From positions 4,836,001 through 4,900,000 of the forward strand of contig NZ_CP036262.1 in the NCBI RefSeq assembly GCF_007741495.1: 64,000 bases of DNA, read 5' to 3'. Position numbers and translations under genes: made by a program. This document shows, one piece after another, positions 1-64,000 of the stretch. This DNA is from Roseimaritima multifibrata (lineage in GTDB: Bacteria; Planctomycetota; Planctomycetia; Pirellulales; Pirellulaceae). The notes beneath the pieces were generated by a model, which was not told the origin of the DNA, did no database searches, and saw only the letters and a program-made list of their open reading frames with translations. How positions within the stretch are numbered: position 1 is the stretch's first letter; each line of letters opens with the position of its first letter.

Positions 1-815
1 GCAGCTATACCACGATCTACTGGGATTTCCCCAACGCCTACAAAGGCCTGGGGCGAATTCTTGACCGCTTCCAAGGTGAAGACACTCTCTCACGAAGAGT
101 CGAAACGCCTTTTCTGCAACGGACAAAAATTGATCTGCAAAAAGAACTTATCGATCAGATGACCGGTCGAGTTACGATGGCGCGTTGGTATGAACCGCCA
201 GCAAAGGTCAACAGCCAGACTCGCTTGGTCGCGATTGAGATGAAAGACGCTGCCCGCACGGCGGAAACCCTAAACAAACTTGTCAAAGCTTTTCCAAATC
301 AATTGGAAAAACAGTATGAAGGAAGCGTCGTCGTTTACAGACGTCCGGCCCGAGCCGATGCAATTGCTCCCGAAGGGATGAGGCCTCCACAGCCTCAACT
401 TGCGCTGCTGGGGAACCACGTCGTGTTCTGTGATAGTACTGCGTTCTTACAACGAGCCATTCGCGCCGACGCTGGAGCTGTCCCCCGGTTGACCGGAGTT
501 GTCGAATACGACTTGATCGCAAGTGAAGTGGGGGGAAAATTAGATGGCCAACCAGCCTTCCTGTTCAGTTTCTCTCGAGCCCAAGAGACGCTTCGCCAAT
601 TTTATGAAATGGCAGCGGCTCCAGGAGCAAAAGAGGATCTTGCCCGCGCAGGCGAGACGAATGAAACAGCAGCGAAACTAAGTGAGATCATGAAAAACCA
701 TGAACTGCCACCGTTCGATGCACTCTCAAAGTACTTCGCACCCACCGGAGCCTTTGCGTACGATTCGCCAACAGGAATCCATTACACAACGTTTACCCTT
801 CGTGGTGACAAGTAA
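1..815 (+). CDS. 3' end of an unknown exported-type protein (5' end outside window)
   Basis: The reading frame is open from the left edge (first complete codon at base 3) to TAA at 813-815, so about 270 C-terminal residues are visible. The visible part has no cysteine motif, no obvious catalytic signature and no membrane segment. It is a mixed alpha/beta sequence with a Phe/Tyr-rich start (YWDFPNAYKGLG) and the stretch SKYFAPTGAFAYDSPTGIHY near the C-terminus. I do not recognise a family with certainty; the general look is that of large planctomycete proteins that report on a folded periplasmic domain. An internal ATG at 159 exists, but the frame clearly continues upstream and I do not take it as the start. 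The function is unknown. Confidence 0.7.
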   Translation, partial: SYTTIYWDFPNAYKGLGRILDRFQGEDTLSRRVETPFLQRTKIDLQKELIDQMTGRVTMARWYEPPAKVNSQTRLVAIEMKDAARTAETLNKLVKAFPNQLEKQYEGSVVVYRRPARADAIAPEGMRPPQPQLALLGNHVVFCDSTAFLQRAIRADAGAVPRLTGVVEYDLIASEVGGKLDGQPAFLFSFSRAQETLRQFYEMAAAPGAKEDLARAGETNETAAKLSEIMKNHELPPFDALSKYFAPTGAFAYDSPTGIHYTTFTLRGDK

Positions 816-927
816 TCGATAAGCCGCGAACGGTTCTTCGGGCTTATTTTGTCTCTGCAGGCCCAGATGGTTAACTCAATAGGTTGCAGGGGTGAGAATC
901 CCCGGAACGAAACCGAATACCAGCCAA

Positions 928-1606
928 GAGGCGGAGCAGCGAAGGTCGAACCGACCGGGAAATCGATGCCCAAGTCGGAGCGATCCCCCGTAGCCGAGTC
1001 TCTCCGAGACTCGTGCATGCCAACTCTCCGCCTCGGAGAGGCGGAGCTACGAAGGTCGAACCGACCGGGAAATCGATGCCCAAGTCGGAGCGATCGCACG
1101 TAGTAGAGTCTCTCCGAGACTCGTGCTTGCCAACTCTCCGCCTCGGAGAGGCGGAGCTACGAAGAGGCGGAGCTACGAAGAGGCGGAGCAGCGAAGGTCG
1201 AACCGACCGGGAAATCGATGCCCAAGTCGGAGCGATCCCCCGTAGCCGAGTCTCTCCGAGACTCGTGCATGCCAACTCTCCGCCTCGGGGGACGTGCGAT
1301 AAATAAGTAGTGAGTGTGGCAGGGAGAAAAGGCCCCCTGCCAGCTTGCCTGGCATGAAGCCAAGATTTGAAATTAGTTCGCAGGGCTCCAGGAAAACGCA
1401 TCCAGTTCGGATTGCCGCTAAAAGCGGCAATCCGAACTGGATGCGAAAACCGTGGGGGCAACCACCTCTAATTTGAAATCTTGCGTTCCTGTCGGGTAAA
1501 CCGACGAGGGGACGTGGCGCGCGGGTGTCTGGCAGGTGCCAGCTGCTGTCAAAATATCAACTTATTTATCGCACGTCTCGAGAGGCGGAGCTACGAAGAG
1601 AGGCGA
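928..1606. repeat. Hairpin-repeat array 1 (110-bp units, interrupted by a foldback element)
   Basis: Three copies of a 110-bp unit occur at 928-1037, 1038-1147 and 1180-1290. Two extra 16-bp copies of the unit's first module (gaggcggagctacgaa) lie at 1148-1163 and 1164-1179. Each unit contains a hairpin with arms CTCCGCCTC/GAGGCGGAG, a second hairpin with arms CGAGTCTC/GAGACTCG (read on the minus strand), and a spacer containing ggtcgaaccgaccggg. The third unit is cut in the first hairpin's loop by the element at 1291-1577 and resumes at 1578-1606. On the minus strand the hairpin modules match those of the array at 17228-18109, but the spacer is different. Open frames inside the array are by-products of the repeat and are not genes. 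Confidence 0.85.
1291..1577. mobile_element. MITE-like foldback element, copy 1
   Basis: The element is 287 bp with a perfect 18-bp terminal inverted repeat (1291-1308 and 1560-1577; core GTGCGATAAATAAGT). Inside are several nested inverted repeats: GGCAGGG/CCCTGCC, two TGCCAG/CTGGCA stems, a pair around AGATTTGAAATTAG, and a perfect 23-bp central stem (1397-1419 with 1423-1445, loop aaa). It holds no plausible coding region, so any movement would need a transposase supplied in trans. It sits inside the CTCCGCCTC/GAGGCGGAG hairpin of the surrounding array. A diverged second copy lies at 17719-18000. No clean target duplication is visible. Confidence 0.75.
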
Positions 1607-1706
1607 CAATCTCTAAGAGCGAAATCCGCTGTGATTCGCCTCGAACGTTTATTTGCGGATGGTCCAATGCATCATCAATTTGATCGACATCCGTAAGGCA
1701 CCAACG

Positions 1707-1768
1707 CAAAAGAGCCAAAGGTCCGGTCGGCTGTTCCAATGAACACAACCTGCCGAACCTTTGGCTCT
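1707..1768 (-). terminator. Rho-independent terminator of rimI
   Basis: Perfect 12-bp arms (1711-1722 and 1757-1768) enclose an inner TCGGC/GCCGA stem. On the minus strand the stem is followed by TTTTGC. It lies 20 bases beyond the rimI stop, the right place and orientation to end that transcript. Confidence 0.75.
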
Positions 1769-1787
1769 ACTTAAACGCGTTGGCTGA

Positions 1788-2306
1788 TTAGCCGGCCAAT
1801 CGAGAAATTCGACTGGTTGGGTGTGCTAGTTCATCTGCAGTCGGCTGATAGCGATACTGCATCAGATAGGCATCCTCGGTACTGTCATCGTAGAAGTCTC
1901 GTAGTACGGAGACCGCTCGAAAATTCAGGCCGCGGAAGAACAGCTGAGCTTCCAAGTTGGTTTCGCGAACTTCCAACATGATTCGGTTGCGCCGATCATT
2001 CGAAAGTTTCCCGATCAACTTGCTGACCATCGCTCTTCCAATGCCCATTCGTTTGGCATCATCATGAACCGCAAAGTTCAGAATATGCAAACGATTTTTG
2101 TGCAATTCGTAAATCATAAAACCGACAACGCGATCTTCGTGCTCGGCAACCATGCCGATACAATTACGCTGACGCAAGCAACGAATAAAGTCCTCTTCGG
2201 ACCACGCGAATTCGAAACTCGCTGCTTCTATGTCCAACACGGCTTGCATATCTCGCCGGATCATCCAGCGGATATGAACGCACGTGTCCTGATCAGTGTG
2301 GCCCAT
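1788..2306 (-). CDS. rimI: RimI-type ribosomal-protein-alanine N-acetyltransferase (GNAT)
   Basis: The 172-residue product is a GNAT-fold acetyltransferase. The acetyl-CoA pyrophosphate-binding loop is RMGIGRAM (about 86-93). It is followed by the RimI-like blocks LEVRETNLEAQLFFRGLNFR (111-130) and RDFYDDSTEDAYLM (136-149). Family members acetylate the N-terminal alanine of ribosomal protein S18 or related N-termini using acetyl-CoA in the cytoplasm. I chose ATG at 2304-2306 because GGAAGGGAG lies just upstream on the coding strand and the family is usually 150-170 residues. The frame stays open to 2606, but that extension has no GNAT similarity and would overlap the divergent peptidase gene. 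The substrate cannot be told from sequence alone. Confidence 0.85.
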   Translation of the reverse strand: MGHTDQDTCVHIRWMIRRDMQAVLDIEAASFEFAWSEEDFIRCLRQRNCIGMVAEHEDRVVGFMIYELHKNRLHILNFAVHDDAKRMGIGRAMVSKLIGKLSNDRRNRIMLEVRETNLEAQLFFRGLNFRAVSVLRDFYDDSTEDAYLMQYRYQPTADELAHPTSRISRLAG

Positions 2307-2576
2307 CGTGGAACTCCCTTCCAACGGCAACTGCGGGTTCGTTCGAGTCAGATTTAGTAGGTTTTTCACTCCCCAAGCGATCGCTTGAAGCCAATCACCC
2401 TGACGGAGCGAAAAGTACCAGATCACCCCATCAGGGCCAAGACAAATTTCGAGAGCCCAAATCGGTCGATTATTAAAGGGCCTGCCCGCCCCAGTCCCTT
2501 GGTTTATGCTAATAGATAGTTGGATAGCTGCTGCTACGCCCCTCATTCTCCCTCCTAAAAGCGCCCAAAAACTCAA

Positions 2577-5500
2577 ATGTTTTGCCAACTTTTTTCCAGC
2601 GATCAATCTTTTTCGTGGGTAGCCTCTTTTGCAAACCTGCCCAAAGCCCTTTGTTTAACGCTTGGGGCCTCCTTTGCATTGCTAGCTACGCCTGCCACCT
2701 ACGGCCAAACCGCCGCTCATCCAGAAGTGGTTGAAAAGAGCGAAGGATCGGGCAATGAAGCGAAATTACTGGCTCAAACACGGCAAATCACCTTCGCGGG
2801 CCGCAAAGCTGGTGAAGGGTATTTCAGCGCCGACGGAAAAACGATGGTTTTTCAGAGCGAGCGAGAAGAGGGAAATCCGTTTTACCAGATCTATAAAATG
2901 GATATGGAAACGGCCGATATCACTCGCGAATCGACCGGCACCGGGAAAACGACCTGTGCCTGGATCGATCCCGTCCATGGAAACATCCTGTTCTCCAGCA
3001 CTCACACCGATCCCCAAGCGGTTGAAAAACAAAAAGCTGAAATCGCACTTCGCGCAAAAGGGGAACAGCGTCGGTATTCGTGGGATTACGACCCGCACTA
3101 CGACCTGTTTGCAAAATCGTCGGACACCGGTGAACTGACACAACTAACCAGCGAAGAAGGCTACGACGCCGAAGGGTCCTATAGCCCCGACGGCAGCCAG
3201 ATTGCGTTTGCTTCCAACCGCCAAGCCTACAACCGCAAACTGACCGAACGAGAACAGCACCTGTTCGATCAGGACCCTGCCAGCATGATGGAAATCTACA
3301 TCATGAATGCGGACGGTTCGAACGTTCGTCAGCTGACCGATACGTTGGGCTACGACGGCGGCCCGTTTTTCTCGCCCGATGGATCACGAATCTGCTGGCG
3401 ACGCTTTACCCCCGACGGTGCCTCTGCCGAGATCTACACGATGCGGGTAGACGGGACCGACCAACGCCGCTTAACCAACCTGCAAGCGATGAGCTGGGCG
3501 CCTTACTATCACCCATCGGGCGATTACCTGATCTTTACGACCAACGTGCAAGGTTTTGATAACTTTGAACTCTACATGGTCCGTGCCGATGGGGCAGGGG
3601 AGCCTGTCCGCGTCACTGACACGCCCAAAGCCGATCTTCTGCCGGTCTTCCTCCCGTCTGGCAAACAGCTCTCCTGGACGTCAACACGAACCGATTCAGG
3701 GCGTTCACAGATCTTTATCGCCGACTGGAATGATGCCGAAGCTAGAAAACTGCTGGGCATCGAAGAAGGCGAGAACAATGACGACGATCGCTCGGCGGCA
3801 CTTGCTTCAGCCGGAGCAACAAGCGCGGGCTTTTCGCCAGCGGATATCGGCCGCCACGTCGACTATTTGACTCGAGCCGAACTGAACGGCCGACTGACCG
3901 GAACGGACGGTGAGCGACGGGCTACGGCCTACGTCGCCGCCTACCTGGAAAGCCTTGGTTTCCTGCCAGCAGGCCGTGACGGATCATGGTTCCAGGAATT
4001 TGAATTCCCCGCCGGTTCCGAACGAACGGCTAAAAATCATTTTTCCCAGAACGACCAAAAATTCGTTTCCGATAAACAGTGGCGTCCTCTTTCCTTTTCG
4101 GGCAATGGAGATTTCGATTCGGCTGAACTGGTTTTCGCCGGCTATGGCCTGCAGGTCCCCGGGACTCCTGAAACCGAATACGACAGCTATGTCCATTTGG
4201 ATGTCGCCGGAAAATGGGTGGTCGTCCTCCGCGATCTTCCGCAAGATATCACCGCCGATGAACGCCAGCGGATGGCTCGGTATTCCGACCCGCGGCGGAA
4301 AGCGGCCGTCGCCCGGGACCACGGAGCTCGCGGAATCATTTTTGTAACCGGGCCTACCAGCAAAGTCCGCAACCGACTGATGCGGTTTGATCGCGATGCT
4401 TCCCAGGCAAGTGTCAGCATCGCCGTGATCAGCGTGACCGATGAAGTCGCGATGGAGTGGTTCAAATCGGCGGGCAAAAACCTGCAAGAAGTCCAGAAAA
4501 GCCTGGATGGAGGCGAACCACAAATGGGTTTCGTCCTCGCCAATTCCGACAAGAAAAGCAAGCTTCAGGTTTCAGCGACGATCGATATCTTGCGTAAAAC
4601 AGGAATCGGCCGAAATGTGGTTGGGCGACTGCCGGTCGCCAAAACACCGACCGAACAGATCGTCATCGTCGGGGCTCACGTCGATCACCTAGGACGCGGG
4701 GCGGGAAGCAATAGCTTGGCGAGCGAAAACGAACAGGACCAAGTCCACTTCGGCGCCGACGATAACGCCAGCGGTGTTGGAGCCATGTTAGAAGTGGCAC
4801 AAAGCATCGCATCACAGGTCCGCAGCGGGCAACTAAAAGCCAAACGAGACCTAGTGATCGCAGCCTGGTCGGGCGAAGAACTGGGACTCTTTGGGTCCCA
4901 AGCATTTGTCACCGAATTCAACGAACTGTTTCCCTACATTCAAAAACCAGCAGTCCATCCTCATGCTGCGGCGCATGCTCATGCACACGCCGATACCGAT
5001 GGGGACGCACACGCGGACGCCGATGCGGATGCGAAAAAAGCTGCCGCGCCGCCGACCGCTCACGGAGCTCCCACGGACGCGCAGTCGCTTTACCCTGGGA
5101 TTGCCGCCTACCTAAACCTAGACATGGTTGGTCGCTTACGCGAGAAATTGATCGTGCAAGGAATCGGATCTTCGCCCGCATGGGAAGCGACCGTACAAAG
5201 ACGTAACGGTCCGGTCGGGTTGGCGATGGAACTGGACAAAACGAGCAGCCGTTTGCCGACCGATGCCGCCTCGTTCGTCTCACGTGGAGTTCCCATCCTG
5301 GCGTTCTTCACAGGAGCCCATGAGGACTATCACACCCCGCGAGACACGGCCGACAAACTGAACTACGAGGGAGCCTCGCAGATCGCAAATCTAACGGCTT
5401 TGATCGCTCGTGGCTTGCTGCAAGACGATCAACCAATTCCGTTTGAGATGCACGAAGGCGAACAGGCCGAAGACGCTCCACGTGTTCGTTTGACCGCCTA

Positions 5501-5759
5501 CTTAGGAACAATCCCCGACTACGCCCAAGGCGACATCAAGGGACTGAAACTATCCGGCGTCGCCAAGCGCGGCCCTGCCGAGCAAGCGGGACTCCGCGGA
5601 GGTGACATCATCGTCGAACTTGCCGGCCGCAAGATCGAGAACATCTATGACTACACCTACGCGATCGAAGCGTTAAAGATCGGGGAACCCGTCAAAGCCA
5701 AGATCCTTCGCGACGGAAAACAGATCGAACGCTCCATCACACCAGGTTCCAGAGACTAA
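2577..5759 (+). CDS. Secreted M28 zinc aminopeptidase with PD40 propeller and C-terminal PDZ
   Basis: The product has 1060 residues. An N-terminal hydrophobic segment ending near ATYGQT (about residue 45) looks like a signal peptide. TolB/PD40-type repeats follow (about 60-400; recurring FSPDGSRI/YSPDGSQIAF and IYIMNADGS). The M28 peptidase region with an inserted PA-like segment spans about 420-940. The metal and catalytic residues are visible in order: GAHVDHLG (about 700), FGADDNASG (about 728), SGEELG (about 767), NLDMVG (about 847) and the histidine of DYHTPRDTADK (about 919). A PDZ domain closes the protein (about 972-1055). It probably trims peptides in the periplasm or outside the cell. 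A His/Asp/Ala-rich insert (about 794-832) breaks the catalytic domain between the Glu-Glu and Asp ligands. The gene is transcribed away from rimI and ends at a strong terminator. Confidence 0.9.
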   Translation: MFCQLFSSDQSFSWVASFANLPKALCLTLGASFALLATPATYGQTAAHPEVVEKSEGSGNEAKLLAQTRQITFAGRKAGEGYFSADGKTMVFQSEREEGNPFYQIYKMDMETADITRESTGTGKTTCAWIDPVHGNILFSSTHTDPQAVEKQKAEIALRAKGEQRRYSWDYDPHYDLFAKSSDTGELTQLTSEEGYDAEGSYSPDGSQIAFASNRQAYNRKLTEREQHLFDQDPASMMEIYIMNADGSNVRQLTDTLGYDGGPFFSPDGSRICWRRFTPDGASAEIYTMRVDGTDQRRLTNLQAMSWAPYYHPSGDYLIFTTNVQGFDNFELYMVRADGAGEPVRVTDTPKADLLPVFLPSGKQLSWTSTRTDSGRSQIFIADWNDAEARKLLGIEEGENNDDDRSAALASAGATSAGFSPADIGRHVDYLTRAELNGRLTGTDGERRATAYVAAYLESLGFLPAGRDGSWFQEFEFPAGSERTAKNHFSQNDQKFVSDKQWRPLSFSGNGDFDSAELVFAGYGLQVPGTPETEYDSYVHLDVAGKWVVVLRDLPQDITADERQRMARYSDPRRKAAVARDHGARGIIFVTGPTSKVRNRLMRFDRDASQASVSIAVISVTDEVAMEWFKSAGKNLQEVQKSLDGGEPQMGFVLANSDKKSKLQVSATIDILRKTGIGRNVVGRLPVAKTPTEQIVIVGAHVDHLGRGAGSNSLASENEQDQVHFGADDNASGVGAMLEVAQSIASQVRSGQLKAKRDLVIAAWSGEELGLFGSQAFVTEFNELFPYIQKPAVHPHAAAHAHAHADTDGDAHADADADAKKAAAPPTAHGAPTDAQSLYPGIAAYLNLDMVGRLREKLIVQGIGSSPAWEATVQRRNGPVGLAMELDKTSSRLPTDAASFVSRGVPILAFFTGAHEDYHTPRDTADKLNYEGASQIANLTALIARGLLQDDQPIPFEMHEGEQAEDAPRVRLTAYLGTIPDYAQGDIKGLKLSGVAKRGPAEQAGLRGGDIIVELAGRKIENIYDYTYAIEALKIGEPVKAKILRDGKQIERSITPGSRD

Positions 5760-5807
5760 CGGGGGGCGATCAGCCAAGTTCGAATCTTGTCACCCTGCCT
5801 TGAATCC

Positions 5808-5846
5808 AAAACAGCTCGTCGCGTTCATTTGCGGCGAGCTGTTTTT
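5808..5846 (+). terminator. Rho-independent terminator after the M28 peptidase gene
   Basis: Arms AAAACAGCTCG and CGAGCTGTTTT are perfectly complementary and extended inward by further pairs. A short loop separates them and a T-run follows on the plus strand. It lies about 50 bases after the peptidase stop. The A-run on the other side could let it work in both directions. Confidence 0.8.
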
Positions 5847-6269
5847 ATGGACCCAAGTGCTTGGCGAGCCCGTACGCTTGGCGATTGGCGATTGCCAGCC
5901 GCGAGAATCGCACGGACACGCTCAACCCAATCGCAGATGCCGATGTGGCTGGGCAACGCGGCTGCGATTGCGGGTCTGGGCAACGCGGCTGGATTGCGAG
6001 ACTGAATTGCGGGTCTGGATTGCGGGTCAGCGAATCACAGCCGAGCTAGTCGTGAGACCGTCCGGGCGTATAGTATGGGCCGAGGACAATGTGCCGGTCG
6101 GCAAGGAGATGGGTCGATTTCAGCATATTTTTTTCGTCAGCGTGCTCCAACATCAGGCGGCCGCTCACGCCTGCAGGAAATGCACGCATTGCCGATCGAC
6201 CGTCGATATTCGCCCCGTCCAAGGCCCATGCAAATCGGGTTGTGAAGTCACTCTAAACTTAAGAAATCT
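5847..6269. other. Non-coding stretch with short direct repeats
   Basis: No convincing gene lies here. Bases about 5950-6030 contain degenerate direct repeats built on gattgcgggtctgg and gcaacgcggctg. Open frames across this area have no recognisable protein features. The promoter of the bestrophin-like gene should lie in the last part, but no clear -35/-10 pair is visible. Confidence 0.5.
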
Positions 6270-7139
6270 GTGCTGCGTCAAATACTACCAACTTTTGCAC
6301 TGCGTCGAGCACTGCTGATGTCCTGCCTAATTGCGGCCTACAGTGGGCTTGCCGTCTGGAAGGAGCAAGGGCCATACGCACGCTATGCAGACTTTCCTGC
6401 AGGCCTTGAAGCTGCCCTGTCCCTGGCAATCGGCATGCTGCTGGCGTTTCGTGTCAATCGGGCGTTCGATCGCTGGTGGGAAGGCCGAATTCTGTGGGGA
6501 ACGCTGGTCAATAGCAGTCGAAATCTGGCTGTCAAAGCCAACAATGTTGTCGCGAAACGCGATGCCTCATTCGACCGTCTGCACTCACTGGTTGCCGCAT
6601 TTCCTTTTTCGCTCCGGGACCACCTGCGAGGCTGCTCCGCATTCACTCAGCTCCCGGGATTGTCTGGCGAACGGTTTAGCGGCGAGCACATCCCAAGCTG
6701 GATCGTAAATCAGATCTATGGAATCTTCGAAGTATGGAAACGTGACCATCGCATTCAGTACGGCGAGTTTCGAATGCTTGACCGTGAAGCAAAAGTGCTG
6801 CTCGAAGTTTGCGGCGGCTGTGAGCGAATCAGGAATACGCCGATCGCAGCCTCCTACCGCGTCCTTCTGCACCATGCGATATGGCTCTTCTTACTGGTAT
6901 CACCGTGGGGACTAGTGGATCAGTTTGGTTGGTGGACCATTCCGGTTGTGTTCCTCACTTCCTATCTGGTCATTGCCGCAGAGATTGTGGCAGAACATAT
7001 TGAACAGCCATTTGGTGCCATCGGCGACAAACTTGATCTTGATGGGATCTGCCAGACCATCCATCGTTCCGTAGACGAAATCTTCGCCACGGAGACGATG
7101 AGCACCTTGTCGCAGCAAAATCGCGCCGCGGACAACTAG
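6270..7139 (+). CDS. Bestrophin-like (UPF0187) membrane channel
   Basis: The 289-residue protein has hydrophobic segments at about 14-30, 43-61, 200-217 and 221-241. The bestrophin-type block NRAFDRWWEGRILWGTLVNSSRN (about 63-85) and a near-C-terminal EHIEQPFG motif (bacterial homologues have xxPFG here) support the family. Length matches bacterial bestrophins (about 290-300 residues), which form pentameric ion channels in the inner membrane, some conducting cations. The start codon is GTG at 6270; no strong Shine-Dalgarno site is visible. The gene stands alone between two non-coding stretches, so context gives no clue to its physiological role. Confidence 0.8.
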   Translation: MLRQILPTFALRRALLMSCLIAAYSGLAVWKEQGPYARYADFPAGLEAALSLAIGMLLAFRVNRAFDRWWEGRILWGTLVNSSRNLAVKANNVVAKRDASFDRLHSLVAAFPFSLRDHLRGCSAFTQLPGLSGERFSGEHIPSWIVNQIYGIFEVWKRDHRIQYGEFRMLDREAKVLLEVCGGCERIRNTPIAASYRVLLHHAIWLFLLVSPWGLVDQFGWWTIPVVFLTSYLVIAAEIVAEHIEQPFGAIGDKLDLDGICQTIHRSVDEIFATETMSTLSQQNRAADN

Positions 7140-7707
7140 TCAGGAGCCAGCCCTCTTCAGCCCTGACAGAATCTTGTGCAACTCCAGACATTCGCCAACA
7201 GCAAGTAGCCAACCTAACGCACCTTCGCGATGACCTGCTCCTACCTGCTTGGATGGGCGGATCCGGGCAAGCTTAAATCACATCTCTCAAAACTAAAATC
7301 AGCAACCACCTAGGGACACTCTGCACCGACAAAGGCCTTTGTGCTCTGGGATTCGATGCTGCACCGATAATCACAGTGCGATGGCGATCTACCGCTACGT
7401 CCCCAAGCTTGATGCCGTGCAATTCAATTCCATAATGAATCCAAACGACTGCCTCCACCGCACACCCAATCCACGTGCCGAACGGTGTTGGGGCTGACCT
7501 GTTTGATCCGTTTCAGTCCAACCATGGATATCCGGTCAGTCCATGGAGTATAGTGTTTTGGTTCAGACGACAGCGACGGTCTCCTGCGACTCCCGCTTCA
7601 TTCCCAGCGAAGATAGACGCATCGTGTCTTGTCCGACACCTTAGGATTGCATTGATATAGTAATCACTCAGCTGAATTTCGTTCCCCGACCACTTGCATT
7701 GAATGAG
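7140..7707. other. Non-coding stretch
   Basis: About 570 bases between the bestrophin-like gene and the next secreted-protein gene. I see no supported gene, RNA, repeat or terminator; the few short open frames lack start signals and protein character. Confidence 0.5.
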
Positions 7708-9630
7708 ATGAGCCGTCACCGCATGATCCGCACGTCGCTAACACTTCTGATGTTCTTGGTACCTACGACAGCACTTCTCGCTGACACGGGCGATCCCCAA
7801 ATCCGCACGGACCATCCCTGGTATCCAGGTGAACTGGCGATCTCCACATTCGACCGACTTTTCGCGACGCAGGCAGAAACTTATCAGCGTGTCACCGGAC
7901 TGGAGGTTGAATCCGACGAGCAGAAGGCATTAGCTTCTTGGCTTTGGCGAAATACGCATTATTGGCACGGGGAAGCCGGGCGTCGCGATCTGTGGGGAGA
8001 CGGATTTAAGTCTACAAAGGACACACGTCTTCGCGAGTACTGGAATGGGCTTTTCGGGTACGGTTTTGGGTTGTGCGGCACCACCCATTCGCAGTGGACC
8101 GCTGAGTTTGAACATTTGTTGGGACATGGTCGAGGCCGCGGCGTCGGCGCGGCGGGACACAATGCCTTTGAAGTATTTCTGCAGCATGGCAACTACGGGC
8201 CCAACGGACGCTGGGCGCTATTGGATCACGATTTGTCGACAGTCATCTTTGATGAATCAGGTCGCCGGTTGCTGGGACTTGGCGAAATGCAACCGAACGT
8301 CGACCATTGGATTGATCGTCGTTTTAAGCCTGAGAGGCAACGTGGTTGGCTGGTGTGCGGACTGCATCCGGGCGACGGGAACTCGTATCGGAAATACGCC
8401 GTCGCGGAATACTTGGCCGGTTACGCCGGACCGCCTCCGATGGTGCGATTACGTCGTGGTGAGCGGATGCGTCGGTACTTTGAACCGGGTCTTGAAGACA
8501 GAAAAACGTTTGTCTTTTGGGGAAGGAATTACAACACCGATGGTATTCCGGGGCCCGAGCGTTCGAGGACCTGGGTCAATCAGCCCGAACAGATGCATGG
8601 CTCCACATCCGGGACGCCGCACAGGAATGGGCAAGTTCGCTTTGCAAATGTTGAATACATTTATCGACCGGACTTTGCCACGGAGGACTATCGCGAAGGT
8701 GTCGTGGCGGAGAACGACGAACAGGTCGTTTTCGCATTCCAAACTCCGTACGTGATTGGTGCAACACCGCCCACTGACGACGACTGGGGCATTTATGAAG
8801 CGGGTTGCCGAAATGGTCTGGTGCTCCGTGGCGAGGCGAGTTGCGAAGTGTCGATCTCGGTCGACGCTGGCCGCACATGGCTGGCAAAGCAGAAATTCGT
8901 CGACGGCCTGGATTTGACAGACTTTGCAAAAGGACGGTCGCAATACTGGCTTAGATTCTCCACAAGTGCAAAGCAGCTCGCCGATTCGAATCTGCAGATT
9001 CGCACGGTTTGCCAGGCCAACGTGGCAGTTCTCCCACGACTGAAGGACGACGGAACCACGATCAGCTATGAAGCCAGCGGCAACAGCGTGTTGTCGATGG
9101 GGCCCGAAATGGAACTGGCGAGCCGGTTTGTCACAGGCGGCGCCATTGGTGAAAAGACGGTGACACTCACGGCCACGCCCAACGAGCCTGTCACTCGCGT
9201 TTACGCAGCGGCACACACGGCTTCGGGCAATCCTCCGAATCCAAATGTTAAATACTCGATCGAGTACAGTCTTGACGCCGGCAAGAATTGGCAGCCGATC
9301 GTGAACGATTGGGTGGTACCGCGAAGAGGTGATGAACCCGGTGATTTTTGGTCTCAAAGTTTGTGCTACGGCTCCTGCTTGCTGAACGCTGAACCAGGCA
9401 GACCCATTCAGATCCGCTTTCGCAACGACGGCGGCAAACGCTATCTTCGCATTGAGGCACACTTGATTCAGAACACAGGTAACCCCGATCCGGTAAAAGT
9501 AACGTACCAATGGACGGACTCGGAGGGTGAGCATCAGAAATCGCACCTGTTCGACGCGAACGGTCAATGGCAGCTCGCGACCGCCAGGAATGTTCGCACA
9601 CGATGGGTTGAGTTCGAACCGGCACCGTAG
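7708..9630 (+). CDS. Secreted transglutaminase-like protein of unknown function
   Basis: ATG at 7708 (MSRHRM..) is preferred to the in-frame TTG at 7699; a further ATG at 7723 would begin directly at the signal peptide (MIRTSLTLLMFLVPTTALLA). The mature protein, about 610 residues, carries a Cys-His-Asp arrangement typical of the transglutaminase-like papain fold: the Cys in GLCGTTHSQW (about 123), the His in AAGHNAFEVFL (about 151) and an Asp in WALLDHD (about 173-175). The C-terminal half is rich in beta strands and contains two SVDAGRTW/SLDAGKNW-like pieces, suggesting Ig-like or propeller modules. It could be a peptidase or a non-catalytic homologue in the periplasm. The SGNH gene starts 84 bases downstream on the same strand, so the two may form an operon. 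Confidence 0.7.
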   Translation: MSRHRMIRTSLTLLMFLVPTTALLADTGDPQIRTDHPWYPGELAISTFDRLFATQAETYQRVTGLEVESDEQKALASWLWRNTHYWHGEAGRRDLWGDGFKSTKDTRLREYWNGLFGYGFGLCGTTHSQWTAEFEHLLGHGRGRGVGAAGHNAFEVFLQHGNYGPNGRWALLDHDLSTVIFDESGRRLLGLGEMQPNVDHWIDRRFKPERQRGWLVCGLHPGDGNSYRKYAVAEYLAGYAGPPPMVRLRRGERMRRYFEPGLEDRKTFVFWGRNYNTDGIPGPERSRTWVNQPEQMHGSTSGTPHRNGQVRFANVEYIYRPDFATEDYREGVVAENDEQVVFAFQTPYVIGATPPTDDDWGIYEAGCRNGLVLRGEASCEVSISVDAGRTWLAKQKFVDGLDLTDFAKGRSQYWLRFSTSAKQLADSNLQIRTVCQANVAVLPRLKDDGTTISYEASGNSVLSMGPEMELASRFVTGGAIGEKTVTLTATPNEPVTRVYAAAHTASGNPPNPNVKYSIEYSLDAGKNWQPIVNDWVVPRRGDEPGDFWSQSLCYGSCLLNAEPGRPIQIRFRNDGGKRYLRIEAHLIQNTGNPDPVKVTYQWTDSEGEHQKSHLFDANGQWQLATARNVRTRWVEFEPAP

Positions 9631-9836
9631 CGTCCGAAATCGTCCAATCCGCACGGATTGAAGACGACGGACGGCTTCGGTGTGGCAACAGGTAATCTAA
9701 AGAAAGGCAGAACAATGAGAAATCACTTCCCCTCCGCGACGCTGATACTCTCGTCCGGTCTATGCCTAATGCTTGTTGCCGCATGGCAGGTTGGCGCTGC
9801 GGGCGCTGATCGCGAACCGGACTGGGTCGCGCCGAT

Positions 9837-9844
9837 GAAACAGG
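9837..9844. repeat. Target-site duplication, left copy (GAAACAGG)
   Basis: The same eight bases recur at 11294-11301 on the other side of the insertion sequence. Eight bases is within the range typical of IS256-family elements. Confidence 0.85.
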
Positions 9845-9925
9845 GGGGATGTCCGATTTGTTGTTGAAACTCTTGATGGTCTCTCGGGTAAAACGTAGGT
9901 GGTTGTGTCTGAGCTTGCAAGAAGA

Positions 9926-9970
9926 TTCCCCCATCCCAGCTTCGCCGTAGGCGAAGCTGGGATGGGGGAA
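9926..9970 (-). terminator. Perfect 21-bp hairpin downstream of the transposase gene
   Basis: Arms 9926-9946 and 9950-9970 are exactly complementary with a 3-base loop (gta). It begins six bases beyond the transposase stop, so it may terminate that transcript or insulate it, although no long T-run follows on the minus strand. Confidence 0.55.
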
Positions 9971-9975
9971 AGACG

Positions 9976-11184
9976 TTAGGCAGGCGGTACCTCCGGTCGC
10001 CCCAGGGCCGCGACAAGCAAGGGAAGTGATGTGTGACCGGTGATCCGGCGAAACCCTTTCTCGGCCTCCAGCAACGCATACGAAAGCCACCGACTTGCTT
10101 GATCGGTTTCGGCGCGAAAACGCGTCACACGCCCCAGTCTGCGACGCGTGTTTAAGAATGAGTTCTCAATCGCGTTAGTGCTCAAAAGTGAACGGTGAAG
10201 CGTGTTGGGGACGTTCAAGCGATGCAAAGCCAGCAGGTCATCACCGGCTTCGTGCAGACTCCGATACGCCTCGGCGTTTATCGGTTCCAAGAACGTTTTG
10301 AGCTCGCCGAAGATTTCCTCGGCAGCTTCGATTCCCTGAACGCGGCGAAGGCGAGTGAATAGACGCGATAGTTCGCCCCAATGACGCTTGGAAAGTTTTC
10401 CTTTGATATTACGTTCTTTGTGAACCAAACAACGCTGGATGACAGCGTCAGAAAAGAACTCAACCACCGCACCGCGAAGAGCATCGCTGCCATCGAGAAC
10501 CACGTACAAGCGGTGGTCGCATGTGAAGCCGCGATTGACGATTCGGGTCATCAGTTCACGCGAAACTTCCAGGTTTTCACTACTGCCCAACGCAAAGTCC
10601 AAGACGTGTTTACGGCCTCCGCTGTCGATCCCCAGTGCCACTACGGCAGTCTGATCTTTGCTCAAATGGATGCCGTCAAGCATCAACGCACACCAGGTGA
10701 TCGAGCTCAGGTCCTTCCCTCGCATCTGCTCAATCAACTTGTTGCCAGCGTCCTTCCAAAGTCGCGAAACGTTGGATTTTTTGACACCGGGAGAATTCGG
10801 CTTTAGCTCTTCGATACCGCGAGAAGTGACCCCCGAAACGATCGCTTGTACGATCTGTGCCTGTAACTGTTGGGGATCTTTGGCGACACGGTAGGTGCTT
10901 AGTTCAACTTCATGACTGGAGCCGTTACTGAACTTCTGACGCACTCGCGGCCGGACAACTTCTTCGCGTTCGCCCTCGTACAGCACACGCCCTGAGCTTG
11001 AGCCGGCACGATAGACATCGCTGGACGTGGGATCGTGCTTGGGACCGCACAGCTCCGTTACTTCTGCGGCCATGACTTCACTGATCATTTCCCGCACGTG
11101 ACCTCTCAGGAAATTGCGAAAGATCTGTCCGGTTTCAGAAGCTGAAACTTGCCCCAGTGATTCTAAAAGACTAACTTCATTCAT
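9976..11184 (-). CDS. IS256-family (Mutator-type) transposase
   Basis: The 402-residue DDE transposase has catalytic acids in MLDGIHL (about D170), VLDGSDAL (about D231) and NAIENSFLNTRRRLG (about E340). The IS256-family Cys-His signature QRCLVHKERN follows the second Asp. The N-terminal region contains GPKHDPTSSDVYRAG, similar to the zinc/DNA-binding part of the family. Family enzymes move by a copy-out route and usually leave 8-9 bp duplications, which fits this site. I chose ATG at 11182-11184 (MNEVSLLESLG); the frame remains open to 11277 but that extension runs almost to the element end. The gene is complete and not visibly damaged, so the element may be active. Confidence 0.92.
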   Translation of the reverse strand: MNEVSLLESLGQVSASETGQIFRNFLRGHVREMISEVMAAEVTELCGPKHDPTSSDVYRAGSSSGRVLYEGEREEVVRPRVRQKFSNGSSHEVELSTYRVAKDPQQLQAQIVQAIVSGVTSRGIEELKPNSPGVKKSNVSRLWKDAGNKLIEQMRGKDLSSITWCALMLDGIHLSKDQTAVVALGIDSGGRKHVLDFALGSSENLEVSRELMTRIVNRGFTCDHRLYVVLDGSDALRGAVVEFFSDAVIQRCLVHKERNIKGKLSKRHWGELSRLFTRLRRVQGIEAAEEIFGELKTFLEPINAEAYRSLHEAGDDLLALHRLNVPNTLHRSLLSTNAIENSFLNTRRRLGRVTRFRAETDQASRWLSYALLEAEKGFRRITGHTSLPLLVAALGRPEVPPA

Positions 11185-12029
11185 GATGGTCTCCCCGTCG
11201 GTTGCTGCCGACGAAAATTGGAAAGTTGTGGAGAGCAGAGTCTGCTCTCCGGGAGACCATCTTTCAACTTTCAACAATTATTTGGACGCTTCCGAAACAG
11301 GTCCACTCGAAGTATCGAGGAGAGCGGGGCGTGCTGGCTCAGTTTGGCGATTCAATCACCGATTCGCGCGCGTTTTGGTTCAGTCTCCGCTACAAGAGGA
11401 ATAACGCGCCGCCGGAAATGGTCAAGGCATTCGATCTAGTCAGCTCGCACATGATCGAGGATTGCTGGGACCGCAAAGGTCCGGAGAACGGCAACCAGGG
11501 TGGCAAGACGATTCGCTGGGCCGATCAGAATTTATCGAAATGGCTGATGCGACTGAATCCCGAAGTCGCCATCGTCATGTTCGGCACCAACGATTTGAAC
11601 TCAGTCCCCGGCACTGAATACGAAAAGAAAATGCGCCTTGTTGTGCAGCGATGCCTCGACAACGGGACCATCGTGATTCTCACGACGATCCCTCCGCGTC
11701 ACGGTTTCACCGAAGAAGCGGCAGAGTTTTCCAAAATCATTCGTTCCATCGCGCGCGACCTCGAAGTTCCGCTCATCGACTACCACGCAGAAATCCTCCA
11801 GCGCCGTCCAGAAGACTGGGACGGTGCACTCGACAAATTCAAAGACTATCAGGGCTACAACGTTCCGACCTTGATCGCTCGCGATGGTGTGCACCCGTCC
11901 GCACCCGAACAGTACCGAGGCGACTACTCCGCCGAATCGCTGACCCGCAACGGCTTCGAACTGCGGAATTATCTCACACTCTTGAAGTATGGCGAAGTGA
12001 TTGACCAAGTGTTGACTGCGCAGAAATAA

Positions 12030-12387
12030 GCCGAGAGAAAAGCGGCCACGCGGGAGAAAAGGGGTCAGGAGCATATAATGCGAATAAGTTATTTACCTCG
12101 CCGAGATTTGTGGCCGCGTCGCGGTCTCTGCATTAGCTTGAACTACTTCGGTCGTCGCTTGAGCACCCTGGACTCGTAGCGGTCAGGACGTTTACGAACG
12201 ACGTATTGCATGCGAACGCTTGCAAATTACCTCGATCACCTAATTCGAAGCTAACTTGAAGACAGCTTCAAAGCAGCAGCAAACGGACATCTGGCAGCTA
12301 ACCCGGAAGGACTGGGGTGGCTGATCCACCATATACTCTATGCTGCCGCTTTATTTTTCATTACGGCATCCACAATCGAGGTTTCTC
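12030..12387. other. Non-coding stretch before the peroxiredoxin gene
   Basis: No gene is supported here. A TATAAT-like hexamer occurs at about 12074-12079 without a convincing -35 partner. The peroxiredoxin promoter should lie in this stretch. Confidence 0.4.
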
Positions 12388-13038
12388 ATGACTACTTTAC
12401 GCGATCAAACCAATGCACAGTTCGCTAAACTGATGCAATCGAAACCTGCATTTGCCAACCTAATTGAGTCATTACTGGCTAAAGCTCGCGATTTCGGAGA
12501 TGGCAAGGATGCGATTGCAGTGGGGCAACCCGCTCCAAATTTTGATCTACCAAATGCCATAGGTGAATCGGTCGAATTGTCGGCTTTGCTCGCCGGCGGC
12601 CCAGTGGTGCTAATGTTCTATCGAGGCAGTTGGTGTCCTTACTGCAACCTGCAGCTCCGTGCGATGCAAGCTCGCTTGGCTGACATCGAAAAACTTGGCG
12701 GACAGCTGGTTGCGGTGAGTCCTGAGATTCCCGACGAATCCCTATCGTTAACCGAAAGGGCGGAACTAAAGTTCACGGTACTTTCAGACAAAGACGCGCT
12801 GATTGCTGCACAGTACGGAGTCGCTTGGAAAGTCCCCGAACCAATTCTCGACCACATGCGCAACGACCGTGGTCTGGACCTAGCCAAGATCAATGATGGC
12901 AATGCTACCGTGCTACCGATCCCGGCGACTTTTGTCATTTCAGCGGATGGCATCGTGACATGGCAATATGTCAACGTCGATTATCGTCATCGCGCGGAAC
13001 CGGATGACGTTATCGCAGCACTTCTCGCGTTGAAGTAA
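12388..13038 (+). CDS. Peroxiredoxin-like (AhpC/TSA, redoxin) protein
   Basis: The 216-residue thioredoxin-fold protein has the motif FYRGSWCPYCNLQLRAM with Cys83 and Cys86. An N-terminal helical extension precedes the redoxin core, which begins about GQPAPNFDLPNA. Such proteins reduce peroxides or act as thiol-disulfide reductants in the cytoplasm; no signal peptide is present. The adjacent CxxC pair suggests an intramolecular disulfide during the cycle. I chose ATG at 12388 (MTTLRDQ), preceded by cgaggt, over the upstream in-frame ATG at 12340. It stands alone on its strand, facing the large cytochrome gene, with a shared hairpin terminator between them. Confidence 0.85.
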   Translation: MTTLRDQTNAQFAKLMQSKPAFANLIESLLAKARDFGDGKDAIAVGQPAPNFDLPNAIGESVELSALLAGGPVVLMFYRGSWCPYCNLQLRAMQARLADIEKLGGQLVAVSPEIPDESLSLTERAELKFTVLSDKDALIAAQYGVAWKVPEPILDHMRNDRGLDLAKINDGNATVLPIPATFVISADGIVTWQYVNVDYRHRAEPDDVIAALLALK

Positions 13039-13301
13039 TGGCTCCACAGCTCCGACAGCTTTTGCTGGACGAGCAGCACTCCCTAACGGGAGAGCAACGC
13101 TTTGGGCACGGCTTTTCCTCCTGGGCGGCATCGATAACTTGGAGGGGTGCGTATGACAGCCGGTTCCCGACGTGCAACCGGGGTCCGAATTCGATCACCA
13201 GGCACCTCCACGCAGGAGAAAAAGGACCACCATGGATCCTTTCCCTCCAGCCAAGAATCTCGCCAGCGGTGACCTAAACAGCGGTTCGCTTGGCGCATAA
13301 A

Positions 13302-13331
13302 ATCGGCGTGGGAATTTCTTCCCACGCCGAT
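13302..13331. terminator. Bidirectional hairpin between convergent genes
   Basis: Arms ATCGGCGTGGGAA and TTCCCACGCCGAT are perfect 13-base complements around a TTTC loop. It lies between the peroxiredoxin stop (13038) and the stop of the convergent dehydrogenase gene (13362), about 30 bases from the latter. No long T-run is present. Confidence 0.65.
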
Positions 13332-13361
13332 CGAGATGTCAACGATGAACTCTCAAAACGC

Positions 13362-16300
13362 CTATTTGCGTTTTCGAGTTTCGATGATGTACTTCATCAG
13401 GTCATCGAATTCCTTGCGGTTCTTCATCTGCCGAGCCAGATTAGCGGGCATCAGCGAGATCTTGGACTCACTGACATCCTCAATCGTATCTTGAGGAATC
13501 GTAATCGGGTTGGGTTCCGCTAGGTTTCGCAAGACGATCTCTTTGTCGTTCTCCGAAATCCGAACGCCTGTCTGCAGTTTGCCGTCGTCGGTCAACACAC
13601 TGACTTGGGCAAATTCTTTGTCGATCGCGTTGGAAGGACGCAAGATGGCGTCGACCAATTGTTCGGGCGACAACTTGGTAGGAACTTTCGACAAATCAGG
13701 ACCAAGGCGAGCCGCACCGGAAGGTGGATCGTGACACGCGAAACAGGCGGCCGAGGACTGATAGAACAACTTCTTGCCACGATGGGCGTTTCCGCGATCG
13801 ATGGCAACTTTGGCTAGTTCAGCCAATGGCGTGTTAAGCAGTTCTTCTTCCAGTTTCTCATTGGAGAACTCTTCGCCGACAGCTCCTGAATTGTTTGCTG
13901 CATAAGCGGCATCCATCGGATGTTCGGCAAGCAAATCTTCTGGTGTCCAGAAGGTCGTGCGATCAATGGTCTCGTCACGTACCCGCTTAACGCTGGCAGC
14001 GCTAACGGGGGCTGCTTCATTTCCCCAGGTATTGCGAACGAACGTTAGCACGGCGGCCAATTCTTCGTCTTTCAACAACGATCGGAAAGCGGTCATCGGG
14101 GGTACCCCGCGACTTGGATCAAACGTTTTTCCGTTGACAACCATTTTGCCCCACACACCGTGCAGGGTCATCTTGATCAAACGATCCTCGCTGCCGGTTA
14201 CCCAAGGGCTGGCGACAAGCGACGGATAGACGTTGGGGCTGCCTTTACCGTGTGCCAGGTGACAGGTCGCACAATGGGATTCACGCTGAAAGACTTCGGC
14301 GCCCAATTTGTAGGCCTTGCGGTCTTCAGCGCTCAATCGTTTCGGCGGATCAAATTTGACGAATTCGACTTCCGCTGGGGCGGCAAACCCGCTGGCGCCG
14401 GTGGCGTCGACGTTGTGCCAGAAATGCTGCACGGTCTTCGCTGCGACAACCGCATGCTTGACATCGGATCCCAAAAGGGCGTTCAACAATTCTTCGTTTT
14501 GAACGCCATGCTGTTGGTGCATCCAGAGGGCTTCCAGAAGGTGATGGGCTTCGGTTTCATCATTGGGATCGAAGCCTTCCATCCACTTCTGTGTAGCCGC
14601 GATAACCTGGTCGGAATCGCGTCCACTCAATTCGACACGCGTGCGATGACGAACTCCGTCGACGGGGTGTTTCAGGTTTTCAAGCAACGCCTCGATTGGC
14701 TGCCCGTCGATCTTCACGGGCTCTTGAAGAGGCCGATCTTTTACGGTCAGCCGGAAGATACGACCATGTTTATGGTCGCGGTTAGGGTCGCGGATATTGT
14801 GCTGCATATGACCGATGATGGCGTTGTGCCAGTCGGCGACGTACAACGCACCATCTTCACCGATGATCGCATCGGTTGGGCGGAAATTTCGGTCTTCGCT
14901 ATTCAGCAATTCGATCCCTGGGGTTCCCCAGACATGACCGAATTCGCGGTCCTTGCCGTTGCCTTCACGGTCCAAGGAGTACTGTTTAATTCCCAAGAAC
15001 CCGATCGTATTGCAGATCAAGAAATCATTTTGCAGCTCTTCAGGGAAGTGAGCCGATGACATGATTTCGTCCGCAGCGACGGGTCGAAATTCCTTGGTCA
15101 GCAAGGTATGCATTTTGAATCCCTTGCCTTCGGGACGCACCTGGAACGATTTGCCACCTGTACCGTCATTCGCATAACAGTATCCCCAGCGGTCAAAACT
15201 GGTGCCGTGAGGGTTCGGCGAATTGCCTGCGTGCGGTGTGATCGCGAAGGTGCGAGGGTCAAACCGGTACATCCCCGAAGCACCGATGGTCAGGTTCTGC
15301 TTCCACGGCGTTTCATGGTTATGGACCAAGAAGATTCCGCTTTGCCAATAGATCCCACCGTCGGGTCCGTAGATCAAATTGTTCGCAGCATGATGCGTGT
15401 CCGCGGTTCCCAGTCCCTGAAGGATCGGGTAGCGAACATCCGCAACATCGTCTCCGTCGGTATCTTTCAGGAACAACAGGTCAGGCCCTGAGGTGACAAT
15501 GACTCCGCCACCCCAGAATTCAAAACCCAATGGGTTGTGGACATGCGCGAAGATTTTGCGAGTGTCGGCTTTGCCGTCCTTATCGGTATCCTCAAAAATC
15601 ATGAGGGTATCGTTCATTTCTTTGCCGGGTTCCCACTTGGGATAGGTGTTCCAGCTTGCGGCCCACAGGCGGCCTTTGGAATCGACTTGCATCTGCACAG
15701 GGTTGGCTAGATCGGGAAACTGCACTTCCGATGCAAACAGATTCAGTTCGTAGCCCTCGGGAACCTTGATCAGTGCCATCGATTCTTCGGGGCTTAGATA
15801 ATCGACGCTTCCTTCTTTTGCCGCACTCGAGCTTTTACTACCGCCGCCAACGTTGGAGATAACCTTCACCGGTGGAGGAACATTGCTGTCGTCGATCGTG
15901 TAAGGTTTTCCAGCGACAGCCGCCCAGATCGCTTCATCGCGATTAGCGGTCATCACATCCAACATCACCAGTTCATGCTTCAGCACATCTGCGTTGCTCT
16001 GGCCGTCGACAAAGGTCAACGTCGAACGTCCACCCCAGATATCGTTTCCATCGGTCGCGTGGTAGCGATTGTGCCAATGCCAATTTTTGTCTTTGACTGC
16101 AGCATAGATATCTGCCGTTTTTTCACCGCCCGTTGGTTCTTTGCCCAGCAGGGCTTTCGCGATGATTCCAGATAGTTTCTGGTATCCATCCGCGTTCAAG
16201 TGGATTCCATTAATCGTGAATCGTTGGGAGCTGGACTGAAACAACTGCATGGTTGGGGAGTAGAGGTCAACGAACGTGGCCCCTGTTTCTTCCGCTGCCG

Positions 16301-16844
16301 CACGCGTGGCGGCGGTGATCGCCGCCAGATTGATATTCAGTTGGTTGCCATCGGGAAGATGCCGATCACCGGTATTCTCGTAGGCGATGGGGCTGAACAA
16401 AACGAATCGAAGGTCCTCTCCCTTTTCCTTACGCAGGTCCGTGTAACGTCTGACCAACTGAACCAATTCGGCTCGATAGGCATCCGCTTTTTCGGGACCG
16501 GCGAATGATTCGTTGTATCCATAAAACGCAAAGACAACGTCTGGCGCCACATGCTGAAGGTATTCCCCATCGTTGGTGAACCCTTTATTTCGCGGGCGTT
16601 TGTTCACCATGTCTCCGGAAAAACTCATATTCCGAAATCGAACGTTCTTCCCCTGCAATTCGGCTTGCAACACCGTTTCGACCCACGGGTCGTGTTGCAT
16701 GCGATCGGCAAGGCCGTTGCCGTAAATGGCAACCACGTCGTTCGCTTTAAACTCGAAAGGTTCGTCCGCCGCTGCCGGCGGAATTCCCCAGACGAGTGGC
16801 ATCAAGCCAATCGCTAATAGTACAGCCAGGTGTTTCTTTAACAT
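13362..16844 (-). CDS. SGNH-like / PVC-type dehydrogenase / cytochrome c fusion protein
   Basis: The 1160-residue exported protein begins with a signal peptide ([20 protein letters not shown]..). An SGNH-like domain follows (about 30-245). The PVC-type membrane-bound dehydrogenase beta-propeller spans about 360-740 ([48 protein letters not shown]). After it come a helical HEAT-like stretch and two haem sites: CATCH (about 858-862) and CFACH (about 1034-1038). The C-terminal domain is the kind found with planctomycete haem-binding proteins ([22 protein letters not shown]). It probably oxidises a sugar-type substrate in the periplasm and passes electrons to haem. In the SGNH part the usual GDS block reads YGNGL and the usual DxxH reads NGIH, so that domain may not be catalytic. 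Start ATG at 16842-16844 was chosen for the signal peptide; the frame is open to 16976. Confidence 0.85.
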
Positions 16845-17227
16845 TGCAAGGAAATCGTGGTTAGTGTTGGTGGAGTGATTCAATCGTTGCCGCAAATAGG
16901 CCGTCTCGTGACGAATGCCACTTGCGAAACCAGCAGCAAATAGACCAGCAATGGTAAGGGGGGCGAGCCGTCCCAAACATCCGCTAGCCGGCGCGTCAAC
17001 GCCCTCAAGAAGAGACCTCAGCCCCCCAATTTAGCAGCCTGGACTCTTTCCAGGGCAACCGACAGACCGATGGTCTTCATGGGCGTCCGTTACCGATTCT
17101 AATCGATCCGGTCGGCGGGCTCAAAAATTCGTCGAATTTCGGGGCAAGAATAGACCGCAAATACCCCGAATCGACCGCCCTGAGGCCCCCTTAGCACGAC
17201 AAGCCCCCTGAGGGACGTAAAGTTAAT

Positions 17228-18109
17228 GCCGTAGCTCCGCCTCTCCGAGGCGGAGAGCCTGGTACGCACGAGTCTCGGAGAGACTCGCCTACGTGCGATT
17301 CCACTCAGCAGGAACCACCGTCTGGCGACAGGAGCTAACGCATTGCCGTAGCTCCGCCTCTCCGAGGCGGAGAACTTGGTACGCACGAGTCTCGGAGAGA
17401 CTCGCCTACGTGCGATTCCCCCCAGCAGGAACCACCGTCTGGCGACAGTAGCTACAGCATTGCCGTAGCTACGCCTCTCCGAGGCGGAGAACTTGACGAG
17501 CACGAGTCTCGGAAAGACTCGCCTACGTGCGATTCCACCCAGCAGGAATCACCGTCTGGCGATGGTAGCTACGGCAATGCCGTAGCTCCGCCTCTCCGAG
17601 GCGGAGAGCCTGGTACGCACGAGTCTCGGAGAGACTCGCCTACGTGCGATTCCACCCAGCAGAAACCACCGTCTGGCGACGACAACTACGGCATTGCCGT
17701 AGCTCCGCCTCTCGGGTTGTGCGATAAATAAGTAGTGAGTGTGGCAGGGAGAAAAGGCCCCATGCCAGCTTGCCTGGCATGAAGCCAAGATTTGAAATTA
17801 GTTCGCATGGCTCTAGAAAAACGCTTCCCGTTCGGATTGCCGCTTTCAGCGGCAATCCGAACGGGATGCGAAAACCGTGGGGACAACCACCTCTAATTTC
17901 AAATCTTGCGTTCCTGTCGGGTAAACCGACGAGGGGACGTGGCGCTTGGATGTCTGGGCAGGTGCCAGCTGCTGTCAAACCGTCAACTTATATATCGCAC
18001 ATCCCCCGAGGCGGAGAACTTGGTAAGCACGAGTCTCGGAGAGACTCGCCTACGTGCGATTCCACTCAGCAGGAATCACCGTCTGGCGACGACAGCTAAC
18101 GCAGTCACT
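17228..18109. repeat. Hairpin-repeat array 2 (exact 117-bp period, interrupted by a foldback element)
   Basis: Four consecutive units start at 17228, 17345, 17462 and 17579, each exactly 117 bp. A fifth starts at 17696, is cut by the element at 17719-18000, and resumes at about 18003-18109. Each unit has a hairpin with arms CTCCGCCTC/GAGGCGGAG (first copy 17235-17255) and a second with arms CGAGTCTC/GAGACTCG (first copy 17269-17287). The ACGTGCGAT word follows, then a spacer containing GGAACCACCGTCTGGCGAC. Units differ from each other at only a few positions. The hairpin modules match the array at 928-1606 in opposite orientation, but the spacer is unrelated. Confidence 0.88.
17719..18000. 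mobile_element. MITE-like foldback element, copy 2
   Basis: A 282-bp homologue of the element at 1291-1577, in the same orientation on the plus strand. The terminal inverted repeat is 15 bp with one mismatch (17719-17733 and 17986-18000). The central stem (17822-17844 with 17848-17870) shows one compensatory change relative to copy 1 (A-T at 1404/1438 becomes C-G at 17829/17863) and one mismatch (17825/17867). It interrupts the loop of the CTCCGCCTC/GAGGCGGAG hairpin in the fifth unit of the array. No coding capacity is evident. Confidence 0.75.
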
Positions 18110-18126
18110 AAACTCGATCCGCTCTC

Positions 18127-19341
18127 CTACGATCCCTTGCGTTTCGTTTTGCGTCCGTTGGCAAACTGAGCATTTCGGATGATTAGGCAGGATTCATGGG
18201 AATCGACAACGCGTTGCAGGGCGGTCGCATCTTCGATCGCGCCCAGTCCCAGTGGTTCAATCCGCTCGCCGGGCAATTTGGAATACAGCAGCAGGCGACC
18301 TTCACGCTGTGCGTCCAATAACAACGCGGCCGTTGACGCTTGACGGTCGGTCACTTTCAGCAAGAACTTTCGCAGGTCATCTTCGTCACCTGTACGCATC
18401 TCCTGCAAACGACGAAGGGCTCCCGTTGGTTTCTCTTCAAGAGCCGTTACCAGCACGATCGTCCCTCCCGGGCGAACCTCTCCGCGAGCGACGTCCAAAC
18501 TTCGAGCCAGATTCTCCCAGCTCTGCTGCTGGGCGTCGCCGTCCACGTAGGCCAGGACCAAATCATGCAGCAAGTCTTCACCGATCTCTTGCCCCGCTGC
18601 TTCGGTTCCAAATTCTTTTTCCAGCCCAGGCACCGTCCCGGATCGAACCCGAATCAAATTCCCTCCCGAATCGACCTCTGCCACAACAAGCAACTGAAAT
18701 CCAAGCAACGCACTCACTTGAAAAGCTTCTTTGTCGGCGGTACCGGGCCTCATCATCCGTTCATAGCGGAAACGTTTGCGGCTGGTGGTGTCGGAGAGTG
18801 CTGGAGAAACACCCCCGGCCTGCCACGGCGAATCCAAATAGGTCGCGGACCGTTTTAAGACCACGGGCAACACAAAATCGGCATGGGTCAGATCCTTGTT
18901 TAAATAAAGCGGATCGCCCGCTTCATTGGCAGCCAGATAGGCCAGATCTTCCTGCTGGTCCCCCTGGTGACGGACGACGGCAACAGCTTCCGGCAACGAC
19001 ACGCGAAGGCTCTCAATCGTCTCCTCGGTCGCCTCCTCACTAAGCAGGATGCGGACGTAACCTAAATCGGCCAGCGGCAGCGAATCAACGATCCCACCCA
19101 CCACTTCCACAAGGGAGGGAATATTGGGGTCTACGGCCAAGGTGACAGAGTCTTCCGGCACCAAGATTTTGGTAATTGCAGGAAAATCCACCGGGGATTC
19201 AACTGCCTCACGAACCGCCAGACGGGGATCCTTAATGGCGTCCCCTACGTCCATTGCCTCATTCCACTGGAAAACCTTGTCGGTCGAGGCAGGAACGGGG
19301 AGCGTTGAACGAAGGGAAACAGTCGGTTTAGAGTTTGTCAT
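18127..19341 (-). CDS. LarA-like (lactate racemase domain, DUF2088) protein
   Basis: The 404-residue cytoplasmic protein resembles the nickel-pincer lactate racemase family in its N-terminal domain: a FPAITKILVPEDSVTLAVD region, then VVGGIVDSLPLADLGYVRILLS, then AGDPLYLNKDLTHADFVLPV. In characterised LarA, several histidines and a lysine hold the nickel-pincer cofactor. Here the visible histidines are few and I cannot place that set, so it may use another chemistry or be non-catalytic. No LarB, LarC or LarE cofactor-synthesis gene is nearby. ATG at 19339-19341 is preceded by TAGAGGATTG on the coding strand; the open frame extends to 19557 but would overlap the divergent lipoprotein gene. Confidence 0.6.
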   Translation of the reverse strand: MTNSKPTVSLRSTLPVPASTDKVFQWNEAMDVGDAIKDPRLAVREAVESPVDFPAITKILVPEDSVTLAVDPNIPSLVEVVGGIVDSLPLADLGYVRILLSEEATEETIESLRVSLPEAVAVVRHQGDQQEDLAYLAANEAGDPLYLNKDLTHADFVLPVVLKRSATYLDSPWQAGGVSPALSDTTSRKRFRYERMMRPGTADKEAFQVSALLGFQLLVVAEVDSGGNLIRVRSGTVPGLEKEFGTEAAGQEIGEDLLHDLVLAYVDGDAQQQSWENLARSLDVARGEVRPGGTIVLVTALEEKPTGALRRLQEMRTGDEDDLRKFLLKVTDRQASTAALLLDAQREGRLLLYSKLPGERIEPLGLGAIEDATALQRVVDSHESCLIIRNAQFANGRKTKRKGS

Positions 19342-19420
19342 CAATCCTCTACCAATGGGCGGTCGATACGTGGTAAAGACAGTTTTACGAATTTTTGGCT
19401 CCCGGGCGATGGTCCTCACG

Positions 19421-20935
19421 ATGGCATTCTTCAAAAAACCTTCCGATTGCTTGTTCTCAGCGAACCGGCGGGAGCTCTTTCGAGCCTCTTTTGCCGCGAT
19501 TGGGTTTGCCATTTGCTCAGGTTGCGGTTCGGACGGCCCCGATCTGACGGCCAACAATGCGGCTCCTCAAAATTCGCATAATCCGAACCTCTCTCAGACG
19601 ATTTACTCTTCGAATCATTCCGACACCCCTCTGAAGCAAGTTTCCGATCAAGCGGATTCGCCCGAAGCCCAGGAACTGCTATCAAAAATGTTCCAGCAGT
19701 ACCGGCAAGCGAAAACCTATTCCGACGACGGACGGGTCGAGCTTCGCTATAAGCAAAATGGGGTCGATCAAGTCGATTCAGCCCCGTTAGCCGTCCGCTA
19801 TGAAAGCCCCGATCGGCTTGCCGTTCGAGCTTACGGGCTGGAAATGGCATGCAGTGGAGGGCAGTTAACCGCACAGATTCACGATATCGGCACCGAAAAC
19901 TGGCAGAACCAACGTCTCCGCAGCAACCTACCGCCCGGTCCATTCACACTGGACGACCTGTACGCCGACCCGCTGTTGGTGCAATTTGCGACCGCGGGTC
20001 TCGGCGGCCCACCGCCTCAACTAGAACTGCTATTCGGGGAAAACCCGTTGCTGGGCCTGCTTGAAGGAAACGTCCGTTTAAGCTTGGATCGTCCGGTAAA
20101 ACTAGATGGCCGCGTCTACTCAACCCTGCGGATCAGCGGTCCTGCGACCGAGTACGTTCTTTGGATTGATCCAAACACTTTCCTGCTACGACGAATCGAT
20201 TTGCCGCTCAGTTCGGTCCCCGGGCTTTCGGAAGATGTTTCGATCCAGCATCCTCGGCTATCGATCGATTTACGGGATGCCAGTTTCACGGCTCGATCGC
20301 GAACACCTTTCCAGCTATCCCATCGCCAAAGCACCATCGACGTCCCGGCGTTTATCCCCCTGCCACCGGCGATTGCCAACCCGATGCTGGGACAAAATGC
20401 GCCCGCTTTCACGCTCGACATCCGCTCCCCACAAGGGCAGGGGCTGTGCCGCGTCAGCCAGCAGGGATCCGATCGTCCGATCACCGTGCTGCTGTGGGTC
20501 GCTCGCCACTCGGGAAGTGAAGCAGCGGCCCAGGAACTGCATCAATTGGCCGGGTCGCTCCCCGCGGCCAGTCGCGATGCGACACGATTCGTCATCGTGA
20601 TGGCCGAAGACGGGCCTCCGACCGGGCAAACCTTGCAGCAATGGAATACGCCACTACCTTGGGTCGATGATCGGCAAGCGATCGGACGTGACCTATTCCG
20701 CGTTGAAACCGCCCCCACGCTCTGCGTGCTGGGGCGAAACGGAGAACTGGAATGGTTTCAGCATCGCGTGGAACCGGGAGCCCTCCACGCGTTGCCGCAG
20801 GTCATTCAAGATTTGTTATCGGGTGTCCACGTCGGGCGGTCTTTGCAGGAAGAACACGCGGCGAATCTGCAGGCTTATCAACAGGCTTTGCAGAGTGCGA
20901 TTCAAAACAGCGGCCAAGCGGTCCCGCCAAAATAG
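19421..20935 (+). CDS. Tat-type lipoprotein with LolA-like and thioredoxin-like domains
   Basis: The 504-residue protein starts at ATG 19421 (an ATG at 19409 is also possible). Its N-terminus contains NRRELFRASFAAIGFAICSG and then a Cys-Gly pair, which looks like a twin-arginine signal joined to a lipobox, so the protein may be exported folded and lipid-anchored. A LolA/LolB-like beta domain follows (about 90-310; QAKTYSDDGRVELRYK, PLAVRYESPDRLAVRAYG). The C-terminal third (about 325-480) resembles a redoxin domain (GQNAPAFTLDIRS.., PTLCVLGRNGELEWFQ) but lacks a CxxC pair. Its role may be binding rather than redox. It is divergent from the LarA-like gene across a 79-base gap and overlaps the convergent RND gene tail-to-tail by 134 bases. 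Confidence 0.65.
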   Translation: MAFFKKPSDCLFSANRRELFRASFAAIGFAICSGCGSDGPDLTANNAAPQNSHNPNLSQTIYSSNHSDTPLKQVSDQADSPEAQELLSKMFQQYRQAKTYSDDGRVELRYKQNGVDQVDSAPLAVRYESPDRLAVRAYGLEMACSGGQLTAQIHDIGTENWQNQRLRSNLPPGPFTLDDLYADPLLVQFATAGLGGPPPQLELLFGENPLLGLLEGNVRLSLDRPVKLDGRVYSTLRISGPATEYVLWIDPNTFLLRRIDLPLSSVPGLSEDVSIQHPRLSIDLRDASFTARSRTPFQLSHRQSTIDVPAFIPLPPAIANPMLGQNAPAFTLDIRSPQGQGLCRVSQQGSDRPITVLLWVARHSGSEAAAQELHQLAGSLPAASRDATRFVIVMAEDGPPTGQTLQQWNTPLPWVDDRQAIGRDLFRVETAPTLCVLGRNGELEWFQHRVEPGALHALPQVIQDLLSGVHVGRSLQEEHAANLQAYQQALQSAIQNSGQAVPPK

Positions 20936-23153
20936 AGGGAAGCAAAAACAAATCGCCGATCAAAGCCGCCAGCAATAAAGTGACCATCAACCACGCGAAG
21001 TGCAGGATTGGCACAAACGAACTGGCTGCAAAAACGATCAATCCTCCAGCACAAATCATCGTCGTGTGCGCCATCGCACCGGAACAATGATAGTAGGCCT
21101 GACGCAGGGCATTGGGACGGCTTACCCCCTGCTGCGAACCGCGTCGGAACCAAGTGAGAAAATGGACCGTATCGTCAACGGCGATCCCCAGTGCCGCACT
21201 GGCGGTCATCACCGACCCGATCTGAACAGGGATGTTGATCCATTCGATCCCACCAAAAATGGCGACCGCAGGAAACAGATTGGGGATCATCGCCAACAAG
21301 GCCGCACTAAGACTGCGAAGGACCACAACCAGCACCACGGCAATCACGGCGAACGCGGCTAAAAAGCTGCGAAACAGATCGGTTAATAATTGACGCTGTG
21401 CCTTGTAGATTAAGGGGATCACTCCAGTGTAGGTCCCGCTAACCTCCGCTTCTTCCAAGACCGGATCGACCACGCGCCGCAACGTTTCAGAGAACCTGCC
21501 GTAGTCCAAATCTCCGATCGCATTGGCTCGCACCGTGATCCGCCAGAGCTGCTCTGAATTGGTTTCGGCAAGGAAGTGGGCGTCCATCAATTCCGTCTTC
21601 GTACTCGGTTGATTGATCATTTGCCGGGCGACCACCTGCCGGACTCCGCCGCCGCTGGTGGCCGCTGGCAATAGATTCACCGCCGACATCGTCGATACCG
21701 GTTCATCCACCGAGTGAATCTGCCGCTGAACCGCCGCCACGACTCGCATTCGCTGAACACGATCCCGCGGGTCGTCACGTCGAAAGCGTACAACAATCTC
21801 CAGTGGAACCATTGGGCCAATCGTCTCTTCCAACCACTGGTAATCCTGGATCGCATCGCTTTCCGGCAAGAACCGGTCCTGCAATTTGACCGTCGACCGG
21901 ATCGAGGGGAGCGCGGAACCACAAAACAACATCAACGCTAAACAAGCCGTCAAAACCCATCCGTGACGCCGGAGAATAAATCCAACCAGGGTCGACGCGA
22001 TTCGATGACGCTGACCAACAGGCAATTTTGGGGCTCCAACCTTCGGCGGAAACAACTTCAAAGCGGCTGGTAGCAACGTGAACAAGAGCACCAACCCAAC
22101 CAGGACTCCCAAAGCGGAATAGAGCCCGAACATTCGGATGGGGCCGATCTTGCTTAGTACCAACGAGGCCAAACCGATGGCCGTCGTACTGGCCGCCAAC
22201 AGACATGGCAGTCGGCTTTGCTGGACCGCGGTGCTGAGAACATTGCGGATTTTAGGATTTGCGGCGGCGTCTCGGTAATAGTTAACAAGGTGAACGGCCG
22301 ACGAAATACTTAACACATAGATCAGTGGTGGCAGCATCGTCATCAACAGATTCATCTGGCCTCCACCAAAATAGAGGATCGCCAGAGTCAGACCGGTGCT
22401 GTACCCGGCGACACACAAAATCATCAACGCCATCGCTAAACTTTTTAAGCGATAGGTTGCAATCAGGAGCGACAGTGCGGCCGAAAAACCAGCCAACTGA
22501 AAGAGCAATTTTCGGCTTTCTGCATCGATCGCGGCCGCATCGACCGTCGGTCCCGCAAGCCGCAACTCCGATTCGTCCAGTCCCACTTCGGTTTTTGCCA
22601 GTCGGCGGATTTCGGCAACCGCCGCACTGCGATCGCTTTGGCCTTCCAGCGAGGTGCTAAGCACCATACAGGTTGATTGCCCGTCCGGGCCGACCAGAAA
22701 CCCTCCCAACCGAACCCTTGCACCCGCGGAACTAAAATTGAGCGGCGGAGCGGTCAATTGTTGGTAAATTTCAGTCCCGGTCAGCGCACGATCAAAAAAG
22801 GGACTGGCCACCAGTGCCGAAGATAACTGCGGCAGACGCGGATCATCCAGCGTACATCCCGGCCAACTGACGACCGCAATTTCATCATTGCCAAATTGAC
22901 TTTGAAAGAGGTCGTATCGATCGGTTTCCTCAAACCCCTGAGGCAACCACTGCCGAGGGTCATTCGAGGTATTACGCAAGGCACCGATCGCGCCATAGGC
23001 AACTAGCGGAGCACATAATACGGCTACCGTGACAATCCAAAATGCAGACTGTCGGTAGCGTGGGATTCGATGGTGGGAAACGGGGAGTTGTGCCCCGTCG
23101 TGGTCGGCCGCATCCGTTGCGGACTGCTCAGATTTCACGATGAAGCAAAACAA
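20802..23153 (-). CDS. RND superfamily (MMPL-type) exporter
   Basis: The 783-residue inner-membrane protein has the two-half RND layout. One membrane segment follows the N-terminal tail, then a large periplasmic loop (about 60-210), then a group of membrane helices containing a sterol-sensing-like block (SSAVHLVNYYRDA, TTAIGLASLVLSKIGPIRMFG). A second periplasmic loop and a second helix group follow, with ALGIAVDDTVHFLTWFRR. The length and layout fit HpnN/MMPL-like exporters for lipids or hydrophobic compounds, driven by the proton gradient. The start overlaps the stop of the upstream alpha/beta-hydrolase gene by 19 bases, so translation is probably coupled and the two may act on the same lipid. 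The last 30 residues are polar and extend into the convergent lipoprotein gene. Confidence 0.85.
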   Translation of the reverse strand: MFCFIVKSEQSATDAADHDGAQLPVSHHRIPRYRQSAFWIVTVAVLCAPLVAYGAIGALRNTSNDPRQWLPQGFEETDRYDLFQSQFGNDEIAVVSWPGCTLDDPRLPQLSSALVASPFFDRALTGTEIYQQLTAPPLNFSSAGARVRLGGFLVGPDGQSTCMVLSTSLEGQSDRSAAVAEIRRLAKTEVGLDESELRLAGPTVDAAAIDAESRKLLFQLAGFSAALSLLIATYRLKSLAMALMILCVAGYSTGLTLAILYFGGGQMNLLMTMLPPLIYVLSISSAVHLVNYYRDAAANPKIRNVLSTAVQQSRLPCLLAASTTAIGLASLVLSKIGPIRMFGLYSALGVLVGLVLLFTLLPAALKLFPPKVGAPKLPVGQRHRIASTLVGFILRRHGWVLTACLALMLFCGSALPSIRSTVKLQDRFLPESDAIQDYQWLEETIGPMVPLEIVVRFRRDDPRDRVQRMRVVAAVQRQIHSVDEPVSTMSAVNLLPAATSGGGVRQVVARQMINQPSTKTELMDAHFLAETNSEQLWRITVRANAIGDLDYGRFSETLRRVVDPVLEEAEVSGTYTGVIPLIYKAQRQLLTDLFRSFLAAFAVIAVVLVVVLRSLSAALLAMIPNLFPAVAIFGGIEWINIPVQIGSVMTASAALGIAVDDTVHFLTWFRRGSQQGVSRPNALRQAYYHCSGAMAHTTMICAGGLIVFAASSFVPILHFAWLMVTLLLAALIGDLFLLPSILAGPLGRCFESHSAKPVDKPADSPRVLPAKTARRGHPITNLE

Positions 23154-23941
23154 CTTGGTAAGAAGTCTTCAAGTAATTTAGTAAACGCCGCTGGACGCTC
23201 CCAATTAGGAGCGTGGCCGCACCCGTCAATAAACTCCAGGCGTGATCCCTGGATCAAACGCTGAAAGTCTTTACCCGTTGATGGGGGAGTGATCTCATCG
23301 TCACTTCCCCAAATAATCATCGTTGGCAAATCAAGCTGATCGAGTTCTTTTTCAACATTCCGGTCTCGGGTCGCACGCGATACCCGCAACAGGAACCGGA
23401 CATAATCGCGGTCATGGACCGCTGCGTGCCAGTGATCGACCAACTCGTCCGTCACATAACTGTGATCATGGAGGATTCCTTGGACGGTGGTACGCACAAA
23501 ATCTTTGGAAGGGCGTGGCTTCAGACCACGAATCGGACTTCGTTCAAACAATCCGGCACTTCCGGCCAGCACCAAACCTTCGGCATAATTTGGGTTTCGA
23601 ACGCATAAATCGATGGCCAGCAATCCGCCTAGCGAATTTCCGCACAAGACAAACGATTCCAGCCCAAGCGATTCGATAAATTGGGCCACAATGCCGCTCA
23701 GGTCCGCGACACTTTCCATCCCGTTGCGACGCCGTTCCGGTTGGTGGTCGATGGGAAGCTGTGGGGCGATCACGCGATATTGCGAAGAAAGCGATTGCAT
23801 CACTTCCTGCCAATGACCTGGGGTCCCAAATAGTCCATGAAGGAAGATGACAACTCGGTCGCTGTCGCCCATATCGACCACCCGCGTCAGATCGATACCA
23901 TCCAACGATTTTGATGGATTCCGAGACTTGGGTTTGAGCAT
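23135..23941 (-). CDS. Alpha/beta hydrolase
   Basis: The 268-residue cytoplasmic protein has the alpha/beta-hydrolase fold. The oxyanion loop is FLHGLFGTPGHW (about 33-44), the nucleophile elbow is CGNSLGG (Ser103), the acid is in IIWGSDDEITPP (about 218) and the histidine is in CGHAPNWERP (about 247). The full catalytic triad is therefore present. Overall it resembles the MhpC/BphD-type C-C hydrolases and esterases, but the substrate cannot be told. It is the first gene of a two-gene unit with the RND exporter, whose start overlaps its stop. Start ATG at 23939-23941. Confidence 0.85.
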   Translation of the reverse strand: MLKPKSRNPSKSLDGIDLTRVVDMGDSDRVVIFLHGLFGTPGHWQEVMQSLSSQYRVIAPQLPIDHQPERRRNGMESVADLSGIVAQFIESLGLESFVLCGNSLGGLLAIDLCVRNPNYAEGLVLAGSAGLFERSPIRGLKPRPSKDFVRTTVQGILHDHSYVTDELVDHWHAAVHDRDYVRFLLRVSRATRDRNVEKELDQLDLPTMIIWGSDDEITPPSTGKDFQRLIQGSRLEFIDGCGHAPNWERPAAFTKLLEDFLPSCFASS

Positions 23942-24158
23942 CAGTTGACAACTCTAAAAGTGTGCAGGATAAGCGAACAGGCCACCGTTAAGACAGAAAA
24001 CGGCTTCTCACGACAAGACGCCTGACATCAATGCTGCCGAATATCTCACCGTTTGGATTTACTCCGCTGAGTGTAGCCGATCGCCTGCTATCCGTCGAAT
24101 GAAAATGTGTTCAGATACCGTAATCCACCCATACTTTCGGCATCCTTTTGACATCGGA

Positions 24159-24866
24159 TCATGGACGATAATAGAACTGCTCGTCGCTCATGGGGGGGGC
24201 GTAAGGCGTCGATGGATAACTTCCATCGTAGTAAGGAGGTACAGCGTACCCCGTCCCCGGAAGGGAGGGATAAGGACGTCCAGCACCGCCCAACGGCGAT
24301 CCTCCGTCGACTCCATTGCCAAACCCCGGCGGATAACCACCACCAGGATGCCCGGAGCCGGGTCGACCGCCACCTGGATGCCCCGGACCTGGCTGGCCAC
24401 CGCCCGGATATCCGGGACCGTAACCACCATTATTTCCGTATCCTCCATAACCTCCCCAAATGCCCCCGAGTCCCGCCAAAGGTGGTCCCCAAGCCGCATA
24501 AGGCTGCGAATAAGGCCGATACGGGAATCTCCACTCACCATACGGACGAACAGGATCTCCCCATTCCTCGACGCGATGGTAGTTGTCCGCTGAAGCACCG
24601 AACTGCATCGAACTCCGCACGTGAGAATATCCGCTGCTGCGGAAATTGGACACTTGCGGGGTATAGGCTGGCTGCGGGGCACGATACTGATTAACGCGAG
24701 CTCCACTCGGAGCATGTGTGTAGGTGCTTGGCAGAGTCATCCAGTCGACACCCAATGCAGGACCCGTCCCCCCGAGAACCAAACTAACGGTCAACAACGA
24801 CATGCAGCGCGCTAGGCCGGTGGCCGCACGACGAGCAAAACGGTTTTCCAGAAGGTTGATGTCCAT
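24159..24866 (-). CDS. Secreted Gly/Pro/Tyr-rich protein
   Basis: About 235 residues. A signal peptide (MDINLLENRFARRAATGLARCMSLLTVSLVL..GPALG) is followed by a polar segment. A low-complexity half comes next, with repeats such as GYGGYGNNGGYGPGYPGGG and PGHPGGGRPGSGHPGGG. It then ends in a Pro/Tyr-rich tail (YYDGSYPSTPYAPP). No enzymatic domain is visible. Proteins of this type are common in planctomycetes and may form part of the cell envelope or matrix, but that is inference. ATG at 24864-24866 is taken as start; an in-frame ATG at 24873-24875 is also possible. It sits alone between unrelated genes. Confidence 0.65.
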   Translation of the reverse strand: MDINLLENRFARRAATGLARCMSLLTVSLVLGGTGPALGVDWMTLPSTYTHAPSGARVNQYRAPQPAYTPQVSNFRSSGYSHVRSSMQFGASADNYHRVEEWGDPVRPYGEWRFPYRPYSQPYAAWGPPLAGLGGIWGGYGGYGNNGGYGPGYPGGGQPGPGHPGGGRPGSGHPGGGYPPGFGNGVDGGSPLGGAGRPYPSLPGTGYAVPPYYDGSYPSTPYAPPMSDEQFYYRP

Positions 24867-25001
24867 GGATTCCAAAATAGTTCTTGAAATCCGATCCGGT
24901 GAGTTTTTTTTCTTATGACGGACCTGTTCCTCGATTCACCGCCCCTTTTATCCGCAAATCCGTCACAACCGAATCAAAGGAGGGAGACAGGCCTCTAAGA
25001 A

Positions 25002-25454
25002 TTACCGCAGATGGATGCTGCAGGCATCGCCATCACAGTCTTTTCCGGCCAGCTTGTAACGTCTTTTGGCAACTTGCTGATAAGCCCATCGCCACAATCG
25101 GGCGGTCCCTGGCATGTGCAAAATCGGCGCGGCCCACCACAGCAGAGGCAGACGACGCGTCAGATATCGAACCGCGTTCGAACCTCCGTGACGATTGCCA
25201 CTTGTATCAACGATGACCATCTCCTCCATCATCCGTTCATGGGTCAAATCGGGGTAACGTTCGGCCACCCGCGGGTCATGAAGGGAGATAAAGGAAAGTC
25301 GCCCACCGCGATCAAACCGCTGCAGCCGCTCGACCTGAGCGCGGCAAAAGCGACATTGCCCGTCGAAAATAACGACATCCGTTCCAGGAGCATCGTCGGG
25401 ATCCGGTAGTGGCTTCACAACGGCTGCCATAAATAGGGGGCTCGAAAGGGGCAA
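25002..25454 (-). CDS. DCC-family thiol-disulfide oxidoreductase (DUF393)
   Basis: The 150-residue protein carries the family's DxxCxxC signature as IFDGQCRFCRAQ (Cys34 and Cys37) near the N-terminus. The C-terminal half is typical of the family: SNAVRYLTRRLPLLWWAAPIL and a Trp/Arg-rich helix. Members are predicted thioredoxin-fold redox proteins; few have been studied experimentally. No signal peptide is visible, so it probably acts in the cytoplasm. An alternative start at Met9 (25430) would leave the motif intact. It is divergent from the coiled-coil membrane protein gene and the two share a short upstream region. Confidence 0.8.
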   Translation of the reverse strand: MPLSSPLFMAAVVKPLPDPDDAPGTDVVIFDGQCRFCRAQVERLQRFDRGGRLSFISLHDPRVAERYPDLTHERMMEEMVIVDTSGNRHGGSNAVRYLTRRLPLLWWAAPILHMPGTARLWRWAYQQVAKRRYKLAGKDCDGDACSIHLR

Positions 25455-25572
25455 AAAAGCGACTCCCAGCGGAAAAAGGGAGCCAATGAGGAGGCTGACT
25501 GCCTCTATAATAACCGTAAGGTCTCCGAATTCGATAACGGCCTATCCAAATTCCGATCACGAGGCGTATCTG

Positions 25573-27225
25573 ATGAACCAGATCGAAACGCAGGTCAAGC
25601 GGGCTCGCCGCCGACTAATGCTCCAAACTTTTGGACGCGTTATCTCATGGACACTCTTTGCGGGCCTGATGCTTGCTTTCATCGGGATTGCGTTGCCAAA
25701 GATCTGGGCACTGGCCATTGATGTCTCGGCCTGGAATGCCGCATGGCTGGGAGGCGCTTTTGCGGTCGGCCTGATCAGTGCAGTCGCTTGGACTTATTTT
25801 AAAGGCCCTTCGGATGCCGAAACCGCTTCGGAAATCGATCGTCGTTTCGCGTTGCGAGAACGACTGAGCAGTTCTTTGGCAATGCGTGAATCGGAACGCA
25901 AAACCAAAGCGGGGCAAGCTTTGGTGGCCGACGCGGAACAGCGTGCAAAACGCATTGCGATTCCCGATCGTTTTGGACTCCGCCCCGCAAAACTCGGTTT
26001 GCTGCCGCTGATCCCGCTGGCACTGCTGGCAGTCTTGATTTTCATCCCCAACGCCACGCGTGAAAACGAACTGGACGCCAGCGCTCTCTTGGCTGCGAAA
26101 CAAGAAGCCGAACAAGTGCAACGGACCGCAAAAATCCTCAAAAAGAAAATCCAAGAAGCTCGCGATCAAGCCAAAGAGAAGGGACTAACCGATGTCGAGG
26201 ATCTGTTTAAACAGCTGGATCGAAAACTGGACAAGATTACGAAACGTGAGAAAACCGATCGCAAAGAAGCGATGATCGCATTAAACGATCTGAAAGATAC
26301 GTTGGCTGAGCGTCGTGAAAAACTTGGTTCGCCCGACAAGATGCGCAAATCCCTCTCCAACCTAGAGAACATGGAAAAAGGGCCCGCAGACCGCGTCGCA
26401 AAATCGCTCCAACAGGGAGACTTTGGGAAAGCACAGGACGAAATTAAAAACCTAGCCCAAAAGATGCGAGACGGAAATCTGAACGAAGAGGAAAAGAAAA
26501 AACTGAAAGCACAGATCGAGCAAATGAAAGACTTGATCGAAAAAGCGGCTCAGAAACATGAACAGGACAAACAAAAACTGCAGGAACAAATCGAGGAAGC
26601 CAAGAGCCAAGGCCGCCAAGCCGATGCGGACAAACTGCAGCAGAAACTGAACGAAATGAATCAGCAACAAGACCAGATGGATCGCATGCAAAAACTAGCC
26701 GAAGGTCTTGGCAAGGCCTCCGATGCAATGCAAAAAGGGGATTCCCAATCGGCGTCGGAAGCCCTTGAGGCAATGGCCGATGAACTGGGAGAAATGCAAC
26801 AAGAACTCGACGAACTGGAAAGCCTAGACGACGCGATGGAACAACTATCGCAGTCCAAAGATCAGATGCGATGCCAGCAATGCCAGGGCAACGGTTGCCA
26901 GCAGTGCCAAGGAATGGGGATGGGAAAAAGCGAAAAACCAGGCAACGGTCTAGGGGAAGGAGAAGGGTTCGGCGATCGTCCTGAATCGGAGGATGACACC
27001 AACACCTACGAAACCCAAGTTCGTGGCAAACCTCAAAAAGGTCGCGGAATCATCGCAGGAGTCGCCGGCGGTGAAAACAAAAAAGGGGTCAGCCGTGAAG
27101 AACTGCAAGAATCGGTTCGCAGTGCCATCAGCGAGGAAAGCGACGCCGTCGAAAACCAATCCCTGCCAAGAACCGAACGAGCTCACGCCCAACAGTATCT
27201 GGACCTTCTTCGCGAAGGGAATTGA
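25573..27225 (+). CDS. Membrane-anchored coiled-coil protein with a DnaJ-type cysteine module
   Basis: The 550-residue protein has three hydrophobic segments (about 21-42, 57-75 and 141-158). A very long charged, Gln-rich coiled coil follows (about 170-425), mostly KQEAEQVQRTAKILKKKIQE-like heptads. A compact CxxCxGxGCxxCxGxG module (Cys434, 437, 442, 445) comes next and matches the zinc-binding repeat of DnaJ. The tail is Gly/Glu-rich, with SREELQESVRSAISEESDAVENQSLP near the end. The first 160 residues vaguely recall DUF4175-type proteins. It may be a scaffold in the inner membrane with a cytoplasmic or periplasmic coil; the cysteine module suggests zinc binding. ATG at 25573 is preceded by GAGG; the frame is open from 25486. 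Confidence 0.65.
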   Translation: MNQIETQVKRARRRLMLQTFGRVISWTLFAGLMLAFIGIALPKIWALAIDVSAWNAAWLGGAFAVGLISAVAWTYFKGPSDAETASEIDRRFALRERLSSSLAMRESERKTKAGQALVADAEQRAKRIAIPDRFGLRPAKLGLLPLIPLALLAVLIFIPNATRENELDASALLAAKQEAEQVQRTAKILKKKIQEARDQAKEKGLTDVEDLFKQLDRKLDKITKREKTDRKEAMIALNDLKDTLAERREKLGSPDKMRKSLSNLENMEKGPADRVAKSLQQGDFGKAQDEIKNLAQKMRDGNLNEEEKKKLKAQIEQMKDLIEKAAQKHEQDKQKLQEQIEEAKSQGRQADADKLQQKLNEMNQQQDQMDRMQKLAEGLGKASDAMQKGDSQSASEALEAMADELGEMQQELDELESLDDAMEQLSQSKDQMRCQQCQGNGCQQCQGMGMGKSEKPGNGLGEGEGFGDRPESEDDTNTYETQVRGKPQKGRGIIAGVAGGENKKGVSREELQESVRSAISEESDAVENQSLPRTERAHAQQYLDLLREGN

Positions 27226-27344
27226 TGACAGCCAAACGCAAAATCTGAGATTGCGTTTAGCCAGCATAAGCAACCTTTCCGAAGCAAAAGTGTCGTCTTC
27301 CGCTTACTGACCGCTAGCGCAAAGCGCAAGCGAGTGAATCAATA

Positions 27345-27390
27345 CAAGCACGAATCCTTGTCTTGGAGAGGTGCGGCATACGTGAGCGAT
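27345..27390 (+). repeat. Degenerate solo relic of the hairpin-repeat module
   Basis: AAGCACGAATCC..GGAGAGGTGCGGCATACGTGAGCGAT follows the same order as AAGCACGAGTCTCGGAGAGACTCGCCTACGTGCGAT in the arrays at 928 and 17228, with several substitutions and a small insertion. It lies between the coiled-coil gene and the PQQ-propeller gene. Confidence 0.45.
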
Positions 27391-27466
27391 GACCTACCGG
27401 CAATAGGTCACGAATAAATTGCACGTCCCGAGCGAAGGACGACAATCCAATGCCCCACCCAAACCA

Positions 27467-27492
27467 TCGCCAAACGTATAAGCGTTTGGCGA
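27467..27492. terminator. Hairpin between convergent genes
   Basis: Arms TCGCCAAACG and CGTTTGGCGA are perfect complements around TATAAG. It lies 20 bases beyond the stop of the minus-strand propeller gene. No T-run follows, so terminator function is uncertain. Confidence 0.45.
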
Positions 27493-27511
27493 AAAGAAAT
27501 TCGCCTCTTGC

Positions 27512-28819
27512 CTACTCAGCGATGCAGTAGATTCGGTTGGTGGTTCTTACGAACAATTGCCCATCGGCGATTGCTGGTGTTGCCGTGAAGTCTCCGTTGT
27601 CTCCATCCAACGTATTGGATGCCAACAACTTGAACTGATCGCTTAATTCCACAACCGAACCGCCCCCTTGTCGATTGAAGAAATACAGCCGATTTCCGGC
27701 AACGACCGGCGAGCTGTAATCTTGGCCGCCTCGGCGACCACGCCGGTTTTGGCCCGCCGCGTTCCCGGTTGCAAGCCGCTCTTGATAGACCTGACTTCCG
27801 GTCTTTGCATCGATGCAATTCAGAACCCCGCTGGCAACCCAGTAGAGTCGACCTTGGTAATGAACCGGAGTTGAAATACGTGCGCGATGGTTTTCGCGCC
27901 AAACGAGATGCGAATCATTGACGTCCCCTTTTCCACCACCGCGGATGGCAACCGCTTCTCCGCTGCGACCATCCATTGCGTAGATAACGCCATCGACTTC
28001 GATGGGGCTGCCATTCATTTGGTCTCCGGAAATTCCGTCGGCAAACCAGCGTAGTTTTCCATTTTCAGGATTCATTCCCCAGATTTCATCCGGGACGGCC
28101 AGAACCAAATCGGTACGGTTTTGATCGACCTGCGAGAGAATCGGCGTCCCCCACATTCCGCTCAGCCCGACTTCCTGCTTCCAGATTTGCGTACCATCGT
28201 GCTTGTTCAATCCAAACAAACTGCCACTCTCGGGGCCCGCGGTAACGATCAAGACATCGTTGAAAAGAATCAAACTTGAAGCCGATCCCCAGCGGCGCGG
28301 ATCAAGTCCATCCCCCACTTCGTGGCTCCACAGTTGGTTGCCTTCCAAATCGAAAGCATGCACCCCCGATTTCCCGAAGAAGCAATAGACTTTCTCACCA
28401 TCACTTACCGGGGTATGAGATGCATAACCATGTTCGGCAAACATTCCGCCATATTGTTCTTCCGGCAATTGCGGTTGAATCTCTTGATCCCAGAGCGTCG
28501 CTCCGGTCGACCGATTCAGACAGATCAGATGCAGTCGCAGCGCCGATTGTTCGCCGGGCTGTTCCCGTTGCAGTCCGTAACCGGTCCAGTAAGTCAGGAT
28601 CACTTTGTCACCGACAACAATTGGGCAGCTATGCCCAGGCCCTGGCAAGTCACGCGACCACTGGACATTCTTATCGCTCGCCCACTCCGCGGGCGGCATT
28701 TCCTCAGAAGCGGCGATTCCCGAGCCATTGGGGCCCCGAAAACGTAGCCAGTCATCCGCAGACGCGACACAGGGTGCCGCAACCACCAATAGACCAGCGA
28801 GGAACCGTAACAAAGGCAT
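27512..28819 (-). CDS. Exported PQQ-like beta-propeller protein
   Basis: The 435-residue protein has a signal peptide (MPLLRFLAGLLVVAAPCVASA). Repeats of the PQQ/BamB-like propeller follow: WLRFRGPNGSGI at the start, then LNRSTGATLWDQE, FDLEGNQLWSHE, LNKHDGTQIWKQE and MNPENGKLRWFA. Each blade ends with the Trp-docking motif typical of the fold. Quinoprotein dehydrogenase chemistry is unlikely because no other dehydrogenase features are visible. In planctomycetes such proteins often stand alone and their binding partners are unknown. ATG at 28817-28819 is preceded by GGAG on the coding strand; an in-frame GTG at 28826-28828 is possible. A paralogue with the same WRGPxGxG start lies at 49398-50765. 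Confidence 0.82.
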   Translation of the reverse strand: MPLLRFLAGLLVVAAPCVASADDWLRFRGPNGSGIAASEEMPPAEWASDKNVQWSRDLPGPGHSCPIVVGDKVILTYWTGYGLQREQPGEQSALRLHLICLNRSTGATLWDQEIQPQLPEEQYGGMFAEHGYASHTPVSDGEKVYCFFGKSGVHAFDLEGNQLWSHEVGDGLDPRRWGSASSLILFNDVLIVTAGPESGSLFGLNKHDGTQIWKQEVGLSGMWGTPILSQVDQNRTDLVLAVPDEIWGMNPENGKLRWFADGISGDQMNGSPIEVDGVIYAMDGRSGEAVAIRGGGKGDVNDSHLVWRENHRARISTPVHYQGRLYWVASGVLNCIDAKTGSQVYQERLATGNAAGQNRRGRRGGQDYSSPVVAGNRLYFFNRQGGGSVVELSDQFKLLASNTLDGDNGDFTATPAIADGQLFVRTTNRIYCIAE

Positions 28820-28936
28820 CAAGCCCACTCCGAGAAAAGGTAAAGAAAAGTCGCCGAAAATTTCGTAAAGTACGCAACCATCGAAACCGTGCTACCTGCA
28901 GAGAAGAGCACGACCGAGTATTCTAAGAGAGAAGTC

Positions 28937-29040
28937 AAAAGAGCGGCAGACCGCGAACGTCGAGCCACCAGGCCGCGGGAAGCACTACGGTAGACGGCAC
29001 AACGAGATACCTCTCGACGTCCGCGGTCCACCGCTCTTTT
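28937..29040. repeat. Long imperfect inverted repeat
   Basis: Two 28-base arms (28937-28964 and 29013-29040), both starting AAAAGAGCGG when read inward, match with about four mismatches and enclose 48 bases. It lies in the roughly 300-base gap between the divergent propeller and mog genes. The remainder of the gap shows nothing recognisable. It might be a stem-loop regulator or a remnant of a small foldback element. Confidence 0.6.
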
Positions 29041-29125
29041 GAGTAAAACACAGAACGGAGGCATAGGTTTCGCTCCGAATCGCAGGAAATCCTTTTTTTC
29101 TGATACCTTTTGAAACGATCAGTGA

Positions 29126-29632
29126 ATGCCACTTCAAATTGGAGTCCTGACGATCTCGGATCGCGCTTCCCAAGGGGTCTATGAAGACCTGGGAGGCCCT
29201 GCCATCCGGGACTACTTTGCAAAAAGGAGCGTTTTCGCGGTCGACTACTTTTCGCAAATCATTCCGGATGAAATCCCCGCCATTCAAACCGCACTTATTG
29301 AAATGGCGGATGACCGCTGCTGTCCGCTGATTCTGACCACCGGCGGAACCGGCCCCACGATTCGCGATGTGACCCCGGAAGCAACCGAGAACGTCTGCGA
29401 CAAAATTTTGCCAGGCTTTGGTGAGCAGATGCGGACCGCGTCGCTCCGCTTTGTTCCCACCGCCATCCTGTCACGTCAGCTGGCGGGAATCCGGCAGCAG
29501 TCGCTCATTATTAACCTGCCAGGAAAGCCGACAGCGATCGCCGAGTGCCTGGACGCCGTGATCGAAGCGGTCCCCTACTGTCTCAAACTGATCGGGGGGG
29601 GTGAATTGAAGCTGCATCCTCCCGAACGCTGA
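29126..29632 (+). CDS. mog: Molybdopterin adenylyltransferase
   Basis: The 168-residue cytoplasmic enzyme matches the MogA/MoaB family. It has LTISDRASQGVYEDLGGPAI at the start and the nucleotide-binding block LTTGGTGPTIRDVTPEAT in the middle. INLPGKPTAIAECLDAV lies near the end. MogA adenylates molybdopterin with ATP before MoeA inserts molybdate, so the cell probably makes molybdenum cofactor. The RDVTPEAT block is the form found in MogA rather than in MoaB, which supports the call. No other molybdenum-cofactor gene is nearby. ATG at 29126. A glutamate dehydrogenase gene follows 89 bases later on the same strand. Confidence 0.88.
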   Translation: MPLQIGVLTISDRASQGVYEDLGGPAIRDYFAKRSVFAVDYFSQIIPDEIPAIQTALIEMADDRCCPLILTTGGTGPTIRDVTPEATENVCDKILPGFGEQMRTASLRFVPTAILSRQLAGIRQQSLIINLPGKPTAIAECLDAVIEAVPYCLKLIGGGELKLHPPER

Positions 29633-29721
29633 TCCAAATCGCGAAGGATCTGCCTCGATTCTCGATCAGCAGGTCGCGAAAATTTACAGCCTGATGCCAC
29701 ACCAAGGAAAGGAAACCGAAC

Positions 29722-30966
29722 ATGAAAGCTTTCGAAGCGGTCCAATACTATTTCGACCAAGCGGCCGAACGTCTGGAACTGGAACCCGCGATGCGGGACA
29801 TGCTGTTGATGGCCAACCGCGAAGTGACCGTCCAGGTGACGATCGAACGAGACAATGGCGAACCGGCTGCATTTGTTGGCTATCGAGTCCAGCACAACAA
29901 CAGCCGCGGGCCGATGAAAGGTGGGCTGCGGTACCATCATGAAGTTAACCTGGACGAGGTCCGTTCGCTCGCCAGTTTGATGACCTGGAAGACCGCCGTC
30001 GTCAACCTTCCTTATGGAGGCGCTAAAGGGGGGATCGAAGTCGATCCACGCACGCTTAGCATGCGAGAAAAAGAGGCGTTGACTCGCGCTTTTGTCGACA
30101 AAATTCAGGACATCGTTGGCCCTGACAGCGATATCCCGGCTCCCGACATGGGTACCGATTACCGAGTGATGTCCTGGTTCCGCAACCAATGGGAAAAATA
30201 CCACGGCTTTAATCCCGCAGTCATTACAGGAAAACCGGTCGAAGAGTACGGTGCCAAAGGACGCGAAGAAGCAACTGGGCGAGGCGTCGGAATCTTGACC
30301 GTTAAACTGATTGGACGTTTAGGACGCAAAGCATCCGACACCCGTGTGGCCATCCAAGGGTTCGGAAACGTTGGCTCCCATGCGGCTAAATTTCTCCACG
30401 AAGCTCAATTCCCTATCATTGCAGTCAGTGATGTGACGGGGACTTACTACAACAGTGAAGGCCTGAATATTCCAGACCTGCTGCGTCACACAATGGATCA
30501 TCCGCATGGTCAATTGGATGGATACGCTCACTGCGAAAAACTACGGGCTGGAGCCTTGCTGGAATTAGAAGATACCGATGTCTTAATTCCCGCGGCAATC
30601 GGGGGAGTCATCACCGCAGAAAATGTCGATCGAATCACCGCGCCGATCATCATCGAAGGCTCCAACGGTCCGATCTTTCCGCTCGCCGACAAACAGCTTA
30701 GCGATCGGGGCGTCACGATTTTGCCCGACATCCTCGCGAACGCCGGCGGTGTCACGGTTAGTTATTTTGAATGGGTCCAGAACCGCCAGCACTATCGCTG
30801 GAGCCTTGATCGTGTGCGCCGGGAATTGGAACTGACGCTGGTCGAAGCCTTTGAAAAAGTCTGGGAAATCAGCCAGCAACAGAAGGTCTCGTTACGGACG
30901 GCAGCTTTCATGATCGCGATTAAACGAGTGCGACGGGCAACGGAACTATCTGGCGGCCCAAGCTAA
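29722..30966 (+). CDS. gdhA: Glutamate dehydrogenase (Glu/Leu/Phe/Val dehydrogenase family)
   Basis: The 414-residue enzyme catalyses reversible oxidative deamination of glutamate to 2-oxoglutarate and ammonia with NAD(P). The substrate-binding block GPMKGGLRYH (Lys66) and catalytic block PYGGAKGGI (Lys102) are followed by the conserved Asp142 in PAPDMGTDYRVM. The Rossmann motif GFGNVGSHAA lies near 210. The C-terminal ILANAGGVTVSYFEWVQNRQ block is also typical. The length (about 410-420) fits the hexameric bacterial type. ATG at 29722 is preceded by aaggaaagg, a good ribosome-binding site. It ends before a stem-loop. Cofactor preference cannot be told with confidence. Confidence 0.93.
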   Translation: MKAFEAVQYYFDQAAERLELEPAMRDMLLMANREVTVQVTIERDNGEPAAFVGYRVQHNNSRGPMKGGLRYHHEVNLDEVRSLASLMTWKTAVVNLPYGGAKGGIEVDPRTLSMREKEALTRAFVDKIQDIVGPDSDIPAPDMGTDYRVMSWFRNQWEKYHGFNPAVITGKPVEEYGAKGREEATGRGVGILTVKLIGRLGRKASDTRVAIQGFGNVGSHAAKFLHEAQFPIIAVSDVTGTYYNSEGLNIPDLLRHTMDHPHGQLDGYAHCEKLRAGALLELEDTDVLIPAAIGGVITAENVDRITAPIIIEGSNGPIFPLADKQLSDRGVTILPDILANAGGVTVSYFEWVQNRQHYRWSLDRVRRELELTLVEAFEKVWEISQQQKVSLRTAAFMIAIKRVRRATELSGGPS

Positions 30967-30984
30967 CCGCGAATATTTCTAAGA

Positions 30985-31021
30985 CGTATCTCCTGCCGAG
31001 GCTCCATTCGCGGGAGATACG
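30985..31021 (+). terminator. Stem-loop after gdhA
   Basis: Arms CGTATCTCCTGC and GCGGGAGATACG pair over 12 bases with one G-T pair. It lies about 20 bases after the gdhA stop. There is no T-run, so it may end transcription weakly or protect the 3' end. Confidence 0.55.
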
Positions 31022-31200
31022 GTGGTGCAGCCCGCCCCTGCGGCGTTTGCCTTGGGATATACGCCCAAACAGAGGGCGTTTCAGTCACTGGAATTTAAAA
31101 AAAGTTCTCGCCGGTGGCGCATTTTAACGCGACTTTGGGCATAATGGGCAGGAATCACATTGCCCACCTTCCAGGCCCACCTAAGGAAAATCACGCTAAG

Positions 31201-32514
31201 ATGCCTCTCAAAAAACTCTTTTCTGCGGCCCTCGCCGCAGCAGTCACCGTCTCCTGTATTTCGCCCCTTGCCGCAGAAACTCCTGTAGCCGAGGGCTTCG
31301 AAGCGCTGACAGGCGAAAATGATTTTTCACAATGGCACGGCTGTCCTAACCTCGACCCACGCAAATACGCCGAGCAATCGGACGAAAAGAAAGCTCAGTG
31401 GAATCAAGAGATCAAGGACCATTGGTCGGTTGCCGAAGATGGCACCGTCATCAACGATGGACACGGAGCTTACCTCACGACCAATGAAGATTTTGGCGAT
31501 ATCGAACTTCGCCTGAAATACAAAACGGTCGCCCGTGCTGACAGCGGAATTTACCTACGTGGGACTCCACAAGTTCAGATTTGGGATTACACCGATCCAG
31601 GCAAAGCGAAGATTGGTGCCGACAAAGGATCCGGCGGACTGTGGAACAACGCCGCTGGTGCTCCAGGCAAAGACCCACTTGTGCTTGCCGACAAAGCCTT
31701 CGGCGAATGGAACGATGTTCGGATCGTTCAAGTCGGTGCCCGCACCAGCGTTTGGTTGAACGACAAACTAGTCGTCGACCACGCATTGATGCACAACTAT
31801 TGGGATCGCTCGCTTCCACTGTTTGCAAAAGGCCCGATCCAATTGCAAACGCACGGCGGTGAAATCCAGTGGCGTGACGTCCAAGTCAAACGTCTAAGCG
31901 CCGAAGAAGCCAACGCAATCCTTGCCAGTCATGGTCAAGAAGGTTTCGAACCGATCTTTGACGGCAAAACGCTTGCAGGTTGGACTGGAGCCGCTTCGGA
32001 TTATCAAGTTCTTGACGGTGCTATCCAGTGTCGCGAAGGTCGCGGCGGAAACCTTTACACCGAAAAGACCTACAAAGATTTCAAAGTCCGTTTGGAATTC
32101 CAGGTTCCAGCTGGTGGCAACAATGGACTTGCCATTCGCTATCCAGGCAAAGGAAACCCCGCCTACGCTGGAGTCACCGAACTTCAAGTTCTGGACAACA
32201 CCGCTGAGAAATACAGCAAGCTAGATGACCGCCAATACCACGGCTCGGCTTACGGAATGGCAGCCGCCACACGCGGATACCTTCGCCCTGTTGGCGAATG
32301 GAACTTCCAAGAAGTAACCGTCAAAGGAAGCCAAATCGTCGTGGAATTGAACGGATCGGTCATCTTGGACACCGACCTTTCGAAGATCACCGATTACATG
32401 GCCGACAGCGCTCACCCTGGCAAAATGCTTGAGGAAGGACACTTCGGATTTGCGGGCCATAGCGATCCTGTTCGCTTCCGTGCACTTTCGATCCAAACCA
32501 TCGATGGCGAATAA
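31201..32514 (+). CDS. Exported protein with two DUF1080 (3-keto-disaccharide hydrolase) domains
   Basis: The 437-residue protein has a signal peptide (MPLKKLFSAALAAAVTVSCISPLAA) and two DUF1080 lectin-like domains. The first spans about 30-235 (NDFSQWHGCPNLDPRKY.., SGIYLRGTPQVQIWDYT, QLQTHGGEIQWRDVQVK). The second spans about 245-430 (FEPIFDGKTLAGWTG.., GNNGLAIRYPGKGNP, TELQVLDNTAEKY). DUF1080 domains fold as concanavalin-like sandwiches, and some cleave 3-keto-glycosides after a dehydrogenase has oxidised the sugar. The first domain closely resembles that of the hydrolase fusion at 39519. ATG at 31201 is chosen for the signal peptide; the frame is open from 31114. The stop is followed by two hairpin terminators. 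Confidence 0.82.
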   Translation: MPLKKLFSAALAAAVTVSCISPLAAETPVAEGFEALTGENDFSQWHGCPNLDPRKYAEQSDEKKAQWNQEIKDHWSVAEDGTVINDGHGAYLTTNEDFGDIELRLKYKTVARADSGIYLRGTPQVQIWDYTDPGKAKIGADKGSGGLWNNAAGAPGKDPLVLADKAFGEWNDVRIVQVGARTSVWLNDKLVVDHALMHNYWDRSLPLFAKGPIQLQTHGGEIQWRDVQVKRLSAEEANAILASHGQEGFEPIFDGKTLAGWTGAASDYQVLDGAIQCREGRGGNLYTEKTYKDFKVRLEFQVPAGGNNGLAIRYPGKGNPAYAGVTELQVLDNTAEKYSKLDDRQYHGSAYGMAAATRGYLRPVGEWNFQEVTVKGSQIVVELNGSVILDTDLSKITDYMADSAHPGKMLEEGHFGFAGHSDPVRFRALSIQTIDGE

Positions 32515-32547
32515 GATTCATTAGTCGTCATGCGAAGCGAAGATTCG

Positions 32548-32584
32548 AAACAGCTGCTGGCGTAGGTCAGTGGCTGTTTTTTTT
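32548..32584 (+). terminator. Terminator after the double-DUF1080 gene
   Basis: AACAGC..CTG and CAG..GGCTGTT form an imperfect stem followed by eight T residues on the plus strand, about 34 bases beyond the stop codon. Confidence 0.6.
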
Positions 32585-32650
32585 GGTGCCAACCCATTCA
32601 GCGAGAATCGACGCCGCAAGACTGTCCTCTCCAAGACAACTCCCCCACGC

Positions 32651-32688
32651 AAAAAGCCGTGAAGCGGAAAACGCTTCACGGCTTTTTT
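32651..32688. terminator. Strong bidirectional terminator
   Basis: Perfect 16-base arms (32651-32666 and 32672-32687) enclose GAAAA, with an A-run on one side and a T-run on the other. It lies between convergent genes and can serve both the DUF1080 gene and the minus-strand Tad-like operon. Confidence 0.85.
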
Positions 32689-32723
32689 GATTTAGTGCGA
32701 CAATGTTGCCGCCTCGCCACTTT

Positions 32724-33341
32724 CTAAATTGGTGGTGGCGGAGGAGGCGGCGGTGGAGGAGGAGGCGGGGGTTCCGGCTCAGGTTCGGGTTCGGGCTCTG
32801 GTTCGGGCTCCGGCTCAGGTTCAGGTTCAGGTTCAGGTTCCGGCTCTGGTTCGGGTTCGGGTTCCGGCTCTGGTTCCGGTTCGGGCTCAGGCTGCGGTTC
32901 GGGAGGGGGGACAGGGAGCGCGGACGCCATGACCAGCGGGCCTCTCTCGGTCATCAATTCAACGTCACCAACCAGCGTCTTCCCGCGTGTAAAGGTATGC
33001 ATCAACCAACTGTTCTTGTCGACAGGAAGCGCGACCTGCACGCGAACCGACGTCGACGTTTCGGTGATCGGGTTTGGAGTCACCGTAATGACTGCCTGTT
33101 TCAATCCCGCTTTGGTTAGGACATCTTGAGCGGCCGTTTCGGCAAGTTGCACGTTTGCACCGGGAACCATCGCAGCGCGAGCTCCTTCGTAGGCAGCGGT
33201 GTCCGCACCATGACGCAGCATACTCACACCACAAAATTCAATCGCCGCAAACAACACAAAAAACAGCACAACCGTCGCGAACGCAAACTCAACGGCGGCG
33301 GCTCCCCTTCTGGATTTCGTCGAAGACACAAGCAATGGCAT
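32724..33341 (-). CDS. TadE-like pseudopilin with (Glu-Pro)n and polyproline tail
   Basis: About 205 residues. A TadE-like N-terminus (RRGAAAVEFAFATVVLFFVLFAAIEF) gives one membrane helix. The pilin-like body is followed by a long C-terminal tail of about 21 Glu-Pro repeats and a run of about 14 prolines ending in Ile. TadE-like proteins are minor pilins of the Flp/Tad system. The repeat DNA (32770-32901) is a run of 22 GGTTCN/GGCTCN hexamers, so slippage would change tail length without shifting frame. ATG at 33339-33341 is preferred because GAGGAAAG lies five bases upstream; an ATG at 33356 is possible. It is the last of three genes with the VWA and the other TadE-like protein. Confidence 0.78.
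   Translation of the reverse strand: MPLLVSSTKSRRGAAAVEFAFATVVLFFVLFAAIEFCGVSMLRHGADTAAYEGARAAMVPGANVQLAETAAQDVLTKAGLKQAVITVTPNPITETSTSVRVQVALPVDKNSWLMHTFTRGKTLVGDVELMTERGPLVMASALPVPPPEPQPEPEPEPEPEPEPEPEPEPEPEPEPEPEPEPEPEPEPEPEPPPPPPPPPPPPPPI
32770..32901. repeat. Hexamer microsatellite coding for Glu-Pro repeats
   Basis: Twenty-two consecutive hexamers of the form GGTTCN or GGCTCN (one GGCTGC) encode the Glu-Pro tail of the TadE-like protein on the minus strand. Third positions vary, so the repeat is not a single pure tract and is less prone to slippage than a perfect one. Confidence 0.8.
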
Positions 33342-33365
33342 CCAATCTTTCCTCATCGGAGATAA

Positions 33366-34625
33366 CTATTGAGTAATTAGCGTCGGCAAGCGACTGGCGA
33401 TATCGCGGAAGGCATCTTTCAACTGCTGTGCATCGGTCGCATGGTAGTGCTGGCCGCCGCCGTAGCTTGCCACCGAACGCATCAACCATTGCCCGGCTTC
33501 GTCGCTAAAAGTCACACTGTAAACCGTCACGTTATTATTCTTAGCGACACGTGCTGCGTAGCGAGGATCCGTTCCTTTGTTATGGTTTCCATCGGTCATC
33601 ACAATGATGACTGGAACGGCATGGTTGCGATGAAGATTCTGATCATGGACGGCCAACAGTCCCTCCAGAATGCCCCCACCGATATTTGTGTGCCCACTCT
33701 GAAACGCTTTGGAGTATTCCGACAACGCTGTTGGGATCATGTCGTAATCTTCGGTCAATAGCACATCGGTTTTCGTCGCGCCGTCATAGGTCGACAGCGC
33801 GACCTGCTCCGACTGAGGCGTCTCGTTCAACTCGTTTAAAAAGACTTGAACCGCAGCGATCGTGTCGAGCCATCTTGCATTGGGTGGAACAGGATCTCCG
33901 AATCCCCAACCGGGAGGCGCCGTGGCTGGCGGGGTAGGGTAGTTCCCCGAATTTTCGCCACTCGCGTAAGCCATCGAACCGCTTCGATCGATCACGATCG
34001 CAACGTCTAGGTCGACTTGAGTACTGACGGCACTCCGCACAGGATTGACGTTGATGAATTTTCCAAAAACCGGCATCAGCGGCCGAATCGGCGACGCCGC
34101 GGCTCCCTTCGACAAACTGTCGGTCGTAATGCGAACCGAATTTGCGTTTTCCCCGACTTCGAATTCGTACCGAGCCGTCGGATCGGGGCGGGACGAAAAA
34201 CCAAACTCAATATCGGACGCTGCCAACACAAAACCTTCTCCGGCAACCTTGTTTCGAGCCGCTACCTGAAGGGCGATTTGCGTCGCTCTTTCTCGGTCCC
34301 CCGAGATGGCGAACTCTTTACCCGCTGCCCGGCAAGCGGCGTCGGTCGACACCTGCACTTCGGTGCGAACGAGTTCGATATAGGCGATATTGATTGCAAA
34401 CGCACAAAGCAAAATGACGCATGGCAACAGTGCCACGATCAATACCATCGTCGCGCCACGTCGCGGCGAAGTCTTCCGCGATGCAGACCTACGACCCGCG
34501 TCGCAAGCAAGCCCAGAAGAGACCGCAACCTCGCGGAAATTGTGGGCGTCCAGGCAATCTGAATATCGTGTAAGGAGGACAGACGTTCGCGGCGCGTTCC
34601 CAATCATTGCGGTACCTGAATTCAT
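33366..34625 (-). CDS. TadG-like protein with von Willebrand A domain
   Basis: About 419 residues from ATG at 34623-34625; ATG at 34605-34607 is an alternative. A short positively charged region (SPRRGATMVLIVALLPCVILLCAFAIN) near residue 50 forms a TadG/Flp-type membrane anchor. The C-terminal half is a VWA domain with an intact MIDAS motif DRSGSM, then TDGNHNKG. Tad-locus proteins of this kind are thought to sit outside the membrane and to help pilus assembly or adhesion, with the metal site binding a partner. It lies between two TadE-like genes, 31 bases after one and 24 bases before the other. The open frame extends to 34835 but would overlap the upstream gene. Confidence 0.8.
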   Translation of the reverse strand: MNSGTAMIGNAPRTSVLLTRYSDCLDAHNFREVAVSSGLACDAGRRSASRKTSPRRGATMVLIVALLPCVILLCAFAINIAYIELVRTEVQVSTDAACRAAGKEFAISGDRERATQIALQVAARNKVAGEGFVLAASDIEFGFSSRPDPTARYEFEVGENANSVRITTDSLSKGAAASPIRPLMPVFGKFINVNPVRSAVSTQVDLDVAIVIDRSGSMAYASGENSGNYPTPPATAPPGWGFGDPVPPNARWLDTIAAVQVFLNELNETPQSEQVALSTYDGATKTDVLLTEDYDMIPTALSEYSKAFQSGHTNIGGGILEGLLAVHDQNLHRNHAVPVIIVMTDGNHNKGTDPRYAARVAKNNNVTVYSVTFSDEAGQWLMRSVASYGGGQHYHATDAQQLKDAFRDIASRLPTLITQ

Positions 34626-34656
34626 AAGTGAGCTGAAGTGGTCGAAAGAAAGCCGT

Positions 34657-35076
34657 TTACTCGGCAACCATTTCGGTTGCCTGCCGAACCGTTTTCCCCG
34701 TGTAAAACCACCCGCCAACAAAAGAATTGGCGCCGCAGTCCGCGACCACTTCGACACGGAAAAAATCCCCTTGTTCCATCGATCGAGGATCGGCTGGCGT
34801 GAGGCTGACGGTGTAGTCTTTGATATTTCGACCACCCAGAATCAAATCGGCCTGAGCCGTGACATTTTCAGCACGAGCCGTGGGTACCAAGCCGACTCGT
34901 GTTGATTCGTAAGAAGCAATCTTAAGGCTCTGCTTCAAATACAGCACGGAGCAAGCCTCAACAGTTGCCATCGCAAGCAACACAAGAACAGGCAAACAAA
35001 CCGCCAGCTCAACAATCGCTGCGGCTTGGCGGTTTCGCTTTCGCGAGGGGCGTTTTCGACTGGATTCGGGGCTCAT
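34657..35076 (-). CDS. TadE-like pseudopilin
   Basis: The 139-residue protein starts with a basic segment and a single hydrophobic helix (RQAAAIVELAVCLPVLVLLAMATVEAC), the hallmark of TadE-like minor pilins processed by a TadV-type peptidase. The C-terminal part has two cysteines and KTVRQATEMVAE. It starts the three-gene unit, whose downstream genes are the VWA protein and the second TadE-like protein. The Tad ATPase, secretin and platform genes are not in this window. ATG at 35074-35076. Confidence 0.8.
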   Translation of the reverse strand: MSPESSRKRPSRKRNRQAAAIVELAVCLPVLVLLAMATVEACSVLYLKQSLKIASYESTRVGLVPTARAENVTAQADLILGGRNIKDYTVSLTPADPRSMEQGDFFRVEVVADCGANSFVGGWFYTGKTVRQATEMVAE

Positions 35077-35227
35077 CGCTTATCCTGTTGGAACCAAAGA
35101 CGTTCCAAAGAAAGAACGCCATGGAACGCTAGGTCGCATGGCGTCGATAAGCAGAGGATTCAAAAGCGAAACAAATGCTTCGCCGCTAAGCCAAATCCAA
35201 CAATATCAATTGCAAGGATTCTAAGGG

Positions 35228-36034
35228 CTATGCCGCTACGGCTTGCCGCTCATATTGATGGAGAACCTCTTCTGCAAGGAACCGATAGTCTTCGGCTCCA
35301 TTGCTGGTGGGTGCATACTGAAAAATGGATTGACCAAAACTTGGGGCTTCGGCAAGTCGCACATTCCGTCGGATACGAGTGTCGTAGAACTTGGAATCGC
35401 TGAAGATCCCACCCTGCGCTTGGGTCGCTGTAAAGAACTCTTCAACATCTTTACTCACTTCCGCAGCCAAGCGAGTATTGGAATCGTACATACAGAGGGC
35501 GACGCCAGACAAACGCAACTGACTGTTTAAACGCCGCGACACGATTTCAATCGTTCGCAACAGTTTGCTTAACCCATGCAAAGCCAAAAAGTGTGGCTGA
35601 AGAGGCAAGAAAACTTCCTGGACGGCAACCAGTGCATTGATCGTCAAAACGCCAAGACTAGGCGGGCAATCAAGGACGATGTAGTCAAAGGATTCTTGGT
35701 CCGCATCCAGGGCATCCTTGAGGATGACTTCGCGACCGACTTCGCAGGCCAATTCCATTTCGGCAGCGGCCAAATCAAGGTTCGCCGGAACCAACGCCAG
35801 ATTGTCGTTGATCCAGCAGCGCGCCGATTCGATGGTCGCACCACCACAGAGGATTTCGTACATACTGTCTCCCTCTGGCATCGAAACGCCTAGATGAAGC
35901 GAAGCATGGGCCTGTGGATCCAAATCCAACAAGCAAACTCGCTTGCCCGATTCGGCAAGGGCAGCCGAAAGATTGACCGCACTGGTTGTCTTTCCAACAC
36001 CACCTTTTTGATTGATCACGGCGATCGATCGCAT
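35228..36034 (-). CDS. ParA-family ATPase (Soj/MinD-like)
   Basis: The 268-residue protein has the deviant Walker A motif QKGGVGKTTSAVNLSAAL (Lys10 to Thr17), the Walker A' region LLDLDPQAHASLHLG and the Walker B region IVLDCPPSLGVLTIN. It is a dimerising P-loop ATPase of the chromosome- or protein-positioning type. No ParB gene or parS-like palindrome is visible nearby. Because the Tad-like genes lie immediately downstream on the same strand, it may position Tad components rather than DNA. ATG at 36032-36034 is preceded by GGAGCTGACAAG on the coding strand; the frame is open to 36244. The gap to the Tad-like gene downstream is 151 bases. Confidence 0.85.
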   Translation of the reverse strand: MRSIAVINQKGGVGKTTSAVNLSAALAESGKRVCLLDLDPQAHASLHLGVSMPEGDSMYEILCGGATIESARCWINDNLALVPANLDLAAAEMELACEVGREVILKDALDADQESFDYIVLDCPPSLGVLTINALVAVQEVFLPLQPHFLALHGLSKLLRTIEIVSRRLNSQLRLSGVALCMYDSNTRLAAEVSKDVEEFFTATQAQGGIFSDSKFYDTRIRRNVRLAEAPSFGQSIFQYAPTSNGAEDYRFLAEEVLHQYERQAVAA

Positions 36035-36223
36035 CTTGTCAGCTCCGTTCGGGAATGCACTCAAACATGATCGCGGAAGACGCGATCGGTTGATTTCCAT
36101 ATCTACCAACCCGCCCCGTCCACCGCCAGAGCGAACTTGAGTGATTTCTTGCGGCCCCTGGTAAATATTTTGTTCCCGAAAAGCAATTGACTTGCAGCCG
36201 CAAGGATGATTACTGTCCCCCCA

Positions 36224-37102
36224 ATGAAAATCCCGACTCTCCACTGGACGCGTCCCCGCAAATTAACGCTCGCTTTAGCGGCTGTTACGATGGCTGGCTG
36301 CGCCCAATGGAAAGCGACTCCGCCTAGCCCTCACGAGAGCCGAGGCCTACCGGCGGCATCGGTTGCAGCCGATGCAACGGTCATGGATATCATTTTCTGG
36401 CCGCTTCCCGATGCCCTGCCTGCCTCAGACATCGACGCGGGAGCCGATCCATTGGAGATCCTCTGGCGAGACACCGACGAACTTGCGGTCGATGCGAAAA
36501 CGCGTACCGCCCTCCAAGCAAACGGTCTGAGGGCAGGGCGAATCGACCACATCGAACAACTGCTGGACCGAATTGGAATCCCTCAACCCGACGACCCTGC
36601 ACAGAAACTGCTGCAACAGGCTGCCGTTTCATCGGACATTGCCAGCTCACAACACCGGCTTCCCTTCCGCGACGGTCAACAGGAAGAATTTGCGATTCGA
36701 CAAACCTCCAAAGAGTCCCAAAGCGTTGTCATTCGCAAAGGAAAAGACTCGATCGGACGCACGCTTCAACAACCTCAGTTCCTGCTAACCCTGCAGGCAC
36801 GCCCCAGCGACGATGGCCGAGTCCGCATCCGAACTTGGCCCAGGATTGAACATGGACCGTTTCGTCAGTCCTACGTCAGCACCGACCAAGTCATTCGCAC
36901 CAACATGCAGCGCGAACAATGGGTCCTGCGAGAACTGCTGATCGACACGCCTCTGGATCAGAACCAATCGCTGTTGATTGCCCCGCTTAAAGATCCCTTC
37001 GGCTTAGGAAAACAGATCCTCACGGCCGCTCGCCCCGACGGAACGACCGAACGAGTCGCCATCCTGATCCGGGTCGCCAGAAAGCCTCAGCCCGCCCTCT
37101 AG
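36224..37102 (+). CDS. Lipoprotein of unknown function
   Basis: About 292 residues from ATG at 36224 (an in-frame ATG at 36206 is possible). The signal peptide ends in a lipobox (LAAVTMAGC), so the protein is probably lipid-anchored in the outer or inner membrane. The mature part is a mixed alpha/beta sequence with no recognised motif. Runs such as IIFWPLPDALP and PFGLGKQILTAARPDGTTER stand out. I do not recognise a family. It is divergent from the ParA gene across about 190 bases. Confidence 0.6.
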   Translation: MKIPTLHWTRPRKLTLALAAVTMAGCAQWKATPPSPHESRGLPAASVAADATVMDIIFWPLPDALPASDIDAGADPLEILWRDTDELAVDAKTRTALQANGLRAGRIDHIEQLLDRIGIPQPDDPAQKLLQQAAVSSDIASSQHRLPFRDGQQEEFAIRQTSKESQSVVIRKGKDSIGRTLQQPQFLLTLQARPSDDGRVRIRTWPRIEHGPFRQSYVSTDQVIRTNMQREQWVLRELLIDTPLDQNQSLLIAPLKDPFGLGKQILTAARPDGTTERVAILIRVARKPQPAL

Positions 37103-37386
37103 CGGAACCTGCCTTCGTTGCCGGGGTTAGCCGCCAGAGCCACTTAGAGGCTTGATGCAGGTCTCTGCCTCTGTCTTGAAAAAGAGCCTGCGATGGGCAT
37201 CCAGCCTGCCGCCCCGCCGTTATGGCTGCGCAAACAGAGAACCAAGAACAGCCCCAAGATAACGGACAGCCGCATCCCCATCTTCCTGCCCCCATCTTCT
37301 TGCCCGAATTCCCAGCCACAACAACCTAGCAAAGAAACCAACAACGTCCGGCCTTCACCAAGTGCTACCGCAGCGATCCGCTGCGA

Positions 37387-38598
37387 CTACCGCATGAAGG
37401 TTCCACGCAGGGTGGGATTGTAATCCGTCGCGGGGGCGTACTGAGCTTCAGCAGTGTACTGCGCCGGGCCGCCAGTCGGTTCAGGAGGCAACTTGAGCGT
37501 CGATTCCGGTTCCGCTGCGGCACCGCTAGATTCGCCTTCGGAAACCGCGCCGCCGGGCCATGCGGTCGACAACGGTGCTGCCGGAGCCGGATTGCCACCA
37601 TTTGAAACGCCCGCATAGGGCGAATTCGCATCCGAAACACCAGGTGGAACACCAAACGCGACTCCACCCATCGTCGCCAAATTGATTTTCTTCGATGCGC
37701 CGGTTGGCATCGTAAATAGCTGCGGATCCCCCGAAAGGATTTGGTTGATGCTGTAAGTACCGACCTCAATTTCCAGCGCCATCGGCGGACCGACATCGGG
37801 CTGCAGATGAATGTCGATGCGATGCGGCATGGAGCACTGCACCTCTTGATAGAACCGATGGTCCGACGCAATTGCGCGAGCCACCAAGCGATCACTCGTG
37901 TCGTACAGATACTGCTCGGTCACAACCGCCGTTTTGTCATCGATGACGTACAACCGTCGGTAATTTCCTCCGGCCATCGCAATCTGACTACGTACCTCAA
38001 GCTTCCCATCAGGTCTTCGCGTCGGCCCTTCGGTAACGGTTGCAGGATCCAAATGGACCAACCCCAACGCATCGATCAACCAAGTCGGATCAACAGGCAA
38101 CACCATGCGTTCGGTTTGCTTTGCGTAGGCTTCATGCTCGGCATAATAAAGAATCTTTTGCATGCCATCGGGCGTCTGAAACCAGAAGACCTCATCGTTG
38201 CTTCCCAGGTCGACCAGCACCGTCGGCAACGGCGACAGCTTTCCACGCAATCGAAAGTGCTTGTCACGCTCTAAAATCAGCGTCGACGAGAGCCCTTTTC
38301 CAGAAAAATCTGGAGCGGTCACCGTCGTTGAATTGGACTGTAATTTTTGGATTTCATCGGTTCGGTTGACCATTTCGGCCAACCCTTCCAAGGTCGGCAC
38401 CGATTCGAACACTACTGGAGGAGGCTGAAAATCCTGGATCCGTTGCTGTCGGCTACAAGCGGCACCGCCTGCAACCCAGACAACAAAGAATGTCGCCAGC
38501 AGATGCAAAAATGAAACGCCAGCAGAGCGTCCACTGAAATCTTGGGGATATCGAGAAAGCAGGCGGCCGGACGTATTCGCACATTGCGAATCGACCAT
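37387..38598 (-). CDS. Lipoprotein-like protein with outer-membrane-carrier features
   Basis: About 403 residues from ATG at 38596-38598, preceded by AGAGGATTCGGGA. An ATG at 38652 overlapping the upstream stop is an alternative. The N-terminal hydrophobic segment (SFLHLLATFFVVWVAGGAAC) ends in a lipobox-like Cys. The body (about 60-320) resembles LolA/LolB-like beta sheets (QSNSTTVTAPDFSGKGLSST, GKLSPLPTVLVDLGSNDEV). The C-terminus is a long Pro/Gly/Ala-rich tail. This architecture recalls periplasmic lipoprotein carriers, but the family is not certain. It overlaps or closely follows the gene at 38649-39344, so the two may be co-transcribed. Confidence 0.6.
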   Translation of the reverse strand: MVDSQCANTSGRLLSRYPQDFSGRSAGVSFLHLLATFFVVWVAGGAACSRQQRIQDFQPPPVVFESVPTLEGLAEMVNRTDEIQKLQSNSTTVTAPDFSGKGLSSTLILERDKHFRLRGKLSPLPTVLVDLGSNDEVFWFQTPDGMQKILYYAEHEAYAKQTERMVLPVDPTWLIDALGLVHLDPATVTEGPTRRPDGKLEVRSQIAMAGGNYRRLYVIDDKTAVVTEQYLYDTSDRLVARAIASDHRFYQEVQCSMPHRIDIHLQPDVGPPMALEIEVGTYSINQILSGDPQLFTMPTGASKKINLATMGGVAFGVPPGVSDANSPYAGVSNGGNPAPAAPLSTAWPGGAVSEGESSGAAAEPESTLKLPPEPTGGPAQYTAEAQYAPATDYNPTLRGTFMR

Positions 38599-38648
38599 TC
38601 CCGAATCCTCTTTATTGGCGGGGCCAGCGACGGCCGAGGGGAGCTTAT

Positions 38649-39344
38649 TCATTCGGCCTCGCAATACAACAATTCGTTTAATGCGTCCCGAAGGGGCGCC
38701 ACATTCTTGGGTTGGATTTCGCATTCCGTCACATCAATTGTTTGCCCATCCGCGAGCACTTCGACCGTTAGCACAACCTGTTCGACCGCGGATGCTTCCT
38801 CGGAATCGTTAGGATCGTGCACTGCAGCAGAAGGCGGATCCAGCGGCCGCACGACTCGGCGACGCATCAGCAGCAGCGCCAATAGGTACGCCAGTTCCAC
38901 GCGGTCGTCGTTGGCAACTAACTGCCGCAGCAGATCGACCAGAACAGCATTCGGCGCCAAGACAAGTTTTGCCTTGCCCGCTTCTGGAATTTTCCCTTTC
39001 CACCAACCAATCGTTTCCGGCGGAGGTTCGGTCCAAGCGTTTGCCGAATAGTCACGACGTTCCAGATCCCCTTCCTCGGTCTCAAGGACAACCGAGTAGA
39101 AAGTCTCTCCAGGCTTTAACGGGCGATTCTCCGCATAACACTTGCGGGTGCAACGTCCAACTTTGAAGTCTGCTAGCACTGCCAGCCCGCAAGGTGGGAG
39201 GAGAGAAAAACGAAAATCCGAAATCAGTACCGTTCTCATAGCAAAACGGGCCTCTGTATCCAAGGGCGTTTTCACCACTTTGCCCCCCGGACGCGAACTC
39301 AAAACCAGCCAGCCGTTTTTCGGCGTCCGCAGCGTTCCCGCCAA
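38649..39344 (-). CDS. Conserved hypothetical protein with cysteine cluster
   Basis: The frame gives 231 residues; the start is uncertain and ATG at 39237-39239 (MRTVLISDFRFSLL..) is an alternative that would leave 196 residues. The recognisable stretch is DFKVGRCTRKCYAENRPLKPGETFYSVVLE, which carries a CxxxC pair and has the look of a small zinc-ribbon. It is followed by an acidic C-terminal region. No membrane segment or signal peptide is clear. The gene lies directly upstream of the lipoprotein gene at 37387-38598, with an overlap or very small gap. The function is unknown. Confidence 0.55.
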   Translation of the reverse strand: MAGTLRTPKNGWLVLSSRPGGKVVKTPLDTEARFAMRTVLISDFRFSLLPPCGLAVLADFKVGRCTRKCYAENRPLKPGETFYSVVLETEEGDLERRDYSANAWTEPPPETIGWWKGKIPEAGKAKLVLAPNAVLVDLLRQLVANDDRVELAYLLALLLMRRRVVRPLDPPSAAVHDPNDSEEASAVEQVVLTVEVLADGQTIDVTECEIQPKNVAPLRDALNELLYCEAE

Positions 39345-39518
39345 ACAAACGCTTTAAACCCCAGGAAAACAGAGCAAATCAGCCGAACCTGCATAGTCAC
39401 GTTCAACGTTTCTCAATTCCACAGTTCCTCTCCATTCCGATTCAGGATCGACTAAAATGGTGGAGCTCATTCGCGCCTTTACATTGCCCCCCATCCTGCA
39501 CGACCATTGGACCTTTCA

Positions 39519-41198
39519 ATGCCCACCTTTGCGTTCTCTAGGCGGCGTTCTTCAGTCGCTTCCACTTACAGCCATTTACGACAAACCGGCCAGTGGTTCT
39601 GCGTTGTCGCTTTTGTTCTGTCCGGACTGTCCCTACCGGCTCAAGCCGAAAAGCCTCAGCCCCCCAAAGGTTTCCAGGCGATCTTTAACGGTGAAGACCT
39701 GACCGGCTGGTATGGGCTGAATCCCCACCAGGGAACCAAACTGAAAGGGGAGGCCAAAGAAGCCAACCTTGCCGCCCAGCGAGCCGATTTCGCCAACCAC
39801 TGGACCGTTGAGAATGGTGAATTGGTCAACGATGGGCATGGTCCTTATGCGACCACCGAAGCCGATTTCGGCGACATGGAATTCCGGTTGGAATACAAAA
39901 CCGTCGCGGGGGCAGACAGCGGAGTCTATTTGCGTGGAACGCCTCAGGTCCAAATTTGGGATTGGAATCAAGAATTCAATCCCGAACGTCCCACCCGTCG
40001 CCCCCACATGGGATCCGGTGGCCTGTTTAACAATACTCCCGCGACACTGGGACGTGACCCGTTGCGTTTCGCCGACCGCCCATTCGGTCAATGGAACAAA
40101 CTACGAATCCAACAGATCGGTGCTCGCACTTGGGTCTGGCTGAATTCACGCCCCGTCGTCGAAGGGGCCGTGATGGAAAACTTCTGGGACCGCAGCAAAC
40201 CGCTGCCTGCGACCGGACCGATCATGCTGCAGACGCACGGTGGTGAAATCCGCTGGCGCAATCTGTTCGTCCGAGAAATCCCCAAGGCAGAAGGCGAACG
40301 ATTCCTCGCCACCCATCCTGCTTTGCCGGAACCGACTCATTTCGATGTTGCCTACGGGCCGCACCTCAAACAAAAACTTCACTTCTGGAAAGCACCCTCG
40401 GACAAACCGACTCCGGTACTGCTCTTCATCCACGGTGGTGGCTGGAACGCAGGCGGCCGAATGAGCGGGCTGACCACGATGCTTCCTGAACTGCTTGCTG
40501 CCGGAATCTCCGTCGCTTCGGTCGAATATCGTTTCATCGCTGAAGCGACCGAGGATGGAGTGGTTCCGCCGGTCAAAGGACCTCTCCACGATGCGGCACG
40601 AGCCCTGCAATACGTTCGCAGCCAAGCCAAAGAATGGAACATCGACAAAGAACGCATCGCTGCTTCCGGCGGTTCCGCAGGAGCCTGCAGCAGCCTTTGG
40701 TTGGCCTTCCATCCCGACCTAGCGGATCCCGATAGCGAAGACCCTGTCGCAAGAGAATCCAGCCGACTGTATTGCGCCGCAGTAACCGGTGCACAAACAA
40801 CTCTTGACCCGAAACAAATGAAAGAATGGACTCCTAACAGTCGCTACGGTGGCCATGCCTTTGGTTTCAAGGGTCAACCGGCAACCGATGGCAAACCTGC
40901 CGTATCCCAGTTTGACGAATTTCTGGCGAAACGAGATAGCATCACGGAATGGATCGCAGAGTACTCGCCTTACGCTCTAGTAAGCAAAGACGATCCACCG
41001 GTTTATCTGTTTTACAGCGCGCCGCCAGCCATGGGTAAACCGCAAAAGGATCCAACACATACCTCTAATTTCGGAGTCCAATTAAAGGCTCACTGCCAAG
41101 CCGAAGGGTCTGAATGTGAACTTGTTTATCCCGGCGCCGAAGGCGTCGAAAACGCGACGGTCACTGAATATCTGATTCAGCAACTGACCGGCAAATAG
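39519..41198 (+). CDS. DUF1080 / alpha/beta-hydrolase fusion, exported
   Basis: The 559-residue protein begins with a Tat- or Sec-type signal peptide (SRRRSSVASTYSHLRQ..WFCVVAFVLSGLSLPAQA). The DUF1080 domain (about 40-270; DLTGWYGLNPHQ, SGVYLRGTPQVQIWDW, MLQTHGGEIRWRNLFV) is joined to an esterase-type alpha/beta-hydrolase (about 285-555). That part has oxyanion loop HGGGWNAGG and nucleophile GGSAGACSS. The region where the catalytic His normally sits (..GAGHGF) reads PGAEGVENA, so the His appears to be missing. The fusion may couple glycoside recognition to ester removal in the periplasm, or be a binding protein. ATG at 39519 is chosen over an in-frame TTG at 39507. Confidence 0.78.
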   Translation: MPTFAFSRRRSSVASTYSHLRQTGQWFCVVAFVLSGLSLPAQAEKPQPPKGFQAIFNGEDLTGWYGLNPHQGTKLKGEAKEANLAAQRADFANHWTVENGELVNDGHGPYATTEADFGDMEFRLEYKTVAGADSGVYLRGTPQVQIWDWNQEFNPERPTRRPHMGSGGLFNNTPATLGRDPLRFADRPFGQWNKLRIQQIGARTWVWLNSRPVVEGAVMENFWDRSKPLPATGPIMLQTHGGEIRWRNLFVREIPKAEGERFLATHPALPEPTHFDVAYGPHLKQKLHFWKAPSDKPTPVLLFIHGGGWNAGGRMSGLTTMLPELLAAGISVASVEYRFIAEATEDGVVPPVKGPLHDAARALQYVRSQAKEWNIDKERIAASGGSAGACSSLWLAFHPDLADPDSEDPVARESSRLYCAAVTGAQTTLDPKQMKEWTPNSRYGGHAFGFKGQPATDGKPAVSQFDEFLAKRDSITEWIAEYSPYALVSKDDPPVYLFYSAPPAMGKPQKDPTHTSNFGVQLKAHCQAEGSECELVYPGAEGVENATVTEYLIQQLTGK

Positions 41199-41690
41199 GA
41201 ATCAGGATTCCAAAGGCTTGATACGGACTAGCCGCTTAGGCCTCGTTTCTATCGACCGGGCAATGGCAAAACGCACCGCGTGTGCATTTCCATTGCCCGG
41301 TTCATGTTCGTCTTCCAAAGCTGGGACGAAGGGCAGTTCTTCTCGCGTCGAAAACAACCATCCATCGCTAACCGGTTTACCAAACGCCACGTGCGACACG
41401 GCGACCACACAAATTCGGCAACACCGATCCTCCTCTGATTAAAGATCGTCGCAGCTCTAGAAAAACAAGAACCACCGTCTGGCGACGGCAGCGACGGCAG
41501 GCACTAGCGATGGCAGGCACGTCGCTACGCTCGCCAAAGCGTCGACTGACCTGCAATGCATGACGAATAGACTTTACATCCCTTCGTACAATGCGAAGAT
41601 CCATAATCTAATAGCGCCCCAGAAAAACCTTCTCTCTCTTCTTCCTAATCCCTATCCGATCTTTTCTCTTTCATTCGGAATCCGATTGCC
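41199..41690. other. Non-coding stretch with hairpin and repeat fragment
   Basis: Bases 41255-41301 form a hairpin with perfect 12-base arms (ACCGGGCAATGG and its complement) that may end the upstream transcript. Bases about 41467-41510 contain AACCACCGTCTGGCGAC followed by related sequence, a fragment of the spacer of the array at 17228-18109. The rest, before the sulfatase start, shows no gene. Confidence 0.55.
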
Positions 41691-43235
41691 ATGCTATTTC
41701 GTCAACACGACTGGATCTTTGTCGGGCTAGTCTTGCTCGCTTCCATTGGCCTACGATCCGATTTGCCAGCCGCGGAAAATCGATCACCCAACATTCTTAT
41801 TCTTTATGCGGACGACCTTGGGTTTGGTGACCTTGCGAGCCAAAATCCTCAATCCAAGATCCCGACGCCCAATCTTGATCGGTTGGCCACTCAGGGCATG
41901 CGATTTTCAGATGCCCATTCATCGTCGGGAATCTGCACTCCCAGCCGTTACGCACTCCTGACCGGCCGGCATCACTGGCGAGACTTCCATGGGATCGTCC
42001 AAGCGATGGGAGATTCGGTTTTCGCCCCAGAGCGTCTGACGCTTCCTGAAATGCTGAAGGAGTGTGGGTACCAAACGGCCGCGATTGGAAAATGGCATTT
42101 GGGTTGGGACTGGGCCGCCATCCGCAAACCGGATGCAAAACCGATCGCCAATCAGAAACGGAAGGTCTACGGCCCCGATGCCTACAACTGGAACGAACCG
42201 ATTCCCAATGGCCCCTTGGCCCACGGTTTTGATTCCTACTTCGGCGATACCGTCATCAATTTCCCCCCGTATTGCTGGATCGAAAATGATCGAGTCGCTC
42301 AGATCCCTGACCGGATGCTAGACACATCACGATTTAAGAAAATCAAAGAAGGAAACTGGGAGTGCCGCCCCGGTCCGATGGCAGCCGACTGGGATCCCTA
42401 CCAGAACATTCCAACCACGACGGCGCGCGGGGTTCAATTTATTGAATCAAGGACCGCCGGTGACAAGCCATTCTTTCTCTATTTTGCGTTTCCCTCTCCC
42501 CACGCGCCGATCATCCCCAACGACCGTTTTGATGGAAAATCGAATGCGGGACCCTACGGCGATTTCGTCTTCGAAACAGATGATGCCTGTGGACAACTGT
42601 TGAACGCCTTGGAGAAATCAGGATTGGCCGACAACACGATTGTGATTTTCAGCGCCGACAACGGTCCTGAAAAATACGCCTACGCCCGGGACGCAAAATA
42701 CGACCATTGGTCGGCTGCTCCATTCCGAGGCCTAAAACGTGACATCTACGAAGGAGGACATCACGTCCCGATGATCGTCCGCTGGCCAGGCGTCACCCAG
42801 CCGGGTTCAACATGCGAAAACCTTGTTTCACAGGTCGACATCATGGCCACATTGGCAGGCGTTGTCGGTTTCCAACTTCCCAGCGACGCAGCAGAAGATT
42901 CGCATGATCTGCGCCCGCTTCTTAATGGCGAAAACAAAACGGTACGATCCTCCCACGTGCACAACACCAACGCTGATCAATATGCCTTTCGCAAGGAAAA
43001 CTGGCTTTTGATCGATAGCCGCAGCGGCTACATCTCAGGGCGCAACATCGACTGGGAGAAAAAGCACGGATACCAACCGGACGACAAGGGTCCAACTGAA
43101 CTTTACGACCTTTCAACCGATATCGGGCAAAGGAAAAATGTCGCCTCCAACCACCCGGATCGCGTAATCTCCATGCAGAAAGAACTGCAACAGATTCGCG
43201 ACCAAGGTTATTCCGCTCCCAGGCTAAGCAAATAG
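41691..43235 (+). CDS. Secreted Cys-type sulfatase
   Basis: The 514-residue enzyme has a signal peptide ([21 protein letters not shown]) and the sulfatase fold. The formylglycine motif is [12 protein letters not shown] with Cys82, matching the C-x-P-S-R consensus. The metal-binding start [14 protein letters not shown] and the later FSADNGP block are intact. Such enzymes hydrolyse sulfate esters on polysaccharides or small sulfated substrates outside or in the periplasm. FGE-type activation would be needed; the activating gene is not in the window. The gene stands alone on its strand, facing the prepilin peptidase gene. The substrate cannot be determined. Confidence 0.92.
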
Positions 43236-43243
43236 AGCGATGC

Positions 43244-44566
43244 CTACGCAAACAACCTTGTCTTAATCATTCGCCAAATCCCTAGCAGGATGCCCATCGC
43301 CAAAAGAGCGACCAACATAATGGTCAAGAACAAAGGCCCTAGCAACAAAGCGGGAAGGATTGCTTCGGTCCAAATCACAGGCCAATAGAGGATCGTGACA
43401 ATCGTCCCCGCACAGAGGTAGGGGCCAAACGGAGTCATCCGTTGGCCGGTTAACAGGAAGGACAACAGCACGATAAAGATCGACGTTAAAGGAGCAATAA
43501 AAAATGCTGCTCCGGTCGCTTGCCATCCGACAAAACCTCCGACCATCGCCATCAACGTGACGTCGCCGAAACCCATGGCCTCTTCTCCCATGGCCAGTCC
43601 GGCGACAATCCGGACCGCCCAGATCGTTCCTCCACCGATCGCCATCCCCATCAACGCGGTTGCCAATCCCTGCCACGCAGTGCCACCTGTTTGCCAAATC
43701 GCACCGACAAAGACCATTCCCACAATCCAGATCAGCAACAACCATTTGCTCATTGGATCGCGACGCATGATGGCCACAAAAAACGGAAGCACCTTCCCCC
43801 ATCCCTGGCGGGTGATGATGCGTCGATTCGAAAGTGCGAAACACCAACCGGTCCACAAGAAACAGCCGATCCCAAGTCCAAGCGGATCTTGCCACATTTC
43901 GCTCCAGCCTCCGGGCTGCCCCAGCGTCGTCGGCACGATGCTCATCACACCATTCGAAACAACAGGACACGGCAGAAAGGTATGCAGCGAACAGGCGCCC
44001 AACACCATGGCCAGCAGGGTGACTGGAATCGTAATGACGTCCGGTATCAGTTGCTCATCAAAATCGATAAAGGTCGCGACCACCATCGCCAACAGAAGAA
44101 CCAAGTGGCCCATATACAGCCAATGAAACCAGCCTTGGTGCTGCAGGATAACGGCTTGGACCTGAATCCCCTGTGGGAGCAGTCCCCCCGCTTCCGTTTC
44201 AAACCAGTACAGCCAAGGGACCACAAAAGCCATCCCCAATTCGATCAGCATGGGGCGAAACCAAAAAGGAAGACGTGGACGCCAATCTTTGGGGACTTCG
44301 TACCCCATCAACGTCAGGCGAGCTCGTGCGGCGTCCAGCTGAGCATCGACTTCCGCAGCGCGCGTCCACCAGCCAACAACCGGCAGGCGAGCCACCCAGC
44401 TTCGCTGTTCATGCCCTTTCGGGGGTTCCAGCCAAGGGCTGACCGGCGCCCTAAAAAATGCCCAGCGATAAATTGCCCAGTTGGCGAAACTGCCTAGAAC
44501 CAAGCCCAATAGCCCTAACAACGTCAGCCGTACCGTCAGGTCAAGATTCATCCAAGCATTTAACAC
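43244..44566 (-). CDS. Prepilin peptidase (A24) with a large insertion
   Basis: The 440-residue membrane protein has the A24 layout: an N-terminal GSFANWAIYR block, catalytic aspartates in FIDFDEQLIPD (D168/D170) and in GFGDVTLMA (D335), and several hydrophobic helices. Family enzymes are usually 230-300 residues and their two aspartates lie about 60 residues apart; here the spacing is about 165, so an insertion of about 100 residues (about 190-300) is present. The CxxC zinc pair seen in type IV enzymes is absent, as is usual for the short Tad-type form. It probably processes Flp/Tad or type IV pseudopilins, such as the TadE-like proteins at 32.7-35 kb. ATG at 44564-44566. Confidence 0.82.
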   Translation of the reverse strand: MLNAWMNLDLTVRLTLLGLLGLVLGSFANWAIYRWAFFRAPVSPWLEPPKGHEQRSWVARLPVVGWWTRAAEVDAQLDAARARLTLMGYEVPKDWRPRLPFWFRPMLIELGMAFVVPWLYWFETEAGGLLPQGIQVQAVILQHQGWFHWLYMGHLVLLLAMVVATFIDFDEQLIPDVITIPVTLLAMVLGACSLHTFLPCPVVSNGVMSIVPTTLGQPGGWSEMWQDPLGLGIGCFLWTGWCFALSNRRIITRQGWGKVLPFFVAIMRRDPMSKWLLLIWIVGMVFVGAIWQTGGTAWQGLATALMGMAIGGGTIWAVRIVAGLAMGEEAMGFGDVTLMAMVGGFVGWQATGAAFFIAPLTSIFIVLLSFLLTGQRMTPFGPYLCAGTIVTILYWPVIWTEAILPALLLGPLFLTIMLVALLAMGILLGIWRMIKTRLFA

Positions 44567-44657
44567 AACGGCACCGTCGATCGAGTAACTTTCACTCAGC
44601 AGAGAATCGCAAAGCCAAAAGTTAAGCGAAATCGAGCTCGCGAACCAGCCACCCGCC

Positions 44658-46055
44658 CTAGATTGGCAAGGCGGTTGCTGCGTCGCCGAAGGCGGTTTGA
44701 GGCAAGCCCATCCGTTGCATCAAGGTCAGATACAAGCTGCAGAGTTTGCGATCTTCATCATCCTGTTCGCCAAATTCCAGGACTCTGCCGGTTTCCACGG
44801 TCCCTCCCAGTCCACCAGCCATCAGCAAGGGGACCTTCGATGAATCGTGCCGACTGCCAGACCACATGTTATTGATGAACAGCAAACAACTATTATCCAA
44901 AACGGTGCGATCCCCCTCCTGCATCGCGTCCAGTTTTCCAGCTAGGTAGGCGAACTGGCTGACGTAATACCGGGTGACCCGTTCAAAGTCATCATTTAGA
45001 TCGCTATGCGACGCTGCATGATGGGCTTTGCGAACATCGAGGAACGGATAGAACAGCCCCGAAATATCGCGGCACAACAGCAGCGAAGCGACTCGTGTCT
45101 TGTCGGTCTGAAAGGCGATCGCAATCAAATCGCCCATTAACCGCATATGGTCACGAATGTCTTCCGGCAATCCGTTATCAGGCCGCTCCATCGTCACCAA
45201 TGGTTTCCCTTTCTCAGTCGCACGATCGACGGCTCGATCCTGTTCCTTACGCATCCGTTCGACCTGTTTTTCGACCTCGCGGACGCTGGTCATGTACTCA
45301 TCCAGACGCGCTTGATCGGCTGCGCTTACGTCCCTACGCAAACTGTTGGCGTGGTCCTGGACACGATCAAGAATACTCTGGTTTCGGCGATTGCCGCGGT
45401 TGTCAAACAGACTGTCGAATGCGAGGGAAGGGTAGACCTCCATCGGCACCGGGGAGGTCGCGTTCTGCCAGGAAATATGGGAACTGTAGGCCATCGAAAA
45501 ATTGGTTTCGTGGTACCCGGTCACCGGTTGCTCACATCCCAGCACAAGACTGGGCTGCGCCGTTTGGTCGCCCCAGTGGTTCGCCAACACCTGATCGACG
45601 CTGATCCCACCGCGCAGTTCTGCCCCTTTCTGCAAAGAGGCACCGGAAAGGATGTTCCCGGTCTGCCCGGGGTGAATTCCGACGCCCACGGCGGAACGGT
45701 TAAATAGCCCACCGACATAGTTCAGTTTATGCTTCAAAGCCTCCAGGGGCTGCAGGCTTTTGCTTAACTCCATCGGTCCGGTGACACCTTCGGAAACCGT
45801 GGAATCCGAGCCATCGTTTGGCTTCGCCCACCAGTGGTCCCGGTTGACTCCGCAGGCCATAAACTGAACCGCAAATCGTTTTGGCGTTTGAACCTCATCC
45901 TTGCTTGCTTCGATTCCCCAAACAGGGATCGATTCCAGCCAAGGCAACGCCATACTGACGCCCGTTCCCTTTAGCAGCGTCCGCCGTGAAACACGCTTTG
46001 GTTGCACATTTGAACTAGGTTTCATTTTGGATTTCCAAGCAGTGTTATCGTTCAT
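44658..46055 (-). CDS. DUF1552 protein with Tat signal
   Basis: The 465-residue protein carries a twin-arginine signal near the N-terminus (VSRRTLLKGTGVSMALPWLES). The DUF1552 blocks include PKRFAVQFMACGVNRDHWW, HPGQTGNILSGASLQ and NNMWSGSRHDSSKVPLLMAGG. DUF1552 proteins are almost always encoded beside DUF1592-type cytochromes in planctomycetes. They are thought to be secreted partners in an oxidative pathway, but the reaction is not known. ATG at 46053-46055 (preceded by CAGGGGATTCGG) overlaps the stop of the upstream gene by 11 bases, indicating translational coupling. The C-terminus ends in TALPI. Confidence 0.85.
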   Translation of the reverse strand: MNDNTAWKSKMKPSSNVQPKRVSRRTLLKGTGVSMALPWLESIPVWGIEASKDEVQTPKRFAVQFMACGVNRDHWWAKPNDGSDSTVSEGVTGPMELSKSLQPLEALKHKLNYVGGLFNRSAVGVGIHPGQTGNILSGASLQKGAELRGGISVDQVLANHWGDQTAQPSLVLGCEQPVTGYHETNFSMAYSSHISWQNATSPVPMEVYPSLAFDSLFDNRGNRRNQSILDRVQDHANSLRRDVSAADQARLDEYMTSVREVEKQVERMRKEQDRAVDRATEKGKPLVTMERPDNGLPEDIRDHMRLMGDLIAIAFQTDKTRVASLLLCRDISGLFYPFLDVRKAHHAASHSDLNDDFERVTRYYVSQFAYLAGKLDAMQEGDRTVLDNSCLLFINNMWSGSRHDSSKVPLLMAGGLGGTVETGRVLEFGEQDDEDRKLCSLYLTLMQRMGLPQTAFGDAATALPI

Positions 46056-49000
46056 CCGAATCCCCTGACGCGATCGAGCGATCGTGTTGATTGGTACGGC
46101 CACGTTTCGTTAGGAAAGCATCACTTGTAACGATGCCCTCGATGAGAGAGCGAAAATGAATCGGCTGTTCTGAATCAGATTCGACGAGCGACTGAATCAA
46201 AACCTGATCGCCTAAGATCAAGGTCCTTCCCAAGGCGTAGGCCAGCAACTTGCTTGCCACGTTCCTTCGAAATTCGTCCGCTCTTTCAGCTCGTAAATAT
46301 TCTTGCAGTCCAGCGATTCCGACGCGTTGAATTCCATCGGGAAAGAGGGCGGAATCATCGATCTTGCGGCCTCCTAGATCGATCATCCGTCGTTCACCGA
46401 CCGGACCAAATCCTTCAAAGACCAATCCAATCGAATCGATTTTCTGATGGCAACTTGCACATGCCGCATGATCGCGGTGCATCGCCAGGGCTTCCCGAAG
46501 CGTTTGTTCCCCTAAATCCGCTTCGCTCGCAGGCAATTCCGGCACATCGGGCGGAGGAGGTGGGACGACTTCTCCCAGCAACCGGCGTATCACCCAGTAC
46601 CCACGTTTCACGGGACTGGTTCGCAGCCCCGGGGCATTCTTTGTCAGAAAGACCGACATCGGCAGCAGGCCGCCGCGACCATATGCCGAAGCATCATCTA
46701 TCTCCCTCCAAGTCGCATTGCCGTCCTGAGGAAATTCGATTCCATAGTGCTGGGCAAGTGGTTGATTCACAAACGTTCGCGACGAATCGATCAAGTCCTC
46801 CAGCGGCCTATCGGACTGAAACATATCGATCAAAAATCGAATCGGTTCCTCAAGCATCGCCTGACGCAGCGAGTCGTTGAATTCAGGAAAACGCTCTCGG
46901 TCGACACTGTTGTGTTCTTCAAACCGGCGGATATCCAACCAGTTCCCTCCGAACTCAAGTGCCAGACCGCGGACTTTCGGATCTTGCAGCATCCGTCGGG
47001 TTTGCGCCAAAAGGACTTCGGGTTCATGCAGTTTTCCGCTTGCCGCGGCTTGCCTTAGTTCTTCATCAGGCAGACTGGACCACAAAAAGAAACTCAAGCG
47101 ACTGGCCAGTTCAATGTCCGTTAACGCCCGCACATTGTCGCTATCGCAAAGCAGATCGACGCGATAGGAAAAGTGTGGTGACATCAAGATGGAAACCAAC
47201 AGGTCTTGCATCGCTTCTTCATGCGACAGGTGATCGGTTTCTCGGCGATCGCGATAAAACGAACGGAAAGAATCGATTTCGTTTGGCTGCAGATCCCGAC
47301 GAAACGCTTGGGCCGCCAACTGAATCATCGATTCGACATGAATCGATTCCGTTTCCGAACGCGTCGTTTCCACCCAGCGAATCTGTGCACTGATATCGTC
47401 AAAATATTTTTCGATCGCTTTGACTGCGATTTCGCCCGCTCCATTTGCCTTCGCTTTGTGGAGGTAGATATCGGAAAGCTTTGCAATCGAATCGGCACGC
47501 AAAGAGGCTTTGTCTTCTGGTCGTGCAAAATCAAATTCAGGATCTCGCATGTATCCCGAATCGGTCCGTTCGAACCACAACATTCCTTGGAACTGTCGCT
47601 GCGGTGCCGAAGCAATGAAATCAAGTTCTTCCCACAACCGGTCCAGTTGCTGCTTTTCGTCGGCATCCAGCACCAATTCGACCAGGGGCTGATCATCACG
47701 GTAATAGCCCATCATGCTGTGGAACCCAGCATTCAGCAGCCGACCTTTTTGCTGTTTCTCTTTGGGAATTCCCAGGTAGTCTCGTCCCCGTTCTGAAACG
47801 TAAAACGCATCGGGGAAGGTGCTACAAAACCGTTCACAGTCCGCTTCAAAAGACTTGCGTTGTTCCTTCGACGGCAGGCTGAATTCATCCACATTCAGTT
47901 CATCGGATTCCGCTTTGGGATCGGACTTCGCTTCGGATTCCGGCTTTGCGGGTTTGTTTTCCTGCTTATTGAGAAACTGAAAACTAGGGCGTCGTCGATG
48001 GCGTGCGTACTGTCCGTTCTTCCATAACACAAATGCTTGCGACCCGGAGTGGACTCCGGTTACTTTCAAACCTTCGATTTCAGGTTCGAACCACTTCCTC
48101 GCTTTTTCAACATAGTCAGCCAATGCATCACATTCGATTTTTACCGGCTGGTAGGAATCGTCGGCTGTCGGCAATTCGGCAGGTGCCGGCAAATCCGAGA
48201 ACATCTGATGCAGCCGAGCGAGCGGACTGTCGTTGGCGCCGGACTGTTGCAACGTCTCCCAAACGAGTGCAAGGTACGTTTCGCTGATTTGGTTGTCTGC
48301 CGCGATGCTTTCCAGCGTCGCCTCGGGTTTCCCTAATTCCTTGCGGTACTGAAACTGCCAGGCGGCAAAGAAATAATCCGCATAGTCGGTCGGCTGGCTT
48401 TTGTAGAACTGGACGATGCGATTAACGCAGTACTTGTCGCGGTCGGTATCGGTCGCCACAGGGTGGGGCGCGAATCGAATACCCGCTGGCGTTAAGACAA
48501 GATGCTCCGCAACCATCCGTGCTGCGTCCATTCCTTTTTTGATCAATGCCGGAGACATTCGCAGCGATTCGCCCGAGTTATCAAACCCTGCTTCGTTGGC
48601 AGGATCGACGGGGAACGTGCTGGTTGGGCGCAGATCGAAACCGGTTAAATCACGAATCGAATAATCGTATTCCGCATTACTCAGCCGACGGGCGTAAACG
48701 GGGCCGGGATCGCCCGCTTGCTTAGCCGATTCTTGCTGCAGCATGTCCTTGACCCATCGCACCACCTTGGCACGATCATTTTCGACCAAGGGCTGGGAAA
48801 CGTCCTCAGGTGGCATGTCCCCCGATTCCATTTGATCCAAGACCTCTTCCCACACCGAATGCGACTGCACTACCGAATCGGTGTCCGAGAACGGGACAAG
48901 GTTCAGGCCTGCCGCTTCGGTTTCGGCATCGTGACATTCCACGCAGTGAGCTTTGACAACGGGCAATACGTCACGCGCGAAACGCTTCTGTAGTCCGTCG

Positions 49001-49074
49001 GCAGCCGCTTCCGCGAACGTCAACTTCAGTGGCAATAGGCAGAGGACAAAACAAATGCCCCAGCATTTGGACAT
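46045..49074 (-). CDS. DUF1592/DUF1588-type planctomycete cytochrome
   Basis: The 1009-residue exported protein starts with a signal peptide (MSKCWGICFVLCLLPLKLTFA). A haem site follows, CVECH, in a Planctomycete cytochrome-C-type domain. The DUF1587, DUF1592, DUF1588 and DUF1585-type regions come after, recognised by SNAEYDYSIRDLTGFDL, ELASRLSFFLWSSLPDEELR and FVNQPLAQHYGI. A second haem site CASCHQKIDSIG lies near the C-terminus, then a tail ending SGDSDER. Such proteins pair with DUF1552 proteins and are predicted to carry electrons in periplasmic oxidation of carbohydrates. A charged, Lys/Glu-rich insert (about 360-400) interrupts the middle. ATG at 49072-49074. Confidence 0.85.
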   Translation of the reverse strand: MSKCWGICFVLCLLPLKLTFAEAAADGLQKRFARDVLPVVKAHCVECHDAETEAAGLNLVPFSDTDSVVQSHSVWEEVLDQMESGDMPPEDVSQPLVENDRAKVVRWVKDMLQQESAKQAGDPGPVYARRLSNAEYDYSIRDLTGFDLRPTSTFPVDPANEAGFDNSGESLRMSPALIKKGMDAARMVAEHLVLTPAGIRFAPHPVATDTDRDKYCVNRIVQFYKSQPTDYADYFFAAWQFQYRKELGKPEATLESIAADNQISETYLALVWETLQQSGANDSPLARLHQMFSDLPAPAELPTADDSYQPVKIECDALADYVEKARKWFEPEIEGLKVTGVHSGSQAFVLWKNGQYARHRRRPSFQFLNKQENKPAKPESEAKSDPKAESDELNVDEFSLPSKEQRKSFEADCERFCSTFPDAFYVSERGRDYLGIPKEKQQKGRLLNAGFHSMMGYYRDDQPLVELVLDADEKQQLDRLWEELDFIASAPQRQFQGMLWFERTDSGYMRDPEFDFARPEDKASLRADSIAKLSDIYLHKAKANGAGEIAVKAIEKYFDDISAQIRWVETTRSETESIHVESMIQLAAQAFRRDLQPNEIDSFRSFYRDRRETDHLSHEEAMQDLLVSILMSPHFSYRVDLLCDSDNVRALTDIELASRLSFFLWSSLPDEELRQAAASGKLHEPEVLLAQTRRMLQDPKVRGLALEFGGNWLDIRRFEEHNSVDRERFPEFNDSLRQAMLEEPIRFLIDMFQSDRPLEDLIDSSRTFVNQPLAQHYGIEFPQDGNATWREIDDASAYGRGGLLPMSVFLTKNAPGLRTSPVKRGYWVIRRLLGEVVPPPPPDVPELPASEADLGEQTLREALAMHRDHAACASCHQKIDSIGLVFEGFGPVGERRMIDLGGRKIDDSALFPDGIQRVGIAGLQEYLRAERADEFRRNVASKLLAYALGRTLILGDQVLIQSLVESDSEQPIHFRSLIEGIVTSDAFLTKRGRTNQHDRSIASGDSDER

Positions 49075-49397
49075 GCGTCATTTCCGTGGCAAACGCAACA
49101 AAACCGCGGCGAACCGACAGTGCTTCATCACAGTGGGGAGGGAAGGGTTAAGGAGGGATGTCCAGTATAACGCAAAAAAACAGGCTCCTGCAAAGTCGAT
49201 GCAAATAGACGACGCAGTTATCCTACGGGAAAAACACTAGGCCAAAACGACGGTTTTTCGGCTCGCCGATTCCCCCAAATCCTGAACGGAACGGACCAAA
49301 TCGGCGATTGATTTCGTCAGTGCCCCCTTTCGTTTGGCGAAAAGGGGACACACTTTCTGCGATTTCGACGCCACCGGTCGCTAAATCAACGGTTGGC
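49075..49397. other. Non-coding stretch with hairpin
   Basis: A hairpin with CCCCCTTTCG and a near-complementary GCGAAAAGGGG lies at about 49322-49350. It is about 50 bases from the stop of the propeller gene at 49398 and could terminate it. No gene is seen in the rest, which contains the upstream region of the cytochrome gene. Confidence 0.5.
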
Positions 49398-50765
49398 CTA
49401 CGGCTTGGCGATGCAGTACAGGTGCGATTTACTGCGGATGAAAATTTCATCGCCGACGATTGCCGGGGAGGCGTCCACACTGTCATCCAGTTTGTTAGTC
49501 GCGACGACCTGCATCGTATCGCCGTGCTTTAAGACAACCGTGGTCCCGTCTCGCCCTGTTACGTAGATATGGTCATTCGCTGCAACGGGCGAAGCATAGA
49601 TGCTGGAAATTTCGGGCAACCGAGTCGGTTCGATGACAAGTTCGCCGGTCTTGGCCTGCCGAGAGACCAACACGCCGGTATTTGATTTATTGAAGTACAG
49701 CTGCCCTTTGTATAGAACCGGCGACGGCACGTACGGCGCCGCGTCCTCTTCGACCCAGGAAACACGATCGGTATCCGTCAAATCCCCTTTGGAACTTAGC
49801 GGGATCGAATAGATCGCGTAGCCTCGATACCCCGTCATGCAGATCACGTTGTCCTCGAACCGAACCGGTGTCGGGATCGGATTGGTCACTTGACCACCAC
49901 ACTCCCAAATCAAATCTCCGTTTGCCAAATCGTAACTTCGTACCCGATTGGTGCCATTGGTTATCACTTGGCTGCCACCGTCAAAATCTGTGATCAAAGG
50001 GGTCGCCCAGGTTGTCGGTTCATCGCGTGCGGTTCGCCATTTTTCCTCTCCCGTCTTTCCGTCCAGGGCGACGAGAAACGAATCACCTTCGTGGTCCCAG
50101 GGAACCACAAGAATTCCATTGTGTAGGGCAGGGGAGCTAGCTTCCCCGAATGCGTTTCGCGTTTGCATCTGCCCAAGGTCCCGTTGCCACTGTACTTTGC
50201 CATCTAGATCCAGACAGAACACGCCTCGAGAACCGAACGAAACAAATAAATGCTCTCCATCGGTTACCGGCGAAGAAGAAGCGAAGGTATTGGTACTGTG
50301 CCCCGCTTCGTGCGGTACCTGCTGGGTCAACGAGGTCCGCCAAATTTCTTTTCCGGTCGCTCGGTCAAAAGCCAACACCATGAAATCATAATAATGCGTC
50401 GGAGATTCCGGACGGCCGCGTCCTCTTCCACCTCGACGCGATTCAGTCTGCGGACCTGCCGCTTTCGGTTGCGTTTCTGCAGCCGCCCCCTCTTCTTGAC
50501 GATCGGTCTTCACCGCCGCACTTACGTAAACACGATCATTCAGAACAATTGCGGTTGAACTGCCTACCCCCGGGACGGGGACCTTCCAGCGTACGTTCTC
50601 CGATTCGCCCCAGCTAATAGGTGGCGCCGCATCCACGGCCACCCCATTTCCTTGGGGGCCTCGCCATCGAGGCCAAGAATCCGAATCGGCCGCGTTGGTT
50701 GCCGTTTGCCATGATGCACAGCCCAAGCCAAACATGGCCAAGCAGAAAAAGATTGTCGCCCTCAA
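49398..50765 (-). CDS. Exported PQQ-like beta-propeller protein (TTG start)
   Basis: The 455-residue protein begins at TTG (50763-50765), preceded by GGGAG with seven bases of spacing. This gives a signal peptide RATIFFCLAMFGLGCASWQ. Propeller blades follow (SWPRWRGPQGNGVAV, FDRATGKEIWRT, LDLDGKVQWQRDLG, LDGKTGEEKWRT). The open frame continues to 50894 through a Cys-rich stretch (CPACQACCKLL..CQFC), which I regard as untranslated leader because its only start is a weak TTG. A short Arg/Gly insert (ESRRGGRGRGRPES) lies between blades one and two. It is a paralogue of the protein at 27512-28819. Function is unknown; it may anchor an exported complex. Confidence 0.75.
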   Translation of the reverse strand: MRATIFFCLAMFGLGCASWQTATNAADSDSWPRWRGPQGNGVAVDAAPPISWGESENVRWKVPVPGVGSSTAIVLNDRVYVSAAVKTDRQEEGAAAETQPKAAGPQTESRRGGRGRGRPESPTHYYDFMVLAFDRATGKEIWRTSLTQQVPHEAGHSTNTFASSSPVTDGEHLFVSFGSRGVFCLDLDGKVQWQRDLGQMQTRNAFGEASSPALHNGILVVPWDHEGDSFLVALDGKTGEEKWRTARDEPTTWATPLITDFDGGSQVITNGTNRVRSYDLANGDLIWECGGQVTNPIPTPVRFEDNVICMTGYRGYAIYSIPLSSKGDLTDTDRVSWVEEDAAPYVPSPVLYKGQLYFNKSNTGVLVSRQAKTGELVIEPTRLPEISSIYASPVAANDHIYVTGRDGTTVVLKHGDTMQVVATNKLDDSVDASPAIVGDEIFIRSKSHLYCIAKP

Positions 50766-50984
50766 GGGTTTCTCCCAAACAAAAATTAGAGTTCTGCGAA
50801 TGATAGGTGAACGATGATCACAGAATTGGCATCGACCCCGCGGTCCGTTTAACAATTTACAGCAGGCTTGGCATGCTGGGCAAACAAAATGCAACGCATC
50901 CGGCCAATTTTGTTCCCGACAGCCTCGCTCCGCCGCAGCCCCAATTCGGGCAAGTAATTTTCAGAGTGGTGCGTGCAGGCGACC

Positions 50985-51881
50985 TCAGCCGTATCCGTCG
51001 TTACCATCCCCGATCACCTGCTCGCTTCGATTTCGGTATTCCCTTGGCGACGTCCCATTTAGCAATCGAAACTGCCGGCTGAAATAATTACTGTCTCCGA
51101 AACCGACCGTCAGGGCGATTTGGGTGATGCTCTGATCACTTTGCTGAAGCAATTGACAGGCTCGTTGGATCCGGCGACGAATCAGGTACTTGATCGGCGG
51201 AGCGCCCATCGTCGCTTCGAAGGTGCGAATAAAGTTTCGTCGTGACATCCCCGAGATTTCGATCAGCTCTTTTAGCGAAATCGGGTCGGTGTAGTGCCTT
51301 TCGATATGGGCGATCGCTTCGGCGATTCGGAGCAGGGATTTGCTTTGTGGATTTCGTGACTGGTTGTAGCAGCGAGCCAGAAAGGTTGCCAATTGCAGCC
51401 ACGTCGTCGTTGCCATCACACCGAATCCGGGTCCTCGCTGGTCTAGTTCCCCCTCCAACTGGTCGACCAACCGAATCGCTTCGGCCAATTCAACCGGCGC
51501 CAACTGCAAGCGACTACTGAACATATGCCGTTTCCGCCAAGCAGGCTCCAAGGTGAATAGCGTGTGATACCCCGGTAGGGAATGAAGATCACTGAAAGCG
51601 AGCGGCAATTGAGCGGAGTCGAACAACACATTGATCAGGCTCAGACGATCCATATTTAAATAGTCATGAGGTCGATCGCCTCCGATGACAAACGTATCGC
51701 CTGCAGTCAATTCGTAGGTGTCTTCACCCGTTATATGGACCCCTTTTCCCCCCGTGATGATCACGATTTCCGAGAACTCGTGCGAATGCAGGCCAAAGGG
51801 TTCTTGCGGATCACGCCGTTCCACTGCGATCGGGAACCCATCGGGGTGGAACCAATCCTGCTTCCTCAGTTTTCGAATCAT
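50985..51881 (-). CDS. AraC-family regulator of the rhamnose locus (cupin + HTH)
   Basis: The 298-residue protein starts at ATG 51879-51881 ([11 protein letters not shown]..). An N-terminal cupin domain ([19 protein letters not shown]) and a C-terminal AraC-type double helix-turn-helix ([47 protein letters not shown]) are visible. The cupin presumably binds a sugar, most likely rhamnose. It is divergent from rhaA, with 234 bases between the starts. By analogy with RhaS/RhaR it probably activates the seven-gene unit to its right. An in-frame TTG at 51974 is a less likely start. Confidence 0.85.
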
Positions 51882-52115
51882 TCGCCTACCCCAATCAAAT
51901 AGCCCTACTGGGGATCCTGCTCCATCGAGAATCCACACGCGGGTAAATCCAAGAACCTGCTCCTCGGGCTGCAAACCGGCCAGCCCGGCACTATTGTGCT
52001 ACTTCGTGTCACAATCGTCAAGGTTTTACGATCGAATATCACTAAACTATGGCTACAGCAGCTTCACTAGAATGCCGGAAAGAGCCTTTCCTTTCCCTTG
52101 ACCCGGAATCAGCCC
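51882..52115. promoter_or_regulatory. Divergent control region of the rhamnose locus
   Basis: This gap separates the AraC-type regulator from rhaA. The only symmetry I see is a weak ATCGT..ACGAT inverted pair at about 52014-52032. AraC-type proteins usually bind direct half-sites, so the operator cannot be placed by eye. No clear -35/-10 pair is visible. Confidence 0.4.
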
Positions 52116-53399
52116 ATGACCAATCCAGCCAATATCGAGAAAGCTTTTCTGCTTGCCAAGGAGCAATACGCATCACTTGGAGTGGACGTCGACGCCGCTT
52201 TGGAAAAAATTCGAAGCGTTGCGATCTCGGTTCACTGCTGGCAGGGGGACGACGTTGCGGGCTTTGAAGGGGATGAGGGAGCCCTCGGCAACGGGTTGGC
52301 CGTGACCGGCAACTATCCCGGACGCGCTCGGACGGCGGATGAACTGAAAAGCGACCTGGAACTTGCCTACTCGTTGATCCCGGGCAAGCACCGTTTGAAC
52401 CTGCATGCAATGTACGGGGACTTCAATGGCCCCGTCGATCGCGATCAAATCGAAGTCGAACACTTCCAGGGCTGGATCGATTGGGCGGCAAGCCAAGAAA
52501 TCAGTTTGGATTTCAACCCCAGCTATTTCTCTCATCCCAAGGCAGCGGACGGGTTTACGCTTGCACATGCCGACGAGGGAATTCGCCAGTTCTGGATCGA
52601 CCACGGCATCGCCTGCCGCAAGATCGCCGCAGCGATGGGGAAAGCCCAAGGGAATCCGTGCATCAACAACTTCTGGGTCCCCGATGGCTACAAGGACACT
52701 CCAGCCAGTCGTAAGGCGCCGCGTGAGAGATTGGCGGCATCGCTAGACGCAATTTTCTCTGAAAACCTACCGGCAGCCCACACGTTGGATGCTGTTGAAT
52801 GCAAGCTATTTGGGATTGGCAGTGAAAGCTACGTTGTTGGGTCCCATGAATTTTACATGGGATATGCGATCTCGCGCAACAAGGTTCTTTGCCTAGACGC
52901 AGGGCATTTTCATCCAACGGAAGGGATCTCCGACAAAATCTCTTCGGTCTTAATGTATGTCCCAGAACTACTCTTGCATGTCAGTCGTGGGGTTCGCTGG
53001 GACAGTGACCACGTCGTCACTTACAGCGATGAATTACAGGCGATCATGCAAGAAATCGTTCGCGGCGATTACCTGAACCGAGTCCACATTGGTTTAGATT
53101 TCTTTGATGCCAGTATCAATCGCGTCGCCGCCTGGGCGATCGGAACTCGCAACGCATTGAAGGCGCTTTTGGCAGCCTCGCTGGAACCTACCGAAAAACT
53201 TCAGCAACTGGAGCGTGATGGCGATTTCACGTCCCGCCTAGCATTAATGGAAGAACAAAAAACGATGCCGCTGGGTGCGATCTGGGACCACTACTGCCAG
53301 TCCGTCGGCGTCCCCGTCGGTGCCGAGTGGCTGAACAAAGTCCAAGAATACGAGAAAACGACGCTTTCCCTCCGGAGCTCTTGCTCGGCAACCGTGTAG
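52116..53399 (+). CDS. rhaA: L-rhamnose isomerase
   Basis: The 427-residue cytoplasmic enzyme converts L-rhamnose to L-rhamnulose using a divalent metal. Family-specific blocks are clear: [15 protein letters not shown] (about 37-51), [42 protein letters not shown] and [19 protein letters not shown]. The His, Asp and Glu metal ligands lie within these blocks. ATG at 52116 is preferred to an in-frame TTG at 52098. It is the first gene of the locus. A permease gene follows 75 bases later on the same strand. No kinase for rhamnulose is found in the window. Confidence 0.95.
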
Positions 53400-53474
53400 C
53401 GTCCTTCACTACTCACTCCAGTCATTACACTGGAAACCGAATCACCCCGTTAATCAGAAACCACGAGAGCCCTC

Positions 53475-54911
53475 ATGACGGACGACAACGCCTCGAACTC
53501 AGGTGGAGAATTTGAACGCGAACCGGTTCCAAATTCCGCACTGCTAGGTTCAGGAAAATTCTGGGGCATGTACGCCGGCGAACATGCCGCGGGTACGGAA
53601 TTCATGATCGGTCCCCTTTTTCTCGCGGCAGGGGCCAGTCTATCGGACCTATTGCTGGGTCTGTTGCTGGGCAATTTTTTAGCCGTGCTGACGTGGCGGT
53701 TCCTAGTGGTACCGATCGCAATGGCCAAGCGAATGACGCTGTACTACCAACTGGAAAGAATCGCCGGGGGATCCTTGGTCAAGTTCTATAACTTGATCAA
53801 CGGCCTACTTTTCTGCTTTTTAGCGGGCGCGATGGTAACGGTTTCAGCTTCGGCGGTTGGAGTTCCATTTGACATCACCTTTGATGTACCAAGCAACATG
53901 TTCGGGTTAAGCAACCCATCCTTCACGGCATTGGTTGCAATCGTAGGGATCGTCATCGCCGCGGTTGCAGCGGGCGGATACGAACGGGTCGCACGTTTTG
54001 CAAATATTGCGGCCCCCTGGATGATCGGCGTCTTCGCCGCCTGTGGAATCGTCTCGCTAACCCAGATGGACGCGACCAACATGGCCGCATTGTCAGAGGG
54101 AAAATACTGGACCGATGCGGTAGCCTTTGTTCAAGAGAAAAACGGATCGGAAACCTTTGGGTTCTGGCAGATTGTTGTCTTTGCTTGGTTGTGCAACGGA
54201 GCGATGCACTTCGGGATGGCCGACCTTTCCATCTTTCGTTTTGCCCGCAGTAAGGCCTCTGGCTGGGCTCCTGCCATCGGGATGTTCCTGGGACACTACA
54301 TGGCCTGGATTGCCGCCGCCCTCCTCCTGGCGGCGTTGATTAAACTGCAACCGGATCTAGCAACCGGAGCCGACGGGAAGGTGGTCGCCAATCCCGGTAT
54401 GCTTGCGTACCAATCGCTCGGGTGGGCAGGAATCATCTGCGTCGTGATCGCGGGTTGGACAACCGCCAACCCCACGATCTACCGCGCCGGCCTAGCGTTC
54501 CAGGGCGTGTTACCGAAAACTTCGCGAACCGCGATGACTTTGACTGCAGGGGCGGTCGCAACCATCGCCGGAGCGTTCCCCAATCTTTCGGCTCAACTGC
54601 TGGGATTTGTCGGTACTTACGGAACCATCTTAGGCCCGATGGGAGCCGTCATCTTTGTCGATTTTTATCTACTGAAACGTTTTGGACTTCGAGACGAATA
54701 CGCCACCCACAGTGGAATCAAAGTCAATTCAGCCGTGATGATTGCCTGGTTGCTGCCGGTGATCGTCGGCCTGTATCTGATTTTCTGGCAGGGCATCTTT
54801 GCTGCGTATGCCGTCATTCCGTGCTGGGTTGCCTGTGGAATCCTCTACCTAATCCTTAGCAAATTCACCCAACGAACACTGCCGAACCAAGAGGCCTTAT
54901 CTCATGAATAA
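53475..54911 (+). CDS. NCS1/purine-cytosine-permease-like transporter, putative rhamnose importer
   Basis: The 478-residue protein has about 12 hydrophobic segments and a polar N-terminus. The pattern matches the NCS1/CodB-like superfamily: an early GMYAGEHAAGTEFMIGPLFLAAGASLSD, a middle VVIAGWTTANPTIYRAG and a late PMGAVIFVDFYLLKR. Family members import nucleobases, vitamins and related compounds with Na+ or H+. Placement between rhaA and the rhamnosidase suggests the substrate is rhamnose or a rhamnose oligomer, which would be unusual for the family; the sugar transporter RhaT belongs to a different one. The stop overlaps the start of a 65-residue membrane protein by eight bases. Confidence 0.78.
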   Translation: MTDDNASNSGGEFEREPVPNSALLGSGKFWGMYAGEHAAGTEFMIGPLFLAAGASLSDLLLGLLLGNFLAVLTWRFLVVPIAMAKRMTLYYQLERIAGGSLVKFYNLINGLLFCFLAGAMVTVSASAVGVPFDITFDVPSNMFGLSNPSFTALVAIVGIVIAAVAAGGYERVARFANIAAPWMIGVFAACGIVSLTQMDATNMAALSEGKYWTDAVAFVQEKNGSETFGFWQIVVFAWLCNGAMHFGMADLSIFRFARSKASGWAPAIGMFLGHYMAWIAAALLLAALIKLQPDLATGADGKVVANPGMLAYQSLGWAGIICVVIAGWTTANPTIYRAGLAFQGVLPKTSRTAMTLTAGAVATIAGAFPNLSAQLLGFVGTYGTILGPMGAVIFVDFYLLKRFGLRDEYATHSGIKVNSAVMIAWLLPVIVGLYLIFWQGIFAAYAVIPCWVACGILYLILSKFTQRTLPNQEALSHE

Positions 54912-55101
54912 AATTGCCAAAATTGTTTCTTTGATAACGCTTGGATTGGTGATTGTCCCGTGCCTGCAGTTCTTCGTGGGCACAGCCAGTCTGGAAACCG
55001 TCAAAACAACCGCCTTGATCGGCACCATCGGTTGGTTCATTGCCACCCCGATATGGATGAGCCGCCCGCTGCCGAGCGATGCTGAACGAGTTGAAATCTA
55101 G
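54904..55101 (+). CDS. Small two-helix membrane protein coupled to the permease
   Basis: The 65-residue protein has two hydrophobic segments (about 6-26 and 35-53), then a short acidic tail (SDAERVEI). Its ATG lies inside the last codons of the permease gene, so translation is probably coupled. I do not recognise a family. Short membrane subunits encoded with transporters are known for other families (for example the DUF4212 subunit of some sodium/solute symporters), which suggests an accessory role here, but this is inference. Confidence 0.7.
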   Translation: MNKIAKIVSLITLGLVIVPCLQFFVGTASLETVKTTALIGTIGWFIATPIWMSRPLPSDAERVEI

Positions 55102-55141
55102 AAATCACTGAACTCCCGGAATTTCCCCCATGCTTTGCAAC

Positions 55142-58100
55142 ATGAAAACGCTATACACAACTTTTGGACTGCTACTTGGACTATTTGTCGTCGCCAATGT
55201 GGCGGCCGTGGAACCTGTCCATCTTCGCTGTGAGTACCTCGAGAACCCGGTGGGCATCGACATCACTCAGCCTCGCCTGAGTTGGCAACTAGAATCCAAG
55301 ACGCGTGGGGAACAGCAAACGGCCTACCGGATCCTTGTCGCTTCGACTGCCGAGAAATTGGCAAGCGATGAGGGAGACCTGTGGGATTCTGGGAAGATCG
55401 ATTCGAACCAAACCCTCTTTATTAAATACGCGGGGACTCCGTTAACATCCCGTCAACAATGTTTTTGGAAAGTCCAAGTCTGGGACCAACAGAATGGGGA
55501 TGCGAAATCGGCACCAACGTCGGTCAGCGAACCAGCGTCGTGGTCGATGGCGCTGCTTAAGGATTCCGACTGGTCTGCCGAATACATCAGTTACGATGAC
55601 AAAGAACCGATCTATACGGATACGGAAAACCTCTATCTGCCCGCGGCCCGGCAATACCGCAAAGAGTTCCACGCTTCGAATCAAATAGTGCGTGCTACCG
55701 TCTATGCGACTGCGTTGGGGATCTACGAATTGCACCTGAATGGGCAAAGAGTTAGCGATGCCCTCTTTGCCCCTGGCTGGACCGATTATCGGCAGCGAGC
55801 CTACTACAATACCTACGATGTGACCCAAATGGTTCAATCAGGTGACAATGCGTTGGGAGCCTGGGTGGCGGACGGTTGGTACAGCGGCTACGTCGGTTTC
55901 GGTTTACTTACAGGCATGGGGACCGAGAAAACCGGACGTGCCACCTACGGGAAAACGCCTTCGGTGATGGCTCAGTTAGAAATCGAGTATGCCGATGGTT
56001 CACGCCAAGTCGTCGGGACCGATTCCACTTGGAAGGTGACCGGAAACGGCCCGATTCAAGAGGCCGACCTGCTGATGGGCGAAGCGTACGACGCGCGAAA
56101 GGAAATGCCTGGTTGGTCACGCCCGGGATTTCGTGACGACACTTGGGATCAAGCGGTCCTCGCCAAGGATAATGGCCACCCAAAAGCAAAATTCTTCCAA
56201 CGCCACAATCCTGAAAAACCGGGACAAGGCGTTCGCAATCTAGGCATCGAAACCGACTTTGGTTTCCAACGCCCCAAACTGGAAGCTTTTCCAGGCGTCG
56301 CTGTCCGCGTAACGGAACAGCTTCGGACCAAAACGGTAACCAAACGGGACGACGGGACATTCATGTTTGATCTAGGGCAGAACTTTGCCGGAACGATCCG
56401 CTTAAAAGTCAAAGGGCCTGCCGGACAGAAAATTCGTATTCGGTATGGCGAAATGCTCCACCCCGATGGCCGCCTGATGACGGAGAATCTCCGCAAAGCA
56501 CGGGCAACCGATTTTTATATTTGCAAAGGCGACCCCGAGGGTGAAACCTACGAACCTCGTTTCACGTTCCATGGATTCCAGTTCGTTGAACTATCGAATT
56601 GTGCAACACCGCCAACCAAGGAAGCCGTCACCGGTTTGGTGATCCACAGCGATACGCCAATGACCAGTACATTTACGTGTAGCGATCCAATGGTCAATCA
56701 ACTGTTCAAGAATGTCGTTTGGACTCAGCGTGCGAATTTCCTAGACCTGCCGACCGACTGCCCTCAACGTGACGAGCGAATGGGCTGGACCGGCGACGCG
56801 CAGGCCTATGTCGCGACCGCGGCCTACAACGCAGACATCGGAGCCTTCTACACGAAATGGCTTCGAGAGCTGATGGAATCTCAACGTCCCAGCGGTGCCT
56901 TCCCCGGATACGCTCCGTTCCCGTTCCAGCATGGTTGGGATTTTGGGACCGCTTGGGCCGATGCGGGGGTCATTTGCCCTTGGACAATCTGGCAGTTCTA
57001 TGGCGACACCCAAGTCATCGAAGATTGCTGGGAACCGATGGAACGATTCATGGACTGGCGCAACCGAACCAGTGTCGATAACCTTGGCGTCGCCCACGGG
57101 AATGCCTGGGGAGACTGGTTGGCCCAAGGTGCGGAAACGCCGCTCGATTACGTCGACACCATCTACTACGCAATTTCGGCCAACATGATGGCTGAAATGG
57201 CTGCCGCGACGGGACGCGCTGACAAAGCCGCCGCGTATCGAGGTCAATTCGAAAAAACGAAAGCTGCCTTTCAAGCGAAATACCTAAACGCTGACGGCAG
57301 CGTGAACGTCAATACGCAAACCGCACAAGCGCTTGCTCTGTTTGCGAACCTGATCCCCGACAAGATGCGTGACCAGACCGGTCAACACCTTGCCAAGATG
57401 GTGGCCGAAAACGGCAACCACATGGCAACCGGCTTCCTGGGAACTCGGCCGCTGCTGCCCGTCCTTTCGGCTTCGGGACAAAACGACCTTGCAGCCTTTC
57501 TGTTGCAGTCACGCGAATTTCCGTCGTGGGGTTACGAAATTTCCAATGGAGCCACCACCATTTGGGAACGCTGGGACAGTTACACCAAAGAGGACGCTTT
57601 CGGACGCCATAACGCGGCCATGAATTCGTTCTCGCACTATGCGTTTGGAGCGGTCTGTGAATGGATGTTCGCGACCTTGGCAGGGATTCAATCGGATGGT
57701 CCAGGGTTCCAGAAGATCATCATCCATCCGCATCCGCCGGCTCCCGGTAGTAACGGAATGCACAAGCCGATCGACTGGGTGAAAGCCAGCTATGATTCGA
57801 TCCGCGGAACCATCCGCAGCGACTGGAAGATCGACAACGATCGCTTCCACTTAAACGTGACGATCCCTGCCAACACCACGGCAACGGTTTACCTGTTAAC
57901 CGCAGATCCCACCTCGATCACCGAAGGCGGAAAAGCCCTGCAGGGGAATCCCTTTGTGAAGTTGCTTCGCCACGAAGCGGGGGCCGCCGTCCTTTCGGTC
58001 GCATCGGGAACCTATGAATTCTCCGCGACCAATGGGATCAAAAATTCAGACCGAACATTGGTCACGTCGAAACCGAAGGACACTTCGATCAATCCGGACC

Positions 58101-58546
58101 GAATCGACCTAACCGGAGCCAAGAAAGTTGCCAGCTGGGATTTCTCCAATCCTGCGGATGTGGCCAAGTGGGTCGAACGAAAAGGAGTCGAAATCGTGCA
58201 ACGCGACGGGAAAACGATGTTGGTTGCTACCGCGGATGATTCGCAAATGGCGGCTCGCTTAAGCGCTGAAGCGAGCGGAAACATTGCGATTGAATTGGTA
58301 GCGATGCCCGCCGACGGAGCGTCCAGCCAGTTTTTCTGGGCTGAATCTTCAAAAGGCTTTAACGGGATCCAGCAATCAAAACGGACGCTGAAGCCTGCGG
58401 AACAAGTGAACGCTTACCTATTTAAAGTAAGCGGCTCGGAACCGGTCGGACAGCTCCGTTTCGATCCGTTTGCAACCTACGACAAGTACGCCGATGCCGG
58501 CGAAATGATCATCGAATCGATATCGGTCTATCAACTTGCCCAATAG
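55142..58546 (+). CDS. Secreted alpha-L-rhamnosidase (GH78)
   Basis: The 1134-residue enzyme has a signal peptide (MKTLYTTFGLLLGLFVVANVAA) and the GH78 layout. N-terminal beta domains (LRCEYLENPVGIDITQPRLSW.., RVSDALFAPGWTDYRQRAYYN) precede a jelly-roll part. The catalytic (alpha/alpha)6 barrel contains TDCPQRDERMGWTGDAQAY and GATTIWERWDSY, both holding the acidic residues used by the family. C-terminal beta domains and an extra region (about 990-1134) complete it. It probably removes terminal alpha-L-rhamnose from plant or algal polysaccharides outside the cell or in the periplasm. ATG at 55142 is chosen over 55130 for the signal peptide. Confidence 0.92.
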   Translation: MKTLYTTFGLLLGLFVVANVAAVEPVHLRCEYLENPVGIDITQPRLSWQLESKTRGEQQTAYRILVASTAEKLASDEGDLWDSGKIDSNQTLFIKYAGTPLTSRQQCFWKVQVWDQQNGDAKSAPTSVSEPASWSMALLKDSDWSAEYISYDDKEPIYTDTENLYLPAARQYRKEFHASNQIVRATVYATALGIYELHLNGQRVSDALFAPGWTDYRQRAYYNTYDVTQMVQSGDNALGAWVADGWYSGYVGFGLLTGMGTEKTGRATYGKTPSVMAQLEIEYADGSRQVVGTDSTWKVTGNGPIQEADLLMGEAYDARKEMPGWSRPGFRDDTWDQAVLAKDNGHPKAKFFQRHNPEKPGQGVRNLGIETDFGFQRPKLEAFPGVAVRVTEQLRTKTVTKRDDGTFMFDLGQNFAGTIRLKVKGPAGQKIRIRYGEMLHPDGRLMTENLRKARATDFYICKGDPEGETYEPRFTFHGFQFVELSNCATPPTKEAVTGLVIHSDTPMTSTFTCSDPMVNQLFKNVVWTQRANFLDLPTDCPQRDERMGWTGDAQAYVATAAYNADIGAFYTKWLRELMESQRPSGAFPGYAPFPFQHGWDFGTAWADAGVICPWTIWQFYGDTQVIEDCWEPMERFMDWRNRTSVDNLGVAHGNAWGDWLAQGAETPLDYVDTIYYAISANMMAEMAAATGRADKAAAYRGQFEKTKAAFQAKYLNADGSVNVNTQTAQALALFANLIPDKMRDQTGQHLAKMVAENGNHMATGFLGTRPLLPVLSASGQNDLAAFLLQSREFPSWGYEISNGATTIWERWDSYTKEDAFGRHNAAMNSFSHYAFGAVCEWMFATLAGIQSDGPGFQKIIIHPHPPAPGSNGMHKPIDWVKASYDSIRGTIRSDWKIDNDRFHLNVTIPANTTATVYLLTADPTSITEGGKALQGNPFVKLLRHEAGAAVLSVASGTYEFSATNGIKNSDRTLVTSKPKDTSINPDRIDLTGAKKVASWDFSNPADVAKWVERKGVEIVQRDGKTMLVATADDSQMAARLSAEASGNIAIELVAMPADGASSQFFWAESSKGFNGIQQSKRTLKPAEQVNAYLFKVSGSEPVGQLRFDPFATYDKYADAGEMIIESISVYQLAQ

Positions 58547-58771
58547 GTTCCTGTTAGCTGGCTGCCCCGGCAGCCCTCCCTTTCACTTACCTGGCAGGCG
58601 ATCACCTGTCGGGTAAGACCTTGGGGGCGTGCCCCACAAGCAATTGCTGATTTCCCCAAGGTAGCAAATCGGCTTGAGCGGCCGGAAAAGACCTCCGTCG
58701 TATGGTGGTGTCACCGGCCAGCTTGCGGCGTTGGGCGAACCGAAGTCCACGCCACCACTGGCCATTCTCTT

Positions 58772-60250
58772 ATGAACACAATGCAAATTCGAATCGCGAC
58801 GACGGCTTGCTTATCTCTGCTGGCAGGCCTGATTTCTGCCGCAGATCACCCCAACATTCTATTTGTATTGACCGAGGACCAAGGGGCTCACATGAGTGCT
58901 TTAGGAACTCCGGGGTTGCAGACGCCACACATGGATTCGATCGCGAAATCAGGAATTACCTTCCGGAATGCCTTCGTTGCGTACCCCGTGTGTTCAGCCT
59001 CAAAAGCGGCGATTTATACAGGCCTTCACTGCCATACGAATGGGATCCTCAACAACACCCACAACTACCATAAACCTGCGGATCAAGTCACCGCGGAAGA
59101 ACACAACCGACTGCTTGCCAGGAAAAACCGAATCCAAGACCGGTTCACAACCCTACCTGAAATCTTGCGGGCCAACGGGTACTACCAAGGCGTCACCCAC
59201 AAACTGCATGTCCTTCCCAATCGCAAATTTCCGTACGATGAATTTTTGCACGGCAGCAAGCAGGAAATCGCCGATTTCATGACGCATGCGGCAAGCCGGA
59301 AGCAACCCTGGTTCTTGCTGGTCAACATTCCCAATTCTCACCGTCCTTATCCCAACAGCGATAAAAAACCGATCCGAGTGAACCCTGATTCGGTCTCGCT
59401 ACCGGCGTTCCTCCCCGATACGCCGACGGTCCGCAAAGACTGGTCAGAATACCTTGCGGGGATCGAAGAAGCAGACGTATTGACCGGACAGGCCCTCGCT
59501 TCCCTCCATAAATCCGGACAGGCAGACAACACGATTGTGATCTTCATGAGCGATCATGGGCCCACGTTCCAGCATGGAAAAATGACTCTTTACGATTTGG
59601 GGCTTCGGGTTCCCCTGATAATAAGTGGACCGGGAATAGCGGCAGATGCGACAAGGAAAGAGCTGATCAGCGAACTTGATTTACTGCCGACATTGCTTGA
59701 ATGGTGTGGGCTTCAAGCCAATATCGATTATCCACTTCACGGACAATCCTTCGCCGATTTACTGAATGCCGAGCAAAAGCCAAGCGATCAATCGAAACGC
59801 AGGGAGTACGTTTTTGCGGAAATATCGAACCGAGGGCCATTACCCAATGATGGAATGCAAGAACGTTCGGTTTTCGATGGCCGCTGGAAACTGATCTATC
59901 GTAAAAATGTTAAAACCGCTTGGCGGCAAGTGAATGCGGATTCGCGACAATTCAAGACTTGGGGAAATCGGACCTACGCCGAAACGGTTCGGGTAAAAGA
60001 CCAGTTCCCCATGCAGTACCGCATTTTAGCGGAGATGGATCCACAAAATCTTGGGGCGGTGGTCCCCGAAATCGAGCTTTATGATTTGCAGTCGGACCCT
60101 GATGAAATCGAGAACCTCGCCGCGCAACCGGAACACCAACCAACCCTGAAGCGGCTTTCGGCAGCTCTCCAAGACTGGGCAGAAGAAACCAACGACACCG
60201 CGTTACTCGGGACTACGGAAAAAGCCCCCGAGATTCGAAACACGAACTAG
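58772..60250 (+). CDS. Secreted sulfatase with atypical CSASK active site
   Basis: The 492-residue protein has a signal peptide (MNTMQIRIATTACLSLLAGLISA) and the sulfatase fold. NILFVLTEDQGAHMSALG begins the core; metal-ligand and later catalytic blocks (FMSDHGPTFQHGKMTLYDLGLRVPL) are present. The usual C-x-P/A-S-R motif reads CSASK (Cys74), with Arg replaced by Lys and Pro by Ala. Because formylglycine-generating enzymes favour an Arg here, its maturation may use a different enzyme or be weak. Its place between the rhamnosidase and the aldehyde dehydrogenase suggests desulfation of rhamnose-containing polysaccharide. The exact sulfatase subfamily is not certain. Confidence 0.85.
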   Translation: MNTMQIRIATTACLSLLAGLISAADHPNILFVLTEDQGAHMSALGTPGLQTPHMDSIAKSGITFRNAFVAYPVCSASKAAIYTGLHCHTNGILNNTHNYHKPADQVTAEEHNRLLARKNRIQDRFTTLPEILRANGYYQGVTHKLHVLPNRKFPYDEFLHGSKQEIADFMTHAASRKQPWFLLVNIPNSHRPYPNSDKKPIRVNPDSVSLPAFLPDTPTVRKDWSEYLAGIEEADVLTGQALASLHKSGQADNTIVIFMSDHGPTFQHGKMTLYDLGLRVPLIISGPGIAADATRKELISELDLLPTLLEWCGLQANIDYPLHGQSFADLLNAEQKPSDQSKRREYVFAEISNRGPLPNDGMQERSVFDGRWKLIYRKNVKTAWRQVNADSRQFKTWGNRTYAETVRVKDQFPMQYRILAEMDPQNLGAVVPEIELYDLQSDPDEIENLAAQPEHQPTLKRLSAALQDWAEETNDTALLGTTEKAPEIRNTN

Positions 60251-60335
60251 AACGTACCCCCATCCTCCCTCGCACAGCCAGTCTGTTAAATTGAGGGGCT
60301 AATCTATCAATCAACATCCCAAACGGAGTCAACCA

Positions 60336-61823
60336 ATGAGCGTCATCGCTAAACTCGAATTGCTTCCCGAAGTGGAAGCCTTTCTGAACAAGAGTCCTTT
60401 CGCCAGTTTCGTTGGTGGGAAAGAGTTTCCAGCTGCGTCTGGCAAGTTGATTCCAACACTTGACCCTGGCTCTGGCGAAACCATTGCTGAAATCCATGAT
60501 TTGGACGCCAGTGAGATCGATCGCGCCGTTGACATCGCCAACGAAGCGTTCCCCGCTTGGTCCGGATTGACACAACCGGAACGGAGTCAAATTTTGCTGC
60601 AGTTGGCTGCGGCTGTTGAAAAACACAAACCGATCATTGCTCAGATTGAATCGCTGGACGCCGGCAAGATCCAGGCTCAAGCTGCAGGTGACGTTCAAAA
60701 CTTCGTCGACACCCTTCGCTACTTTGTTGGTCTGGCCGATCAAGTCCAAACGCGAACAAAACTGGATTCGCCAGGATACGATGCTTGGACCTATAAGCAG
60801 CCCTGGGGTGCATGTGCTTTCATTTTCCCTTGGAACTTTCCGTTTCTTTTGATCGGCTGGGGAATTTCACCCGCTTTGGCGGCCGGAAACACCGTGGTGA
60901 TCAAACCGGCTGAAGACACCTCGTTGTCGGCGCTATATCTAGCACAACTAGCAAAAGAGATTGGCGTTCCTGACGGAGTCATCAACGTAGTCACCGGACG
61001 CGGGGCGACCGCCGGGGCAGCGCTTACCCAAAACAAGAACATCAAGCGGATGTCTTTCACCGGTTCACCAGAAGTCGGCCAGTTGGTCGGCGAGGCATGC
61101 GGCCGCAATCTCATTCCAGTCAAATTGGAATTGGGTGGTAAAGGGGCAGCGGTTGTTTTCGACGATGTCGATGTCGCGGAAACGGCAAAAGCCCTTGTCG
61201 GGGCAATCACGTTCCACAGCGGACAGGTCTGTTGCGATGCGACTCGCTGGTTGATTCAAGAAGACATCTACGACGAATTTGTCGCTCAGTGCATCAAATT
61301 GATGAAGGATGTGAAAATCGGTCATCCACTTGACCCCAACAGTCAGATGGGACCTGTCGTCAATCCCAAGCAGTGCGAACGCGTCCTTGGCTACCAAACA
61401 AAAGGCAAAGCTGGCGGAGCGGAATGTATCTACGGCGGAGGTGCCGCCACCGTCGAGGGATATGAAGGAAATTATGTCAATCCAGCACTGCTGGCAGGGA
61501 CCCTGGACAACGTTGCTGCACAGGAAGAAATTTTTGGGCCTGTCGCTTACTTGGCGAAGTTCAGCACCGAAGAAGAAGCAATCGCGATGGCCAACGATAC
61601 CCAGTACGGCTTGGCCAATAGTGTTTGGACCACCGACAACGATCGTGCGGCACGTGTCGCCGAAGCGATGATCGCCGGCAATAGCTGGATCAACGCTCAT
61701 AATGTCTTTGCCCAAGGCGTTCCTTATGGCGGAGTGAATAAGAGCGGAATGGGTGGCGGCGTCCTATCGGTGGAAACTCTGATGGATTATTACCGCAGCA
61801 CATCGGTCGTCCGACCTCTGTAA
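60336..61823 (+). CDS. Aldehyde dehydrogenase, putative lactaldehyde dehydrogenase
   Basis: The 495-residue NAD(P)-dependent enzyme carries the ALDH blocks: FPWNFPFLLIGWGISPALAAGNTVV, the Rossmann-type SFTGSPEVGQLV, catalytic Glu in LELGGKGAAV and the catalytic Cys in SGQVCCDATRW (Cys299, followed by Cys300). Both catalytic residues are therefore intact. In this locus it is expected to oxidise lactaldehyde from rhamnulose phosphate cleavage to lactate, but the sequence alone does not prove the substrate. ATG at 60336 is preceded by CGGAG. It lies 85 bases after the sulfatase gene and 97 bases before the aldolase gene. Confidence 0.85.
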   Translation: MSVIAKLELLPEVEAFLNKSPFASFVGGKEFPAASGKLIPTLDPGSGETIAEIHDLDASEIDRAVDIANEAFPAWSGLTQPERSQILLQLAAAVEKHKPIIAQIESLDAGKIQAQAAGDVQNFVDTLRYFVGLADQVQTRTKLDSPGYDAWTYKQPWGACAFIFPWNFPFLLIGWGISPALAAGNTVVIKPAEDTSLSALYLAQLAKEIGVPDGVINVVTGRGATAGAALTQNKNIKRMSFTGSPEVGQLVGEACGRNLIPVKLELGGKGAAVVFDDVDVAETAKALVGAITFHSGQVCCDATRWLIQEDIYDEFVAQCIKLMKDVKIGHPLDPNSQMGPVVNPKQCERVLGYQTKGKAGGAECIYGGGAATVEGYEGNYVNPALLAGTLDNVAAQEEIFGPVAYLAKFSTEEEAIAMANDTQYGLANSVWTTDNDRAARVAEAMIAGNSWINAHNVFAQGVPYGGVNKSGMGGGVLSVETLMDYYRSTSVVRPL

Positions 61824-61920
61824 CAGCAAGTCCCACGGCTAGCGTTCCTTGGACGGTCTCTAACCTTCCAAGGGACGTCGCCTTGCCGATTCCGGCAAAC
61901 CTAGTCGTCGCAACACAACA

Positions 61921-63234
61921 ATGTCACTCCGTACTGGTCGTATCGATATGCCCCGCAATCTAGTTCATCCACGTGACGAAATCATGCGAACGATGGATCG
62001 CATCTACCGGTACCGGATGACCACGACGTCCGGCGGTAATCTTTCGATTCGTGATGAAGCGGGAAACATTTGGATCACCCCCGCCCGTGTGGACAAGGGC
62101 AATCTGACTCGCAACGACATCGTCTGCGTAAAACCAAACGGGGAAGTGGAAGGCCTTCACCCACCTTCCTCCGAATTCCCATTCCACAAAGCGATTTACG
62201 CCGCCCGCCCCGATATCAAGGCGATCGTCCACGCTCATCCGGTTGCCCTGGTTGCGTTTAGCATCTGTCAACTGGCGCCCAATACGCGGCTCTTTCATCA
62301 GGCTCATAGCGTTTGCGGCAAGGTGGGCTTTGCACCGTACGCATGCCCCGGTAGCGAGGCTCTCGGTCAAAGTATCGCGGAAACATTCTCGGAAGGCTGC
62401 GACAGTGTGATCTTGGAAAATCATGGCGTCGTCGTTGGCGGCGACTGCTTGGCATCCGCCTTCAAGCGATTCGAAGCGTTTGAGTTCGCGGGGAAAACAC
62501 TTGTCAAAGCAAATCAACTGGGGGAGGTTCGCTACCTCAGCGATACCCAATTGGAAGCGGCCGCGCAGCGTGGTGTTGATTTCCAGTCTTATGACCCGGG
62601 GGTCGCCACGGCGAGCGAGCAAGAACTTCGCCGACAACTATGCGACTTCGTCCGCAGAGGCTGCCGGCAACGATTGCTAATCAGTACCGAAGGTAGTTTT
62701 TCGGCCCGAGTCGATGGTCAGTCGTTTTTAATCACCCCCACTCAGATGGACCGTGAACTGCTTCAAGCCGACGACTTTGTCTTGGTCGATGGCGATCGTC
62801 GCGAAGCTGGAAAACTTGCCAGCCGAGCCGCTCGGGCTCACCAAGCTATTTATGCGAAACACCCTCATGTTCAGGCCATCGTTTTTGCCCACCCGGTCAA
62901 TGCAACCGCATTCAGCGCGACGGCAACTCCGCTGGACGTTCGCACCATCCCGGAAAGTTACGTCTTTTTACGCGATGTAAAACGAGCAGACTACGGAGTC
63001 CAGTACGGTGACGATGGCGGGATCGCCGATTTCATCTCGGCCAGAAACCCCGCAGCCATTCTGGAAAACGATGGAGTCCTGGTGACAGGTTTAAGCGTGC
63101 TGGATGCATTCGATCGGCTGGAAGTCCTAGAATCGACCGCCGAAGCGGTCATCAATGCCAAATCGATTGGGGCGGTATCAACGATGCCTACCAAAGTCAT
63201 CGATGAACTCTGCGAAGCCTTTAATCTGCACTAA
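61921..63234 (+). CDS. Tandem class II aldolase, second domain degenerate
   Basis: The 437-residue protein holds two class II aldolase/adducin domains. The first (about 15-215) has the full zinc set: Glu85 in SSEFPFH, His104 and His106 in IVHAHPVA and His168 in LENHGVV. The second (about 230-430) matches in order but has Ala for the Glu (AARAHQAIY), Phe322 for the first His (VFAHP) and Asp384 for the last His (LENDGVL). One domain should therefore be active and the other structural. It is the likely rhamnulose-phosphate (or fuculose-phosphate) aldolase of the locus, although no kinase is visible. Start ATG at 61921; ATG at 61948 is an alternative. Confidence 0.85.
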
Positions 63235-63275
63235 CTGCAGGTTGGCGTTTCGCTTTGAACGTTGCCCAAAACAAA

Positions 63276-63314
63276 AACGCCTTGCCTCTTCACGGCTTGG
63301 AAGAGGAAGGCGTT
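63276..63314 (+). terminator. Stem-loop after the aldolase gene
   Basis: AACGCCTTGCCTCTT pairs with AAGAGGAAGGCGTT with one bulge, enclosing a short loop. It lies about 40 bases beyond the aldolase stop. No T-run follows. Confidence 0.5.
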
Positions 63315-63393
63315 CGATGAGTTCTGCAGCAACTTTGACGCGATCCCAATGCATGCGGGATGACGCATCAACATCCACTCGATTACTACCCAT

Positions 63394-63436
63394 GAGTACT
63401 CTTCGCATAAAGATCGCGAAGAGCACTCTTTTCTTT
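63394..63436 (+). terminator. Rho-independent terminator of the rhamnose locus
   Basis: Arms GAGTACTCTTCGC and GCGAAGAGCACTC pair over 13 bases with one mismatch, followed by TTTTCTTT on the plus strand. It lies about 160 bases after the aldolase stop and before the convergent propeller gene, so it can end the operon. Confidence 0.7.
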
Positions 63437-63454
63437 GGGCACAGAGGTCTGTGA

Positions 63455-64000
63455 CTACTTCACGCCTTTGATCGCGACAACGCTGCCTGCGGTGGCATCA
63501 AATTGTTCGCCGATCTGAGAAACGTACAGGCGATTGTCTGGGCCAAAAGCACAGGCAACCGGTCCGTTCAATTTGACTCCCGTTTCAGTAACGGTTGCCT
63601 TGCCATCTTCGCCAAGTTCGACGGTCACGACACGCCCTTGATTGACTTTGGTCAATGACCAATTGTTTTCAACCACGGCAAATCGGTTTCCTTCGATGTG
63701 AGCCATTCCCATTGGATTGATCAAACCGGGCAACTTCCACTGGGCGATAGGCTTCTTCGTTTTTAGATCCCATTGAACGATCAACCCATCGGCTTCGCCA
63801 CCCTTACCAGAGTAAAGAACATACAAAGTGTTCTTTGGCCCAAAGACCGTTTGCATCGGTGAATTGGTTTCGATGCCATTGTCATCAGCGGACAACAGGG
63901 GTTTCAGTTTTTTGGTTTCGGGATTGGCTGACAAGACCCATGATTTTCCATCGTACCCTTGGCCACAAACGAAGATTCGTTTGCCGTTTGGCGAAGCACT
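63455..64000 (-). CDS. 3' end of an NHL/SMP-30-like beta-propeller protein
   Basis: The frame is open from the right edge (codon at 64000) to the stop at 63455, giving about 181 C-terminal residues. Repeats such as YVLYSGKGGEADGLIVQWDL, GMAHIEGNRFAVVENNW and ACAFGPDNRLYVSQIGEQFD are typical of NHL or gluconolactonase-like propellers. The visible part has no catalytic metal set. The protein's 5' end and any signal peptide lie beyond the window. It converges on the rhamnose locus and may or may not be related to it. Confidence 0.7.
   Translation of the reverse strand, partial: SASPNGKRIFVCGQGYDGKSWVLSANPETKKLKPLLSADDNGIETNSPMQTVFGPKNTLYVLYSGKGGEADGLIVQWDLKTKKPIAQWKLPGLINPMGMAHIEGNRFAVVENNWSLTKVNQGRVVTVELGEDGKATVTETGVKLNGPVACAFGPDNRLYVSQIGEQFDATAGSVVAIKGVK

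Follow-up and report, generated by a model that had tools for sequence, protein, structure and literature searches.

Foldback elements in the three-base loops of DNA hairpins in Roseimaritima multifibrata

REP sequences are known as targets of insertion, and ISPa11, ISPpu9/10, ISPsy8 and ISRm22 are described as specific for them in the excerpt of PMC1525189, in keeping with the statement of an original prediction for this locus that some IS families insert into palindromic REPs. IS1272, of the IS1182 family, is presented in the excerpted text of PMC5678879 as choosing stem-loops of unrelated sequence with no target duplications; in the model put forward by its authors, IS1272 transposes into the two hairpins of a cruciform, and one of the model's branches leads to duplication of the loop. 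Tyrosine transposases with long flanking terminal inverted repeats (TIRs), some of them with a GGGGWSAS motif, as well as REPs inserted inside palindromes in three species, are reported in the available part of PMC3733652.

The window analysed here is a stretch of 64 kb from the R. multifibrata genome (G000; 7.2 Mb, one contig). Two foldback elements are found in it, both in the loops of REP-like hairpins (Table 1), with true ends that lie a few bases outside the intervals 1291-1577 and 17719-18000 at which they had been predicted. The inverted ends are present as expected, but measure ca. 20 bp (GGGACGTGCGATAAATAAGT/ACTTATTTATCGCACGTCTC in copy 1, GGGTTGTGCGATAAATAAGT/ACTTATATATCGCACATCCC in copy 2) and not the 15-18 bp assigned to them. 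The anticipated multi-stem interior with a 23-bp central stem is also recovered: this stem runs without break in copy 1, where positions 1397-1419 pair with 1423-1445, and the folding energy is far below that of dinucleotide shuffles (z of -14.2 for copy 1 and -12.2 for copy 2). Both copies lie, as had been claimed, inside the loop of one hairpin type, each splitting CTCCGCCTC-loop-GAGGCGGAG within, or at the edge of, an array that retains intact units of ca. 110 or 117 bp. The host loop GGA of copy 1 is now divided into GG (1287-1288) and GA (1580-1581), and the host loop TCC of copy 2 into TC (17712-17713) and CC (18006-18007). The copies are 91% identical and have opposite orientation relative to the host hairpin. 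Their outer flanks match only left to left, inverted, through the repeat of the REP array, which is not the pattern of a segmental duplicate carrying the element.

Table 1. Coordinates in the window of the two foldback elements, their host hairpins and the surrounding arrays
Feature	Positions	Strand	Remark
Foldback copy 1, 292-bp family	1289..1579	+	291 bp
Copy 1, left TIR	1289..1308	+	GGGACGTGCGATAAATAAGT
Copy 1, right TIR	1560..1579	-	
Copy 1, central stem	1397..1445	+	23-bp stem with 3-nt loop
Copy 1, host REP-like hairpin, left arm	1278..1286	.	CTCCGCCTC
Copy 1, host hairpin, right arm	1582..1590	.	GAGGCGGAG
Array of ca. 110-bp units with intact REP hairpins (family D4)	926..1288	.	source of empty sites
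Foldback copy 2	17714..18005	+	292 bp
Copy 2, left TIR	17714..17733	+	GGGTTGTGCGATAAATAAGT
Copy 2, right TIR	17986..18005	-	
Copy 2, host REP-like hairpin, left arm	17703..17711	.	CTCCGCCTC; GTAG before arm
Copy 2, host hairpin, right arm	18008..18016	.	GAGGCGGAG
117-bp units with intact REP hairpins (families D1, D2)	17227..18103	.	broken by copy 2
Element end			GGGACGTGCGATTTATAAGT

Position of insertion in the target loop

Near-full matches of the 292-bp element number 21 in G000 (L001-L021), plus a tail of diverged or partial ones. Bacterial MITEs are small, non-coding sequences with inverted ends and many copies, and the elements described here likewise have TIRs, a small size and many dispersed copies with defined ends. 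A total of 62 flank-distinct paired elements was tabulated, 20 of them from the 292-bp family; these 20 leave out L010, whose right arm is common to a neighbouring element and whose flanks, GCCTC-TC[...]CC-GAGGC, fit the insertion rule.

According to this rule, which is shown for the young 292-bp family, the element (GGG...CCC) sits at the exact centre of a hairpin, be it a REP or not, so that a loop X-Y-Z becomes XY[element]YZ. The flanks of the 20 copies pair best when two bases are skipped on each side, with a mean of 6.0 of 8 pairs at that register, compared with 3.50 +/- 0.34 for re-dealt right flanks (2000 shuffles, maximum 4.80) and ca. 2.2 pairs at off-register settings. Comparison of the flanks of these copies for hairpin arms, a check that had been suggested, rendered at least four of the first five positions paired in 17 of the 20, a result obtained for 1.9% of 200,000 virtual insertions placed at random in the window. 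In 18 of the 20 copies the same base adjoins the element on its left and on its right. Examples of the rule include CTTTCGC-TC[...]CC-GCGAAAG, ATCGC-TC[...]CA-GCGAT, GATTTC-TA[...]AT-GAAATC, GATGC-GA[...]AA-GCATC and GGCCC-TT[...]TC-GGGCC.

The CTCCGCCTC REP as such is not the target, since about 11 of the 20 copies are in hairpins outside the two common REP types, the loop being nearly always of 3 nt. Nine sites were classed by script as non-REP, of which seven show good pairing and all nine the same base on both sides; this class misses L013 and L017, in which joining of the flanks happens to produce a REP string and which both obey the rule. Read on one strand, most target loops have the sequence GGA or GAA. 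Unusual stability in DNA is known for hairpins with a C-GNA-G loop, whose outer loop bases form a sheared G.A pair that leaves only the middle base free, so that the rule would read as duplication of the free loop. Duplication of the whole 3-nt loop was also considered; it fits L008 (TCA on both sides, with the outermost bases assigned to the target) but fails at REP and other sites. The target of another element, L067, is a tetraloop.

For an empty-site test, flanks were joined with the middle base once or twice, and the resulting 20-mers were sought, within 2 substitutions, in the fetched G000 sequence (529 kb including overlaps), the sites being paralogous ones. The single-base 20-mers occur in 2 to 24 distinct contexts and the double-base version in none. 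At the site of copy 1 the empty 20-mer is found in 24 contexts with the loop base once and in 0 with the base twice, and at that of copy 2 in 20 and 0 contexts, respectively. Sites with single-base empty paralogues are L001, L002, L006, L011, L015, L018, L019 and L021 in the 292-bp family, and L039 and L093 in others; for 17 of the 27 sites tested, four of which are sites of the congeneric genome G002 sought in G000 sequence only, there was no paralogous empty copy with a single or a double base. Insertion in the 292-bp family appears to duplicate the middle base of the loop. The genome-wide copies, the flank pairing and the empty paralogous sites thus bear out the proposal of a non-autonomous element with a hairpin loop as its target.

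Two members of the 292-bp family, L014 and L020, have no matching base; their two sides resemble halves of differently oriented REPs, and they are perhaps products of recombination. Weak stems are found in L009, L012 and L014. In the other families of G000 (31 paired rows) the base matches in 10 of 31, and flank pairing is slightly above that of re-paired flanks (3.58 versus 2.84 +/- 0.28). At REP-B sites of the 334- and 404-bp families (L046, L064, L071 and L083) the base differs while the arms are intact or nearly so. The base matches in four of five G002 rows and in none of the six rows of G003, which have other outer bases (GCATC). The one-base duplication is not seen in the older families; decay and rearrangement may explain part of the mismatches in the other families, though hardly those at the four REP-B sites.

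Related families and candidate enzymes

When 2 mismatches at most are allowed, GTGCGATAWATAAGT, the end motif, has 172 matches in G000 as compared with 5 for the reversed pattern, and exact GGGANGTGCGATWWAT ends number 79. The exact full end GGGNNGTGCGATWWATAAGT is found in 4 of 241 genomes of the bacterial family (49 in G000, 15 in G002, 8 in G244 and 3 in G182), its reversed control giving 1 match in all 241. In G000 the same ends bound foldback elements with other interiors, of ca. 190, 290, 334 and 400 bp. In G002, which belongs to the same genus, the end motif is found 57 times, versus 9 for the control, and bounds a different cargo, one element (L108) containing two GTAG-tagged hairpins in inverted arrangement. 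The cargo between these ends in G244 is particular to that genome and 121 bp long, with one copy in a GCCGC-GG[...]GA-GCGGC hairpin. Hairpin targets were recognised by eye at several G002 and G244 sites, and the ends in G182 have no clear partner end nearby. A wider contig scan, possibly without the own and very near genomes, gave a sole match, in a Nitrospirota MAG (L184), where one end with no partner coincides with the end of a 361-aa ORF; this match was taken as chance.

Some observations concern the elements as palindromes. The central stem of the 292-bp family reads either GAA or TTC at its apex, the two being inverted forms, and three pairs of the predicted structure carry changes on both sides, two of them in the 23-bp central stem. 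Among 20 single-end copies, seven of the 334-bp family (L041, L043, L047, L056, L059, L060 and L074) end near the apex of the central palindrome, from 22 bases short of it to 2 bases past it; L078 and L086 end elsewhere, L057 has almost the full length, and the others match other families or none. The apex-ending copies, the inverted apex forms and the paired changes are side evidence that these palindromes extrude or break as DNA. A search of Rfam rendered no family at gathering score; the matches with low E-values, far below it and mostly microRNA hairpin models, the best ones included, were dismissed.

The autonomous relative with the same ends that had been suggested was not found in G000, where exact GGGANGTGCGATWWAT ends were sought as facing pairs 0.5-10 kb apart and looser patterns among the matches listed; what was found instead is an IS1182 that targets REP loops and has partly similar ends. 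Four facing exact-end pairs were detected, none of which encloses a recognised transposase: one of 502 bp is an element plus a neighbouring lone end, one of 2479 bp is a 400-bp element plus a half copy with an NfeD-like gene between them, and those of 647 and 915 bp lie within a tandem array. An extra pair obtained by a looser pattern (L146) has no open frame of 200 aa inside. An end pair of 7 kb in G002 was rejected as an autonomous element, since it encloses a methyltransferase, a GDPD-like protein, DUF6493/DUF7824 and SWIM proteins, and no transposase. No transposase was recognised by eye among the ORFs up to 1.5 kb from the G182 ends, and the scanned ORFs between L006 and L015 are alcohol dehydrogenases. 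ISKra4, which has GGG ends, was discarded as a source, having only a partial match in G000 (L143) with unrelated ends.

Three copies of IS1182, of 1795 bp and identical to the base, are present in G000, each inside a REP hairpin whose 4-nt loop is present in full before and after the IS: CCGTTGGC-GTAA[IS]GTAA-GCCAACGG, CCGGCGGC-TTAC[IS]TTAC-aCCGCCGG and CCGGCGGC-GTCA[IS]GTCA-GCCGCCGG. A G001 copy (L185) is likewise in a REP hairpin with the loop duplicated. Sixteen loci of the bacterial family gave 17 IS1182 rows with paired ends (up to 4 substitutions from the typed pattern), of which nine have identical 4-base flanks, one is a base off (L203), one has 5 bases (L214) and six show no match (L195, L198, L204, L210 twice and L220); in L197 the flanks match and no stem is seen. 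Comparison of the IS1182 end CGGGCTGTTGATTTATTC with the element end GGGACGTGCGATTTATAAG gives GATTTAT in common at positions 10-16, as well as G at positions 2-3, and little else, so the similarity is short. IS1182 (NF033551) is detected in 128 of 240 genomes of the bacterial family at E <= 0.001, 26 of them above the cut-off. Since the IS1182 copies of G000 sit in REP loops with the loop duplicated, an enzyme of the IS1182/IS1272 kind would be the most likely one to move the element; in G002 and G182, which carry element ends, neither IS1182 nor DDE_Tnp_1_6 is matched, and the NF033551 match of G244 is a weak one only, so that such an enzyme may be taken as the best model and not as a demonstrated partner.

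Mode of insertion and relation to known systems

The two loci are probably copies of a non-autonomous foldback transposon (MITE) with a DNA hairpin of 3-nt loop as its target, attacked as a cruciform by an enzyme acting in trans that is likely of the IS1182/IS1272 kind. The palindrome would extrude as a cruciform, a DDE-type transposase supplied in trans would bind the GGGNNGTGCGATWWAT ends, and joining of the element's 3' ends would take place, in both hairpin loops, between bases 1 and 2; filling of the gap would then copy the one base that separates the cuts. The candidate for this activity is an IS1182/IS1272-like enzyme or one similar in action. The results suggest that what the mover recognises is the shape or the symmetry of its target rather than a fixed sequence.

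Transposases of the IS30 type recognise palindromic double-stranded sequence, and an enzyme could in the same way read the duplex here, as a dyad with an odd centre, with no extrusion of hairpins. The fitting sites are palindromes, and a dimeric enzyme that acts on the duplex would be expected to use a symmetric target and to leave the duplication at its centre. Moreover, an IS4-like element in a REP of G000 duplicates 10 bp centred on the dyad. Its ORF, beyond L015 and adjoining that copy, matches DDE_Tnp_1 (NF033592 with 84 bits, under the cut-off of 115), and the element lies within a CCGTTGGC-TTAC-GCCAACGG REP, with GGCTTACGCC on both sides, made up of the loop and 3 bp of either arm. Three kinds of element are therefore found at palindrome centres in G000, with duplications of 1, 4 and 10 bases, which fits target symmetry generally and keeps a duplex-reading enzyme in play; the IS4-like element lowered our confidence in cruciform attack, and in the wider system proposed below, and raised it for duplex symmetry. 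On the other hand, the targets are unrelated beyond self-complementarity, with mismatched stems in L004, L005 and L017, the unpaired centre is almost always of 3 bases in the 292-bp family, and the IS1182 copies of G000 duplicate exactly the 4-nt unpaired loop; in addition, we know of no 1-bp duplication by an IS30-like enzyme of this type. We consider duplex recognition rather unlikely, if still a serious competitor of cruciform attack.

It is a good deal less probable that a RAYT/TIRYT (Y1, HUH) transposase puts the element, as a single strand, into hairpin loops exposed on the lagging strand. Loops are single-stranded, REPs are abundant and G000 has eight Y1_Tnp matches, but single-strand insertion by Y1 enzymes (IS200/IS605) takes place after a short sequence that does not vary and creates no duplication; here, by contrast, one base is doubled and the sequence before the site is not a fixed one. 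The TIR-flanked tyrosine transposases, some with GGGGWSAS, and the REPs in palindromes of the PMC3733652 excerpt would favour this possibility; against it, within ca. 1.5 kb of the eight Y1 genes the two common REP types are absent and the full end motif occurs once, as a half copy (L038), so that none of these loci is flanked by element ends on both sides.

Spread by homologous recombination or gene conversion between REPs, with no transposition, would agree with the many copies in REPs, with the resemblance of L014 and L020 to two-site hybrids and with the other repeats common to some flanks, but it is very improbable, given that some 11 of the 20 copies are found in hairpins of neither common REP type, with the element ends unchanged. 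A structured RNA gene, or a retro-element copied via RNA, is suggested by the strong multi-stem fold and the three pairs changed on both sides, and can hardly be upheld when Rfam gives no family at gathering score, cargo differs among families with the ends kept and a DNA palindrome explains the paired changes equally well.

The elements described here represent a new form of structure- or symmetry-directed transposition, and the original prediction was right in its core. Tentatively, and with less confidence than for cruciform attack at the two loci, we propose a shape-choosing transposition system in at least three genera of one bacterial family. It would attack between bases 1 and 2 of both loops of a triloop cruciform, with a duplication equal to the loop size minus two (one for triloops, perhaps two for the L067 tetraloop), and would keep its ends while swapping cargo, successive insertions nesting hairpins in hairpins. 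Such nesting is a possible route of growth for large palindromic repeats, and the insertions a possible marker of hairpins that truly extrude in living cells. Shape-directed target choice has already been proposed for IS1272; here, ca. 20 natural insertions of one young family fix the position in the loop to the base, and this, together with empty paralogous sites in the same genome, makes cruciform attack and duplex symmetry directly testable against each other. A search of open-licence papers, by title and opening of the abstract, found no report on these elements or on one-base triloop duplication, which is a weak negative.

The closest known systems are IS1272 and IS1182, which have in common with the element the stem-loop targets of unrelated sequence, as far as the excerpt of PMC5678879 describes them, and, for the IS1182 copies of G000, the insertion into REP loops. 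IS1272 is reported in the same excerpt to replace the stem-loop with no duplication; the G000 IS1182, in contrast, duplicates a whole loop of 4 nt, and with the element a single base of a 3-nt loop appears doubled. The remainder of the terminal repeat also differs, and two element-bearing genomes are without IS1182. ISPa11, ISPpu9/10, ISPsy8 and ISRm22 are, from the excerpted account, full insertion sequences tied to REPs, while the element is non-coding and is also found in non-REP hairpins. REPs and REPINs, with their RAYT/TIRYT transposases, are alike in being non-coding, palindromic and dispersed, to judge from the part of PMC3733652 available. Unlike them, the element has GGGNNGTGCGATWWATAAGT ends with no GTAG or CGTC tag, a length of ca. 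120-400 bp and a duplication of one base. Bacterial MITEs in general are likewise small and non-coding, with inverted ends, many copies and several cargo families with common ends; the element differs from them in a target set by secondary structure or symmetry and in a duplication of a single base.

Duplicated bases and element ends

The one-base rule, by which the middle base of a triloop is duplicated around the inserted element, is not followed by a family of 119-137 bp in another genome, G003 (L114, L121, L124 and L127). These copies carry a nearly identical inner end, GTGCGATAAATAACT, with GCATC as outer bases and TAA/TTA-like flanks. At the tetraloop holding the 191-bp copy (L067), the duplication is possibly of two bases.

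Features in the window's own genome (G000, contig C1, where coordinates are given) and element arrays
Feature	Locus	Position	Description
Element copy	L067	G000 C1:3508581-3508771	191 bp; in tetraloop REP-like hairpin, sides TTA...TGC
Array	L077	G000 C1:6280000-6290000	five 404-bp copies, last three spaced 503 bp
Array	L063		four element ends spaced 407-408 bp
Array	L149		element ends spaced 268 bp
IS1182	L186	G000 C1:3016538
IS1182	L188	G000 C1:4618480
IS1182	L189	G000 C1:6173678
IS4-like	L248:720-2243	G000 C1:3751219-3752742	inside REP

The central palindrome

Half copies of the 334-bp element (L041, L043, L047, L056, L059, L060 and L074) break off close to the tip of its central palindrome, a pattern that resembles a cut at the end of the hairpin. 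In the 292-bp family, the central hairpin has an apex that is found in inverted forms among copies, GAA and TTC (alignment A1, columns 132-134), and window copy 1 has AAA in these columns.

Insertion sequences at REPs

Non-coding repeats at L055, L060, L061, L066, L068, L081, L084 and L086 contain IS1182-like ends (TTGTTGATTTA and variants), which are often preceded by CGGC and in several cases directly followed downstream by CTTTCGC-type hairpins. In the 397 kb scanned, the IS1182-like end pattern TGYYGATTTA gave 12 matches, against 1 for the reversed pattern. At the REP tetraloops holding the three identical IS1182 copies the whole 4-nt loop is duplicated, and REPs of the same type surround a RAYT gene (L032). 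The IS4-like element has GGC-TTAC-GCC on both sides, a duplication of 10 bp with the REP loop at its centre.
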